Shown: one piece after another, positions 1-64,000 of the stretch
How positions within the stretch are numbered: position 1 is the stretch's first letter
How the letters are laid out: each line of letters opens with the position of its first letter
NCBI GenBank assembly: GCA_964036295.1
Contig: OZ038462.1
Coordinates: forward strand, 33,190,355-33,254,354
Length of the DNA stretch: 64,000 nt
Direction of reading: 5' to 3'
Origin: Plumapathes pennacea
Taxonomy: Eukaryota; Cnidaria; Anthozoa; Antipatharia; Myriopathidae
Program-made: the position numbers and the translations under genes
The notes under the pieces: generated by a model
Databases searched by the model: none
What the model saw: the letters and a program-made list of their open reading frames with translations, nothing else
Told to the model about the DNA's origin: nothing

Positions 1-277
1 TTTGCCAAGACGATTCTCCCGTCCAGCATTTCCACAATAAACTATAAAGCTTTCTTTGTGCCTGGCATGAGAAGAAGCCGACGGAATGTTCTTGAATTAA
101 TATTTGTGAAATAATCACTATGACATCTTCAAGCGCACTATAAATTTACCTAAAACATATACTGAATATTCATCAGAGAGGGACAAAGCTGAATCTTAAG
201 AGACGAGCATCCACAAGTTCTCACTTGATCGATCCGAAGTTCTAACGTGGAGCAGATAACTCTGAGAACATTCTGCC

Positions 278-820
278 ATGTCATCGAACGCAACAGCGTC
301 GTGTGATCTAAGAAATTCAACAACTGCCGCTGTGGTCCTGACCGCTTGCTACTGCATCCTAATATTAGCCGTGCTAATCGGGAATATCCTCATCGTTTTA
401 GTGATGTACAAGAACAAGAAAATGAGGAAAACCGTGAACTGGTTCATACTCAACGTGGCTTTATCAGACCTGTTAGTGCCTTTCGTCTTCGTGCTCCCTG
501 AGGTTACGTCGCTCCTCACTCGATCGATGAAGTGGCATCTGAAAGGAGTAGCGGGAAGCATATCGTGTAAACTCTTGTTCTTTCTTGCTGACGTATCTCT
601 CTCGATATCAGTATTCAGCATAGTCTTGATCTCTTTGGAGCGATTCGTAGCAGTCGTACTTCCAATGCGAGTTTCTTTAATTAGAGGCAAGGTTCGTGTT
701 GGGCTGATCGTGTCCTCCTGGATAATGGCAATTGGCTTGGCTTCCCCTTATTTTTACACTTACAGACTACGTGTGAGTGATGCCTCTTGTGTTCACAATT
801 GGGATATCAAAAAGCATTAA
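278..820 (+). CDS. Class A (rhodopsin-family) GPCR, truncated after TM4
   Basis: The 180-residue reading frame looks like the first half of a rhodopsin-class receptor. A short N-terminus with NAT and NST glycosylation sequons leads into TM1 with the GN motif (GNILIVLV), then TM2 with LSDLL, TM3 beginning at a conserved Cys (SCKLLFFLADVS) and ending in ERF in place of the usual DRY, then TM4 with its conserved Trp (SSWIMAIGLASP) and an extracellular-loop-2 Cys (SCVHNWD). The frame stops at KKH; no TM5-TM7 is visible in any frame in the next several hundred bases. A possible polyadenylation signal AATAAA lies at 961-966. Many cnidarian GPCRs are single-exon, so this is probably a truncated pseudogene. 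A 3' exon elsewhere is possible but unsupported. The ligand cannot be inferred. Confidence 0.75.
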   Translation: MSSNATASCDLRNSTTAAVVLTACYCILILAVLIGNILIVLVMYKNKKMRKTVNWFILNVALSDLLVPFVFVLPEVTSLLTRSMKWHLKGVAGSISCKLLFFLADVSLSISVFSIVLISLERFVAVVLPMRVSLIRGKVRVGLIVSSWIMAIGLASPYFYTYRLRVSDASCVHNWDIKKH

Positions 821-1345
821 AAGCACTTTTCTGCTCACCAAGTTCGCAGAATAGGAACCCTGGCTTCCGATGACCCGAAACTTTGATTTCGGAAACAAAC
901 AGGTAAAAGGTGTTCAGCAAGGCACTGAGCCTATGCCACATTATTTGTATTGATCTGTAAAATAAAAACTGTAAGTACTGCGTCTTTTGTCTCTTGGAGC
1001 ATTCCTTCTATTTGATTTGTTTGCTGTTTGGGAACTGTGTTGATGTCGCTTTATATTAGGCCAATTATTGAGTCAAATTATAGAAGTAATGACGGAGGCA
1101 TAAGACGACTACTTCATATTCCCAGATGCTGACCAACTGACACGATACTTCTGTATGACTTCAAATCATTGAAACGTTTACTGACTGAACAACGCAAACC
1201 GAGAAACTGTACTGTACTGTTTATTTATTTATTTAAATTTATTTATTTTGTTGTTTATAATTTTCTTCCTTCAGTCGAATGCAAGTACGATTAAAACAGT
1301 ATACTGCCTTTTGCCATTTTAAGCGTTAGAATAATCTGACATTCC
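821..1345. other. Non-coding stretch downstream of the GPCR fragment
   Basis: I see no gene here. It holds the putative AATAAA signal of the GPCR fragment at 961-966 and an A/T-rich TTTA-repeat tract near 1216-1252. Confidence 0.4.
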
Positions 1346-1838
1346 TTGATTAAAGTAGAACTGTATGCAAAAAATAACCAATTCTTAAATGAATCTTCGA
1401 AGTGTGAATGATCGAATTCCCAACTTATTTTTTGCATGTTGCAGTTTCCGATTTTGTTAAAAATTGTTTTCTGTTTGAATCGAGGCGCCAACACCGCGGC
1501 GCAGAATTCGTGTGTCAGCGGGTATTTTTGGAATTTATGACGTCAGATACGGGGAACGGAGCTAGAAAATAACAAGAAAGAGTTAGGAACGGACCATGGA
1601 AACTGCGCGTTACGAGACAAAAAGTTTTAATTATATTTCTGACGTCATAAATTCCAAAAATACCCGCTGACACGCGAATTCTGCGCCGCGGTGTTGGCGC
1701 CTCGAATCGAACAAAAAACAATTTTTATCAAAATCGGAAACCGCAACATGCAAAAAATAAGTTGGGAATTCGATCATGCACACTTCGAAGATTCATTTAA
1801 GAATTGGTTATTTTTTGCATACAGTTCTCCTTTAAGTA
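1346..1838. mobile_element. Fold-back element (about 200-bp inverted arms)
   Basis: The left arm (about 1346-1548) and right arm (about 1636-1838) are near-perfect reverse complements; shared blocks include TGACGTCA, GCGCCGCGGTGTTGG and TGCAAAAAATAA. They surround a loop of about 90 bp. The short open frames on both strands here mirror one another and come from the palindrome, not from genes. No transposase is present, so this is a non-autonomous hairpin element. No clear target-site duplication could be fixed. Confidence 0.8.
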
Positions 1839-2229
1839 AACCTTACAATTTTGTGATGAACTTCGGCGATTAAGCAGTGTCTAGTCCTTTCGACAGATTG
1901 GCTGTAAAAAGCTGAAAACACAAGACAAGCATTTCAACTGAATAAGAAAGGTTAATATACAGTATCAATCGGTAGGATTTTTTGTAGTGCTGCAGCACGA
2001 TTCTGCTCGGATCACCATGGACATGAATAAAAGCTATGCAAATATCAAGTGAATTCAAATCGAGTGCAATTATGAACGTGCCAGAAAAGACTTAATTGTT
2101 GTGAGAAAATTAGTTTAGCGGGTGGCTCACAGATAGGAAATGCATTAACCTATCTGATGAACAGAAGGAACATCAGTCATATTTTATTCTTGAACAACAT
2201 ATTGACTAAAGAGTTCATGCGTTTTTTTA
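1839..2229. other. No gene seen
   Basis: A/T-rich sequence with no supported coding region, RNA or repeat. Confidence 0.35.
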
Positions 2230-2652
2230 CGCTCACTATCCCACTTATCCCACTGATGCCTTCGATTCGTTACTCGAAAAGCACTTCTGTTTTATCCCGA
2301 ACGTCTTCCAATCTATTTCGTACTTTTCCAAAATAGCTTTTTCCGCAAAGTTGGATACTTTACGGGCTGCTATTTGGGGCATGTCCACTAAAATATAGCC
2401 TTTTTGGATGTGTAAAATGGATAGATGCCCAAAAAAGCTTGTCATTTTTTCCGAAGGAGTCATTTATTCCATCAAAAGTACCACAAAAACACCATAATCA
2501 AGCAATATTTTAACAAATCTTTTAATACAATATTTAGCGCCACATTGCTTTGCTTGCATTTTTCAAGTTACAATTATAAACGCTCACTATCCCACTTTTC
2601 ACTGATGCCTTCGATTCATTACTTGAAAAGCACTCCTGTTTTATCCCGCTGG
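2230..2652. repeat. Pair of about 70-bp direct repeats (2230-2300 and 2581-2652)
   Basis: The block beginning CGCTCACTATCCCACTT and ending GTTTTATCCCG occurs twice in the same orientation about 350 bp apart with a few differences. The sequence between them has no recognisable gene. The pair could be the direct termini of a small degraded retroelement, but no diagnostic feature supports that. Confidence 0.6.
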
Positions 2653-2934
2653 ATATATTAATAGACGGCTTTTAGCGGCTGTTAATGACCTAAGATATTC
2701 TTGATAGTCGCCAATACATCATTTTCATCACTAAAACTTGCTGACAATTTTCTCGTGACGAAAGTGGTACATTGCGAATTTTACGTTTTTACGATTTTAC
2801 GTACACGTCACCACAGGATCGTGAATGATTTTATTTGAAACTCAGCGCAAAAATAAAAACACATCGTCTCATTTGTACAGATTATTTATAGATTGGGCTA
2901 CTGCGTGCAGGTGGTTGTTGTAGCATGTTACGAT

Positions 2935-3590
2935 GATCTAGTTTACAACTCAGTTGGAAGTTATTTTACAAGAGATGAATATTTGCTGAGAGACGTTAGC
3001 CACACAAAAGTTTAAAAAAAATCACAAACACAAAACACACACACACACAAAACCTATAATGACTATAATGGGTGCCGTACGAGTGACTTCTGATATTACA
3101 CCTAATCGATATGCCTTAAAGCAATAGTGAAAGCCATTCCTGCTGTTTCAGGCGAAAGCCATGAACAAGCCAGGAAACATTGAAAGATGTGTAACTTAAT
3201 GAAGATATTTGCTGGTTGTTTAATTTATGTGGAGCTAGTCGTTTGTGCGGCTGAATTATTACATGTATAATGATTTATGCTAATTTACTGTGCAATTTTA
3301 CATGATTAATTGTTCGTGAGTTTTGCCTGGAACGGCCCAAGGGAAGATCCGAAGATTCTAAACCGAAAATTTAGTTTAAATGGGCCGACGGATCAATTAG
3401 GTGTAATATCAGGCCATAACCCATTTTATCAGAAGCAACTCGTACGGCCCCCATTATAGACACTATATTTGTTTATTTTTACTTTTGTGTAGCTGACGTC
3501 TCTCAGGTATATCATATTTCATCTGTGAATATTCGTCAGTCTTGTATACATAACTTCCAACTGAGTTGTAATTATGTAGCATGTGATGGA
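2935..3590. mobile_element. Non-autonomous element with long imperfect inverted arms
   Basis: The left arm (about 2935-3112: CAACTCAGTTGGAAGTTAT, GAGAGACGT, CACACAAAAGT, then GGTGTAATATC in reverse) matches the reverse complement of about 3393-3570. Both arms carry CCGTACGAGT next to TATAATGG. The middle is A/T-rich with no coding capacity. The size (about 0.65 kb) and structure fit a MITE or fold-back element. The outer ends are approximate. Confidence 0.65.
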
Positions 3591-3605
3591 TATTAGTATA
3601 TATAT

Positions 3606-3762
3606 AAACACAATTTGTTATCGACTGCGTGAGAGAAAACTGGGTCTCTGGCACCTCTGGGGAGTATTAAATGGTCCTAGGATTTAATAGCATTTGCGTG
3701 ATACGGGCGGATTGGCACTATTTCAGGAGAGAAAAATGGCATCCGTTATTTGCGATAATTGC
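3606..3762 (+). repeat. Dispersed repeat, copy 1 (copy 2 at 5284-5460)
   Basis: A block starting TTGTTATCGACTG and running through GTCTCTGGCAC to a GAAAAATG-containing end recurs at 5284-5460 in the same orientation. The two copies have different middles but the same ends, suggesting diverged members of one element family. No coding content is seen. Confidence 0.5.
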
Positions 3763-3872
3763 TCGCGGGGTGTGGCCCCGACGAGCTTAAAAATGGAGTT
3801 TTTTTTCCTTCTGGGTTGAGAATCAGCACACGGTGATTGGTTCATATGATCACGTGATATGCGATGACGTAA

Positions 3873-4219
3873 ACCACCGCCCGGTTGGCTCAGTTGGTTG
3901 AGTGCCGGTCTTTCGTGCGGGAGGTCGCGGGTTCGAATCCCGGCCGGACCAGCACTCAGGGTCTTAAAATAATTGAAGAGAAGATGCTGCCTTTGTTTCT
4001 AACAGCAGATGGTAAGATCTTCACTTGGCTCGGCTGACTACGTAAAATGGCGGTCCCGTCTCCCTATACTTCTATACTTGATGACAGGGGGGACGTAAAA
4101 GAACCAATGAGGACGTAAACAAATCTCTGGCAGTGACCACCCTCAGTGCCTGTTCTCCACAGTAATATGGCGAAGCCAAATTGTCGCTGAAAAGCCCCTT
4201 GAGGGGAGCATCAATAAAA

Positions 4220-4251
<32 letters not shown>
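3873..4251 (+). mobile_element. tRNA-derived SINE with (TATG)n tail
   Basis: The head carries a Pol III box A (TGGCTCAGTTGG at 3886-3897) and box B (GGTTCGAATCC at 3930-3940). A unique body follows, then a TATG-repeat tail (about 4221-4251). The acceptor stem does not pair properly, so this is a SINE and not a functional tRNA gene. GTAA flanks it on both sides (3869-3872 and 4252-4255). A related copy of the host sequence at about 31045-31064 has GTAA without the insert, giving an empty site. Confidence 0.85.
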
Positions 4252-4255
<4 letters not shown>

Positions 4256-4836
4256 TTGACTTCGCTAAACAACTCGAGATGTGGCCAGTGAATTGCTCGT
4301 TACTTGTGTGTAAAAGTTAACTGCATCCCATCCAAACTCAACACCATTGGGCTCTGTGGAACATGCACGGATAAATTGGATTTTAGGGAACGATTTTGGC
4401 TTGCGTTCTTTAGTTCACCGCGGAAGCTTTGAGAATAGCCGTAAACTAAATGTTTGATGGATACCGCTCGGGGATTGCAAATTTCTCTGTCGCCGCTAAA
4501 TATTTAGTCCCGACGAAACTTTCTGTGGCGGCACGAAATACTTCTGGGAAGATAACAGGCCGAAAACGGAAACCAAAGCTACGATGAACTTTAGCCGCAA
4601 AACAATGGCGATTTATGCTTTACTTTGTACATGACATCTGTTGCCTCATAAAATTCTTCTGCTTATCGTACTTTGCCTGTTGAAATGTTTCTTTCATTCG
4701 ATCATGTAGCCTTTGTTTCGCAATGGTCATTGTATACCAGATATGAAAAATACACCGAAATAGTCCTGAGCATTGAGTTTGCAGTTCACAAATGACTGAA
4801 CACACTGTGAACAAAACCGCAATAATATTGACGTAA
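4256..4836. repeat. Repeat family Y, copy 1 (reverse complement of 27469-27979 plus 30838-31060)
   Basis: The reverse complement of this block aligns over several hundred bases with sequence around 27.5-28.0 kb and continues at 30.84-31.06 kb. The second copy is split by the Helitron at 27980-30837, and this copy is uninterrupted at that point. It continues leftward past the SINE to about 3764 (ACGTCATCGCATATCACGTG). No protein is recognised; short reverse-strand frames exist but are not conserved in copy 2. Confidence 0.7.
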
Positions 4837-5139
4837 ACAAGTGTCGTGTTACATTCCTCGCTTGTTACAGAACACGAAAAATCGAAAGCCTGATAGAAGA
4901 AACGTATTCAGTTAATAAAAGAAAACACAAAAGTATTGAAGCGAAGGCTGGATTAATCGTGGCCTCTCGTTAGAAATAAGAGTCGAAGTCAAACTGTCAA
5001 AAATCAATTGTTCATAAAAAGATATGTCACGCATTCTCAAAATGCAGGGTCGCTCAACCTTTAAGAAGCAAGTGTATGAGTGTTGTAATGATAATTTATA
5101 GTTTAATCAGGTTTCATTTGAGCAAGGTGTCAACAGCCA
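4837..5139. other. No gene seen
   Basis: About 300 bp of A/T-rich sequence with no supported feature. Confidence 0.35.
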
Positions 5140-5285
5140 AGTTCTCTATAACTGTGTGATATTTTTCTGGTGAGAAACTGGAAGTCTCTCTTGGGAGTTC
5201 CACTCTTGTCCCTACTTTCCATTTTAGTATATTCTGGTCTCGACGCAACTCACGCCGCGAGCTCACTGGCAATGCCAGTCTAGTT
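5140..5285 (+). repeat. Dispersed repeat family S, copy 1
   Basis: A unit running from TGATATTTTTCTGGTGAG through CTCTTGTCCCT to CACTGGCAATGCCAGTCT recurs at 10490-10700 (+) and at 25744-25900 (-). No coding capacity. It is SINE- or MITE-sized, but the class is unresolved. Confidence 0.6.
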
Positions 5286-5460
5286 TGTTATCGACTGTGT
5301 GAGAGAAAAAATTGGGGTCTCTGGCACTTCTGGGGAGTACTATTGTTTTGAACAATCGATTTGACGCATTTGCCAATTTATATTAAGTATTTTCGCCACT
5401 CGCGCGAGCGTGACACCATTTTAGGAAAGAAAAATGATGATGCCATTATTTGTCGTGTGT
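5284..5460 (+). repeat. Dispersed repeat, copy 2 (see 3606-3762)
   Basis: Shares the TTGTTATCGACTG start and the GTCTCTGGCACTTC block with 3606-3762. Confidence 0.5.
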
Positions 5461-5783
5461 CCAGTCAGATCATAAATATTTTATAGTCTATTTTACTCCA
5501 TGTGACATTGCCTTTGGTGTGAAATGTCTTAGGGGTTTTCTACAGGTTGCATTATTGTTCCACGCTTTATTAAGAACAACAGGTGCGATTAAGTTTGGGC
5601 TGTTTTTTATCACCAATTTGAATTTATGGTCATGGCCTGGCCGTTCGCTAGAAACAAATTATTGAGCCTTTCGACGGCCATATTTATATCCAAACTATAT
5701 TGTGCAGTTCACTTGTCGTATAATTTGTCGTATTCGAGTGGCAAAATTTGAATTTTTCGGCCACCCTTTCACGCGAGCACGTT

Positions 5784-6440
5784 TGTCGTTTGTCGCTGTT
5801 ATCCGGCAGTTGTCGCCAATGATTTACGAAAACCATTACTGAATCGTTTGGACAGTACGTGGCAAGTAGGATTTTTTTTTGCAAACCAAATTTGTTCGAT
5901 AACTGGTTTTAAGATTTTATGATAAACTGTTGCCTTCTATCTCAAAAGACTTGTCGGTCCACGCGGGCATGGATTTGTATCATCAGAAGCTATGCAAAAA
6001 CTGTCGGCATAGTCCCAGGAACGTTTCCGCCCACCCCCCCCCCCCCCCCCCCCCCCCCTCAAATACGACAAGCAAACTGCATAATATAGTTTGGATATAA
6101 ATATTGTCTTGCTTTCCCGTTTTGTATTGAACACTTTTATTTCAAATAATGTTCACTACAGGTTGTACGATACATCTTTACCCGATTCTCCGTCCAGTTG
6201 AACCAGTCGCTCAGCCTCCTCGGGCGCCACGGACGAGTTCTTTTGTAATACCCAGTTTAGGTGGGTCACTCTCAGCGTAAGCTGATGAGTTTGTTTTGTC
6301 ACAACACAATATCCCGTGAGCCATGCGGAGCAGACTTCAGAAGTCAGTAGCCAAAACGTATATCGCTGAATTTTTGAACTGTACATGTTTTACATCTTGT
6401 CTTTTTAAGTAAGCTCCCCTCTGCATGGTTCATTTTAATT
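5784..6440. repeat. Long direct repeat, copy 1 (copy 2 at 25104-25741)
   Basis: About 640 bp is repeated in the same orientation at 25104-25741 with only scattered differences. Both copies contain a poly-C tract (about 6032-6058 here) with different flanking sequence. Both keep a related reverse-strand frame (6156-6386 here, 65-75 residues, ending SGKDVSYNL) whose product I do not recognise. This is a dispersed element or duplicated gene remnant; termini show no clear inverted repeat. Confidence 0.7.
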
Positions 6441-6441
6441 A

Positions 6442-6520
6442 AGCCCTTCCCAAGGCTTAAGGAGACGGGGTTCCCACATTAACTCATTACAATAGTTTCG
6501 TAAAGTAACACACTCCTAGT
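6442..6520. repeat. About 75-bp repeat shared with 31201-31275
   Basis: TAAGCCCTTCCCA through AGTAACACACTC is nearly identical to 31201-31275. It adjoins the end of the 5784-6440 repeat and is probably a terminal piece of another dispersed element. Confidence 0.6.
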
Positions 6521-6524
6521 AAAC

Positions 6525-6931
6525 AAACCTGTTTCTTGTGCTCTTCGAACGGTGGTGAAAAGGATTCGCAGTAAAGTTTTCTGTCGACTTTTCAGTTATA
6601 TCTTTGAAATTTTGCTCCCCTTGACTTTGACAGACAAACGACAAAACTCGCTTGAGCTAAGTTAAACAAACAACTCGGACATACTGGCACAGTCGGTCTG
6701 TATCTTGCTATTATATCCTGAAATCATTTGTGAACAAACATAAGCGAACGCGAGAAACTCGGAACTGACTATGCTTTACTTCAGTTGATAAAACTCATGT
6801 CATGGTCACAGCTGTGTTCTTTCTTTCGTGAGCGAAATGTATTTGCAAATGTTTTTCCGTCCGGAAATGTGGTTCTATGGCTGAAGGGGGAGCAGAATTT
6901 TTAAATACAACCATGAATCAGCAGAAGCCGC
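6525..6931 (-). mobile_element. Diverged reverse-orientation relative of the Helentron-like element X
   Basis: Read on the minus strand, pieces here match interior sequence of element X (33219-35217 and its sister copies): the TTTTCACCACCGTTCGAA block near 6540-6560 and a GGGGGAGCAG block near 6885. The relationship appears to continue into the RTK upstream region (AGAGCCAATTATATTTAGAA at about 6959). Diverged and end-less, so it is probably an old copy. Confidence 0.45.
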
Positions 6932-7787
6932 TCAGCCGCCATTAACACGATGTGCGAGAGCCAATTATATTTAGAAGACCCCTTCCTGGAGAGGAAATTT
7001 TGCATCCGACATTATGTCGCCATGTTATAACATTAGCACGTGAACATTGATTTAACATTCCTCGCATCTTCAAATAGGCATTCTGCTCAGTAAATAGCGG
7101 ACCAGCTGGAGACGTTTGAGAATTAGACTGTCTAGTGAGTTTACGACGTTGCAAAATTGTTCGTCATGTTGGTAACTAGTTATTGAGATAGTATTTAGGG
7201 TAGTCTTAGTAACCAGGTACATATAAGGTTTTCTTTTGAAGGTTTAAGACAGCAAACAAATTATAATGACGCAGTTGATGCATTACAGTGCAGAAATAAC
7301 GGATGTGGTAAGATTTTTGACGTAGTACCTGCGATGTTAGTAACAGCGATGTAATATCTTTGTTAGTAATTGGGGTCATACCTTTAGTAGGCTGATTGTA
7401 ATACAAGAATCAGAGAGAAATAGTCACTTACTCTTTCTTACAAATCCATGACTTTGAGATTGTTTCAAATTAAATTGAAAGTTGTAGTTTATCATGCAGT
7501 ACTTGCGGGCAGCAGTCATTCCGCCAAACTTACCAACGGAGGTATAGTTTTTTCCGAAAGTCATGAAATGATTGAGACCATTAACTGCAGAAATCCCTAA
7601 TCTCCGCCAGTTATGTGTCCTATGCACAGCATGCAAACTTCTGGTGTGATATAGAAACCGCTTCTGTTGATGTTGAAGGTATATTGATCCCGCACAGAAC
7701 ACGACAAAAATGTTTATTCATATACTCTATATAAGCTAACATACAGGTCATTTCGTATAATATTTTGAATGAGCTCCTAGCGAGATT

Positions 7788-7854
7788 ATGATCATGTGGG
7801 CAACTGTCCTTCTAGGTTTTCTTGTGTGGTCTAGTGTCAAGACTATCCAAGCAG
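7788..7854 (+). CDS. RTK exon 1: signal peptide
   Basis: ATG at 7788, hydrophobic core TVLLGFLVW, then SSVKTIQA. The donor GTGAGA follows at 7855, phase 1. This exon is base-for-base identical to 42496-42562. Confidence 0.85.
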
Positions 7855-10800
7855 GTGAGACAAAACTGGTTTGTGTTTCATATGTTACTTACTTGTACGC
7901 GTATGAAACTAAAACAAAAAGCCGTTAGTGGCTGTAGGTCTATCTCTTGATTGCTGTCCAATTACAAACCAGCGAATCTTGAAACAACAAAAGGAATTCA
8001 ATTATACGGACCATTATTGTTTATTACTATTTACCATTACCGTAAGTTGTTTCATTACTATTACTATCAACTATCACTGTTTGTTGTTACTTTCGGTATT
8101 ACCATTACTGTTTATCGTCATGGCGTCCATCCATAGACAGTGTAATCTAGCCAGGTTGTTCCATTTTCACCATGCCTCTCTAGCTTAGCGTACATGTGTC
8201 TCCCTGAATACAGATTTGTTTAAGAGACCAGTGCGCGGCCTGTGACACTGCCCTGAGTATTTGCCAGTCTTAAAATGTTCTGTACGATGAATTCTGCTTC
8301 GTGAATTCAAAAGTAGCGTGAAGAGTCCCTGAAATAAAAAGGAGTCAATACGACCGTAGCCTCATAAAAGTCAAAATAGAAGGCAGAAATCACGAAATAT
8401 TACTATGGGCCAAAATTATATCAGTGACAGTGTCAATATATGCTAGAGAACCGGATTTTTGATAAGAGATATTGTTTGAATGTTCTATTTACGTCACATT
8501 CCTCATTTTCCGCACTGCCGCACTCTGCACGGCACTCTACATTCCTATCCATATCATAGGTATGCATATTTAATTATTCCGGCTATTCTTATTCCGGACT
8601 TCCGAAACAAACACGCCCTTAGTCATTATTGAGTGACTTTGGCCATGTCCGCACGTATCTTTTCCCCTCCATTTTCAAACATTAATTCGTCCACACGATA
8701 GCATTTTGATTCGTTTTTCCCATCGACAATCAAGTCACTATATTTCTCGGGATATCAGAATAATTAATTCGAAACATTGATAATGTCAATAGTGAATTTA
8801 TTGAATGTGTGATGTTCAAGTCGACTCCACATATCAGAAGTTCAAACCCTTGTCACAACAGTGAGAATATTGCGACGCAACACACTAAGCCTCGTTTTGA
8901 AACAGAGGCAGCAGACATATCGGAAATGGCCCATTAGCAGGTATCATGCCCCTGAATAGTTTTTTGACTTACACTCTCTTAGAAATACTTGTCTTTATTC
9001 GGAACTTTTTGCAAATGTATGCTTTTTATGTAGCCCACAAAATTATCCAAATTTTTTTTTGCATTGGCTGATAGTGATACTGATACTGTTTTTAATGGCT
9101 GGCATGTAAAGACTTTATGTTATTTGATGCTGAACTTAGCTACTTTTTCATGTTATTGTGTATTTTGAAGTAATATTTTTCATTACACACACCGCAGGTC
9201 CTGGCAAACCTTCAAATGTGAAAATTTCCAGCATCTCTGCATCTTCTATAAATGTGACATGGGATAAACCGTCTGACGGAGATGGCAGTCCCATTCAGGG
9301 CTGCAACGTCAAATGGTCATGGGGAAACTTTACGTCAGACTATAGGAGATATCGATATCAAAGTTACACTTACCGGAGCTACCGCTATCGGAGTTACCGC
9401 ACAAAATTTGTAAGAAGTGAACAAGCAACATTGCGTGTGAAGCCCTTCACTTTATACAACATCCAGGTTCAGGCAAGGAGCAATGTGACGGGAGATTGGT
9501 CTGAACCAACAATGTTTAAGACAACTGAGTCAGGTATGTATACAAATGTGTACATGCTTACGAAATATCTATTTTAACTCTTAATAAAACTAATCTGCTG
9601 TCAATAGTCCAAACCACTTTTATGCATGTTATGTATATTTATGCTCTTTTAGTTGAACACTGTCACCTCATTCCGCTGTAATGCGATTGTTCACTTGGTG
9701 ATTTTATTTCATTAAGTTACCAGTGGATAATCAAGGTAGCGACTATACAGTACATTTAGCTTTGCACAAGAAATTCGTACAAAGCGCGGGCTTTTGCTAA
9801 AAATGAAACATAAATTTCCAGTCCGTACTGCAACTTATTGTTACTGGCTCTGGGAAATCCAATCATTTTTACACCATCCTTGAGCAAGTTCAATTGGTCA
9901 AATGTAAGGGTCTAGCCCCGCCCTATTCCAGGTCTTTTCTAAAATTGAGTCACGTGATCCAAAATTACCCAAGTGAATGAGATTTTTTATTGAGTACCAT
10001 GAACAATTTCTGTTTTTTTTTTCTTTGTTTTTTCTTTTTTATTACAGCATAATGTTTGCCGATATTCCAAAGTTTGGAAATATTAAAGATATTGGTATGG
10101 GAAAAACTGCTGGATTGCAAATCTTAATATTTCTTACCTGCAAAATTCTGCCACATTTGATGTTTTAAAGCGATGGACCTGAGATTTTTCAATCTACGTA
10201 CATATTGTTTATGATCTTTTCATTTATGGCACTCGAAAACGAATTATTTATTGACATGGTTAATTTGGGTCACGTGACCTATTATTGCAAAAGGCCTATT
10301 TAAGGTCAAGCCAGGGCCCAGTTGCTTAGAAGGATGATCAGGTTAACCCAGGATTAAGACAACCTGATCTACAAAAAAAAATTCAGGATAAACTTTGATG
10401 CAAGCTATTTGAAAAGTTCTTCGAGGGCGCAGATGTATATTTTACCAATTTAGCAAAATTTAACCCAGTAGTATTCGATTGTAGCTTTAGCTATTGCTCG
10501 TGGAGGCCACGCTCCCGCGAGCTTAAAAATGGAATCTTGCAAGGTTTCAGAAGTCGAATTTTCTATACTGTATGACATTTTTCTGGTGAGAAACTGCAAG
10601 TCTTTTTTTGGGAGTCTCGCTCTTGTCCCTTCCATTTTAGATTCTTCTGGTCTCGACCCAGCCCAAGCCACGAGCTTACTGGCAACCCAGTCTTGTTTTA
10701 TAACTTTCTTTTGGGACTATGTAATTGTAACCGGGGGACACTTCCATATATGGGCTATATGGGGATGTGCCGCTCAACAGGGTATACTTTTCGCCTCTCC

Positions 10801-13800
10801 GACTCTTGAACAGGGTATATTTTTCGTTCAGTCTAGCTCTGGCACAAAGTCGATATTTCTTCCTGCCAGAATCCTTAATGATTTATAGTCGAATCTGTCG
10901 CTGCAAAACAGCTCTGAACTGTTGCTTATCTCGCAACGCCACATGTTTATTCAAGTACACCATTTCTGAATTGTGGAGTCGCCTCTAGTCTGGAACAGGG
11001 TATTTATTTTCACATTTTGTCTGGAACAATGTAGCACAATTGTCTTTCTTTACTTTGAAACAGGGTCAGGGTCACGGGGACTCAGCGGCGCACCCCCATA
11101 CTTAATTTAAGGGAGTGCCCCCTTCCCCCCGCCCCCGGAAATTGTAACTTATGAACCGGCAAGTTGACTTTGTTCACAAATCAAGTTGACAATGTTTAGA
11201 TCCCACCGGACGTCATTGCAACCAATTTAATTTGGAGGACAGAACAACTGAAACGTTCGCTTCTAGTGAATACAAACGTAAAGTTTTATGTAACTTACTG
11301 TAACTGTTCTCTTGCAGCACCATCTGCTGCACCTGAGAATTTACAAGTTAAATCAAATGCTGCACTCTCGCTTGACGTCACGTGGCAGGAGATACCTAAA
11401 GACAAGAGGAATGGAATTATAACAGGATATCGTGTGTATTACAAAGAGTCTGGAAGTTCTAACAGTCCCACACATTATAAAGATGTCTTGGCCCCAACGT
11501 TGACAGTCAGACTAGACAATCTTGAGTTTGATGATTATGAGGTATCAGTGAAAGGGCGTACAAGAATAGGATTTGGTCCTGAGACAGCAGCAGTGAGAAT
11601 AACGACTAAGCAGGAAGGTATGTGATTCAGCTGTACTATCACGTGATTGTACAACCGATAAATGCAATTCAAATTGCCAATCCATCTAATCCTAACCGTA
11701 GATAAGGGACCATACTAAACTTTGTTGAGGGGACTGATCATAAATTGGTCATTAAAATTTTCCAGTATCATTGATGTAAAGATAAGGGAAACATGAAGTA
11801 TTCACGTTAATAACCTACAGTAGTTTGAAATACTTCCACCTCGGCCCCTCTCGTCCGACCACACCATTTGAAATTACCTGTTCGTTACCCCCAGTTCAAC
11901 TGGATCGGAATTTCTGGTATTAACCCAAGTTTTATATCAGTATTGTTTTAACTATAAATAATAATACGTGATAAAGTATGCCCCAATCATAATTCACATC
12001 AATACAGAAACTACGTACGAAAAGAACCAAACTCTGTACTACAATAAAAAACGATCGTTCAAAGTAAACACGTACAAGGCATTATACATAACCACACACA
12101 TAAAACTTTGATTTTAAACTTTGCAAGTTAATAAACCTGGCTTTCGCTAGAGACAAAACTAGATGGATGAGCGTAAGCCTGCTTTTCTCAGCGCATAAGT
12201 ATAAGCAACGCATAAGGAAAATAATTTTTTCATTCTTTCTATGCTTAATATCCTTATGCGTATTCGTATGCGCTAGTTTAAACCAGGCTTTATTGCGTTG
12301 GCATGCATACGTGGGTTCATGGCAATAATAACATTTACTAGTATGAAACCCGCATTTTTGTTTTTCAATTAGCGTACGTAACAGGTTGCCCTCCTGGGTA
12401 TTACTCATCTAACGGTCTGGAGCCTTGTGGAGCGTGTCCAGTCGGCTACTATCAAAGTAATCCAAGTCAGAGAAACTGCGTCCAATGCCCGGCGGGTAAA
12501 ACTACACTCGCGACCGGAAATAGAGTTGCAAGTAACTGCTTCAGTAAGTAGAATATTTACGTAAGGGAAAAATATACATGCAAGTGACTGCCTCTGCAAG
12601 TAGAATTACATAGAGCCGTTGGATGACTGTTCAAAACTAACACGTAGGACTACACTGCTAATCACAGATGCTAATCACTACGAACACTTTAAACCATACA
12701 GAAGTCAAAGTAAATCAAGTATATTTTGAAGAAGAAACCAATCAACAGTGCAAGAAAACGCCACTTGTTTGTTTGCGTGGTGTATATTTCTATTAAACCT
12801 GATTGGCCTAAAATTTGGCCGGGCAATCTAAAAGTGTAACAACCGCAAAACCAAAATCAATCGCACGATTACGTTCGACAGTCATCCGAAGACTTGTCCA
12901 AACGATATCGTGGACCACCGAGAGTAAAGAAAAGAAAAGAAAAGTAAGATAGACCAGTGAATTTCACCTTTTCACTCACAAGAGTGATCAAAAATTTAAT
13001 TTTCCTAAGTTTCTCACTACAAACCTGTATATTTTTTATGCTCTTTCATGTATGGTACTCAAAAGTTAATTCTCATTAACATGGTTAACTTGAGTCACTT
13101 GAACTATTGTTAAAAAAAGGCCTACTTAGTCGAGACCAGGGCTCAGTTGCTCAAAACCCTAAGACAACCTAGTATAGTATGATAAAAAAATATTGTAGTA
13201 TAAACTTAGATGCCAGCTCTCCTCATTCCCCTCCTCTTCCCGCGTTTGCTCGTTCCAGTCCACCTTTATCCCCCAATCCCCTCCCCTCACCTCCCCCGAA
13301 GGGTCAAGCCAAGGAGGCTATGTATTGCCTTATCTTTATCGTATGTTTGTATTTCGGTTGTTCTGTTCATGTACCTTGTTTCTGGCTCTACGGCACACAA
13401 ACCACAATAAGACAACTTTGGAAAATTAACTGCTAAAATCTCCTTTTTATTTTCTACTAGACAAGGATGGTTTGATTCTTCCCTTGTTGGCAGGATTCAC
13501 TGGCGCCTTAATTTTGATAATCATTGTTCTTGTCAGCTTTATGTTATGCAAAAGGTATGTAAAACAGTGACTGCACAAGGACTAATTAGTACTCTATCAC
13601 ATCTTATTAAATATTTCTCTTGGGATTTCTATTAGACGTGTATTGTGTCTTTGTTTAGGAGGCATATGTGCAAGCTGATCTCCGTGCTCGTATAACTGAA
13701 GCATGTGCATGCAGTTGCCTTGGTTATCGTTAAATTCTTTAACTTCAATAAAGATTCTTCCAATCATTCAAACATAAAATAACAGTGACGTAGTGAGAAA

Positions 13801-16800
13801 TAATCAAGTAATCACCTTTCGTGAGAGCAAGCAAATAAATGTAAAAACCAAGTTCTCCACACTATATGACATTTTTCTGGCGGCAGCCTGAAAAGAGAAG
13901 ATCGAGGTGATCAGTTATTTTACTTGTTTATATGGAATATCTTTGATCTTTGGTAATTGAAAGTCTTGTAATCTTGTTGTCTTGTACCCTTGCACGTTAT
14001 TATCTTTCAGGCGCATTCGCTGTTCGAGTGCGAACTCAACAAGAATGCAGGAAGCAAGGTGCGAAGTGTTCTTCTCAGCTGAGTGTTGAATGCTTGCGTA
14101 AGACGACTTGTCCAACTTGGCAAAAGGCTAACGCTGGAAACGTTAGCTCAGATTTCTTTACAGCATCCAGTTTTCTGTTATCATCACGTAATGGAGTCAT
14201 GATATACGTCGCCCAATTAACAGTCTTCTGATTAGCCAATCGCAAAGAGGAGATGTCCCGCGGACTATAATCAGTCCCAAAGTACGAATTAGAACAAAAC
14301 TACTCCAATTTGACTCGCACATATGCCGTGGCACTGATTATCTGGAAGTCATTTGTTGCTCACTTTACTTACTTTATATTAATTATAAGTCAGGAAGCTC
14401 AACAAGAGATAAAATGTCCCGGCCCTTCTACGGTCCTTGCATAAGTTCGAGCACAGCCGGACATGACACTCGCCAAGCAATCAACAATTAGCCACATTCA
14501 TTAGCAATGAAAAAGGGACTGGGACCGAGTGTGTAAAATTAATCAAATTATAAAATGCACCCCGTCACAAGAAAAAGCGCGTCCTAATTAATAAACCTAT
14601 TAAGTTTCAGAGAGTTTAGGCAAACGCAAACAGAATGGCAAGTGTTTAAAGTCAGAAGTCAAAATTAAGAGACTTTAGTATGAAAGGGAGGACAAGCGTC
14701 CCCTGTAAGCATACTAAAGTCTCTTATTTTTGTGATTTTCAAAACCTCGCCATTCAGTTTCTAATGCACCAAACTTTCCGAAACTTGGCACAAGCAGGAT
14801 ATGGTCTTTCTTGTGAGGGGGTTAATTTATTAATTTGATTAATTTTGCACACTCGATCCCGGTCCCTTTTGCATTTCTAAAGTGGCAAATAGACATGCCT
14901 GTTTCCATTTTATTTGATAATTAATTTTGTTTGATATCTTCACCATCCAGGGTTGATCATAACCAAGGCGAAAGTGATACTGCTTTGGTGAGTACTTTTC
15001 AATAATTTGCTCACACTATTGTCAAATACGTGACTACAGATGTCGTGTATCCCCCAGTTGTTTCCGAACGTTTTGTGTCACCTTTTTATCTTGTATTTAC
15101 TTAAATATTGTATGCCGTTTCGTAAGCAATAAAAATACCCTGCCAAATAAACGCGTCAGTTGGCGGCTGGCGTTTTTTTATTCGACTCAGGCCCCGTTTA
15201 TATGGAGAAAAGTTGTCTGGGGCACCCGAGAGTTGCCTAGAGCAAGTCAACACTTAATATATTCCCTTGCATTTACACGAGGATCGGCCACTCGTCTCGG
15301 GGGGGAGCCTGTTTCGCCCCGATCCGAAAACAAAATTTCGGCATAATCGAAAACACAAGAGTACAAAAAATAACGATGGGACGATCTTCCTTCGGTCCGC
15401 CATTTTAACTTTTCTCCATATAACGGGGCCTAAGTTCTTGTTCCGGGAAACGTTCCCAGACGTCCAATCGTTCTTCACGCCTGGACCTGCCGGGAATTAC
15501 AACTTTAGAGCGGCTCCAATTCAGACGTCGAACTCTTCATGAGCCGATTATTGGTTAACACCTTATTACGGACAATTTTCAATCAGCTGATTGTTTCTCA
15601 AGTTATGTCACTAGCATGCATTGGTTATGAACTTCAGAAACGTCGCAAATATATATATACATACATACATTCCCGCTTTTGCACGGTTGTTTGTGCAATT
15701 TCTCGTAAAACACTCGTGTCTAATATAATAAAAAGAAAATACAAGGCGGCTTGAAGATATGGATTTTATTTTCTCGTGGTAAAAACAATATTTTACCCAC
15801 TCGCGAAGCGCTCGTTCGTAAAATATTGTTTTTACCACTCGAAAATAAAATTCATATCTTCGCGCCGCCGTGTAATATCCTTTATTCACTACTTTTAAAG
15901 GGTTTCCCGGTCCCATCATAAATGTCTCAGTATGTATATAATAAACAGAAAACATCATGGAAAGTGCTTTGTACAGTTTTTATTCACTCGTTGTTTCGTA
16001 TCATAAAACTCACTCGCTCGCAAAGCCTCGCTCGTTCGTTTTATGATACTTCACAACTCGTGAATAAAAACCGTACGCGCGCACTTTCCATGAAGTAATC
16101 TCTATTTATTATATGGCACTGATACTACGCACGCTACGATTGGTTAATTTACCGGTCCATACTTTCCTGTACGGACCGCAAATTGATTTTACGCACGTTC
16201 TGATTGGTCAATTTTACCGGTCCATAACTTACTGTACGGACCGCAAAATCAGTTTGCACATGTGGATCGCAAATGATTACTCGAAAAGTTGCTAAACGTT
16301 TGTCATAAAAGGCCCAGAAGTGCAATGGGAAGTTTAAACGTTCCGGATACTCACTGTTAAGTTATGATGATCGGGGAAAGTTTACAAGCTTGGAAAATGA
16401 CCGTTACGAAGAAGGAAAACGTCCGAGGAAAAAATTGCTTGCGACCTCAGCCGTCATTGACAACAAGTGCTGCAGAGTATGGAGGGTTGTTTCACCCCTG
16501 TGTTAAAATTTGCACACTTGCCAGGAAGAAAGTGGAAAGCGAACAATCACCGTGAACAGTTATGACTAAAACCGTGCAAGAATCAAGTTTTGCAGACATG
16601 TTTGCTCGTCATGGCGAACTGTGAAGACTGTAAATAAATTTTTCACAATGTACGAGAACTCTGTATTTCGAAATCACTGACTGGGACAAAAACGCCGTGG
16701 TGATTTGAGGACGTTTATTTTGCTGGAAGAAACCTAAACGCTCCACGAGGAGGCAGAAAAATTAAGCGGTGAGTTTTGAATAATATAACTTTCAACGATG

Positions 16801-17385
16801 TAGTTTCGGTCGCAGTTTGTGATGAAATGATTTTCTTTTAGTGCCATTTTGCTTTCTGCATTATTGTACGTGTAAGAAACTTATTCAAAAGAATAAAAAA
16901 TACTCTGAGTTACAAAGCAGTTTCTTCTGGAAAGAGATAAGACTGCAGTTTTTTTAAATCTTTAGTGAGCGAGCAAGGGCGAGTTCGAGTCGTTCACCGA
17001 ATAAAGTTCACTGCAGTGTCGTTGTTTGACATACGCTATGGGCCATTTCATTCAGCTCAGAACAAATTAGTATTTATCTAGGCAGTTGGTTCGACAGACG
17101 CTTATTTTCTTTCAAGATTTTCAAATCGGCAGAATTGTAAGCTGTTAACTGAATTTGTTGTGAAAACAAACGTGCGTAATTCATGCCTGATCGCGATTGA
17201 TGTTGTTGAATGAACAAGACGAGTACTCGTTGGGGCCTTGTTTTATGTTTGCCGAAAGATCTAAAGCCATATAATAAATATCTTATTAACCTCGTTTGCT
17301 TGGTCCGTACCGTAAGTTATGGATCCTACGAAAAAAACTCGGTCCATAACTTACTGTACGGACCGCGCGCTCGGTTAATAAGATC

Positions 17386-17419
<34 letters not shown>

Positions 17420-20040
17420 TTTTTACCTGAAACTTTACTGATCAATACCTACTATAGGTGTACTTTTATTTATGCATCAATACACTATCAATAGGAACCT
17501 AAGTACACATTATTTACGAGCAAGCATTTGCTTTTAAACAATTGTATTTTTTGGGCAAAGCTATCTGGCAAATTATGACACTTACTCAAGGTCAAATGGT
17601 GGGAAAGACGCGCTCCTGTGATGTCTCGTAACTTTTGCAAGCCATAAAGTTTTCCAGAGGAGCACTCCTTATTAAAAGAAACTACTACGCGTGATACCTG
17701 GAATAGTACGAAGTGGAGTGTTAAGATTTTTGAAGAATGGCAAAAGCTACAAGCTAAGAAAGTGGCCAGGAACGAGTCCGTTAGCTTTCCATATGGTAAT
17801 CTTAAAAAATCTGACGGTCCAAATTACAGGAATGTCAGAAACATCCCTGAAAGTTCTAACAAGTTTGTCGGCGGTTAATGGCAGTTCAGTACAAAATCGA
17901 GTGTAGAGTTTAATTGCAGCAATTGCTCAATGTTCTGTATCGTTCATACAGAATACAAATGGATATGTTCACTAATTTTAAAGCTCTTTTTGAGACTTGT
18001 ATCGGGATACAAGAGCGTGCACGTGACCTGAAAGAGCGTTCATTTTTCTTTATTTTGCTTCAATTGTTCAGCTGAAATGAGACCAGCGACTGGATAAAAA
18101 AGTGTGGGTTTTCTTGTCGAATTAAGTTTGGCTCGTGAGATTATCGGCGTCTGAATTAGTCGTAATTCAGTTTTTGTTTTGTAGTTGAGAGCTGTAATTA
18201 TGAGTTGCTTGATCTCATTTTCTGTGTGTGAAAAACTGACAGTTTTTGTATTTGTTGCTTCAAGAACCTGGTGATAAGAAATGAAATGCAGGATGAGGCG
18301 ACATCTGACATCGGCTATGAGTCATTCGAAAGCTCTGTTCCTGCACCCCTAACAACAGATACTACCCATATTACTCCTACGGTACAGCCAAATGCTCTCG
18401 ACATGCCAGTGCCAGGATATGAAATTCAGGGTGTTGCGACGTCTGACCTTGGTTATGAGTCACTCAAAAGCTCAGCACGTGCATCCCAAAGAGAAAATAT
18501 TCCTTTCATTCCTGCGGTACCACCTATTGACATGCAGGTGTTAGGATATGACATCCAGGGTGGGGTGACGTCCGAAGTTGTCGATGAGCTACCTCGAAGA
18601 TCATCACCTGCACCCCTTGTAGTAACAACAGATAATACTCCTTCCACTCCTGCGGTACCTCCGGGTGTTGTCGCGCCTTCAGATAAAACCCCTTCATCTT
18701 TTCCGGGAAGTCACTATGCTCCCCTTGTACCACGTACCCGAAACTGGGAAGTGAAAAGGACGAATGTTAATGTCGTCAAAATTATTGGTAAAGGAGCCTT
18801 CGGGCAAGTGAGCAAAGCAACCGTTTCTGGTGTCAGTGGTGTCACAGGAGAAATCACTGCAGCCGTGAAAATGTTGAAAGGTGGGCGTTTGTTTAAGATT
18901 TGATGTGGTGTGTTGTGGTTTCGTGTGATTTGGGACGATAAATCCACGAAATTGCCCGGTATTTTGACTCTCCAGTGCTCTTCTTTAGTTTAATCGATGA
19001 CAAATAACTAATCGTTTAATTACTCTATTCACTCCAGAAAATGCCCGAAAAACTGACAGAAAGGATCTTCTCTCTGAACTGGAGCTGATGAAGTCACTCA
19101 AGCCGCACCCTCACGTCATCACGCTGTTAGGATGCGTTACAGAGTCAGGTAAAGTACGCATTTTTATATTTTAATCATATCATAGAAAAGCTGTCAAAAC
19201 TAAATTAAAAACCAAACAATGAAATTAATAATACTTATTAGGTACAGTGTTTGCTGTAGCGTCCGTATTGATATGAACCTCGAGGGTAGCAAAAAGGGTA
19301 AAATTATTCGTTAAAGGCAGCGCCTCAATGCGTTTATATTTGTGGTTACAGAATATTTTTACAGTATTTACAGTTGTTTTACGAGTTTCTTTTATATAGG
19401 TGCAATTGTTTGTTGTGCAAAGATACTTTTAAGTGACGTCAACGCACTATAAGACAGTCCTCGCTCAAATTGTGTAAATGATGCTGTAGTAAATATACTC
19501 TAAATTAAACAACACAAAATGAATCCTTCTTGTGTCACAAGAACCCCTGATGGTGATCGTTGAATATGTCCCGTATGGAGACCTTCTTGGTTATCTGAGG
19601 AAAAGTCGTGGTATGAACGACAACTATTACAATGACCCAGACATCAAACCAGAGACAAGTCTGACATCGGAGCAACTGATCAAGATGGCATGGCAAGTCG
19701 CAGATGGCATGACTTATCTTTCTTCTAAGAAGGTAACTTATGACCGACTTAGGCCCTGTTTATATGACTTATGACTTAGAGAAAGTTCACTGTTGTTTTG
19801 TTTTAGTCACGAGCTTTGCGACAGCATATCCTACACCATGTTTTGTCCTGTCTGTCATTGAGACCTCTGAGACTTGTGACACTCTCCACCTTCTATCTCT
19901 TAGATTGTTCACCGCGACTTGGCGGCCAGAAATGTATTGGTAGGTGAAGGAGAGAAATGCAAGGTGACCGATTTTGGAATGGCAAGAGATGTGCACACAC
20001 AGGAAAATTACATCATGAAAAGCCGGGTAAGTTGATTGTA

Positions 20041-20071
<31 letters not shown>

Positions 20072-21859
20072 CAAGAAAAAATTTGCTGATCATGTTTGGA
20101 CGTGCATGACTGTCTCTTTGTGAGACAAGAATCGTATGCATTATCTTCATAAAATGTCACTTCTGTAATGCAGTCAACTGTATATGTAAGAATTTTCAAT
20201 AACTGCATGCCAAATTATGAGCAACGTAAGCAAACGCAGCTTGCTGATGTAACCTTTGATCTGTATATTATACTGTAACTGTAAAAAGAGATAGGTCTGA
20301 ACACTCCTCGGTCATGGGCCTGGTGATAATTATCTTGATTATATAATTTTACCGAAAGGGTCGTCTTCCAGTGAAGTGGACAGCGTGTGAATCTCTACTC
20401 TACGGACTGTACACCACCCAAAGTGATATGTAAGTATTATAGTTTTTTATTTCTTTCTGTGCATAAGTCTCATAAAAACCTTACGGAAGTTATAGTTATG
20501 AGACAGTGTATATGCATCATTATGACCCATCAAATATTTATGTTCTCGCGCGTGATTGGTAGAAGCGTGACATGTGACCGAATAACGTCCGCTCACGAGC
20601 GGACTTTATCAGTGAATAACCCCCGCCTGGCGAACTGTCGCTAGAATAATGTACAGTCTTTTAAGTCAATCACAGAAAACCATTACGATATGAAACGATT
20701 TGCATCGACTACTGAGGAGGACATTAATTCATTGGACGAAAAAGCAGTTTAGGAAAGCACCAAAAAGTCTGCATCTTTTGCCGCGCGAGAGGAAATATTT
20801 GAAGGATAATGGAAACAATTAACTACTTTTGTCGAGGAAATATGCACGGATAGTTGTCCTTGAACATTATCTGTTCTTCGAAGCTCAAAGTTGCCCTCAA
20901 GCTTCGCCCTCAGGCAGCTGCTAGCTTCTTGGAACAGATAATATCCTCGGACAATTATCCCACTGTGAAATATAAATGACGTTACCTTTAAGTATAAAAT
21001 AGATATCTGTAGTATTTTTTCGTTTCTTTTTTTTTTGTTTTATTATTATCATTATTATTATTATTTTTTTTTTTTCTTGCAGCTGGAGCTACGGTGTTTT
21101 ACTTTATGAGATTTTCACAGTTGGTAAGTCTTTTTACGTGAGTCTAGCAATCCTTGCTAGTTTACATGTGCATTTTTACTTGCCTTTCAATATGATTACC
21201 ATTACCCGAGGAATAAACAGTAAGTTATATTGATCCATGAAACTGAAGAGCTAATGTAAATAATGTATTTTTTTAAGAACCAGCTTGATGGCTTGTCCAG
21301 TGAAAATTAAGTAGATTGAACACGGATAGAACCAGCTCGTTCTCACTTTATTGCAGTGTTGCAACTATGTTACGTATTTGGTTGCAGGTGGTTCCCCGTA
21401 CCCCGGCATGAAGGCGCACAGCATTGCTACACGCCTGCAGGAAGGTTACAGGATGCCAAAGCCCCCACATGTTGACGAAGTTCTGTGAGTATATTGGTGT
21501 CATAAAGAGCCCCGCACTAGATAAGTAAAATAAAGCTGCTACAAATGACAGAGCTGAGTTTGCTGACATGCATCGTTACTCGATGGTGTTTGGTGTAGTT
21601 TAGTTTATTAAATTCATCATACACACATTAAATAGATAGAAAATAATGGAGTGTAATTTACAGGAGGAAGAAACAGGACCTGCGTCCCAGTTGATATCCA
21701 ACTCCTAACGGAATTTAGAGATAAAAATCTATATATAACAAGAAATTTAAGGAATACTAGACGAAATACGTTTTTGGACAAAACATATACCTGTCAGTAC
21801 TAAACTTAGTCAACAGTCATGCATTAAGATAATGAATCGTGTTTTGGGTTTGTTGTTGC

Positions 21860-21900
<41 letters not shown>

Positions 21901-23807
21901 TTGTCTTTGTTCAATTTTGACGAGAATTGTAGAAATATATAAAGGAATGCCAACATTTGGTATGAGACGTACATCATGTTTTGCGTAGCATGGAAAAATA
22001 GAGCCACTCCTTACACTGTGAAATTTTCTCAGCTGTTTCGCAACAGTTGAAAAATTATCGTTGCAGTTGCAACGATTTATATCGAAAAAAGTTAGGGAGA
22101 AAGCTGATTGGCGCACTGTAAATTCCAGACGTCAACACGGCCGAATTTGAATATTGTAACTATAAATAAGTGCGCATGTGCTCTTGATCGTGCCAAGGCA
22201 GTTGATGGGTTCACACTAGAGCTTCAAAATACGTCTCAAGTACACTTTGAGCATACTTTGAATGTGAACGAGAAATATGAGCATTCTCGACCATACTTGG
22301 GTCCTACTTGGCTACTGTGGTAACGCGCATATTTCAAAAGAACCGAAGTACACTCGTAAGTGTGGAGCAGACCACACTTTAGATTGCACTTGACCAATCA
22401 CAGAAAAGGAACCTGTCGCGCGACATGTCGATGACGGTGTCTGCCGGTGGAGCGAAAAGTGTATCGCGAAAGTGCATCTTCCACAGTGAGTCTAAATCCT
22501 TGAAAATCCGTGTCGCAAGTAGCAAGCCAATTTTGCGGTCGGGGCCAAGCCCAGACTCTCTGGCGATTTCTGACAACACGTTGTTGACGAAACACTTGCG
22601 CGAAATACAACGTGAAATTTCGGCAGTTCCTTACGTGGCAAATTTCATTAAATAGAATGTAGAGGTACATTTGCTGAGTAGGCCATGCTCTCTAGTTCAA
22701 ACGAAAAGCAGGAGACAAAACAACGGGCACGCAATTCAGTTCGTTGGTCGTCTGATTCACCGAGAACTTTTCATCTGAGAGCCGTCTGAACGGGAGGCTA
22801 GCAGCGTTGATATGGGTGATTGCTTCGGTGATTGACAGCGAAACTACTCTCAAGTAGGATACTTACATACAAATGTGAACGCTTATTTTGCAAGTACATA
22901 CTTAACCCTCCCACAGAGGCCGTAAGAGTGTAAGTGCACTTGAGGGTGGTGCTCACTGTGAGTATACTTTAGCTCTATTGTGAACCCATCCAATAAGTGC
23001 GAGAAAAGTTGCTGGAGGGGTGTGTGTGCAACGGCGTTGCGAGACATGTTACCGAGAAATTGCAGTGTAACAGGGCCTTTACACCAATAACTCGTCACCA
23101 GGGTCCAGAGAGAATCATTGGGTCATGTAGAGAGAAATTGTAGTCAAGACGTTAGTCGCACTCACTGCATAAGCACTTGCTATCTTCTTTGAGCATAACT
23201 GCTCAAAGCATTTATAAAATCTATCATTTGTAACACTGAAGTTGTTATTTTTTCACGGTCCAGGTATTGCATAATGACTGACTGCTGGCAAAGGAATCCC
23301 GACAACAGGCCAAGCTTTACCGCGCTAAGGAACAAGTTTAGGACGATGTCAAGACAGCGCAGGGTAGGCAATTTTGTTTTGAGTTTTTAAAGAGACCCTC
23401 TCACCGTAGATGCTTTGCGTACCCAGTGACTGACGGCGGCCATTTTCGTATCATGTGAAAATGGCGGATTCTCATGTATTCCTAAGTTTTATCGCAAAAT
23501 AAATCAGCACAAACTCAGAAAGTGTATTGAATACGGAAGCAGTGCAGTCACATCGATTAATGATAACGTGGATGCCTCAGGAAAGTCAAGCTTCGGACGT
23601 AAATATAAACATGGGCGCGCAAATCATCTACGGTGAGAGGGTTTCTTTAGCTAGAACAAGAATCTAGCATAAAGCTTGCCGTGACTGTGAGATAAAGATC
23701 TCGAACTGCAATTACAGACGTACATCAACCTCAGCGAGTATGACAGCAGCCTGTATGAAAATGTGGATGATTTGTCCTCATCTGAGAAATCAGATAAAGA
23801 GCTGTAA
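7788..23807 (+). CDS. Receptor tyrosine kinase: SP, 2x FN3, ephrin-receptor-like Cys-rich module, TM, kinase (15 exons)
   Basis: Fifteen exons join in frame (2445 nt, 814 codons plus stop) with GT/AG sites and matching phases. Order: signal peptide (1-22), FN3 (23-134), FN3 (135-234), GCC2/GCC3 ephrin-receptor-like Cys-rich module (235-291), membrane helix (about 297-320), juxtamembrane region with tandem repeats (336-490), kinase (about 505-780), tail to 814. Kinase motifs: glycine loop GKGAFG at 510, Lys537 in [12 protein letters not shown] at 644-651, DFG at 664, and an ACE at 691-693 where APE is usual. The tail has YINL (787) and YENV (798), both YxN, the Grb2 SH2 consensus. The kinase resembles the FGFR/RET-like group, but the ectodomain is not that of vertebrate FGFR or RET. 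It is likely a cnidarian-specific surface receptor; the ligand is unknown. Exon 1 alternates between two in-frame ATGs (7788, 7794). Confidence 0.9.
8640..8727. mobile_element. Truncated MITE Z in RTK intron 1
   Basis: The left half of the element that is intact at 51251-51444 (TTGGCCATGT end). The right half is lost through a deletion specific to this copy of the segmental duplication. Confidence 0.55.
9198..9533 (+). CDS. RTK exon 2: fibronectin type III domain 1
   Basis: Phase 1 at both ends, as in most mobile FN3 exons. It begins PGKPSNVKI and includes the conserved Trp (INVTWDKP) and the late Tyr/Asn block ([18 protein letters not shown]). Around residues 72-92 it carries a Tyr/Arg/Ser-rich insertion ([10 protein letters not shown]) that looks like an expanded trinucleotide-like run. 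A related fragment lies at 51812-51964. Confidence 0.9.
10150..10390 (+). repeat. Dispersed repeat in intron 2 with GGGCCCAGTTGCT motif
   Basis: Similar, diverged sequence occurs in intron 4 (about 12990-13200), both with a CAGTTGCT block followed by AAGACAACCT. A related GGGCCCAGTTTTTCAAAG end is at 63431. This is a common MITE-type motif; boundaries are not fixed. Confidence 0.5.
10490..10700 (+). repeat. Dispersed repeat family S, copy 2 (intron 2)
   Basis: Starts with GCTCGTGGAGGCC and includes TGACATTTTTCTGGTGAG and GCTTACTGGCAACCCAGTCT. Same family as 5140-5285 and 25744-25900. Confidence 0.6.
10750..11140 (+). repeat. Irregular array of AACAGGGTAT-type units ending in a C-rich block (intron 2)
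   Basis: Units containing GAACAGGGTAT recur at irregular spacing at about 10775, 10808, 10991 and 11061, followed by GGCGCACCCCC and a poly-C-rich stretch. A comparable array with GGCGGCACACTCCC at its end lies at 61000-61230. Confidence 0.5.
11318..11617 (+). CDS. RTK exon 3: fibronectin type III domain 2
   Basis: Phase 1-1 exon of exactly 100 codons. It begins [11 protein letters not shown], has the FN3 Trp (DVTWQEI), [10 protein letters not shown] and the [15 protein letters not shown] strand-G region. The acceptor is TTCTCTTGCAG. Confidence 0.92.
11618..12372. other. RTK intron 3 with a diverged hairpin MITE (about 12137-12300)
   Basis: The ends at about 12137 and 12300 (ACCTGGCTTTCGCTAG and, inverted, GCGCTAGTTTAAACCAGG) and the inner CATAAG/CTTATG repeats relate this to the PIF/Harbinger-like MITE at 44068-44226. 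The rest of the intron has no feature. Confidence 0.45.
12373..12543 (+). CDS. RTK exon 4: ephrin-receptor-like (GCC2/GCC3) Cys-rich module
   Basis: Phase 1-1. It encodes [37 protein letters not shown] and a final NC, the spacing of Tyr-kinase ephrin-A/B receptor-like modules. A second in-frame AG at 12385 would drop four residues; the upstream AG follows the better pyrimidine tract. Confidence 0.88.
13461..13554 (+). CDS. RTK exon 5: transmembrane helix
   Basis: Enters in phase 1, leaves in phase 2. It encodes about 23 hydrophobic residues ([19 protein letters not shown]), ending with a CKR stop-transfer. Confidence 0.9.
14491..14888. mobile_element. Fold-back MITE in RTK intron 5
   Basis: The arms 14491-14685 and 14712-14888 are inverted; the core AAGAGACTTTAGTATG pairs with CATACTAAAGTCTCTT around a 27-bp loop. 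Outer parts share GTGTGTAAAATTAATCAAA and its complement. No coding. Confidence 0.75.
14951..14987 (+). CDS. RTK exon 6: juxtamembrane microexon
   Basis: A 37-nt exon ([13 protein letters not shown]) that converts phase 2 to phase 0 and is required for the downstream frame. The donor is GTGAGT. Confidence 0.75.
15189..15431. mobile_element. MITE in RTK intron 6 (AGGCCCCGTT ends)
   Basis: The terminal inverted repeats AGGCCCCGTTTATATGGAG and its near-complement at 15405-15431 bound 243 bp of non-coding sequence. Confidence 0.7.
15740..15874. mobile_element. Hairpin MITE in RTK intron 6
   Basis: A near-perfect palindrome with arms of about 57 bp (TACAAGGCGGCTTGAAG outer end; GGTAAAAACAATATTTTAC inner) around a central CACTCGCGAAGCGCTCG block. 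Confidence 0.75.
15956..16092. mobile_element. Second hairpin MITE in RTK intron 6
   Basis: The outer ends CATGGAAAGTG and CACTTTCCATG bound paired ATAAAACTCACTCGCTCG arms. It shares the CTCGC/GCTCG-type core with the neighbour at 15740-15874. Confidence 0.7.
16110..16260 (+). repeat. Tandem pair of about 68-bp units with ACCGGTCCATA
   Basis: Two units (about 16125-16190 and 16190-16255) carry GATTGGT, ACCGGTCCATA and CTGTACGGACCGCAAA. The same block appears at 52530-52590 in reverse and inside the hairpin at 17278-17390. Confidence 0.55.
17278..17390. mobile_element. Hairpin element in RTK intron 6 (GGTCCGTA core)
   Basis: Inverted arms: TCTTATTAACC against GGTTAATAAGA, and GGTCCGTACCGTAAGTTATG against CATAACTTACTGTACGGACC. 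A (TA)n(T)n tract follows at 17385-17424. Confidence 0.65.
18265..18880 (+). CDS. RTK exon 7: repeated juxtamembrane region and start of the kinase domain
   Basis: The 616-nt exon, phase 0 to 1, is the longest. Residues 343-490 contain about three imperfect 45-residue repeats with the pattern [32 protein letters not shown]. Tyr353 and Tyr399 lie in GYES motifs and further Tyr in GYEIQG and GYDIQG; the third repeat has lost its GYES (SEVVDEL). The end encodes the glycine loop GKGAFGQV and the AAVKML lysine strand. The repeats look like potential docking phosphotyrosines, an inference from the repeat pattern only. Confidence 0.9.
19038..19148 (+). CDS. RTK exon 8: kinase alpha-C region
   Basis: Phase 1-1. 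[18 protein letters not shown] contains the conserved alpha-C Glu, followed by [16 protein letters not shown]. Confidence 0.92.
19542..19732 (+). CDS. RTK exon 9: kinase hinge, short kinase insert, alpha-E
   Basis: Phase 1 to 0. Contains [16 protein letters not shown] (hinge), a short insert with NYYNDPD, and [13 protein letters not shown]. Confidence 0.92.
19904..20026 (+). CDS. RTK exon 10: catalytic and activation loops
   Basis: Phase 0-0, 41 codons. [13 protein letters not shown] holds the catalytic HRD and Asn, followed by [10 protein letters not shown] and the activation-loop Tyr in ENYIMKSR. Confidence 0.95.
20359..20429 (+). CDS. RTK exon 11: P+1 loop with ACE in place of APE
   Basis: Phase 0 to 2. 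[16 protein letters not shown] is collinear with the [14 protein letters not shown] region, but the APE Pro is Cys. The acceptor context is weak in pyrimidines. Confidence 0.88.
20848..20960. mobile_element. Hairpin MITE in RTK intron 11
   Basis: The arms GGATAGTTGTCC and GGACAATTATCC, plus ACATTATCTGTTC against GAACAGATAAT, enclose an AAGCTTCGCCCTCAGG core. A separate short perfect palindrome (GTCCGCTCACGAGCGGAC) lies at about 20588-20605. Confidence 0.6.
21083..21123 (+). CDS. RTK exon 12: kinase alpha-F
   Basis: Phase 2 to 1, 41 nt: (I)[13 protein letters not shown], completing the invariant DxWSxG motif with exon 11. Confidence 0.92.
21388..21484 (+). CDS. RTK exon 13: kinase C-lobe
   Basis: Phase 1 to 2: [19 protein letters not shown] then [12 protein letters not shown], typical RTK alpha-G region. 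Confidence 0.93.
21848..21896. repeat. (GTT)n microsatellite in RTK intron 13
   Basis: A run of about 15 GTT units, one interrupted by GCT. It produces spurious poly-Asn and poly-Gln frames on the minus strand. Confidence 0.9.
22207..22987. mobile_element. Non-autonomous DNA transposon in RTK intron 13
   Basis: The terminal inverted repeats GGGTTCACACTAGAGCT (left) and, in reverse complement, GGGTTCACAATAGAGCT (right) bound 781 bp with no transposase frame. An inner CAAGTRCACTT block is also inverted. The superfamily cannot be assigned without a clear target-site duplication. Confidence 0.65.
23264..23363 (+). CDS. RTK exon 14: kinase C-terminal helices
   Basis: Phase 2 to 0. [18 protein letters not shown] contains the conserved Cys-Trp and the final Arg of the kinase fold. 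Confidence 0.93.
23718..23807 (+). CDS. RTK exon 15: C-terminal tail and stop
   Basis: Phase 0; 29 codons and [21 protein letters not shown] has three Tyr, two of them in YxN contexts. Confidence 0.88.
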   Translation, partial: TYINLSEYDSSLYENVDDLSSSEKSDKEL

Positions 23808-24346
23808 CCCCAGCCCGGGTACTCCATTGAACTGGCAGGGAGGTGCTGCTGATGCCCTCACGGCCTGACCCTGTTCAAGACACAAAATATGGAAGTTTCA
23901 CAACCATGTCTAAGACAAAGTGCTCTAATTTGCGAGCCTGAGTTGAAACTAGTAGACTCAGTAGAAATGTAATAACATTTAGCCGGGAGGGGTGGGTAGT
24001 AATTTGTCTTTTATAAACTAAATTAAGACATTTTAATCATTATTTTATTCAGCACAACATTAGAACATCCTTAGTCTTAGTTTAGGCAAATTTAGGGGGG
24101 AGGGGGGTATAGTAATTTGATATTTTGAAGTACATTTATAGCCATTTTTATAACCATTAAATGTTATCTTATTCTTAGAACTGTACTGCTAAGCAGTATT
24201 TTATATAGCCTGAAATGAGAGGACGACTGACACTTCAGGTTATATCTTATGATATAATCAGACTGTAGCTTTTTGTGGCATGCATGTTAAACAGCTGCAC
24301 CATCCTGCATGGTAAGATCATTAGAGCTAATGCGTTGACAACGTTA

Positions 24347-24352
24347 AATAAA
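24347..24352 (+). terminator. Candidate polyadenylation signal of the RTK gene
   Basis: AATAAA about 540 bp after the stop codon. The intervening sequence has no other feature and is the likely 3' UTR. Confidence 0.45.
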
Positions 24353-24375
24353 GTTTAAGTTACGTTTTGCTTTCG

Positions 24376-25103
24376 CTTTTGACTGCAAAACGAAAAAGCA
24401 AAACATTAAAACAACAGTAATTGCGAACAGAACAGCATCTCACTTCCACGCTGTTTCCTAACGTGTAACTGCATGACTAGTGCTGAAGGATAGCTCTCTG
24501 TTTATTATGTCCATTATGTCTTACCCAGTGGTATTAAGGCTTCACTCTACTATTATTTGTCTTTGTCAAAATAGAGAAGTAATCCTTGTACACGTTTTCG
24601 TATGGTCGACATCTCTGTCTTCAAGATTATGCCTATGACAATTCATTGCAGTATAGATGTACACTGTGTGCACGAATTATAATGAAATTCATATAATTGC
24701 GCTATTCGAAATTTTTCGCATAATCCTCAGTATTCAGCAGACATTTAGCAAATGTCCTGTCTACACCAGTCCGTTTTCGTTTGAAAACGCAGCTTTTTTG
24801 TTGTTGTTGGTTTAGGAAGAATCGATTCGTTTTTCAATTCGTTTTTGTCGTCCACACTAAAACGCATACATGAGTCAAAAGCGCTAAATACAAAATATTG
24901 CGCGGTCAATGTGACGTCCGAGTTTTGTTCCGTTTAATTCACTTTGGAGACTGGAGAGCGTTTTCAAAAAGTTGCGTAGTTCGGCCTAAAATCAGTCACT
25001 GCTCTGTACAGTCCCAATGAGCAATTTTTGTTGTTTTTAGTTATCATTAATCTATATATCATAGTGTTTATCCTCAATAATACGGATTTGTTTGTCCGTC
25101 AAT
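24376..25103. other. Intergenic, no gene seen
   Basis: Contains fragments of a GTCCACAC-type MITE (GTCTACACC near 24760, CGTCCACAC near 24850, both next to GTTTTCGTTTG-like sequence). No coding support. Confidence 0.35.
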
Positions 25104-25741
25104 TTGTCGTTTGTCGCTGTTATCCGGCAGTTGTCGCCAATGCTTTACGAAAACCATTACTGAATCGTTTGGACAGTACGTTGGAAGTAGGATTTTTTTG
25201 CAAACCAAATTTATTCGATAACTGGGTTGAAGATTTTATGATAAACTGTTGCCTTCTATCTCAAAAGACTTCTCGGTCCACGCGGGCATGGATTTGTATC
25301 ATAACTTTCTATCATTTTAGGGACTGGGACGGGCTCGGTCAAGTGCGTCCCGTGTAACCCCCCCTTTCCCCCCCCCCCCCCCCCCCCCCCTCAAATACGA
25401 CAAGTAAACTGCATAATATAGTTTGGATGTAAATATTGTCTTGCTTTCCCGTTTTGTATTGAACACTTTTATTTCAAAAAATGTTCACTACAGGTTGTAC
25501 GATACATCTTTGCCCGATTCTCCGTCCAGTTGAACCGGTCGCTTAGCCTCCTTGGGCGCCACGGACGAGTTCTTTTGTAACACCGAGTTTAGGTGGGTCA
25601 CTCTCAGCGTAAGCCCCGTGAGCCATGCGGAGCAGACGTCAGAAGTCAGTAGCCAAAACATGTATCGCTGAATTTTTGAACTGTACATTTTTTACATCTT
25701 GTCTTTTCAAGTAAGCTCCCCTCTGCATGGTTCATTTTTAA
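25104..25741. repeat. Long direct repeat, copy 2 (copy 1 at 5784-6440)
   Basis: Same orientation and order as copy 1, with a poly-C tract at about 25366-25390. The segment between GGATTTGTATCAT and the poly-C tract differs from copy 1. Confidence 0.7.
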
Positions 25742-25743
25742 AC

Positions 25744-25900
25744 AAGACTGGTTTGTCAGTGAGCTTGTGGCGTGGGTGGGGTCGATACCAGAAGAAACTA
25801 AAATGGAAGAGACAAGAGCGAGTCTCCCAAAAAAGACTTGCAGTTTCTCACCAGAAAAATATCATACAGTTTAGAAAATTTGACTTTTGACACCTCGCTC
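25744..25900 (-). repeat. Dispersed repeat family S, copy 3
   Basis: Reverse complement of the unit at 10490-10700 and 5140-5285 (CTCACCAGAAAAATATCA, GGCGTGGGTGGGGTCG). Confidence 0.6.
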
Positions 25901-26095
25901 AAATGAAACTACTATAAATTGTCATTACAACACTACACTTGCTTCCACTTGCTTCTTACAGGTTGAGCGACTGTGCTTTTTGAGCTAAGAAGTGAAAGGC
26001 CAACCAGCCAGAAAAGAGTAATACGTGACTTATCTTTTAATGCACTGCCGATTCTTCGAACCACCTTTGTTTTTGTGTCTACTGCTTCGAGACGG

Positions 26096-26281
26096 TAATC
26101 GATAATTATTACGCCATTGCCTTAGGCACCTGGCCTAAAAAGTAGTACCACACACACACACACACACACACACAAACATTAAATTTCGAGATGGCGACAC
26201 GCTCGGAGTCTTCAAATAAGGCAATTTTGCTGCTTTAGCGTCGTGATTATTACCCTCGCTTCGCTCGGGAATTATCGATTA
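26096..26281. mobile_element. Inverted 5' module of Helitron HelA, flanked by TAATCGATAATT inverted repeats
   Basis: This module (GCCTTAGGCACCTGGCC, a CA microsatellite at about 26148-26174, a GAGATGGCGACA motif, and a CCCTCGCTTCGCTCGGG block) is opposite in orientation to the same module next to the Helitron reading frames at 44820-44993 and 57407-57560. TAATCGATAATT at 26096-26107 and its complement at 26270-26281 bracket it. Confidence 0.55.
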
Positions 26282-26365
26282 GCGTCTCCACCAGTGTTTT
26301 TACTGACATTCGGAAAAAAAAAGATTTGAACGAAGCAATAATTGTACGTAACTGCGTTCACGAAA

Positions 26366-26833
26366 ATGAATTTGAAAACTGAAAAACTTGAAACAGAACG
26401 GTCTCGCGAAGCTCGTCTTCAAAAGAGAAGGGAACAGGCACAGGCAAGGCAAAATCGTGAAACGATCGAACAGCGCCAAATACGTCTAGAGAAAAGACGA
26501 CAAACATGTTATAACCGACAGCATCACGAATGGAAGCGTGCCGAAGAAACGGCTCCGCAAAGGGAACAGCGCTTGAAAGCAAATCTGGAGCTTCAGACGC
26601 CGTTTTGTGTTAAACTCAGATACTTATTCAGAAAGGACAAGCAACAAAGGTTAGTCAGTGGAAATCGAACAATCACCGTGACAAATATATTCTACCCGTA
26701 TCTTGTAACTCCGTCACTTCAAGAATGTATTAAAATCTGTATGTTGATCATTTTCCCTCGAAGTATTGTTTTAATACGCTTCTGTCGCCAGTTTCGCCTA
26801 CCGTATTCGCTCAGAGCAATCGGAATGATTTAG
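26366..26833 (+). pseudogene. N-terminal part of a Helitron Rep/helicase polyprotein
   Basis: MNLKTEKLETERSREARL is followed by a long Arg/Gln/Glu-rich repeat region (EQRQIRLEKRRQT, APQREQRLKAN), the typical low-complexity N-terminus of animal Helitron proteins. The frame degenerates after about residue 110 and no zinc finger, Rep or helicase motif follows. It is an internally deleted, non-functional derivative. The same region is found on the minus strand in the elements at 44458, 55720 and 59146. Confidence 0.65.
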
Positions 26834-27468
26834 TCAGATGTCTTTTTTTTACAAATGCTATAATCTGACGCGGGGGGATTGCAGCGAGAATCCTTCACAA
26901 GCCCTTAGAAGTATGACTAGGTCTGAAGCCCGTGTATAATTTGAAGTAAACCGTTCAAGTTTTGCTTTGATTCTGGGAGAAATCATGCCGTTTTGAGCGG
27001 GTTCACAACAAAACAATTCGAGCTCATTAAATATGCATGCCTGAGTCTGCAATTGCAGTCCAGCGTAAAAACAAATCGCACAGGAAACCTATTTAATTGT
27101 ACTGCCTATGAATTCAAAATAGGAAAATCAGTGTTCCTTTTTTCCCGTACTACGACGGCCGACCAACGTCAACAAAATTTGAGTATTAAATTTTGAGAAC
27201 CCGTGCTTGGCAGACTGTATGAATTAATCTGATGTGCTGACCGTGGGAAATACGTACTTACAAAATACGTACGTAATCGACTCTTTTTTCAACGCAAAAG
27301 TATAACACACACCTTTCTTTTTCGCCTTCCTTTGCGTGTAGCACTTGACTTCGAAGAATAGATTGAGTCAACATTTCGGCAAAACAAAGGCTACTCTTGT
27401 TGGGAGTACCAAAGTAAAAGTCCCATCAATGGCAGAGCGAGGAGTATCTGTGATTATTGTATTTCTAG

Positions 27469-27979
27469 TTTACAATATTATTGCGGTTTTGTTCACAGCG
27501 TGTTCAGTCATTCGCAACTAACAAACTCGATGCTTTGAACTATTTCGGTGTATTTTTCATTTCTAGTATACAATTACTACTGTGAAACAAAGGCCACATG
27601 ATCGAATGGAAGAAATATTTCAACAGGCACTGTACGATAAGCCGAAGCATTTTGACAACTGTCACGCTCGCGCGCAGCAAAACATGTAATATATTCACGG
27701 AGCAGCGTTTTGTGGAGTCTTAAATGGCTAGAATGGATATTTCTTGTCGCAAAAACGGTTATGTTTTCGGCAAAAAAACTTTACAAAGCAGCTACAGTAT
27801 GTACGAGGCCATATTAAAATCATCATTTTTTATGGCTAAAGTTCGTCATGGCTTTGGTGTCCGTTTTTGGCCTGGTATCTTCCCAGAGGTACTTCGGGTC
27901 GCCACAGAAAGTTAGTTGGGGCTAAATAATTAGCGGCGACAGAGTTATTTGCAATCCCGTAGCGATGTCCATTTAAATA
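27469..27979 (+). repeat. Repeat family Y, copy 2, left part
   Basis: Aligns with the reverse complement of 4256-4836: CAATATTATTGCGGTTTTG, CTATTTCGGTGTATTTTTC, GCGGCGACAGAG. It resumes at 30838 after HelC. A 60-residue frame here is not conserved in copy 1. Confidence 0.7.
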
Positions 27980-30837
27980 CTAGAAATACGATAATCGCAG
28001 ATATCCCCTCACTCCGTCCTGCACTGGCATATATTAGAAGTTTCGACGCAAAAAAATAAACATAGAAGTAATGTGTCTATTTTATACGACCTTTGATGTA
28101 ACCAGCTTGTTGTAGTTGATGGGGCAAGCGTATTAAAATAACGTTTTACTACTTGTACTATACCAAGTGCTGAACACTTAAAGGAGAAAAAGAGTGGTCT
28201 GAAATATAGTAACTTTGTGTTACTAAGCTCTGACCCAATAAGAAAACAACATATATATCAGCATCAATTTTTCAAAATACATTATATAAAATAGACTACG
28301 TAGTGAGAAGTGACAGTTTAGTCAGCATTCACTTAACCAAAAAGGTACAAAAAGCTATATATTCTCTATACTGTACAATACAGTACACTTTCAAATGAAG
28401 GAGAAAATTGAATTTGATCACTCTTAGGTGTGAAAGGGTTTAAACTTGTTGTTACCTCTAACAAATAAGTAAATAACAAAACCTTGTGTCAAAAAGGTAC
28501 ACAGAAAAATACTTGGTTCTGAGCATGTCATCCACTTGAGCACAGTGCAGTACCATTCCAAATTTTAAGAAAACATACAGATATCCCGAAGTTTTTTTTT
28601 GTGGCGTACTCAACAGAATATACAGAATATACAGGCCAATGTTTTTGAGAACCTTTTCCTTTGGCATTCTTGTTGGACCAGACAATCGGGTTGTACACGT
28701 CAGCATTGAGTTCATTTTTGGCTCCTGACAATCTTACACTTTCATGATGTCAGTGACTTGGTATATGAGGATCCCTCAACAGCACAGGAGTTGGCTTCTC
28801 AGCATGATTCCTTCACTTTAACATTTCCTTTAGCATGATCTTTGGAGATGAAAACACATGTTCTGGTTTTTGTCTTCGGTACATATTGTTGCTAATTTAT
28901 TATACAGTACTTGCCTATAAACAACAAAGAAATTGAACTTCCACTTGGACTGAAGTGTAAGTTTAGCCAAGGAACCTCTTTCTTTGCTCCTACAAAAATC
29001 AGAAAAGGCACCAAGTCTTAAGTGGATTAATAAGATAATTCACATGATGTACACAATACAATGCACTTTTATAGCTAACCTGTACTATTCATCCACAATT
29101 GACATAAATCTTGGAAGGATGCTGCAAAGGATCTGGCGCACTGTAAATAAATACTTGTTGTCCTGATAATAGAGGCCAATTCTTTCCTCAAAACACTGCT
29201 ATAAATGTTTTTGGTTATCCCCGAGCGTAATATCAAGTGTACATGGCATAAAAACAAATGCACATCATCATATGGACAGCTAAAGAAACTTCACTGCATA
29301 GATCAAATAAATCACTGTAAATTAATTAGGCACTGATACTGTAGTAAAAATTGGCAAATATTCTAAAAAGCACAAACTACAGCTTTTGCAATATGGTAAA
29401 TCAAAGTACAAACACATGTGTACAGTAGTGTGTTCTCTTCGATCCTTGTGTATAAAATGCAGCAAAGAATAACAAAACACAATCAGTGGTCTGATTAAGC
29501 AGGAATTCAAATTAAACAAAATTTTCACCGTGCATTCTTTGTTTAACTGTTCTTCATTGAAAAGAAACAATGACAAAGAATGGCCGAATTGCAATTAATG
29601 CGTAATTGTGCAAATTTGGCCATCAATACACAGCGAGGTCAAAAATATAAATACAACTATAAAAGCCATACAGAATAGTTTTCAATTCTTACCTGCCCCT
29701 TGCTTCCTGATGATAAGAACGGGCAGATCACTCACATTGGCTGGAAGAGTGCTGAGAAATCCCTGAACATCCTGCAGCAAGTTGAGGACATGACCTTTGT
29801 ACCCACGCTGGCCGCCGTGTTTTTGGTAAACACACATGATTGGGAAAGCTCTGGCGATCAGCATTTCCTCTACTTCGGTGAGGTCCTGTAGTTCTGCAGG
29901 GAATGTCCCAGGATCCATGTCGTTTTCAGCTGAGAACAATCGACACGAGGTCTTTTTGTCGCGTTTGCACTTGGTGCAGGTATAGTTCAGCTCGGGCACA
30001 CTTTGGTTGGTGATCAGCCATGTTTCTCTGCATACCTTGCAGTGTAAGTGTCGGAGATTTTCCTCAAAGCTGTGAAAGGCAGTGAGTTCTTCCCGCACCC
30101 ATTCTTGTTCGTGGAATGGAGGAATTTCTGGATTTACCCACCCACGGTTATGCAAATATTGTTGTTTTTGGCTGCGACGTTCTTCGATAACTGCAGCACG
30201 CTGTTGTCGGCGTCGAGTGTTGGCTTCATTTTGAGCTTGAAGCCTGCGGGTACTCCGTTCAGACGATTCAGTCATTGCCACGTCGAGAAGATACTCGCTG
30301 GCGATTGGATTCTCTTTGCGGAGTTGTTTGCGTTTTCCGCTTCGGTTCACGTCGCTTTCTTTGCGGAGTCGTTTCTTCGGCACGATTCTTTTTATGATGC
30401 TGTCGATCATAACAGGATTGTCGCCTTTTCTAGAGACGAATTTGGCGTTGTTCGCTCGTTTCACGATTTCGCCTTGCTCGTGTCTGTTCCCTTCTCATTT
30501 GAAAACGAGCTTCGCGAGACTGTTGTGTTTCAAGTTTTTCAGTTAAGTTTTCCATTTTCGTGAACGTAGCTACGATATATTGTTGCTTCGTTCAAATCTA
30601 AATGTTTCGTTCAAGTCTAATTTCTCTGTTAATCCGAGTAAAACAACAGGGCACACGTGATCGATCCGGCCTTTGTTATTGGTTAGCGGGGTAACCGCGC
30701 CTAAAGTCGTACGCCAGACAGACTGACAGACGGACGAACGTTAAATTTCGAGATGGCGACAGGCTTGGAGTCCCCAAGTAGACGGTATAATATTACTGCA
30801 TTAGTGTCGTGAGTATTTCCCTCACTTCGTTCGGGGA
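27980..30837 (-). mobile_element. Helitron HelC (2.86 kb, TC...CTAG, inserted between A and T)
   Basis: On the minus strand it begins TCCCCGAACGAAGTGAGGG at 30837 and ends TATTTCTAG at 27980. The host bases are A on the left (27979) and T on the right (30838), the hallmark of canonical Helitrons. The interrupted family-Y sequence is continuous in copy 1 at about 4470-4480. It carries a damaged first exon with a DUF6570-like region, followed by about 1.7 kb with no recognisable helicase. Confidence 0.85.
29693..30555 (-). pseudogene. Helitron polyprotein exon 1 with zinc-finger and DUF6570-like region, frameshifted
   Basis: The frame starts MENLTEKLETQQSREARF and has the same Arg-rich repeats as its relatives. 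It meets a stop where related copies read on (about 30430), and must shift frame again near 30280 to continue into TESSERSTRRLQAQNEAN. Downstream are a CxxC-x(n)-CxxC pair (LHCKVCRETW, YTCTKCKRDKK) and a block typical of Helitron DUF6570 (LTEVEEMLIARAFPIM, QRGYKGHVLNL, LPVLIIRK). It ends at a good donor (GCAG then GTAAGA). No Rep HUH motif or SF1 helicase is found before the 3' end at 27980, so this copy is not autonomous. Confidence 0.8.
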
Positions 30838-31064
30838 TAATCGAATCCATCAAACATTTGTTTACGGCTATGACGATGAACTTATGAATGCCAGCCAAAA
30901 AATGTTCCCTGAAATCCAGTTTACCCGTGCATGTTCCATAGAGCCAAACGGTGTTGATTTTGGATGTGATATATAGCTAACGTTACACGCAAATTGTATT
31001 AACGCAGCATATATAACCGCGGCGCCCACATCTCAAGTTGTTCGCGAAGTCACCTTACGTCATC
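30838..31064 (+). repeat. Repeat family Y, copy 2, right part, with the SINE empty site
   Basis: Continues the family-Y alignment (CCATCAAACATTTGTTTACG, CATGTTCCATAGAGCC). GAAGTCACCTTACGTCATCG at 31045-31064 corresponds to the position where copy 1 holds the SINE. Confidence 0.65.
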
Positions 31065-31200
31065 GCATATCACGTGGCAGTGCGAACCAATCACCGTGTG
31101 CTGATTCGTAACCCAGAAAGAAAATAAAAATAATATGACGAAGATGAATACACGCTCTCCAATCCTAAGCTCGTCGGGCGGCTACGCCCCACGAGCAATA

Positions 31201-31275
31201 AGCCCTTCCCAGGGTTTAAGGGGACGGGGTTCCCACATTGACTCATTACAATAGTTTCGTAAAGTAACACACTCG
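31201..31275. repeat. About 75-bp repeat shared with 6442-6520
   Basis: Near-identical block from TAAGCCCTTCCCA to AGTAACACACTC. Confidence 0.6.
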
Positions 31276-31385
31276 GATCATTCCCGTTTACTGGGAATCG
31301 AGACTTGTTAAAATTAAACGTACTCAATTTAAGAAAACGAGCACGATGGTTAAGTGTATCATTCCATCGAGACGTTTTTAACAAT

Positions 31386-31448
31386 CGAGACTCGTTTTCT
31401 AAATCGAGACTCATTTTCTAAATCGAGACTCGTTTTCTGAATCGAGAC
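31386..31448. repeat. 19-20-bp minisatellite (ATCGAGACTCGTTTTCTAA), about 3-4 units
   Basis: Consecutive near-identical units lie at the outer end of the inverted repeat that flanks the RecQ-like gene. A degenerate relative occurs at 35248-35285. Confidence 0.75.
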
Positions 31449-31590
31449 TAGCCTGTTCCAGGCTCTCAGATACTGGAAAAAGGCGCAGAGAAATAGCGCG
31501 ATGGGCTGGGGCGGGGGCGCGGGAGGGCTGGGTCGAGGGAGGGAGGAGGTGGGGAGAGCCTGTAGTAATTCTATTCAGAACCCTGTTCCG
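31430..31590. repeat. Left inverted repeat flanking the RecQ-like gene, with G-rich tract
   Basis: Matches the reverse complement of 33101-33218 plus 35218-35285 (GGCTCTCAGATACTGG, then GGCGCAGAG, and CAGAACCCTGTTCCG at the inner end). The plus strand at 31503-31555 has more than four runs of three or more G (GGGCTGGGGCGGGGGCGCGG and onward), a textbook G-quadruplex pattern. Confidence 0.8.
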
Positions 31591-31694
31591 GTATACCAGC
31601 TCCTGGTATACCCTCTGATTGGTCAATTTTTGTCACATGCCAATCATATGGTATTTGATATGTAAATTATCCATACGCTTTTTGCACGTGAAAC

Positions 31695-33065
31695 ATGGAT
31701 GTAAACAGTGTAATCCCGAAATGTTTACGGGATTTCTCGCACATTAATTCTCTCAAAAAAGAGCAAGAGACATGCCTGAAACATTTAGTGTCTGGAAACG
31801 ATGTGTTTGCAATACTACCGACTGGTTTCGGCAAAAGTCTCATCTTCGAACTTTTCCCTCGTGTGATGAAGATGGTGTCACAACAAGATAGCGCCAAGAC
31901 AGTCATCGTTATTTCTCCTTTGGTTTCGATCATGAAAGATCAAGTACAGCACGTTAGAGAAATGGGGATATCGGCTGCAGCCATAGGGATCGGCGGGGAA
32001 AACGACAACGATGAGAAATCCGTTCGAAGTGGGGAGTGTGAGATTGTATTCGGAAGTCCTGAGAGTTGACTGTCGAAGACTTGGACGAAGGAACTTAAGG
32101 AGGGAAAGTTGGGCCGTCAAACCGTTGGAATAGCTTTTGATGAAGCCCATTCAGTTACGGAATGGTAAGTTTTTGATTTCGATCGATAGTAGTAGATTGA
32201 TGCTCACTACTATTCAATATTCCACGCCAATCCTTCGGCTCTTTATCTAATTTTGCGTTAACTTACAGGGGACTGTCAGAGAAGAAAGGGAGAAAGAAAG
32301 CGAAGGATCCATTTAGAGAGGCATTTGGAAGCGTCAAGGATCACTCCCGCCGGGAATCCCAACGATCGCACTAACTGCAACTGTTCAGGATTCACAGCAA
32401 ATCGTTTTCATTGTGAGCACAAATATATATGATGTGTCTTGCGAAGCTTTTCAATCGACTAAGCGTTTAACTCTGTTCTTGCTCGAAATTTTGCGTATTA
32501 AAGTGAAATATGGCCACCACACGTAATTCACGGGTAACCACAGAGGTCTCACGTTTCTCTGGCTCAATATCCTTGCTTTTGTCGGTGTAATTTGAAACTG
32601 CAGAAGGAGCACAATCTCGCATAAAATCTTCGATCAGACTTCAATTCCAAAGGTTCAATGAAATCTACGTCTAATACGTTGCGTCCGCTTCACCCTTGTG
32701 CATCATTCAAACTGCGCAAAGTGACGGTTGGCCTTTGGACGTACATGTTTATAAATCATTAAATCTGAAACCAAACCGCAAACTCTTTATAAAGGGACCA
32801 TATAATAATATGCGGTATCCTATCTTGTCGGATTTAGCAGAAAAATGCAAGTCTCTAGATTACGAATAAACTGATACACGTAGTCTCAGACATGTCTTGT
32901 TAGTGTTCAGTTGGACTGTACAGAGAGACTCTTGGAAATCGACAGAAATTTGGCTTTTGTTGGAGTTTTTACAGGAACTTGAACCGCCATCCGCGAAAAC
33001 CAAAGGAAATACGATATTCGTAAACCCCGAGATTTCTGTCACCCGCAGTGCGTTCAGTGACATCA
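31695..33065 (+). pseudogene. RecQ-like SF2 DNA helicase, decayed multi-exon gene
   Basis: Exon 1 (31695-32164) encodes CLRDFSHINSLKKEQETCL, a Walker A box (LPTGFGKSLIF), motif Ia (VISPLVSIMKDQV) and the DEAH box (GIAFDEAHSVTEW), with one in-frame TGA at 32067-32069 between them. A good GTAAGT donor leads to exon 2 (32269-32412), WGLSEKKGRKKAKDP and then, only after a one-base shift near 32340, PPGIPTIALTATVQDS (motif III). Further coding traces are NNMRYPILSDLAEKCKSL (about 32770-32856) and exon 3 traces ELEPPSAKTKGNTIFVNPE (32975-33065, motif IV). RecQ enzymes unwind DNA, including G-quadruplexes. The gene lies between inverted repeats, suggesting cargo of a mobile element or a duplicated family member. 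The stop and the frameshift make it non-functional here. Confidence 0.78.
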
Positions 33066-33100
33066 GTAAGTGACATCTTTCAAAATCACATGATCAGGGG

Positions 33101-33218
33101 CGGAACAGGGTTCTGAATAAAATTACTACAGGCTCTCCCTCCCCACCTCCTCCCTCCCTCGACCCAGCCCTCCCGCGCCCCCGCCCCAGTCCATCGCGCC
33201 TTTTCTCTGCGCCTTTTT
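33101..33218. repeat. Right inverted repeat of the RecQ unit (first part)
   Basis: C-rich complement of 31475-31590 (GCGGAACAGGGTTCTG to CTGCGCCTTTTT). It is interrupted after 33218 by Helentron X1 and resumes at 35218. Confidence 0.8.
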
Positions 33219-33397
33219 GAAGCTTATTTGCAATATGCAAATAGCTTCTATGTCGGCGTTTGGGCGATAGTTGAACTGCCGTTCGGCCCATCTCATTAGG
33301 TCATTAAAATGCTCCCCCTCTAGGTGGAAAAAACTACTGAGGGGGTGGGGGAGGAGCATGAAGTGTTATTATAAAAGCCGCCGTGGTACAGGTCCTG

Positions 33398-33541
33398 GGT
33401 AATTGTGAACAAGTTGAACTGTCGGTAAGTGGTCGGTATACGATTTACCGACCACATACCGACCACGCGATTGACTTTACCGACCACATACCGACCACTC
33501 AAAAACTTTTACCTACCACTTAACCGACCACACTTTTTGCT

Positions 33542-33572
<31 letters not shown>

Positions 33573-34035
33573 CCGTTCTCTTTCTTTTTTAAGAATTGAA
33601 AGCAAGAAATACCGTTTGATTTATTGGCGATGTGATTTACACGTGTGCTGTAATCGATGTGCGTGAGCGAAATCAGTCTGGTAGTGTCGAAGTGAAGTTG
33701 TCATTGACTTTTATTGAACTTGGTGGCTCCTAAAGGAGCCGTTGTTTTCGAGGCGAATCTCACTCAAAGAAGTTGAAAATTGAAAATTACTCGTCCAAGC
33801 TCGTGACTGACTGGACGCGCGTACGTGTATGGACGTGAGCCAAAAATTTACTCGTATTTATACATTCACAGTAAACTTGGCGGATCGAAATGCACTAACT
33901 TTTACTAGTCTAAAGAATCTTGTTTGTTCTATTCATGGATAAAAATACACCGAAATACACCAGCGTTTAGAAAAGCTTTTAAAAGGATTCATTGTTTACG
34001 CGATTTGACACCTCAACACATCCTGTGTTGTGTGT
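33398..34035. mobile_element. 638-bp insertion in X1 with 6-bp target duplication GTCCTG
   Basis: X2 and X3 read continuously through the site; here GTCCTG appears at 33392-33397 and again at 34036-34041. The insert holds repeated TACCGACCACA motifs (33437-33510), a T-tract (33547-33571), a histone-type 3' stem-loop on the minus strand (33725-33740) and a TATAAATA box on the same strand (about 33856). No open reading frame of note. Confidence 0.7.
33725..33740 (-). terminator. Histone-mRNA-type 3' stem-loop
   Basis: On the minus strand: GGCTCC, loop TTTA, GGAGCC, preceded by AACAAC and followed by ACCA. This matches the replication-dependent histone 3' end pattern except that the sixth pair is C-G in place of T-A, a compensatory change. 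No histone coding sequence lies upstream. Confidence 0.45.
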
Positions 34036-35217
34036 GTCCTGTGAGAAAGTTTGTCTTTTATTATCTACTTAACACAAAGAATGCACAGAGAGATTTCCAG
34101 TAAAGGGTTTCCGTGCTAATGTTATAACTTTGCGACAGAATGTCAGAAGCTAAATTACCTCTCCAGGGAGGGGTTTTCTAAATATAATTGGCTCTCTCGC
34201 ACGTGGAAATTCAAGGCATTATTTAATGGCGGTTGTGAGCGTTGCCGATTCTTTGGTTGCATGTGGAAATCTGCTCCCCCTTCAGCCCCCGGCTGACATA
34301 TCCGTAGTATCTGGCAAACAGGGGATACAGATTCACATTTAGAGCGACATTTCCGGACACATTTGCGAATATACGCTCCGCTCACAAAAGAAGAAACACA
34401 GCTGTATGGTGTGACCATGACATATGTTTTGAAGGTAAAAGCTTATTCCGAGTTTTTTTTGCGTTCGCTGATATGTTTGTTGACACATGATTTCATGCCA
34501 TAATTGCAAATGCAGATCGACTGTGGTATGTCTGAGTTGTTTGTTTATAAAATTGTCTCGAGCGGATTCTGTCACTAATGAAAAATTGACAGGAAATTTT
34601 ACTGTGAATCCTTTTCACCACCGTTCGAACAGCACGAGAAACAGGTTTTTTCGGCTGCAGTGTGTTGTGTTACGAAACTATTTTAACGAGTCAAAATCTG
34701 GTTTACCTCGCATGATATGTTTGTTGACACATGATTTCATGACCAGATCGACTGTGGTTTGTCTGAGTTGTTTGTTTACAAACTATTGTCTCTAGCGGGT
34801 TTTGTCGCTAATGAAAAATCGTCTGAAAAGTCGACAGGAAATTTTACTGTGAATCTATTTCACCACCGTTCGAAGAGCACGAGAAACAGGTTTGTTTGGC
34901 TGGAGTGTGTTACGTTATAACGAGTCAAAGTCTGGCTTACCTCGCAGAAATTTACAGAACGACTTGAAATATTTTGGCAAGCTATACTTTCCTCCTTTTG
35001 TCGATAAGCTCAAAATAATCATATAATAAACTGTCATGTTTGTGCATTTGTGTTTGGTCATGCATAGTACGTAGCTGGCATAGTAGAACATTGTGTAAAA
35101 CCCCGATCAAACGGTGATAATATTCGATGATAGTTCGTGCCCCGTTGTAACACGAACTACCTATCATAGACTATCATCAACTAGCAAATAGCTTCACGTA
35201 CGCTTTGCGGACCTATG

Positions 35218-35285
35218 TTTCCAGTATCTGAGAGCCTGGAACAAGCTAAATCGAGACTCGATTACAGAATCTAGACTCGTTTGGA
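35218..35285. repeat. Right inverted repeat of the RecQ unit (outer part)
   Basis: CCAGTATCTGAGAGCCTGGAA and degenerate GAGACTCG units complement 31386-31474. Confidence 0.75.
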
Positions 35286-36199
35286 CGGACATGAAAAACG
35301 AGTCTCCAACACGAGGAGCCCCAGAGCCTGCATTCCGGTCACAACAGGGTTTCCTACCAGGCGTTGGGTTGCGACGTCCAACGCGTTAATTAGATTGCAC
35401 CTAATAGTCATGGTGGTTTTCGGTCCCGCGAAATGTCTGTCAGCAATGTTATTGTTTTGACGTCTTGAAAGCCAAATATAGAGAAGAGCAAGTACAGTGC
35501 CTGTAGAATCAAATTCCAAACCATTTTGAGTTCATTCGGCGGGCGCGCGTTATTACGACGTGGCTGATTGTTCTTTATTGTGGAATTGGCTCGGCATAAA
35601 CACTGGAAACACTGGTGCGCGCTGAATGCAGTTCTTCTGTCGCGAGATCTCTGTGTCCAAATGACGGGAGACAGGTTCTGTTCCGAGAGCTGGCAATGGA
35701 TTTGTTCTTCGCCATACTTGATATGTAAAGAGAGTGGCCAACAAATGACAGCTGCGCAACAATCAATGCATCAACTTCACCAATCGGCGCATTGTTGATA
35801 CACTGATAGACGAAAAGGGGTTCAAAGCGAAGGTAATACAAACTAATATGCCACTTTGGAAACACGATTCATCACATCAGCGTGTCGACACACAACGAGT
35901 ATAAGCGCAGGTAACAAGCCTAAGAGAAAGCCCAATTGTAGTTAGAAATGAAGATAAATGTTCTGAACATGTTATTCAATGTTTATGTGCGAACTGCCTC
36001 GGCGAAAACCGAAAACCCGTCAAAAGTTGAATAACCCGCCAAAATCGGGTTGAATACCCGCCATCCCGCCAAATGCAATCCGAACCACTGCTCAGAAGGC
36101 CAGATCAAATCAGGGGATACTGGGTATGTAATATTTTCCTTTTGGTCTGGGAGAGGAACATGTAATTATGTTTTATCAAGCAAGAGTATTAGTGGAACG
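35286..36199. other. No gene supported
   Basis: Several overlapping short frames occur on both strands (for example 35271-35519 minus), none with recognisable domains or splice support. Confidence 0.35.
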
Positions 36200-37430
36200 T
36201 ATAAATACGTATGTTTTTCCTCTCCTATTTGGGCAGCACGCCTGCAGCAAAAAATATTTGTCTAATCTCGTGATGTTCGGGGGGCAAAAACGAACTGTGC
36301 ACCTATAAATTTTTAATTCTAACAGCGAAATTAATCCTAAATAAGTATGGTTTTTCCTCCTGTTTTGGGCGGCACGCCTGGAGCAGAAACGAATTATTGG
36401 GTGACACGCCTGAGATTCTGTGGGTAAAAACATACTCCGCGCCTATAATTTCTCGATTTTAACAGCAAACTAAGTTATGGTTTTTCCCTCCTGTTTTGGG
36501 CGGCACGTCTGGAGCAGAAACGAATTATTGGGTGACACGCCTGAGATTCTGTGGGTAAAAACATACTCCGCGCCTATAATTTCTCGATTTTAACAGCAAA
36601 CTAAGTTATGGTTTTTCCCTCCTGTTTTGGGCGGCACGCCTGGAGCAGAAACGAGTTATTGGGTGACACGCCTGAGATTCTGTGGGTAAAAACAAACTCC
36701 GCGCCTATAATTTCTCGATTTTAACACCAAACTAAGTTATGGTTTTTCCCTCCTGTTTTGGGCGGTACGCCCGGAGCAGAAACGAGTTATTGGGTGACAC
36801 GCCTGAGATTCTGTGGGTAAAAACATACTCCGGGCCGATAATTTCTCAATTCTAACAGTAAACCTAAGTTATGGTTTCCCCTTCTGTTTTGGGCGGCACG
36901 CCTGGAGCAGAAACGAGTTATTGGGTGACACGCCTGAAATTCTGTGGGTAAAAACATACTCCACGCCTATAATTTCTCGATTTTAACACCAAACTAAGTT
37001 ATGGTTTTTCCCTCCTGTTTTGGGCGGTACGCCCGGAGCAGAAACGAGTTATTGGGTGACACGCCTGAGATTCTGTGGGTAAAAACATACTCCGCGCCGA
37101 TAATTTCTCAATTCTAACAGTAAACCTAAGTTATGGTTTCCCCTTCTGTTTTGGGCGGCACGCCTGGAGCAGAAACGAGTTATTGGGTGACACGCCTGAA
37201 ATTCTGTGGGTAAAAACATACTCCACGCCGATAATTTCTCAATTCTAACAGTAAACCTAAGTTATGGTTTCCCCTTCTGTTTTGGGCGGCACGCCTGGAG
37301 CAGAAACGAGTTATTGGGTGACACGCCTGAAATTCTGTGGGTATAAACATTCTCTGCGCGACTAATTTTCATTACTAACAAAAAAAAAGAGGTTTCCCCT
37401 TGGGTGACATGTCTGAAGCAGAAAATAATA
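36200..37430. repeat. 131-bp tandem array, about nine units
   Basis: The motif GGCGGCACGCCTGGAGCAG recurs at exact 131-bp intervals (anchor bases at 36371, 36502, 36633, 36764, 36895, 37026, 37157, 37288) with degenerate units at both ends. Each unit also contains GGTGACACGCCTGAGATTC, a half-repeat of the same motif. Variants alternate (GGCGGTACGCC in the 4th and 6th anchors), pointing to multi-unit duplication. Confidence 0.92.
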
Positions 37431-38486
37431 TTCCTGCGAATTTAAAAAAATGGTCTGTAAAAAGAAGTCATAAAAATTGATGCCGACTGATGTTATTTTC
37501 ATCAATTTTCAGTTTAGCAGCACAGGAAATTGTATAGATGCGACATGGTTTGCGACATGGTTTGAGATGGTTGATATGTTCCTTGCAGAGTAGTCACATA
37601 AACGCAGTGCTGTATTTGAGAAAATCAAGCGTCAATTTTCCTGGCCTCTGACTAAATCCGTACTTCAGAGGCTTTCCAGAGCTGAGGCCCGGCCTCAATT
37701 TTGAGCGGACAGATGAAACATGCCGGAATCTGTTCGATAAAGCGCCCTTGAGTTCCGTCTGCACGCACGTTAATGAAGAAACGAAAATGTTTATCAGTTT
37801 TTTTAAAACCTTGCGAGGGAACCAGACCGATCAAAATAAATCAGCAGGTGATGGAACACACACGGCACCCACTGTTTTGAAAAAGTGACAATCTTGCATT
37901 CCCCAAATATTTCATCACACTTTTCTCTTCATTAATACGCGTCCTGTGGTGATTTTCTGGAATGTGGGTCTCGGGGCTCCTCATGGAGTCAAGCTCCCAG
38001 GCTCTTTGGCCGTTTTCGGGTAAGTCTGGGGCGAGGATTGAAGCAAGAAATCATGGAAGTCTTTGTGATTAGGAGTGTTAGTGACGTTTGGAGAATAGAA
38101 GAGCTAGAATGATGTACACGGTCTTTTTTTACTATCGGAAGGAAGGATTGACGAGATGAGGTATGTGATAATGCGTCAATAACACTCTTATTGTGCGAGG
38201 AGTAAACGTATAATGTAAACTGCATAAAACTACTCATAAGTAGTTCACTTTATAAATAACGAAAGCCCTCAACGAGTAAAATTTCTAATGGAAACGTTCA
38301 CACTATTTTTTGTACATTATGACAGAGGACATGTAACCGATATAAAATCACAGTATCAGATTAATAGCGCAAAGCGAAACTCTTCCACTAATCAATGGTT
38401 TTGGGACTGTAACATTTTTTCTACTTTCTCTCCACTACTCATTAATTATTACTCCAAACTGATGTCCCATTGTGTATGGTAGGAGC
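37431..38486. other. No gene seen
   Basis: Low-complexity intergenic sequence without supported coding or repeats. Confidence 0.35.
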
Positions 38487-38609
38487 AACTTTAGAATACC
38501 GGCTACTCATTTATTCTAATATATTCCAATATATAGCACTTGCAGAACGAAGCAAAGACAAACAAAGACTGTGTTGGTATGGAATGTAGTGGCCGGATAT
38601 TCTAAAGTT
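38487..38609. mobile_element. Small MITE (AACTTTAGAATACCGGC ends)
   Basis: The terminal inverted repeats AACTTTAGAATACCGGC and GCCGGATATTCTAAAGTT bound 123 bp. Confidence 0.7.
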
Positions 38610-39086
38610 AGCCATTTTTAATTATTAGTATATTTAGTTACTACTGGGACGGCTGGCCCTGTGCATTTCTCGTCGTTAATTCGAAACAATACTGCTGAGC
38701 TTGACATCAATTAAGGGCCATTTCGATAAGTGGGAACCAGGTCACTTAAACAGGAAATGCGGTTTGGACGACTGGAGTGAGTGTTGTTTCTGAAGTGACA
38801 TAGTTATAAAACATTTGATTCAGTTTCCTCAATAAACTCAAAAAAATCTATTTTTGATGCACACAGTCATAACCCTAACTTTAAAGTGACTTTATTAATT
38901 ATTAAACTATACTGCATTGCACCAAGAGGCTCTTGATTGCACATAATGACAGCACTAGAACTATTGAAGTCTTTAACAGCTTATCAGATTGTAACAGCTT
39001 CTCTAGTGCAGGCCCACAGTAGTTCTAAGATTTGCAAAAATAAACTAGAATAAACTCAATTTAATGCCACATGAAAGATGGCTTGC

Positions 39087-40930
39087 CTATTTTTTGCCTT
39101 GTTTGAGTTGTTTATGTCTGTCTGTTGTTTTCCTCTGGTCAGGTCTTCTTTTTCTTTTTCTTTTCTTTTCTTCATTTCCCTCGTTTTTTGGTTTAGCTCC
39201 ACCTTTTCATTTAATAAAGATATTAAGGATACAAAATAATATTACTTGTAAGTTAACAATAAAGTTATTATAGGATTCTAAAATAAAGTCCTGCATTTTT
39301 TGTGATTCAGTAAACTATCAAAATATATTACTTGAATAAGATATGTGAAATTATGGTACAATAACAGCAGTCACCTTGAATAACAGATGTTCTGTTGCCT
39401 TGCTGCCTTTCTGCAGTTTCCTCTTCATTCGGTTGATCTTTATCTTTTCATTTGGTAGACATAACCATACAATATTGTTACTTGTAAGTTAGCAATAAGT
39501 ATTATATGATTCAAAATATTAAGTCCTGCATTGTTTAAAATTTTGTGTGATAAGTTAACTATCCAAGTATATTTTTAAATGAGATATGTAAAATTACTGC
39601 ACAATAAATGCAATCTTACCATGAGTAATGTTTGCTGGGCTGATCACAAGAGGAAAATTCCCCTTCAGAGAAACCTGATAAAAGAGTTTATAGTTTGTTA
39701 GTTAAGGGGAGAGAAAGGGGAGTGCTTCTCTTTGCAGGGTAACCAATTAAGCATCTAGACCCACATATTCTTATTGTGAAGCTCAACTCAGATGAAGCTG
39801 GTGTATTACATAATTATTTTTTGTTTCATGGAAAGTAAACTTTCCATTTATATAAAAATCAATTCCAGCAACCACAATAACATTTTGTACTAACTGGTGT
39901 GTTCAGCAGATTTCTTGCCGCTTCTTCATCCTGAAATAAATTGGGTGCTTTACATAAATGTGTTCATATAAAACCAAAGCACTAGAAAATATTCATCTCT
40001 AACACTCTTCAGTACCTTCAATCAGAAACTGGAATTTGCCATCCAACTAATATTTTTATGTGACCCAACTTAATTAGTTGAATGTGGTAACAACACATAC
40101 TACTACACTGTATATAAGGTAGACTTACCCTGCTCACAAGGTTGACTGTTTCATTCACTGTCAAGGGATGATCATGCTTGATCACCTCCTGACCTCTGTT
40201 TAAAGTGAAGTAAACAGGTAGATCTTCCTGTGTTCCTGCCCAGTCATACACCTCCTACATCATCAAAAGACAGTACAATAATTATATTAAGGGCAGGGTT
40301 CGAAAACATGTTTATGTTTTCCTGAATGGCTAGGAACGCTGATAAACTTGTGTTAATAATCTAACAATACCACACTCACCTGATAAAGAGTCCCTTCACA
40401 GAAGTTTCTTGTTCACATTCCTGCAGGTGTGCGTAGCATTATGACTATCCCACCCTCACACTCTGCTGGCAATCTGTTCCTTCTAGCTGCCCTTATCTGT
40501 GGAAATGTTTTGGAACCAATACAGCAAATTACATATGTACTGTTTTTTTGTGTGGAATATACAAGGCTTAAAATGCAAAATTAAATGCACAGGTGGTGTT
40601 TGTTTAATGAATCTGAATTCGTGCATTTCCTTTAAGTCCAAAATGATTATGCATACACATATGGACACTGATTATAATCACTGATTCATCTTGCATTTTA
40701 CCCACCTCATCGGTCTTGTCTTCATCCAACGTTTCCTCAATCTTGTCCTCAGTCTTGTCCTCAGTCTTGTCCTCTTTCTGTCGTCCTTTTTCCGCTTCTT
40801 CACTTCTTTTTTCTTGTTCATTTGCTTTCTCCCTATCATCTTTAATTGAACCGTGTAGTTCCTTGTCTTGCCGCTCTTTTTCTTCTCCCCAATTCCTGAG
40901 TCCTTCCCTAAATATATACATTTTTTTCAT
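39087..40930 (-). CDS. Small highly charged multi-exon protein, unknown function
   Basis: Six exons on the minus strand join in frame to about 208 residues. Exon 1 (40930-40706, acidic/coiled-coil-like: REKANEQEKRSEEAEKG, repeated EDKTEDKTEDK), exon 2 (40254-40129, EVYDWAGTQEDLPVYFTL, the only globular-looking part), exon 3 (39930-39895, DEEAARNLLNTP), exon 4 (39674-39620, VSLKGNFPLVISPAN), exon 5 (39443-39375), exon 6 (39202-39087, basic tail KKRKRKRRPDQRK, NLS-like, stop TAG). All have GT donors; acceptors of exons 5 and 6 have poor pyrimidine tracts. Exon 1 could instead begin at an AG acceptor at 40908. I do not recognise the family. Charge pattern suggests a nuclear protein, by inference. 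A further donor-bounded stretch at 40376-40492 has an in-frame stop and was left out. Confidence 0.5.
39205..39620. repeat. Tandemly duplicated intron sequence around exon 5 of the minus-strand gene
   Basis: The intron at 39205-39374 resembles the intron at 39444-39619 (TTTTCATTT, TTACTTGTAAGTTA, AAGTCCTGCATT, GAGATATGT-like blocks). Duplication of an intron-exon unit of about 240 bp is implied. Confidence 0.6.
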
Positions 40931-41645
40931 GTTTACATCAGATGCCTATCCAAACCAAGACGTTGCATTATTGGTAATGCAGAGAGCATGTTTTTGCATT
41001 AAAACATTTGCATTAAAATAGCAATGTACCATGATTTTGCCCAAGGTAGATATTGGGTTTACATTGTGAAACATACTCTGTAACACTATTAAATGGTATA
41101 CCTGACTTGACAATTAGCAATGAATTGACATAGCCTCATGTCCATTAACCTGGCAGCTCACAATATTACTATCTTTCTTATAATTCAATATAACTATCTA
41201 AACTTGTAGCCAATTTCAAAAACAGAAAAGAAAGCAGGGAAAACAGCATTTTACAAACAAGCATAGTCTATGATATATGGTGATTGTATTGTTATAATAT
41301 TGTTATGATATATATATATATGTATGAGTTTTCGAGTAATCATTTTTACAATGTGAAATTATGGCAACATAATGAGTACAATAATGTAAACTGACATGAT
41401 CTTTATTTCGAAGTCTTTGGATAAACTTAAGTAGCTTGGTTATTTTAAAACCCCACTATTTCAAACTTTTTTTCTCATGGTCAACAGCGGGGTTCGACTG
41501 TATTGCCATGACGTGAGACCCTTCAATAAAGTTGACAAGTATCATGGGCTCCATTCATCATTACATGGGCTCCGTTTTTTTCTTTTCTTTTTTTCCCAGA
41601 TCATACTCAAGGTTTGAGTTTGAGTTTTCATGTCACAAAAGTAGT
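40931..41645. other. No gene seen
   Basis: A/T-rich intergenic region with a short (TA)n run near 41308-41320. The promoter of the minus-strand gene would fall here, but no motif stands out. Confidence 0.3.
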
Positions 41646-42495
41646 TCAGCCGCCATTAACACGATGTGCGAGAGCCAATTATATTTAGAAGACCCCTCCT
41701 GGAGAGGAAATTTTGCATCCGACATTCTGCCGCCATGTTATAACATTAGTACGTGAACATTAATTTAACATTCCTCGCATCTTCAAATAGGCATTCAGCT
41801 CAGTAAATAGCGGACCAGCTGGAGACGTTTGAGATTAGACTGTCTGGTGACTTTACGACGTTGCAAAATTGTTCGTCATGTTGGGAACTAGTTATTGAGA
41901 TAGTATTTAGGGTAGTCTTAGTAACCAGGTACATATAAGGTTTTCTTTTGAAGGTTTAAGACAGCAAACAAATTATAATGACGCAGTTGATGCATTACAG
42001 TGCAGAAATAACGGATGTGGTAAGATTTTTGACGTAGTAACTGCGATGTTAGTAACAGCAATGTAATATCTTTGTTAGTAATTGGGGTCATACCTTTAGT
42101 AGGCTGATTGTAATACAAGAATCAGAGAGAAATAGTCACTTACTCTTTCTTAAAAATCAATTACTTTAAGATTGTTTCAAATTAAATTGAAGGTTGTAGT
42201 TTATCAGTGCTTGCGGGCAGCAGTCATTCCGCCAAACTTACTAACGGAAGCATAGTTTTTCCCGAAAGTCATAAAATGATTGGGACCATTAACTACAGAA
42301 ATCCCTAATCTCCGCCAGTTATGTGTCCTGTGCACAGCATGCAAACTTCTGGTGTGATATAGAAACCGCTTCTGTTGATGTTGAAGGTATATTGATCTCG
42401 CACAGAACACGACAAAAATGTTTATTCATATACTCTATATAAGCTAACATACAGGTCATTTCGTGTAATATTTTGAATGAGCTCCTAGCGAGATT

Positions 42496-42562
42496 ATGAT
42501 CATGTGGGCAACTGTCCTTCTAGGTTTTCTTGTGTGGTCTAGTGTCAAGACTATCCAAGCAG
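42496..42562 (+). CDS. Signal-peptide exon, second copy
   Basis: Identical to RTK exon 1 (7788-7854), including the donor GTGAGA, phase 1. The next phase-1 acceptor with an open frame on the plus strand is the pentraxin exon at 53844, so exon 1 could be spliced to it to encode a secreted pentraxin-domain protein. That join is inference. Confidence 0.65.
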
Positions 42563-44067
42563 GTGAGACAAAACTGGTTTGTGTTTCATATGTTACTTAC
42601 TTGTACGCGTATGAAACTAAAACAAAAAGCCGTTAGTGGCTGTAGGTCTATCTCTTGATTGCTGTCCAATTACAAACCAGCGAATCTTGAAACAACAAAA
42701 GGAATTCAATTATACGGACCATTATTGTTTATTACTATTTACCATTACCGTAAGTTGTTTCATTACTATTACTATCAACTATCACTGTTTGTTGTTACTT
42801 TTGGTATTACCATTACTGTTTATCGTCATGGCGTCCATCCATAGACAGTGTAATCTAGCCAGGTTGTTCCATTTTCACCATGCCTCTCTAGCTTAGCGTA
42901 CATGTGTCTCCCTGAATATAGATTTGTTTAAGAGACCAGTACGCGGCCTGTGACACTGCCCTGAGTATTTGCCAGTCTTAAAATGTTCTGCACGATGAAT
43001 ACTGTTTCGTGTATTCAAAAGGAGCCTGAAGAGTCCCTGAAATAAAAAGGAGTCAATACGACCGTAGTCTCATAAAAGTCAAAATAGAAGGCAGAAATCA
43101 CGAAATATTACTATGGGCCAAAATTATATCAGTTATATCAGTGTCAATATATGCTAGAGAACCGGATTTTTGATAAGAGATATTGTTTGAATGTTCTATT
43201 TACGTCACACTCCTCATTTTCCGCACTACCGCACTCTGCCTGGCACTCTACATTCCTATCCATACCATAGGTATGCATATTTAATTATTCCGGCTATTCT
43301 TATTTCGGACTTCCGAAACGAACAACGCGTTCTCAACTAAAATCAATCTTTTTTTTTTCATTTAGGAAGAATCCACTGCAAATAGATTATTAAGGTCAAA
43401 ATTGGGATTCAGTTCCACAAGCAGTGTCTGATTCTGAAGTCAAAGGCGACATCGAAAACTAGAAATACGATAATCGCAGATACCCCTCACTCTGCCATTG
43501 ATGGGACTTTTACTTTGGTACTCCCAACAAGAGTAGCCTTTGTTTTACCGAAATGTTGACTCAATCTTTTATTCGAAGTCAAGTACTACACGCAAAGGAA
43601 GGGAGAAAAAGAATGGTGTGTGTTATACTTTTGCGTTGAAAAAAGAGTCGATTGCGTGACGAAGTACGTATTTCCCACGGTCGGCACGTCAAATTAATTC
43701 ATACAGTCTGCCAAGCACGTTCTCAAAATTTAATACCCAAATTTTGAAGTTGGTCGGCCGTCGTAGTACGGGAAAAAAGGAACGCTGATTTTCCTACTTT
43801 GAATTCATAGGCAGTACAATTAAATAGGTTTCCTGTGCGATTTGTTTTTACTCTGGACTGCATGCTCCAGACTCAGGCATAAATATTTAACGAGCTCAAA
43901 TTGTTTTGTATGTGAACCCGCTCAAACAGCATGATTTCTCCCAGAATCAAAGCAAAACTTGAACGGTTTACTTCAAATTATACACGGGCTTCAGACCTAA
44001 TGATACTTCTAAGGGCTTGTGAACGATTCTTCTGCAATCACCGCATGTCAGATTACAGCATTTGTTA

Positions 44068-44226
44068 AGCCTGGTCCTCACTAGCGCATAAACATAAGCA
44101 TAAGGATAAGAATAAGAGAGCGACAGTGGCGACATAAGCATAAGCATAAGGATCAAACACATCCGTTCCTTTGCTCTCTTATTCTTACGCTTATGCTTAT
44201 GCTTATGCGCTAGTGAGGACCAGGCT
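44068..44226. mobile_element. PIF/Harbinger-like MITE with TTA target duplication, nested in HelB
   Basis: The ends AGCCTGGTCCTCACTAGCGC and its exact complement; the interior is rich in CATAAG/CTTATG. TTA lies at 44065-44067 and 44227-44229; the sister Helitron at 55490-55510 reads TTTGTTACAG with no insert. TWA duplications are typical of PIF/Harbinger. Confidence 0.85.
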
Positions 44227-44457
44227 TTACAGTTTTTGTTTTGACAGAAAAATAAGACATCTGACTAAATCATTCAAGACTCCAAGTTCCGATTGCTCTG
44301 AGCGAATACGGTAGCCGAAACTGGCGACAGAAGCGTATTAAAACAATACTTCGAGGGAAAATGATCAACATACAGATTCTAATACATTCTTGCAGTGATC
44401 GAGTTACAAGATACGGGTAGAATATATTTGTCACGGCGATTGTTCGATTTCCACTGA

Positions 44458-44748
44458 CTAACCTTTGTTGCTTGTCCTTTCTGAATAAGTATCTGAGTTT
44501 AACACAAACGGCGTCTGAAGCTCCCGATTTGCTTTCAAGCGCTGTTCCCTTTGCGGAGCCGTTTCTTCGGCACGATCCCGTTCATGATGCTGTCGGTTAT
44601 AACATGTTTGTCGTCTTTTCTCTAGACGTATTTGGCGCTGTTCGCGAATTGTTTCACGATTTCGCCTTGCCCGTGCCTGTTCCCTTCTCTTTTGAAGACG
44701 AGCTTCGCGAGACCGTTCTGTTCCAAGTTTTCTAGTCTTCAAATTCAT
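44458..44748 (-). pseudogene. Helitron polyprotein N-terminal fragment (HelB)
   Basis: MNLKTRKLGTERSREARLQ with the same Arg/Gln-rich repeats as 26366-26833. It breaks off after about 95 residues and has no catalytic domain. Confidence 0.6.
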
Positions 44749-45239
44749 TTTCGTGAACGCAGTTCAATTGTTGCTTCGTTCAAATCTTTCTTAAAAACAC
44801 TGGCGGAGACGTTAATCTATAATCGACAGTGATTACGTAATTGCCTTATTAGGACATTGCCTTAGGCACCTGGCCTAAAAGGTCGCATCGCACACACCCA
44901 CACACGAACATTAGATTTCGAGATGGCGACAGGCTTGGAGTATTCAAATTAATGCATTGGAGTCGTGATTATTTCCCTCACTTCGTTCGGGGATTAATTC
45001 CACCAAAAGCAAACAATAATACTTTTCTTTGTAGAAACATTATCTTTATTGCACATGTTTCAGGTAATTTAACAGCACAAAGGTATTAATTTCTCATCTC
45101 AAAAAATGTAAAATATGGTGAACATGCTTTTCAATGGTAATTTCACTACCTGAAATTACCGATTTTCAGAGTTATTAACGTTTTCGGCCCATTTGGCTAT
45201 GTAAAATCGTAGCACTCTAGCGAAGCATCAATTCTTCAC

Positions 45240-46322
45240 CACCAAAAACCAACTTTTCAAAACTGACAAAAACGGTTCTAATCAGAAAGTAAGTTCAAAG
45301 ATCTTTGACTCCACAGTGCGGCATCAGCACTTCACAAAAACGGTTCAAATCAGAAAGTAAGTTCAAAGATCTTTGACTCCACAGGCGGCATCAGCACATC
45401 ACAAAAACGGTTCAAATCAGAAAGTAAGTTCAAAGATCTTTGACTCCACAGTGCGGCATCAGCACTTCACAAAAACGGTTCAAATCAGAAAGTAAGTTCA
45501 AAGATCTTTGACTCCGCAATGCGGCATCAGCACTTCACAAAAACGGTTCAAATCAGAAAGTAAGTTCAAAGATCTTTGAATCCACAGTGCGGCATCAGCA
45601 CATCACAAAAACGGTTCAAATCAGAAAGTAAGTTCAAAGATCTTTGAATCCACAATGCGGCATCAGCACTTCACAAAAACGGTTCAAATCAGAAAGTAAG
45701 TTCAAAGATCTTTGACTCCGCAATGCGGCATCAGCACTTCAAAAAAACGGTTCAAATCAGAACGTAAGTTCAAAGATCTTTGAATCCACAGTGCGGCATC
45801 AGCACATCACAAAAACGGTTCAAATCAGAAAGTAAGTTCAAAGATCTTTGAATCCACAATGCGGCATCAGCACTTCACAAAAACGGTTCAAATCAGAAAG
45901 TAAGTTCAAAGATCTTTGACTCCGCAATGCGGCATCAGCACTTCACAAAAACGGTTCAAATCAGAACGTAAGTTCAAAGATCTTTGAATCCACAGTGCGG
46001 CATCAGCACATCACAAAAACGGTTCAAATCAGAAAGTAAGTTCAAAGATCTTTGAATCCACAATGCGGCATCAGCACTTCACAAAAACGGTTCAAATCAG
46101 AAAGTAAGTTCAAAGATCTTTGACTCCGCAATGCGGCATCAGCACTTCAAAAAAACGGTTCAAATCAGAACGTAAGTTCAACTGACTCCGCAGTGCGGCA
46201 TCAGCACTTTAGAAAAACGGGTCAAATCAGAGAGTAAGTTCAAAGATCTTTGACTCCACAGTGTGGCATCAGCACTTCATAAAAACGGTTCAAATCAGAA
46301 AGTACGTTCAAAGATCAAAGTC
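45240..46322 (+). repeat. 68-bp tandem array, left arm of the fold-back element (about 15 units)
   Basis: The unit contains the perfect palindrome TCAAAGATCTTTGA and the stem-forming AGTGC...GCACT around GGCATCA, separated by GACTCCACAG. The innermost units carry distinctive variants (one lacks AAGATCTTTG; one has AGAAAAACGGGTC) that are mirrored in the right arm. Confidence 0.93.
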
Positions 46323-47837
46323 CAAATGTTGGGTCTGAAATTTAGACAAGAGTTTTACTCCAGGGTAGTATAAGTTGATCTTAAATGTTGTTTCTGAATT
46401 TCAAAACCATGATTTTTAATCCTGTAGATACTTAATATAGTTTATCTTGGAGGAATCTTGATTCCTCCAAGATCAACCTAACTCGGTCTGAAATTCAGAC
46501 AAAAGAATTTTCACTTAGTACTCTATAAAGTTAATCTTGCAGAAATTAAGTCCAAATGTTGAGCTGTTTTTGTAAAGCAGACCTGAGCCGCGAAGTGGTG
46601 AGCCAAAAACTTGCGTACTAAGATATCCAAACACCGGGATCAAAAGTTGTCGGAGGTTAAGATTTTAAACTTCCAATAGAAGTAATCAGCAGGATTTTAG
46701 CTTCCAGCTGTCCTTAAGGCTGTACTGGAACTATATGAGGGGCAACATTGAAGTCAGGGTTTGAGTAGGTCTATGTCGCTTCCAACCTACAAAATGACAA
46801 AAAAGGAAACTAAACAAGGTATCGCAAACATTCCAAGTATCCGTGAACAGAGAACTTGGCTTTCGAGAATTTTGTTTCATTCTTCAAGAATAGCTGCGAG
46901 AATCTATTTGATGATAAAGTGTACAGTCTACACACTCGGTTATTCTCGCCAGCCTGTCCGATAAATTCATATTTATACAACAATTACCTCCACTTAAAAC
47001 CCAGCTGCATGAGCAGAAATTATATGCCGACAATTTGGCCTAGAGCTTGTGACAAAAATGGAGACCCGAAGAAAAAATAACGAAAGTTCAACATTCCTGT
47101 ATGTTTCTCTCCTGATTGCGTACGCGCAAAGGCATTCGACGACAAATTTATGTTTCTGTCCTTGCATATTGTTGTCGGTCAAAAGAGGCGTGTTAGACAA
47201 AAGAGCCGCACAGATTGCTTGGATCCCGGTTTCTAAGGCATCACGTTAGCGGGGACAAAATTCTGACTGAATTTGAAAAACAGAAGACGTTTACTTTGTG
47301 GTGTTGTGGGTCGAATGCTTTGTGTGATAACTGTCACAAGATGCCGCGGCATTCTTCCAAGTGACAAAACCTACGGCGGCTTCCGGTTTTATTTTTCAGC
47401 GCAGCGGCGAGAAATCAAAGACAATTTTGCAGCAGTGCAGAAAAACTACACTTCATTAGTTTGTGACACCGCTCTTTTTTTTTTTTTTTTTTTTTTTTAA
47501 TAAAACTACCCGGCAAACAGGACGCCTTCGACAGCGGGAAGTGGGAAGTGACAAAACCCGCTGGGCCCGTCCCTGGGTCGACCTTTGCACAAAGATAATT
47601 CTAAGGCGCTATCACTAACAAAGTGAGCTGAACGAACACACGAAGATCCTGGTGGAAAAATGGCCTTCAGTATTAGTTCTGCTTTGCTGCAAATCTCGCC
47701 GCAGCGCCGGAGGAAAGAAAAAAAAACAAAACAAAACAAAAACCAGGAACATCAGAACATCAGAACAAAAGGGCCGGAAGCCACAGCAGTTTTGGCACAT
47801 GCCAATCAACCCACGAAGCAAAGGTCTTTTCATTTTT
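46323..47837. other. Inner left arm and loop of the fold-back element
   Basis: 46323-46560 carries CTGAAATTCAGAC and CTTGATTCCTCCAAGATC blocks that recur inverted at 49500-49985. 47000-47270 pairs with 49055-49290. 47280-47837 is loop sequence with a T-tract (47475-47498); short frames exist but no recognisable protein. Confidence 0.55.
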
Positions 47838-49051
47838 GAAGCTATTTGCAATATGCAAATAGCTTCTATGTCGGCGTTTGGGCGATAGTTGAATCGCCGT
47901 TCGGCCCATCTCATTAGGTCATTAAAATGCTCCCCCTCTAGGTGGCAAAAACTACTGAGGGGGGAGGAGCATGAAGTGTTATCCATATAAAAGCCGCCGT
48001 GGTACAGGTCCTGTTAGAAAGTTTGTCTTTTATTATCTACTTAACACAAAGAATGCACAGAGAGATTTCCAGTAAAGGGTTTCCGTGCTAATGTTATAAC
48101 TTTGCGACAGAAGTTTGTCTTTTATTATCTACTTAACACAAAGAATGCACAGAGAGATTTCCAGTAAAGGGTTTCCGTGCTAATGTTATAACTTTGCGAC
48201 AGAATGTCAGAAGCTAAATTACCTCTCCAGGGAGGGGTTTTCTAAATATAATTGGCTCTCTCGCACGTGGAAATTCAAAGCATTATTTAATGGCGGCTGT
48301 GAGTGTTGCCGATTCTTTGGTTGCATGTGGAAATCTGCTCCCCCTTCAGGCCCCGGCTGACACATCCGTAGTATCTGGCAAACAGGCGACACAGATTCAC
48401 ATTTAGAGCGACATTTCTGGACACATTTGCGAATATACGCTCCGCTCACAAAAGAAGGAACACAGCTGTATGGTGTGACCATGACATGTTTTGGCAAAGG
48501 TAAAAGCTTATTCCGAGTTTTTTTGCGTTCGCTGATATGTTTGTTGACACATGATTTCATGCCATAATTGCAAATGCAGATCGCTGTGGTATGTCTGAGT
48601 TGTTTGTTTATAAAATTGTCTCGAGCGGATTCTGTCACTAATGAAAAATCGACAGGAAATTTTACTGTGAATCCTTTTCACCATCGTTCGAATAGCACGA
48701 GAAACAGGTTTGTTCGGCTGGAGTGTGTTACGTAACACGAAACTACTATAACGAGTCAAAGTCTGGCTTACCTCGCAGAAATTTTTACAGAACGACTTGA
48801 AATATTTTGGCAAGCTATACTTTCCTCCTTTTATGTCGATCAGCTCAAAATAATCATATGATAAGCTTTCATGTTTGTACATTTGTGTTTGGTCATGCAT
48901 AGTACGTAGCTGGCATAGTAGAACATAGTGTAAACCCCGATCAAACGGTGATAATATTCGATAATAGTTCGTGCCCCGTTGTAACACGAACTACCTATCA
49001 TAGACTATCATCAACTAGCAAATAGCTTCACGTACGCTTTGCGGACCTATG
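47838..49051 (-). mobile_element. Helentron-like element X2
   Basis: The same ends as X1 and X3 (GAAGCTATTTGC...GCAAATAGCTTC hairpin; GTACGCTTTGCGGACCTATG end), flanked by CATTTTT and TTTAAATT. A 92-bp interior segment is tandemly duplicated (48022-48205). One of two tandem interior units seen in X1 and X3 is single here. Confidence 0.7.
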
Positions 49052-50204
49052 TTTAAATTGAGTCGGAACTTTGCCACTGCTAACGTGATGCCGGGTAATC
49101 GTAGCCAAGAAAAAGACTCCACTACAGCCCATCTGTCTGGCCGTTAATATGCCCAACGCACCTCTTTCGACTGTGCAATCATAAGTCTAAGAAGAAACGC
49201 GTGGTATGTTCCGTTTCATTGTTTGTCTCCGAGTCTCCATTTATGTCACAAGCCGGTAGTTCAGCTACCGCCGAATCGCCGACATGTAATTCTGCTCAGT
49301 GCATCGTCTATTCAGCCTATAAAACTTGTAAACGGCAGTAATTTCAGTGCACCATTGTATATTTATTGGTCAGACGAACGTTAACTACTGTATGTAGATT
49401 TCTTTGCCATTCTAGAAGAAAAATGTTTTCGTGATATGTTTGCAATGCCTCAATTACATGAGTTTCTTTTTGATCGTTGAAGCCCACCTTCGACGTGTTA
49501 TTCAATGTGTTTCTTCTGCTCCAAGTTTAATTTTATTCCAGCATTAGGTACTAGGAGTAGAAACTTGTGTCTGAATTGTTTTTGAACTTGATTTCTCCCT
49601 CGGCTTCGCCTCGCCAACCCTACCCGACCTCGCAGCGCGGAGCTTCCGAGAGCCGGATAACCTCGGCGAACTGGTTAAGGCTAATTCCTCGAAGATTAAC
49701 TTTATTAGCTACAGTACCAGGGATATAAAAAAACTTGTGTTTGAATTTCAGACCCAACATTTGGACTTGATTCCTCCAAGATTAATTTTATTAGGTACCA
49801 GGAGTGGACTTAATTCCTCCAAAATTAACTTTATCAGGTACCAGGGGTAAAAAATCTTGTGTCTGAATCACAGACCCAACATTGCCTCCTCCAAGATTTA
49901 CTTTTTATTAGATACCAGGAGTAGAATCTTATGTCTGAATTTCAGACTCAACATTTGCTTTGAACTCCTCCAAAATTAGCATAATTATAATTTGTGTTCA
50001 AGTTATCGGGAGAAATAAATTATTCCTAAATTCTGGCAAATTTATTTTTTCTCCACTGAAATTCGCTGGACATTACTTATGACTAAAAGTGCTCTTTTTA
50101 ATTCCGCAGGAAACAAGGAATGTTTATAAAGCTATAAAAAGGATTTGCCAGAAATGAACGAAATGCCCCATTTTAGCGAAAAAAAACTCTAGAACTTATT
50201 TTAG
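49052..50204. other. Inner right arm of the fold-back element
   Basis: Contains three or more direct units with ATTCCTCCAAGATTAACTT and TACCAGGAGTAG (49680-49985), opposite in orientation to 46323-46560. An A/T-rich stretch (about 49985-50204) has no mirror in the left arm, and a GC-rich patch at 49600-49670 may be a further small insert. Confidence 0.5.
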
Positions 50205-50876
50205 TGTTTTTGTGAGGTGCTGATGCCGCACTGTGGAGTCAAAGATCTTTGAACGTACTTTCTGATTTGAACCGTTTTTATGAAGTGCTGATGCCACACT
50301 GTGGAGTCAAAGATCTTTGAACTTACTCTCTGATTTGACCCGTTTTTCTAAAGTGCTGATGCCGCACTGCGGAGTCAGTTGAACTTACGTTCTGATTTGA
50401 ACCGTTTTTTTGAAGTGCTGATGCCGCATTGCGGAGTCAAAGATCTTTGAACTTACTTTCTGATTTGAACCGTTTTTGTGAAGTGCTGATGCCGCATTGT
50501 GGATTCAAAGATCTTTGAACTTACTTTCTGATTTGAACCGTTTTTGTGATGTGCTGATGCCGCACTGTGGATTCAAAGATCTTTGAACTTACTTTCTGAT
50601 TTGAACCGTTTTTGTGAAGTGCTGATGCCGCATTGCGGAGTCAAAGATCTTTGAACTTACTTTCTGATTTGAACCGTTTTTGTGAAGTGCTGATGCCGCA
50701 CTGTGGAGTCAAAGATCTTTGAACTTACTTTCTGATTTGAACCGTTTTTGTGATGTGCTGATGCCGCACTGTGGATTCAAAGATCTTTGAACTTACTTTC
50801 TGATTTGAACCGTTTTTGTGAGGTGCTGATGCCGCACTGCGGAGTCGAAGATCTTAGAGCTTACTTTCTGATCAGA
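50205..50876 (-). repeat. 68-bp tandem array, right arm of the fold-back element (about 9-10 units)
   Basis: Reverse complement of the unit at 45240-46322. Array length differs between arms, but the innermost variant order is the same. Confidence 0.93.
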
Positions 50877-51250
50877 ATAATTGAATTTGGTGCAGTGCAG
50901 ATTCGATTGCAATTTTTTACTCTCAATTTCTCTGTTCTTGTGAATTGTCCATTCCGCACTGTGGAGTCGAGAATTCTAATTTCCGACTCTGATTTTGCAT
51001 GCTTGAGTGAACTTGTATATTCCACACTTCAGAGTCAATTTCAGGAAAAATAAATATTGTTCCACAAAAATGTGTTTATTTACTTGCTTGTAAATTTTAC
51101 TCCACAAAAAATAACTAAAATTGATTTTCCATCAGAGAGAATGTTAAAAATACCTAAAAATACCTAAATCTTGTGGAATTTTCCTAAATGAGAAAAACTG
51201 ATTTTAGTTGAGAACGCGTTGAACACGCTCTTAGTCATTATTGAGTGACT

Positions 51251-51444
51251 TTGGCCATGTTCGCACTTATCTTTTCTCCTCCGTTTTCAAACATTAATTC
51301 GTCCACACGATAGCATTTTGATTCGTTTTTCTCATCGACAATCCGTTTTGGAAAGTGCCGTTTTCATCATTTACGTATGGCGGAAGCCGCACCCAAAGGA
51401 AAAAATCCGTTTCAAACAAAAACGGATACATGTGGACATGTCCA
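51251..51444. mobile_element. MITE Z (intact copy)
   Basis: The ends TTGGCCATGTTCGCACTTATC and, inverted, TGGACATGTCCACATGTATC bound 194 bp. It is truncated in copy 1 of the duplication (8640-8727). Confidence 0.65.
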
Positions 51445-51811
51445 CCATTCATGTATCATGCATACATGTATTCTTTATTTGGATAGTTCACTAACGATCG
51501 CCAGACAGTACATACATTCTCGATTTTTGAGAATCTGAATATAAAACAACATAATTGGCGAACAAACAGAAGTCACTAAATTTCTCGGAATATCAGAATA
51601 ATTCATTCGAAACACTGACAATGTGTGATGTTCAAGTCGACTTCACATATCAGAAGTTCAAACCCTTGTCACAACAGTGAGAATATTGCGACACAACACG
51701 CTAGACCTCGTTTTGAAACAGAGGCAGCAGGCAAATCACGTATCATGCCCCTAAATAGTTTTTTGGCGAGCAAATAGAGTTTGAAAGCCTTGTCATTTCA
51801 GGTTCGATGGC

Positions 51812-51964
51812 AATATTGGAGTTACCGCCATACAAAATTTGTAGCAAGTGAACAAGCAGCATTACGTGTGAAACCTTTTACTTCATACAATATCCAGGTT
51901 CAGACAAAGAGCAATGTGACAGGAGATTGGTCTGAACCAACATATTTTAAGACATCTGAGTCAG
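51812..51964 (+). pseudogene. FN3 exon fragment (paralogue of RTK exon 2)
   Basis: Encodes the last half of the domain (FVASEQAALRVKPFTSYN, then GDWSEPTYFKTSE) in an intact frame with a phase-1 GTATGT donor at 51965. The 5' half is missing. The only nearby acceptor (ending 51801) would enter in phase 0, which does not fit exon 1 (phase 1); joining them gives a stop. It is therefore probably a dead or skipped exon. The protein is close to RTK exon 2 but clearly more diverged than the flanking 5' region. Confidence 0.7.
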
Positions 51965-51990
51965 GTATGTATACAAATGTGTACATGCTT

Positions 51991-53051
51991 ATAAGTGCAA
52001 GCCGTATCTATAGCGACACAGTCATTCAGTAAACCCGTCACGATGACAAACGTGAAAGTTTAGCTTTCTTTCGACTTTCAAAGTTTTCCTTGTTTGAAAA
52101 TAAACAGACACTTTGTAGCTCAAAACAGTAAACGTAATTCTCATCACACAGGCATTCAAAGTAAATTGTATCTTCTCAGATTTGTTCACGGACGTGACTG
52201 TTCACATTCTTTGGCTGATCACTTTGCTTTCCTTCCGAGTTTTAGACAACGAGCTAATCTGCCGTTCACGATGCCACAAACACCGGCAATACAGGCCGAA
52301 TCTTCTTCTCTAATCGTTTTCTTGACTTGTAAACTGAAAGTTTTCCCCTTGAAATGGATTAATTTTTTTTACAAATTCTCGTTGCACCGCTTTGGTTCAG
52401 CACAGACTTACCCGACATCTTTTACCGAATCCAAAGATCTGCACAACCTCATGTGTGAAACTTTTGACAAACAAATTAAACTGTGACGTAACGGTCCGTC
52501 GTGCTTGCTTGTTCTACAAGAAAACAATTGGACCGCTAACGAACCAATCAGAATGCTAAATTTCCATCATGGACCGGTGAACCATATAATAAGAAACGAC
52601 AGTATTGGCGAACAAACAGTAATTACTATATTTCTCGGAATATCAGAAAAACTCAATCAAAACACAGTGGTGCGCCTGAGCGCTTGTTGTTCTTGTGAAG
52701 CGGGCTCGCAGCTCTGCTATGAATTTACATTGTGTATGTCACTGATTGATATCGTTTTTTGCGTATTATCTCATATGCTCAAAATATCTGCTGCGAGTCT
52801 ATGTTGCTTGGTTTGTTGACATGCTCCAGCGATAATGGCTAAGTTGTCTGCAAAAAAGTGTTTTCGTTTGCAAATGCAGTGTTTCTCATTTCTGTGATTA
52901 CTAACTGCTATTGTATGACCCTTTGCTTTACCCTGGAATAGTAGTGATGTCGATGGTGGTATGTAAATACTTTCACTTTACTTCCATGTTTGTAAAATAT
53001 GATTCCGGTATCATAACATTCATGAATAAATTATGAGTATATGGTGCTTCC
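51991..53051. other. No gene seen; repeat fragments
   Basis: 52530-52640 resembles the ACCGGTCCAT element at 16110 in reverse. 52610-52670 repeats the GGCGAACAAACAG...TTTCTCGGAATATCAG block of 51555-51600. A 130-codon frame at 52094-52486 has no domain signature. Confidence 0.4.
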
Positions 53052-53770
53052 AAGTAGCAGGGCTATCATACTTAGGAACCTACTTACCTTTCATCAAATC
53101 CTTTCAGCCAAACTTCCAGAACAAGATTTCAAGATAATAACCTAACTTTATGTGTGTCAGTAATTGTTCCAGGAAAAAATTTGTTTAGTCCATATATGAT
53201 TTTGTCTGAATTCTGGGGTAAAATTGTGCTAATTTATGCTAGTTGTATGTTTATTTTTGCTACTAATGTTGGTCTAATTGTAAAAACAAGCCTTCATCAT
53301 AAAAATACACCTAACAAGCTTTCCAAAGAGGTATGCCTTTCCATGTTTCTGCAAATATCCAATGTACTGTGAATTTCCTGGAAAATTGTCTACTATTTCG
53401 CCTTTCGAGGAAGCCGAATATCATACTTAGGAACCCACCGTCCTTTTATCAGATCTCAGCCAAACTTTCAAAAAAATATGTGAAGATAATAAGCTAACTT
53501 TTTGTGTATCAATATTTATTCCATGACAACCTTGTTCAGGCCAGAGGTGATTTTGGCTAATTTCAGAAGTAAAATTATATATAATTTATGCAAATTAATG
53601 CTAACTTGTGCCATTAATACAGCTCTAATAACAAAAAATAACATCTTATCATTACATATGTCTACTAGGCTTTCCAAAGAGGTCAGCCTTTCCATGTTCC
53701 TGCAATTTTCCTTTCAATTTATGATTGATTTCTTACAAAATTGTTTACTTTTTCACTGTATTTGACTTGA
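53052..53770 (+). repeat. Tandem duplication of an about 360-bp unit upstream of the pentraxin exon
   Basis: The two halves (about 53052-53410, 53411-53770) share ATCATACTTAGGAACC, CAGCCAAACTT, GATAATAA and CTTTCCAAAGAGGT in order. Related short frames in each half follow from the duplication. Confidence 0.7.
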
Positions 53771-53843
53771 CAGCGAATGAGAAAGTTTGGGGAAGTTTGC
53801 ATACAAAGTCGAGTAAAATTCCGTTTCGCTCTTTTTGTTCCAG

Positions 53844-54057
53844 GCTTCTCTCTGAACTTCGCCAATAAAGGCATTACAGACTATGCCTCGATCAAGGGAA
53901 TGCCTTCTCTACAGGCCGTCACTGCCTCTTTCTGGATGCGATCCAGTGACCAGAACAACGACGGAACGGCAGTCAGTTACGCCACCAGCTCTTCATCCAA
54001 TGAGTTCCTAATCCGTAATTACAGAGAATTCGAACTGTGTGTTGACGGCGAAGATCG
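53844..54057 (+). CDS. Pentraxin (LamG-like) domain, exon A
   Basis: Acceptor TTTTTGTTCCAG; enters phase 1, leaves phase 2 at GTTAGC. Encodes FSLNFANKGITDYASIKG, then MPSLQAVTASFWMRSSD and NEFLIRNYREFELCVDGED, the first half of a pentraxin/concanavalin-like jelly-roll. The first Cys of the usual pentraxin disulfide appears replaced (AVTASFWM). Pentraxin domains are secreted, calcium-dependent pattern-recognition or adhesion modules. In cnidarians they occur alone or in mosaic proteins; which applies here is not visible because a gap follows. Confidence 0.82.
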
Positions 54058-54201
54058 GTTAGCATTTTATATTTTCATACTATTTCAAGTTCACGTAGAA
54101 AAGAAAAAGTAAAAATGTACTATAATTAAAACGGGAACGAAAACAACCCACACCGATGAACAAAGATTAAGTAATTCACTTTCTGTTTTCTCTGCAACCA
54201 G

Positions 54202-54324
54202 TGAAACCTCTGTTAAAGCTAACGACGGTCAGTGGCACTACCTATGCTTTACTTGGGAGAACTCCGCTGGCTCGTGGAACATTTACAAAGATGGCGTTCT
54301 CGAAGAGAAAGGCTCACGCCTCAG
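54202..54324 (+). CDS. Pentraxin domain, exon B (runs into assembly gap)
   Basis: Acceptor TCTCTGCAACCAG; completes the split Arg codon, then ETSVKANDGQWHYLCFTW and ENSAGSWNIYKDGVLEEKG. WHYLCFTWEN corresponds to the pentraxin signature (HxCxSTW), with Tyr in place of the second His and Asn at the last position. Sequence is lost at 54325. Confidence 0.82.
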
Positions 54325-54524
54325 NNNNNNNNNNNNNNNNNNNNNNNNNNNNNNNNNNNNNNNNNNNNNNNNNNNNNNNNNNNNNNNNNNNNNNNNNNNN
54401 NNNNNNNNNNNNNNNNNNNNNNNNNNNNNNNNNNNNNNNNNNNNNNNNNNNNNNNNNNNNNNNNNNNNNNNNNNNNNNNNNNNNNNNNNNNNNNNNNNNN
54501 NNNNNNNNNNNNNNNNNNNNNNNN
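54325..54524. other. Assembly gap (200 N)
   Basis: Exactly 200 undetermined bases; a round number suggests a placeholder, so the true length is unknown. Confidence 0.98.
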
Positions 54525-54888
54525 GATCTTATACTAATCGTATTTATAAACAGCACATGTAGACTGTGCTCGTGTTTTGAGGTTACACATATTTATTTTT
54601 CCTCGAAAAAGCAGCAATCAAACAATTTAAAATATGGGCAGTGTCCTTTCGATTGTTTCGAACTGTAGTTAAACTGCGCTATGGTTCTCTAAGGTAAAAA
54701 GTAAAGGTAAAGTGATTTTATTTAACGTCGGTAGTTCCGTCAGTTCTGACGAACTGTTATCAATGGAAGCCGACGGTGCGCCCTAAACCATCCCGACGTT
54801 TTCTCTACGGCTCTGGTCAATTACATCTTGTATTTCCACTCACCTCGCCATATAAGCCTTTGACTTCGGCTTTTCACATGTAATTTTA
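54525..54888. other. No gene seen
   Basis: The rest of the pentraxin gene is expected around the gap, but no conserved continuation is visible in this 360-bp stretch. Confidence 0.3.
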
Positions 54889-55719
54889 CTAAGAAATACG
54901 ATAATCGCATATACCCCTCGCTCTGCCATTGATGGGACTTTTACTTTGGTACTCCCAACAAGAGTAGCCTTTGCTTTACCGAAATGTTGACTCAATCTTT
55001 TCTTCGAAGTCAAGTGCTACACGCAAAGGAAGGAGAAAAAGAATGGTGTGTGTCATACTTTTGCGTTGAAAAAAGAGTCGATTGCGTGACGAAATACGTA
55101 TTTCCCATGGTCGGCACATCAAATTAATTCATACAGTCTGCCAAGCACGTTCTCAAAATTTAATACTCAAATTCTGAAGTTGGTCGGCCGTCGTAGTACG
55201 GGAAAAAAGGAACACTGATTTTCCAATTTTGAATTCATAGGCAGTACAATTAAATAGGTTTCCTGTGCGATTTGTTTTTACTCTGGATTGCATGCTCCAG
55301 ACTCAGGCATGCATATTTAACGAGCTCAAATTGTTTTGTATGTGAACCTGCTCAAAACAGCATGATTTCTCCCAGAATCAAAACAAAACTTGAACGGTTT
55401 ACTTCAAATTATACACGGGCTTCAGACCTAGTCATACTTCTAAGGGCTTGTGAACGATTCTCGCTGCAATCACCGCATGTCAGATTACAGCATTTGTTAC
55501 AGTTTTAGTCTTGATAGAAAAATAAGACATCTGACTAAATTATTCAAGTTCCGATTGCTCTGAGCGAATACGGTAGCCGAAACTGGCCACAGAAGCGTAT
55601 TAAAACAATACTTCGAAGAAAAATGATCAGCATACAGATTTTAATACATTCTTGAAGTGATCGAGTTACAAGATACGGGTAGAATATATTTGTCACGGTG
55701 ATTGTTCGATTTCCACTGA

Positions 55720-56004
55720 CTAACCTTTGTTGCTTGTCCTTTCTGAATAAGTATCTGAGTTTAACACAAACGGCGTCTGAAGCTCCCGATTTGCTTTCAA
55801 GCGCTGTTCCCTTTGCGGAGCCATTTCTTCGGCACGCTTCCGTTCATGATGCTGTAGGTTATAACATGTTTGTCGCCTTTTCTCTAGACGTATTTGGCGC
55901 TGTTCGATCGTTTCACGATTTTGCCTTGCCCGTGCCTGTTCCCTTCTCTTTTGAAGACGAGCTTCGCGAGATCGTTCTGTTTCAAGTTTTCCAGTGTGAA
56001 ATTC
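55720..56004 (-). pseudogene. Helitron polyprotein N-terminal fragment (HelD)
   Basis: KLETERSREARLQKRREQ, EQRQIRLEKRRQT and APQREQRLKANREL as in HelA and HelB. The frame upstream now runs into X3. Confidence 0.55.
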
Positions 56005-56010
56005 ATTTTT

Positions 56011-57352
56011 GAAGCTATTTGCAATATGCAAATAGCTTCTATGTCGGCGTTTGGGCGATAGTTGAATCGCCGTTCGGCCCATCTCATTAGGTCATTAAAA
56101 TGCTCCCCCTCTAGGTGGCAAAAACTACTGAGGGGGGAGGAGCATGAAGTGTTATCCATATAAAAGCCGCCGTGGTACAGGTCCTGTGAGAAAGTTTGTC
56201 TTTTATTATCTACTTAACACAAAGAATGCACAGAGAGATTTCCAGTAAAGGGTTTCCGTGCTAATGTTATAACTTTGCAACAGAATGTCAGAAGCTAAAT
56301 TACCTCTCCAGGGAGGGGTTTTCTAAATATAATTGGCTCTCTCGCACATGGAAATTCAAGGCATTATTTAATGGCGGCTGTGAGTGTTGCCGATTCTTTG
56401 GTTGCATGTGGAAATCTGCTCCCCCTTCAGGCCCCGGCTGACACATCCGTAGTATCTGGCAAACAGGCGACACAGATTCACATTTAGAGCGACATTTCTG
56501 GACACATTTGCGAATATACGCTCCGCTCACAAAAGAAGGAACACAGCTGTATGGTGTGACCATGACATATGTTTTGGCAAAGGTAAAAGCTTATTCCGAG
56601 TTTTTTTGCGTTCGCTGATATATTTGTTGACACACGATTTCATGCCATAATTGCAAATGCAGATCGCTGTGTTATGTCTGAGTTGTTTGTTTATAAAATT
56701 GTCTCGAGCGGATTCTGTCACTAATGAAAAATCGACAGGAAATTTTACTGTGAATCCTTTTCACCATCGTTCGAATAGCACGAGAAGCAGGTTTGTTCGG
56801 CTGGAGTGTGTTACGTTACGAAACTATTATAACGAGTCAAAATCTGGTTTACCTCGCATGATATGTTTGTTGACACATGATTTCATGACCAGATCGACTG
56901 TGGTTTGTCTGAGTTGTTTGTTTACAAAAATTGTCTCTAGAGGGGGTTTTGTCGCTAATGAAAAATCGACTGAAAAGTCGACAGGAAATTTTACTGTGAA
57001 TCTATTTCACCACCGTTCGAAGAGCACGAGAAAGAGGTTTGTTTGGCTGGAGTGTGTTACGTTAATACGAAACTACTATAACGAGTCAAAGGATGGCTTA
57101 CCTCGCAGAAATTTTTACAGAACGACTTGAAATATTTTGGCAAGCTATACTTTCCTCCTTTTATGTCGATCAGCTCAAAATAATCATATAATAAACTGTC
57201 ATGTTTGTGCATTTGTGTTTGGTCATGCATAGTACGTAGCTGGCATAGTAGATAATAGTCGATAATAGTTCGTGCCCCGTTGTAACACGAACTACCTATC
57301 ATAGACTATCATCAACTAGCAAATAGCTTCACGTACGCTTTGCGGACCTATG
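56011..57352 (-). mobile_element. Helentron-like element X3
   Basis: The same ends as X1 and X2. Flanks are CATTTTT on the left and TTTGTGAACG on the right; the uninterrupted Helitron (44742-44760) reads CATTTTCGTGAACG. Two tandem interior units beginning TGTTTGTTGACACA are present, as in X1. Confidence 0.75.
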
Positions 57353-57475
57353 TTTGTGAACGCAGTTACGTACAATTGTTGCTTCGTTCAAACCTTTTTT
57401 TGACCTCGCTTTGACGCTAATCGATAATTATTATTACGTCACTGCCTTAGGCACCTGGCCTAAAAGGTCGTGCCT

Positions 57476-57477
<2 letters not shown>

Positions 57478-57513
<36 letters not shown>
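57478..57513. repeat. (CA)n microsatellite
   Basis: About 18 CA units inside the 5' module of HelD; shorter versions occur in HelA (26148) and HelB (44892). Confidence 0.95.
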
Positions 57514-57516
<3 letters not shown>

Positions 57517-57556
57517 ACATTAAATTCCGAGATGGCGACACGCTTGGACTCTTCAA

Positions 57557-57557
57557 A

Positions 57558-57611
<54 letters not shown>
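57557..57611. repeat. (ATT)n microsatellite
   Basis: About 18 ATT units at the truncated 5' end of HelD. Confidence 0.95.
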
Positions 57612-58191
57612 AGACAAGATAGGTCAGGTCATACTTGTTCACTTTTATTCTTCAGCGGAGATAATCCCCTCAAAATGTTCCGCTACAGTTCCATTGAGCA
57701 GTACGATCGAAGAACATCACAATCAGCACGTATCAACGTCAGCCGTATTGAAGATCAGCATATCTCCATCCCGCAGCACTTTCAGGCCCAGTCTGACCAG
57801 CACCATAACAAGTTTGTTATCCGTCACTCACGCAGTCGGGCCCAAGTTCTTGATATTTGATCTACTTGTGCTGCTGCAGTGTCGAGTGACTCAGATGTAC
57901 ATTGTCTAAGAAGCCCATGATGTACGACCACACCCCAGAATATTCTCTTTACGTCACAGTTATTTTCAAGAGCACTAGGTGTAAAATTTTGCAATGGGTT
58001 CCTTGCACAGGAACTGGCACGAGCTTCAAATCGAGGCTGCCCTGGCATTACGGACAGGGCCACCTTGGAAACTTTTGCATGTAACTCCCAAATGAAACAT
58101 GTGCATCTCCTCTGTAGATGCCTTGATGCTTTCTGCGATAACAAACTATTTTGTATGAATTTCGTGCCACTAGCCTCGCTTTGAATCCAAA
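57612..58191. other. No gene confirmed
   Basis: Overlapping long frames on both strands (57824-58201 minus; 57532-57909 plus) carry no recognised domain. The minus frame could share a promoter with the exon at 58192. Confidence 0.3.
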
Positions 58192-58307
58192 ATGGCGGCA
58201 CCGTGCAATGAGCGAATTAAAACTATTGAATCAATCCGGCTACAGCAGGTGCGTCTGTTCCAGGCTCGCGAGAAATGTGCGCGGAAAAAAGACGAGAACG
58301 GACTGCG
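58192..58307 (+). CDS. Candidate first exon, MAAPCNERIK... (unknown protein)
   Basis: ATG at 58192 lies in AAAATGGCGGC, a YY1-type element that often overlaps start codons. The frame MAAPCNERIKTIESIRLQ, then VRLFQAREKCARKKDENG ends at a good GTGAGT donor in phase 2. It is basic and helical-looking. Helitron HelF starts 76 bp into the presumed intron; no further exon was found in the window. Confidence 0.4.
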
Positions 58308-58383
58308 GTGAGTTTAGGCACCAGCCACATTTCGGACCATCGCGGTGAAAAGTTTTGTTCTAAATTGCAATTATCACTTTCTA

Positions 58384-59884
58384 CTAGAAATACGATAATC
58401 GCATATACCCCCTCACTCTGCCATTGATGGGACTTTTACTTTGGTAACTCCCAACAAGAGTAGCCTTTGTTTTACCGAAATGTTGACTCAATCTTTTCTT
58501 CGAACTCAAGTGCTACACGCAAAGGAAGGAGAAAAAGAATGGTGTGTGTTATACTTTTGCGTTGAAAAAAGAATCGATTGCGTGACGAAGTACGTATTTC
58601 CCACGGTCGGCACGTCAAATTAATTCATACAGTCTGCCAAGCACGTTCTCGAAATTTAATACTCAAAGTTTGAAGTTGGTCGGCCGTCGTAGTACGGGAA
58701 AAAAGGAACACTGATTTTCCAATTTTGAATTCATAGGCAGTACAATTAAATAGGCTTCCTGTGCGATTTGTTTTTACTACTGCATGCACCAGACTCAGGC
58801 ATGCATATTTAATAGGCTCGAATTGTTTTGTATGTGAACCCACTCAAAACAGCAAGATTTCTCCCAGAATCAAAACAAAACTTGAACAGTTTACTTCAAA
58901 TTATACACGGGCTTCAGACCCAGTAATACTTCTAAGGGCTTGTGAACGATTCTCGCTGCAATCACCGCGTGCCAGATTACAGAAAAATAAGACATCTGAC
59001 TAAATCATTCAAGACTCCAAGTTCCGATTGTTCTGAGCGAATACGGTAGCCGAAACTAGCGACAGAAGCGTAGTAAAACAATACTTCGAGGGAAAATGAT
59101 CAGCATACAGATTTTAATACATTCTTGAAGTGATCGAGTTACAAGCTATACGGGATAGAATATATTTGTCACGGTGATTGTTCGATTTCCACTGACTAAC
59201 CTTTGTTGCTTGTCCTTTCTAAATAAGTATCTGAGTTTAACACAAAACGGCGTCTGAAGCTCCCGATTTGCTTTCAAGCAATGTTCCCTTTGCGGAGTTG
59301 TCTGTGTTACCCGCTTCTGTTGATGTCGCTTTTGGTCGGCATTCATGCGCTGTTGTCTTTGCGGAGTCTTCTCTTCGGCCCGCTTTTTCTCCTGAAGTTT
59401 CCGATTTGCGTTCAAGCGAGCGAACAACAGCGCATGAATGCCGATCGAAAGCGACATGAACAGAAGCGGGTAACGCAGACAACTCCGCAAAGAGAACAGC
59501 GTTTCACGATTTCGCCTTGCTCGTGCCTGTCCCTTTCTCATTTGAAGACGAGCTTCGCGAGACTGTTGTGTTTCAAGTTTTTCAGTTAAGTTTTCCATTT
59601 TCGTCAACGCAGCTACAATATATTGTTGCTTCGTTCAAATCTAATTTCTCTAAGTTATTCCGAGTAAAACAACAGGGCACACGTGATCGATCCGACCTTT
59701 GTTATTGGTTAGCGGGGTAACCGCGCCTAACGTCGTACGCCAGACAGACAGACTGACTGACAGACAACGTTAAATTTCAAGATGGCGACAGGCTTGGAGT
59801 CCCCAAGTAGGCGGTATAACACAAGTAGGCGGTATAATATTACTGCAGTAGTGTCGTGAGTATTTCCCTCACTTCGTTCGGGGA
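58384..59884 (-). mobile_element. Helitron HelF (1.5 kb, TC...CTAG, A|T insertion)
   Basis: CTAG at 58384-58387 after host A; TCCCCGAACGAAGTGAGGG (minus) ends at 59884 before host T. It has the same left half as HelB and HelD and the 5' variant of HelC (GACAGACTGACTGACAG). A short GGCGGTATAA segment is tandemly duplicated at 59810-59840. Confidence 0.85.
59146..59607 (-). pseudogene. Helitron N-terminal frame with an internal inversion (HelF)
   Basis: MTKMENLTEKLETQQSREAR starts as expected, but residues about 37-60 (LFSLRSCLRYPLLFMSL) are an inverted copy of the later repeat NADQKRHQQKRVTQTTPQRE. The DNA at 59279-59355 and 59425-59500 is therefore a 76-bp inverted repeat. The frame stays open across the inversion by chance. 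Confidence 0.65.
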
Positions 59885-60999
59885 TAAATGGCTGCTGATC
59901 AGAACGGACGATGCACGCGCCACTTTTACTTTCTAGAAAGACACTAGAAAGTTATTTAAAGGAATCAGATTTTCCGGGAAGCTGTTACAGTCAGACACTC
60001 GGCGCCGACTGTTGAGCTATTTGTGACCCTCCTAATGAAAAGGGTCATTAAGATAAAAAACAAAAACGCGTTTATACGATTGTTCATTTTTATAAGATTA
60101 CAAGTGATTCTTAATAAGCCTTTTCAAAGCCGCTTTTGAGTTTTGAAAGCGAATAAAAGATTTATAGAAGAGGTCTTCTTCCAGCCGTCTACGTTGTAGC
60201 TCTTTTTGTGGAACGTGGCTGGGGGCTGCTGGGCTGGATACAGTTTCCTGCTCTTCCTCCTACTCGCTGCAGGGTACCACACGTGCAATTGGTCTTTCTT
60301 GTTTGTTTTCTTATGTCTTTGTCTCTTTCTTCTCTCTTTCTGGTATCTCCTATGCGATTCTGTCAAATGATTCCCCATCTATACAAAGCGTATAGAGTCA
60401 ACTTAGCCGAAATGTGGTAAAAACATTGTCGTTCTGCATGTCGTCAGTGATCAAACTTTGCATTGATTGATGGCATTTTCCGGCCCGCGGTTCCCCTTGT
60501 AGTTCATACTTCAGCATGTTCTCAATGAGGCGTGCGCGAACTTTGGCGTGATCGTATCACCATTTACCTTATCCCAAGCTTTATGGGATCCATGTGCGAG
60601 GAGACTTCACATTCTGTTTCAGCCAAGAAAACATTTATAGCGAGCGCAGTGGTATAACCAATCCGTTACAATACGTGCAAATTTCCAGAGTGTATCAAAT
60701 AAGCCGGGAATGATAGTAGCTATGTGGAGAATACTGTTCAAGCAACACTAGCCATACTTGGAAACAAAGGCTAAAATCTTCTCACAACCAATGTTATCAT
60801 CTCAATTTTGTTCCTAAACTGACTGTAGTAGCAATCTCAAATCCGGTCCAATATTGGCACGCAACAGTTGTTGCTCAGGAATAGCTTGCAGTAAATTTAT
60901 CGATATTCTCAACGACTACGATTTAAAGGATAGGTAAAAAAATACAGTTAACCTTCAACCAAGTGTACCAAGGCCAAGAAAGTATCTGTAGGTATTTGC
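59885..60999. other. No gene seen
   Basis: Short frames only (for example 60208-60420), no domain or splice support. Confidence 0.3.
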
Positions 61000-61230
61000 C
61001 GCTCCAAAGGGTATCATTTTCAGCGTTTTTAGTCTGAAATAGGGTATCGATTTTAACCTCTGGTCTGAAATAGGGTCGGAGATTTTGATATTTGGTCTGA
61101 AATAGAGTCGAAAATTGCACATTTTCGTCTAATATAGTGTCGAAAATCGCAAATTTTGGCCTGAAATAGGAAGGGTTTTCAGTCCCGGGCGGCACACTCC
61201 CAAAGAGGGGGGCACAGTACCGCGGAAATT
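61000..61230. repeat. Irregular array of GTCTGAAATAGGGTCG-type units
   Basis: About five units of 30-35 bp containing TCTGAAATAG(G/A)GT, ending in GGGCGGCACACTCCC and a G-rich stretch. It resembles the array at 10750-11140. Confidence 0.7.
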
Positions 61231-61744
61231 TCGTCCAGTCTTTACCGATCTAATCTAATAGTGGTTTCGTCTTTGCATCACAGGAAGATGCTATACTTGT
61301 TGCTATGCATGATCGCATGTTTCAGTCAAATATTTAGCATGAATTGAAAGAACCCGCCTGTGAAACTTCACTAGATTCCCCAAGAAACAAAATCTTCACC
61401 CAGCCCCAAGAACTCTGTGATTGCCTTTTATTGCAGTATGACCATTACTCAGGAAAGGAATTTATTAAATAGATTCATTCTTGTCTGTACGACGAACAGT
61501 ACCCGTGGATGACGAATTGATATAAAAAGCCAATGAAGCAAGCTAATCGACACATTTCAACCGACTACAACCACGACGTACGTAGGAAATTATGTCGAGC
61601 ACCGTATACACGATAATGGCAAAGCAAGTATTCATTATCAAAGAATAAGAAACTTGTAATCGAACACGTCATAGGCTTAATAAGAGACTGTTTCTCATTA
61701 CCATACGGTAATCTCATTACCAAAAAAAACGAACAAAAAAAACG
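61231..61744. other. No gene seen
   Basis: Intergenic, no supported feature. Confidence 0.3.
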
Positions 61745-61890
61745 CGTGTAATTTAAGCGCGTTTGTAAATCATTTGAACACGTTTAAAAATCGTTTGAAC
61801 GCGTTAAAGAAATCTTTTAAACGCGTTGTATAATCGTTTAAACGCGTCTAAATAACTCATAAAACCGCGTTTAAACGCGATTTCGTTTTT
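61745..61890. repeat. 21-bp minisatellite (ATCGTTTGAACGCGTTNAA), about six units
   Basis: Successive units end in AACGCGTT, many with the MluI-type palindrome ACGCGT, at 21-23-bp spacing. Confidence 0.8.
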
Positions 61891-61966
61891 TCACCCTAAT
61901 GACCCTTTCATCAGGAGGTCAGATGTATGTCAACAGCAGCATTTATTGTTGACCAGTATTCTACGA

Positions 61967-62027
61967 CGATTATTTAATTAACTGATTATTTAATTAAACG
62001 ATTATTTAATTAAACGATTATTTAACT
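61967..62027. repeat. 16-bp minisatellite (GATTATTTAATTAAAC), four units
   Basis: Four consecutive units, each with the palindrome TTAATTAA except the last. Confidence 0.85.
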
Positions 62028-62600
62028 GACACGGCGGAAAAGGTGCAGTCATTACTCTTCAGACCTCTCCTTTCTTTTTGTAGAGATCTGGAATTTTACG
62101 AACTTCGTCGATGATCAGCGTACGGAAACAAATGTATGAACCGATTTCCCCCCCACTCTTCAACCAAAAGGAACTAAACTGTAGAACGCAAACAAAACGG
62201 CATTTATTCTTCTTCTTTGACAACAACTTTCAAAAATGCATTTTCTGTGTAAGTATGCTGTTGTGCTCATTGAATCATAAACAGAAACTGAAGCGGATGT
62301 TGTGAAAGGGAGTTGCATGCCGTATCGGATTTCGTCGCGTTTGGGTCAGCTCATTTCCTTGAACTATTTCCATCTTATCAAACAACAGAAAATTGTTTCC
62401 TTTGATATCGCATCCAGGGTGCATTTGGGTATCGATGTTGCCTTCTCCGGTTCCTTTGCCTCTCCCATACATCTTTGTTGTGATTGGTTGTTATATTTTG
62501 AGTCACTTGTGCAAATATCGACCGCTGCCAGAAGTAGTTGGAGTGAAAAGATTTGCCGCAGTCAACACATGATCAGCGAAGTTTGTATTCGACGAGCAGT

Positions 62601-62658
62601 ATGGCAGCTTCACACTTTTATATCATACCGGTTCTGTTTGTGATCTTCCTACCTTCAG
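62601..62658 (+). CDS. Candidate signal-peptide exon of a gene continuing beyond the window
   Basis: MAASHFYIIPVLFVIFLPS then a phase-1 GTAAAG donor. Length, hydrophobic core and phase match the RTK exon 1 design. No following exon was found up to 64000, so the mature product is unknown. Confidence 0.5.
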
Positions 62659-62944
62659 GTAAAGAATAATCTTGTTATGATAACTGCTCGTGAGATCGAG
62701 CCGTGGCCATGATTCGACGTTTTTCAAACCCGGATATATATATATATATTGTTTTATGCTTTTTGGAACTGACTGATCTTCAAGCTGAAGATATTATGTC
62801 ATTTGCTTGAGTTTCTTGACAGAACGAAGTTGGTTGTTCTCAGTGTAATACGTACATTGTGTTACAGCGACCGAGTAATGGTCGACGTAAAGTTCCGGTT
62901 GTTTCTATTGCCAGCTGGATGAACAATAGATTTGTTTCTTTTCT

Positions 62945-62955
62945 TTTTTTTTTTC

Positions 62956-62996
<41 letters not shown>

Positions 62997-63067
62997 TCTT
63001 TAAACAGATTTGGGCGTTTACCCCAAGAACTCATGGCTCATCGGGGGGGGGGGGGGGGGGGGGGGGG
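62945..63067. repeat. Poly-T tract (62945-62995) and poly-G tract (63042-63067)
   Basis: Homopolymers that generate spurious Phe-, Lys-, Gly- and Pro-rich frames; lengths are probably inexact. Confidence 0.9.
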
Positions 63068-63430
63068 GCTTACGCTCTGTTTCTTTGGTGGTGTTTTTAG
63101 TTTTACTATTAGTATGATTCATATATTTGGCACACCCGCTAATTAAGGTATTAGGATACCCTCCGGACTTCGAAAAAAAAAATGTTTTTGGCTTAACGAA
63201 ATTACTGCATGTTTTACCTTGTGTTTCTGAAAACAAAATTTGGATACCTATTATTTTCCCCGAGATATTTAAACGAAAGGATTTTATCTTTCTCTTTCTC
63301 GCCGGAAGCTACCTGTCAACAGATCGCTAGTATCTCCCGTAACTCCGCAGCATGCGGCTCGTGCGTCAGTCATGCAAAACAATAAGGTACAAATTTTAGC
63401 CGCGCGACGGATAACGCATGACTAACAGCA

Positions 63431-63600
63431 GGGCCCAGTTTTTCAAAGCACGATTAGGCTAATCCTGGATTAGGTCTAAACTTTCTTGTCATTTATAAAT
63501 CTGAAAACGTGAAAGTTTCGTCCACAACGACTTTCTTGATAACGTTTTAAGCTGGAACAAGCTTACTAATCCATCTTCGAACAAAACTCTGCAGTTTATT
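63431..63600 (+). repeat. GGGCCCAGTTTTTCAAAG-type repeat end
   Basis: GGGCCCAGTTTTTCAAAGC then TAATCCTGGATTAGG, related to the intron repeats at 10150-10390 and 12990-13200. Confidence 0.5.
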
Positions 63601-63615
63601 GGGAGAGAGGTCGAG

Positions 63616-64000
63616 AGAAAGAATGGCCGTTTTTATACTACAGACGACTAATTCGTCCAGACGCATTAGTCGTCTGACTGTTAAGTTCGACTGGTATAAA
63701 ATCGAGTCGGAGAACTCACTCCATGCACACTGCTTTTTTGCCGAGAATTCTTCCCTCGTGCCGCCATCTTGAAACTGTCAAATATCTCGATTTGATACTG
63801 AAACATACGCTTCTGGTCTCCAGTTAAGTTCGACTCGTTTTTATGCTAGACGCATTTTTCGTCTGAGACGAATTAGACGTCTGCTAAGTGCGTCTTTCAG
63901 TCGCACTTAACAGACGCATAAGAATTTAAGTGCGTCTGCCCTGTTTTCCGTTTTTATACTAGACGAATTAGTCGTCCGAGACGACTAATGCGTCTGAGAC
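63616..64000. mobile_element. Palindrome-rich element of GACGAATTAGTCGTC units, continuing past the window
   Basis: GTTTTTATACTA at 63630 and 63949 and many copies of AGACG(A/C)ATTAGTCGTCT in both orientations give extensive hairpin potential. The right end is outside the window. Confidence 0.65.

Follow-up and report, generated by a model that had tools for sequence, protein, structure and literature searches.

Whether the depth at which a mobile element is nested records when it arrived is the question raised by a stack of insertions in the genome of Plumapathes pennacea, found within a window of 64,000 nucleotides (the whole stretch of DNA that was analysed). A first-pass annotation had read the stack as four levels, with a MITE inside a Helitron (HelB), inside a fold-back element, inside one copy of a duplication, and had taken the order of events directly from the nesting. 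The paper on REANNOTATE (PMC2672092) holds that nesting level reflects the temporal order of transposon insertions, and bounds ages by nesting around datable LTR elements. At this locus the order of events cannot be read from nesting depth: the innermost element arrived inside another and did not jump last. We put at roughly 93% the probability that the locus holds ordinary nested mobile elements in what looks like intron 1 of a duplicated receptor-like gene, with the MITE as a passenger of the Helitron. Transposases would have moved each of the elements.

The duplicated host gene and the fold-back insertion

The host sequence to the left of the fold-back element is copy 2 of a gene duplication (41646-43323, plus strand) and pairs with 6932-8612 in copy 1, the identity being 96.9% between 6932-8613 and 41646-43324. 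The alignment proposed in the first-pass annotation, which joins the two flanks of copy 2 across the insertion, was carried out and gave 50 mismatches in 1,809 columns, or a divergence of approximately 0.014 per copy; because one element base was left at either flank and GAAC was present twice, this alignment also displays a spurious gap of six bases where the flanks meet. The host place had been described as an "RTK upstream duplication", a description that we revise. A Pfam search with the kinase-like ORF at 18232-18903 returned no match, leaving the RTK name without confirmation, and the nest looks like part of intron 1, with a signal-peptide exon on its 5' side (42496-42562, plus strand, 22 protein letters, called by eye) and an FN3-like exon on its 3' side, downstream of the insertion (51802-51964, plus strand, splice sites by eye). 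The first of these exons is identical to 7788-7854 in copy 1, where the start codon lies at 7788, and is directly followed by the donor GTGAGA in both copies; the second matches fn3 weakly, with E 0.014 falling short of the Pfam cut-off. The host site of the nest is probably intron 1 of a recently duplicated receptor-like gene rather than upstream sequence.

The fold-back element (43324-51220, plus strand) has inverted ends AACGCGTTCTCAACTAAAATCA, with AACGCGTT present at both termini, inverted and identical over 22 bases. Re-reading the junction letters bore out the annotated GAAC duplication on its left (43320-43323) and right (51221-51224). The counterpart in copy 1, annotated as free of the element at 8607-8618, is indeed uninterrupted: nothing is inserted there, and the four-base site is present once and reads AAAC, one substitution away from the GAAC of copy 2. 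The arms are long inverted repeats that contain tandem arrays: a 68-bp minisatellite runs for 15.6 units in the left arm (45266-46316, plus strand) and for 9.9 units in the right (50206-50872, minus strand, inverted relative to the left array), and the core lies in two parts at 46320-47837 and 49055-50205. Fourteen complete copies were found in the 290-Mb genome (window copy included), and a target duplication of fixed length, a perfect 4 bp, flanks 11 of them. Matching 4-bp flanks are absent in the other three, two of which have identical flanks and so probably represent one event. The element, which would move by cut-and-paste, is present in copy 2 with its 4-bp target duplication and absent from copy 1, as the empty site shows.

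DNA transposons can excise, and the clean site in copy 1 is also compatible with a fold-back that was present before the gene duplication and was later cleanly removed from copy 1. We consider such a history distinctly unlikely, as copy 1 possesses neither an excision footprint nor a second four-base site, and the private divergence of the fold-back (0.9%) is lower than the 1.4% per copy of the duplication, albeit with overlapping intervals. Minisatellites are badly handled by assemblers, and their presence in both arms is a reason to ask if the nest is an assembly artefact. Misassembly is highly improbable, however, because no insertion junction falls within a minisatellite and the junctions have their match in empty sites or in filled copies elsewhere; the array sizes are also within the range of other fold-back copies.

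Two Helitron-like insertions within the fold-back

HelB (43459-44993, minus strand) is a non-autonomous element with the 5'-TC and CTRR-3' ends of a Helitron, its 5'-TC lying at 44993 and its CTAG-3' at 43459 (TCCCC... and ...CTAG on the minus strand). Its annotated position within the left fold-back arm is well documented, the site GAAAA|TTAATTCC being uninterrupted in all 14 other left arms read, which places the insertion between A and T with no duplication. The left arm carries at this point a non-autonomous canonical Helitron that the other fold-back copies read lack. At the 3' end, where a hairpin is expected approximately 11 bp from the terminus, a 4-bp stem lies at a distance of 8 nt (z -0.58), and 48 of 200 shuffled sequences fold as well. 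Elsewhere in the window, an ORF at 29682-30494 that overlaps a related Helitron stretch matches DUF6570 (E 7.6e-19), a domain that we take to be linked to Helitron proteins. As defined in PMC4067079, canonical Helitrons have 5'-TC, 3'-CTAG and insertion at A|T without target duplication, and HelB is like the non-autonomous members in each of these features. It differs in its short 3' hairpin, whose strength does not exceed that found in shuffled sequences, and in that one subfamily here carries a fixed MITE.

The four layers first described are all present, but the count was one short, as a Helentron/HINE-like element of 1.2 kb had been missed. This element (47838-49051, plus strand) lies in a T run within which its boundaries are uncertain (47833-49054 with the Ts included), and is absent from all 12 other fold-back copies with that core, the empty site in these copies reading TTTTT. 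It sits in the fold-back core, at a site where the other copies read are empty. Subterminal inverted repeats (GAAGCTATTTGC and GCAAATAGCTTC) are found near both ends of the window copies; the left repeat of one window copy is longer by one base. A T run at the left end, consistent with a T-rich target, is seen in the three window copies and in 7 of 11 fetched copies, those read in the right orientation. The copy in the nest also contains an exact 92-bp tandem duplication (48019-48204, plus strand). Judged against PMC4067079, the element resembles HINE/Helentron (DINE-1-like) elements in its subterminal inverted repeats, which are palindromic and of which the 5' one lies near the terminus, in its T-rich targets and in the tandem repeat of the window copy. 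The 3' repeat of mite HINEs is placed there at 38-60 bp from the end, in contrast to approximately 25 bp here. The one 160-aa ORF of the Helentron-like elements that was tested had no match in Pfam.

The MITE as a passenger of the Helitron

Within HelB, the MITE at 44068-44226 (plus strand) has TTA on both sides, as first annotated, and inverted AGCCTGGT ends. PIF/Harbinger MITEs are defined by a three-base TWA duplication and terminal inverted repeats, and this element resembles them in both respects; we tentatively assign it to that superfamily on the strength of the TTA duplication. Its distribution sets it apart from them, as 38 of the 40 best matches to this MITE variant (window copy included) lie at one Helitron site, a count made up of 29 assigned by adjacent coordinates, one that was read, and eight of ten others read. 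A Helitron lacking the MITE had been proposed at about 55490-55510, where a single TTA is present at 55497-55499. When HelB was aligned with this copy and with a second window copy at 58384, the first gave a clean empty site; the second also lacks the MITE but has no clean site, since a deletion removed the MITE site there.

The innermost position of the MITE and its clean TTA duplication are what would be expected had it inserted last, into a HelB already within the fold-back. Genome-wide searches nevertheless identified 34 exact Helitron-MITE junctions (window included), all at one base position, together with 385 exact empty junctions at that position, and the junction patterns read backwards gave no matches as a control. 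By adjacent coordinates the MITE is present in 29 of the 40 best Helitron matches, rising to 33 after ten of the other eleven were read (window copy included in both counts). In a tree of 23 Helitron copies, mostly near relatives of HelB, 14 MITE-bearing and nine MITE-lacking copies are split with a UFBoot value of 99, and the majority base differs between the two groups at 15 positions. Several points weigh against the passenger reading. Two of the nine MITE-lacking copies, located at 26 kb and at 58 kb in the window, have a deletion that touches the MITE site, and with no outgroup to root the tree one precise loss of the MITE is formally possible. Among 10 MITE-bearing copies the MITE is the more divergent, with a mean difference of 2.2% against 1.2% for the Helitron, and the two sets of distances are only moderately correlated (r 0.55).

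A last-arriving MITE is very hard to reconcile with the same base, orientation and MITE recurring in those 33 matches and 34 junctions, or with marker substitutions that travel with the MITE. That the same insertion is common to many Helitron copies on other contigs, together with the tree split, shows that the MITE is older than the arrival of HelB and was within the Helitron lineage before HelB reached the fold-back. From the common insertion site, the split in the tree and the positions of the marker substitutions it follows that the MITE inserted into an ancestor of HelB and reached this locus as a passenger of Helitron copying. A literature search of titles and abstracts found no MITE fixed inside a Helitron subfamily.

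Order of events and the identity of the fold-back

Terminal branches were estimated at 0.0089 for the fold-back (28 private changes in 3,401 columns), 0.0056 for the Helentron-like element (6 private changes in 1,130 columns) and 0.0040 for HelB, values that come from small counts with overlapping intervals. Such divergences fit an order in which the duplication (1.4% per copy) was followed by the fold-back (at most 0.9%) and then by the Helentron-like element (at most 0.6%) and the Helitron with its MITE (at most 0.4%), no order being assigned between the last two; the dates of the layers are inferred. The first-pass order thus stands from duplication to fold-back to Helitron, where empty sites and divergence agree, but not in its final step, as the MITE insertion is common to Helitrons on other contigs. 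The nest consists of ordinary transposons whose nesting is amply documented through empty sites and, with no new mechanism involved, offers a clean teaching and test case for nesting-based ordering: its innermost layer breaks the nesting-level rule, and the genome's own filled and empty sites reveal the exception.

No transposase was identified when selected ORFs of the fold-back relatives L038, L039 and L097+L038 were scanned against Pfam; weak matches in these ORFs were dropped as far below cut-offs. A more ambitious interpretation, which we regard as doubtful, is that the fold-back represents a superfamily not yet described, one that makes 4-bp target duplications and includes a long 15.3-kb copy (C4:23715363-23730645) with its own genes that lack Pfam matches, and that the MITE-bearing Helitron is a composite in which one class of element is amplified by the copying of another, the entry of the MITE possibly being older than the enclosing fold-back layer. 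Mutator elements produce 8-10-bp target duplications, and the 4 bp seen here depart from a Mutator-type fold-back. In the fold-backs Tetris and Galileo (PMC4079207) the inverted arms are long and consist of tandem repeats, an arrangement that the element here resembles. It differs in its target duplication (4 bp here, 8-10 bp in Tetris) and in its repeat units, which are 68 bp long as opposed to about 220.

Structure and position of the nest

The genome searched comprises 290 Mb in 24 contigs, with the window at C1:33190355-33254354. Self-comparison of the window, reading of the sequence and re-reading of every junction bore out the nest coordinates of the first-pass annotation. The fold-back element (43324-51220) lies in copy 2 of the duplicated receptor-like gene and is flanked on both sides by GAAC; the site in copy 1 reported as lacking it is indeed uninterrupted at about 8610, with AAAC replacing GAAC. 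The nest is real, its empty sites are good, and it is made up of ordinary families.

The nest had been placed upstream of the gene. Its location in copy 2 stands, but the flanking exons point to intron 1 instead. A signal-peptide exon in copy 2 (42496-42562) is identical to 7788-7854 in copy 1, with GTGAGA following in both, and the fold-back inserted 3' of this exon and 5' of an FN3-like exon (51802-51964) that has an open frame and a weak fn3 match. Because the insertion falls between these two exons, the nest probably occupies intron 1. Pfam did not confirm a kinase domain in the host gene (kinase-like ORF, 18232-18903).

A whole-genome search for the fold-back end pattern, allowing up to two mismatches, returned 35 matches, which comprise the paired ends of 14 complete copies, a single unpaired end and six matches with two mismatches; the pattern read backwards gave one. 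Reading the flanks of every one of the 14 complete copies showed a perfect 4-bp duplication in 11. Two of the other three have identical flanks, and thus probably represent a single event copied by duplication. For Tetris, excerpts of PMC4079207 give 8-10 bp, with which a 4-bp duplication is at odds. The arms contain arrays of a 68-bp unit whose length varies strongly among copies, and one copy reaches 15.3 kb (C4:23715363-23730645, fetched as loci L097 and L038; TCTA duplication). This copy is a possible autonomous or gene-carrying member; the ORFs scanned in it and its relatives gave no Pfam match above the cut-off.

Insertions within the fold-back

Insertion of the non-autonomous Helitron HelB (43459-44993, minus strand) into the fold-back at A|T is upheld by 14 of the 14 other left arms read, all of which are gapless at this site (GAAAA|TTAATTCC), so that the insert sits between A and T. 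HelB begins with TC and ends with CTAG on the minus strand, like canonical Helitrons, for which excerpts of PMC4067079 give these termini; its 3' hairpin is weak. The CTAG-side end has at least 3,000 genome matches (1508 + 1492, up to two mismatches), and four HelB-type ends occur in the window, where an even spread of 3,000 predicts 0.66. Between 26 and 60 kb of the window, the same four Helitron ends (against 0.66) are accompanied by two Helentron-like ends (against 0.05). At locus L005 (7-3032), two Helitrons directly abut head to tail; the MITE is absent from the first, where a stretch is missing at its site, and present in the second.

The layers of the proposed four-level nest were all found, but a further one, a 1.2-kb Helentron-like element at 47838-49051 that interrupts the fold-back core, had been overlooked. 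It is missing from 12 of the 12 other fold-back copies with that core, where CATTTTTAAATTG is unbroken. The element has the palindrome GAAGCTATTTGCAATATGCAAATAGCTTC at its start and GCAAATAGCTTC near its other end; these and its location in a T run match the HINE/Helentron description as excerpted, whereas its own 3' repeat lies closer to the end than described there. Both ends are common to the three window copies, one with an extra palindrome base, and the left start and T run are common to seven of eleven fetched copies, namely those read in the correct orientation. The 5' end occurs at 221 places in the genome (up to two mismatches). A second copy (56006-57355) interrupts a MITE-free Helitron, and thus both families nest again in the window. 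The copy in the fold-back contains an exact 92-bp tandem duplication (48019-48204), and overlapping matches suggest that other copies hold one unit. Among the matches listed, one-strand Helentron-like ends recur every 60-220 kb at 11.4-12.1 Mb of contig G000:C3, as if in a large repeated unit. On its left side, the gene duplication has its breakpoint within a remnant resembling this element (6476-7040 and 41646-41753); identity in the self-comparison is about 66% over 6476-7040 and 86% over 41660-41753.

Divergence per lineage is approximately 1.4% for the gene duplication (50 mismatches in 1,809 columns, halved), at most 0.9% for the fold-back (28 private changes in 3,401), at most 0.56% for the Helentron-like element (6 in 1,130) and at most 0.40% for HelB. 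With overlapping intervals, these values agree with duplication, then fold-back, then the two inner insertions in either order. The earlier order agrees as far as duplication, fold-back and Helitron, but not in placing the MITE last.

The MITE as a passenger of the Helitron

The PIF/Harbinger-like MITE (44068-44226) is a passenger of the Helitron, its insertion being common to many Helitron copies. Of the top 40 matches to the HelB left half (window copy counted), 29 are followed by the MITE within three bases, as judged by coordinates. Ten of the remaining eleven were read. Four have the MITE, in one of them with another insert inside it, and six lack it; the copy left over is a MITE-free one at 55 kb of the window itself. 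The resulting proportion, 33 with and 7 without, is biased, as these matches are near relatives of HelB. Genome-wide counts of exact Helitron-MITE junctions, which are free of this sampling, gave 34 filled (window counted) against 385 empty, both missing copies with altered junctions. Conversely, one Helitron site houses 38 of the top 40 matches to the MITE (window copy counted), and a check reading of ten placed eight at that site and two elsewhere. The genome has 395 occurrences of the MITE end; the family therefore also resides elsewhere.

A tree of 23 Helitron copies supports the shared insertion, with one split (support 99) dividing 14 copies with the MITE from nine without, and the majority base differing between the two groups at 15 positions. 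Two of the nine (window copies at 26 kb and 58 kb) have a deletion touching the MITE site and are not clean empty sites; the MITE-free counterpart proposed earlier, the 55 kb copy, holds. The tree has no outgroup, and a single clean loss of the MITE would yield the same split; under that reading too, this locus is not where the MITE arrived. Branch lengths give the MITE-bearing group a depth of about 1.3-1.5% and HelB its own branch of 0.4%. Since this depth exceeds the 0.9% fold-back branch, MITE entry into the Helitron may be older than the enclosing fold-back layer, on small counts and overlapping intervals. Ten MITE-bearing copies differ on average by 2.2% in the MITE, over only 159 repetitive bases, and by 1.2% in the Helitron. 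The correlation between these distances is moderate (r 0.55), less than expected of strict co-inheritance at one rate. At locus L058, a Helitron-borne MITE is itself interrupted by an insert of several hundred bases, one more level of nesting.
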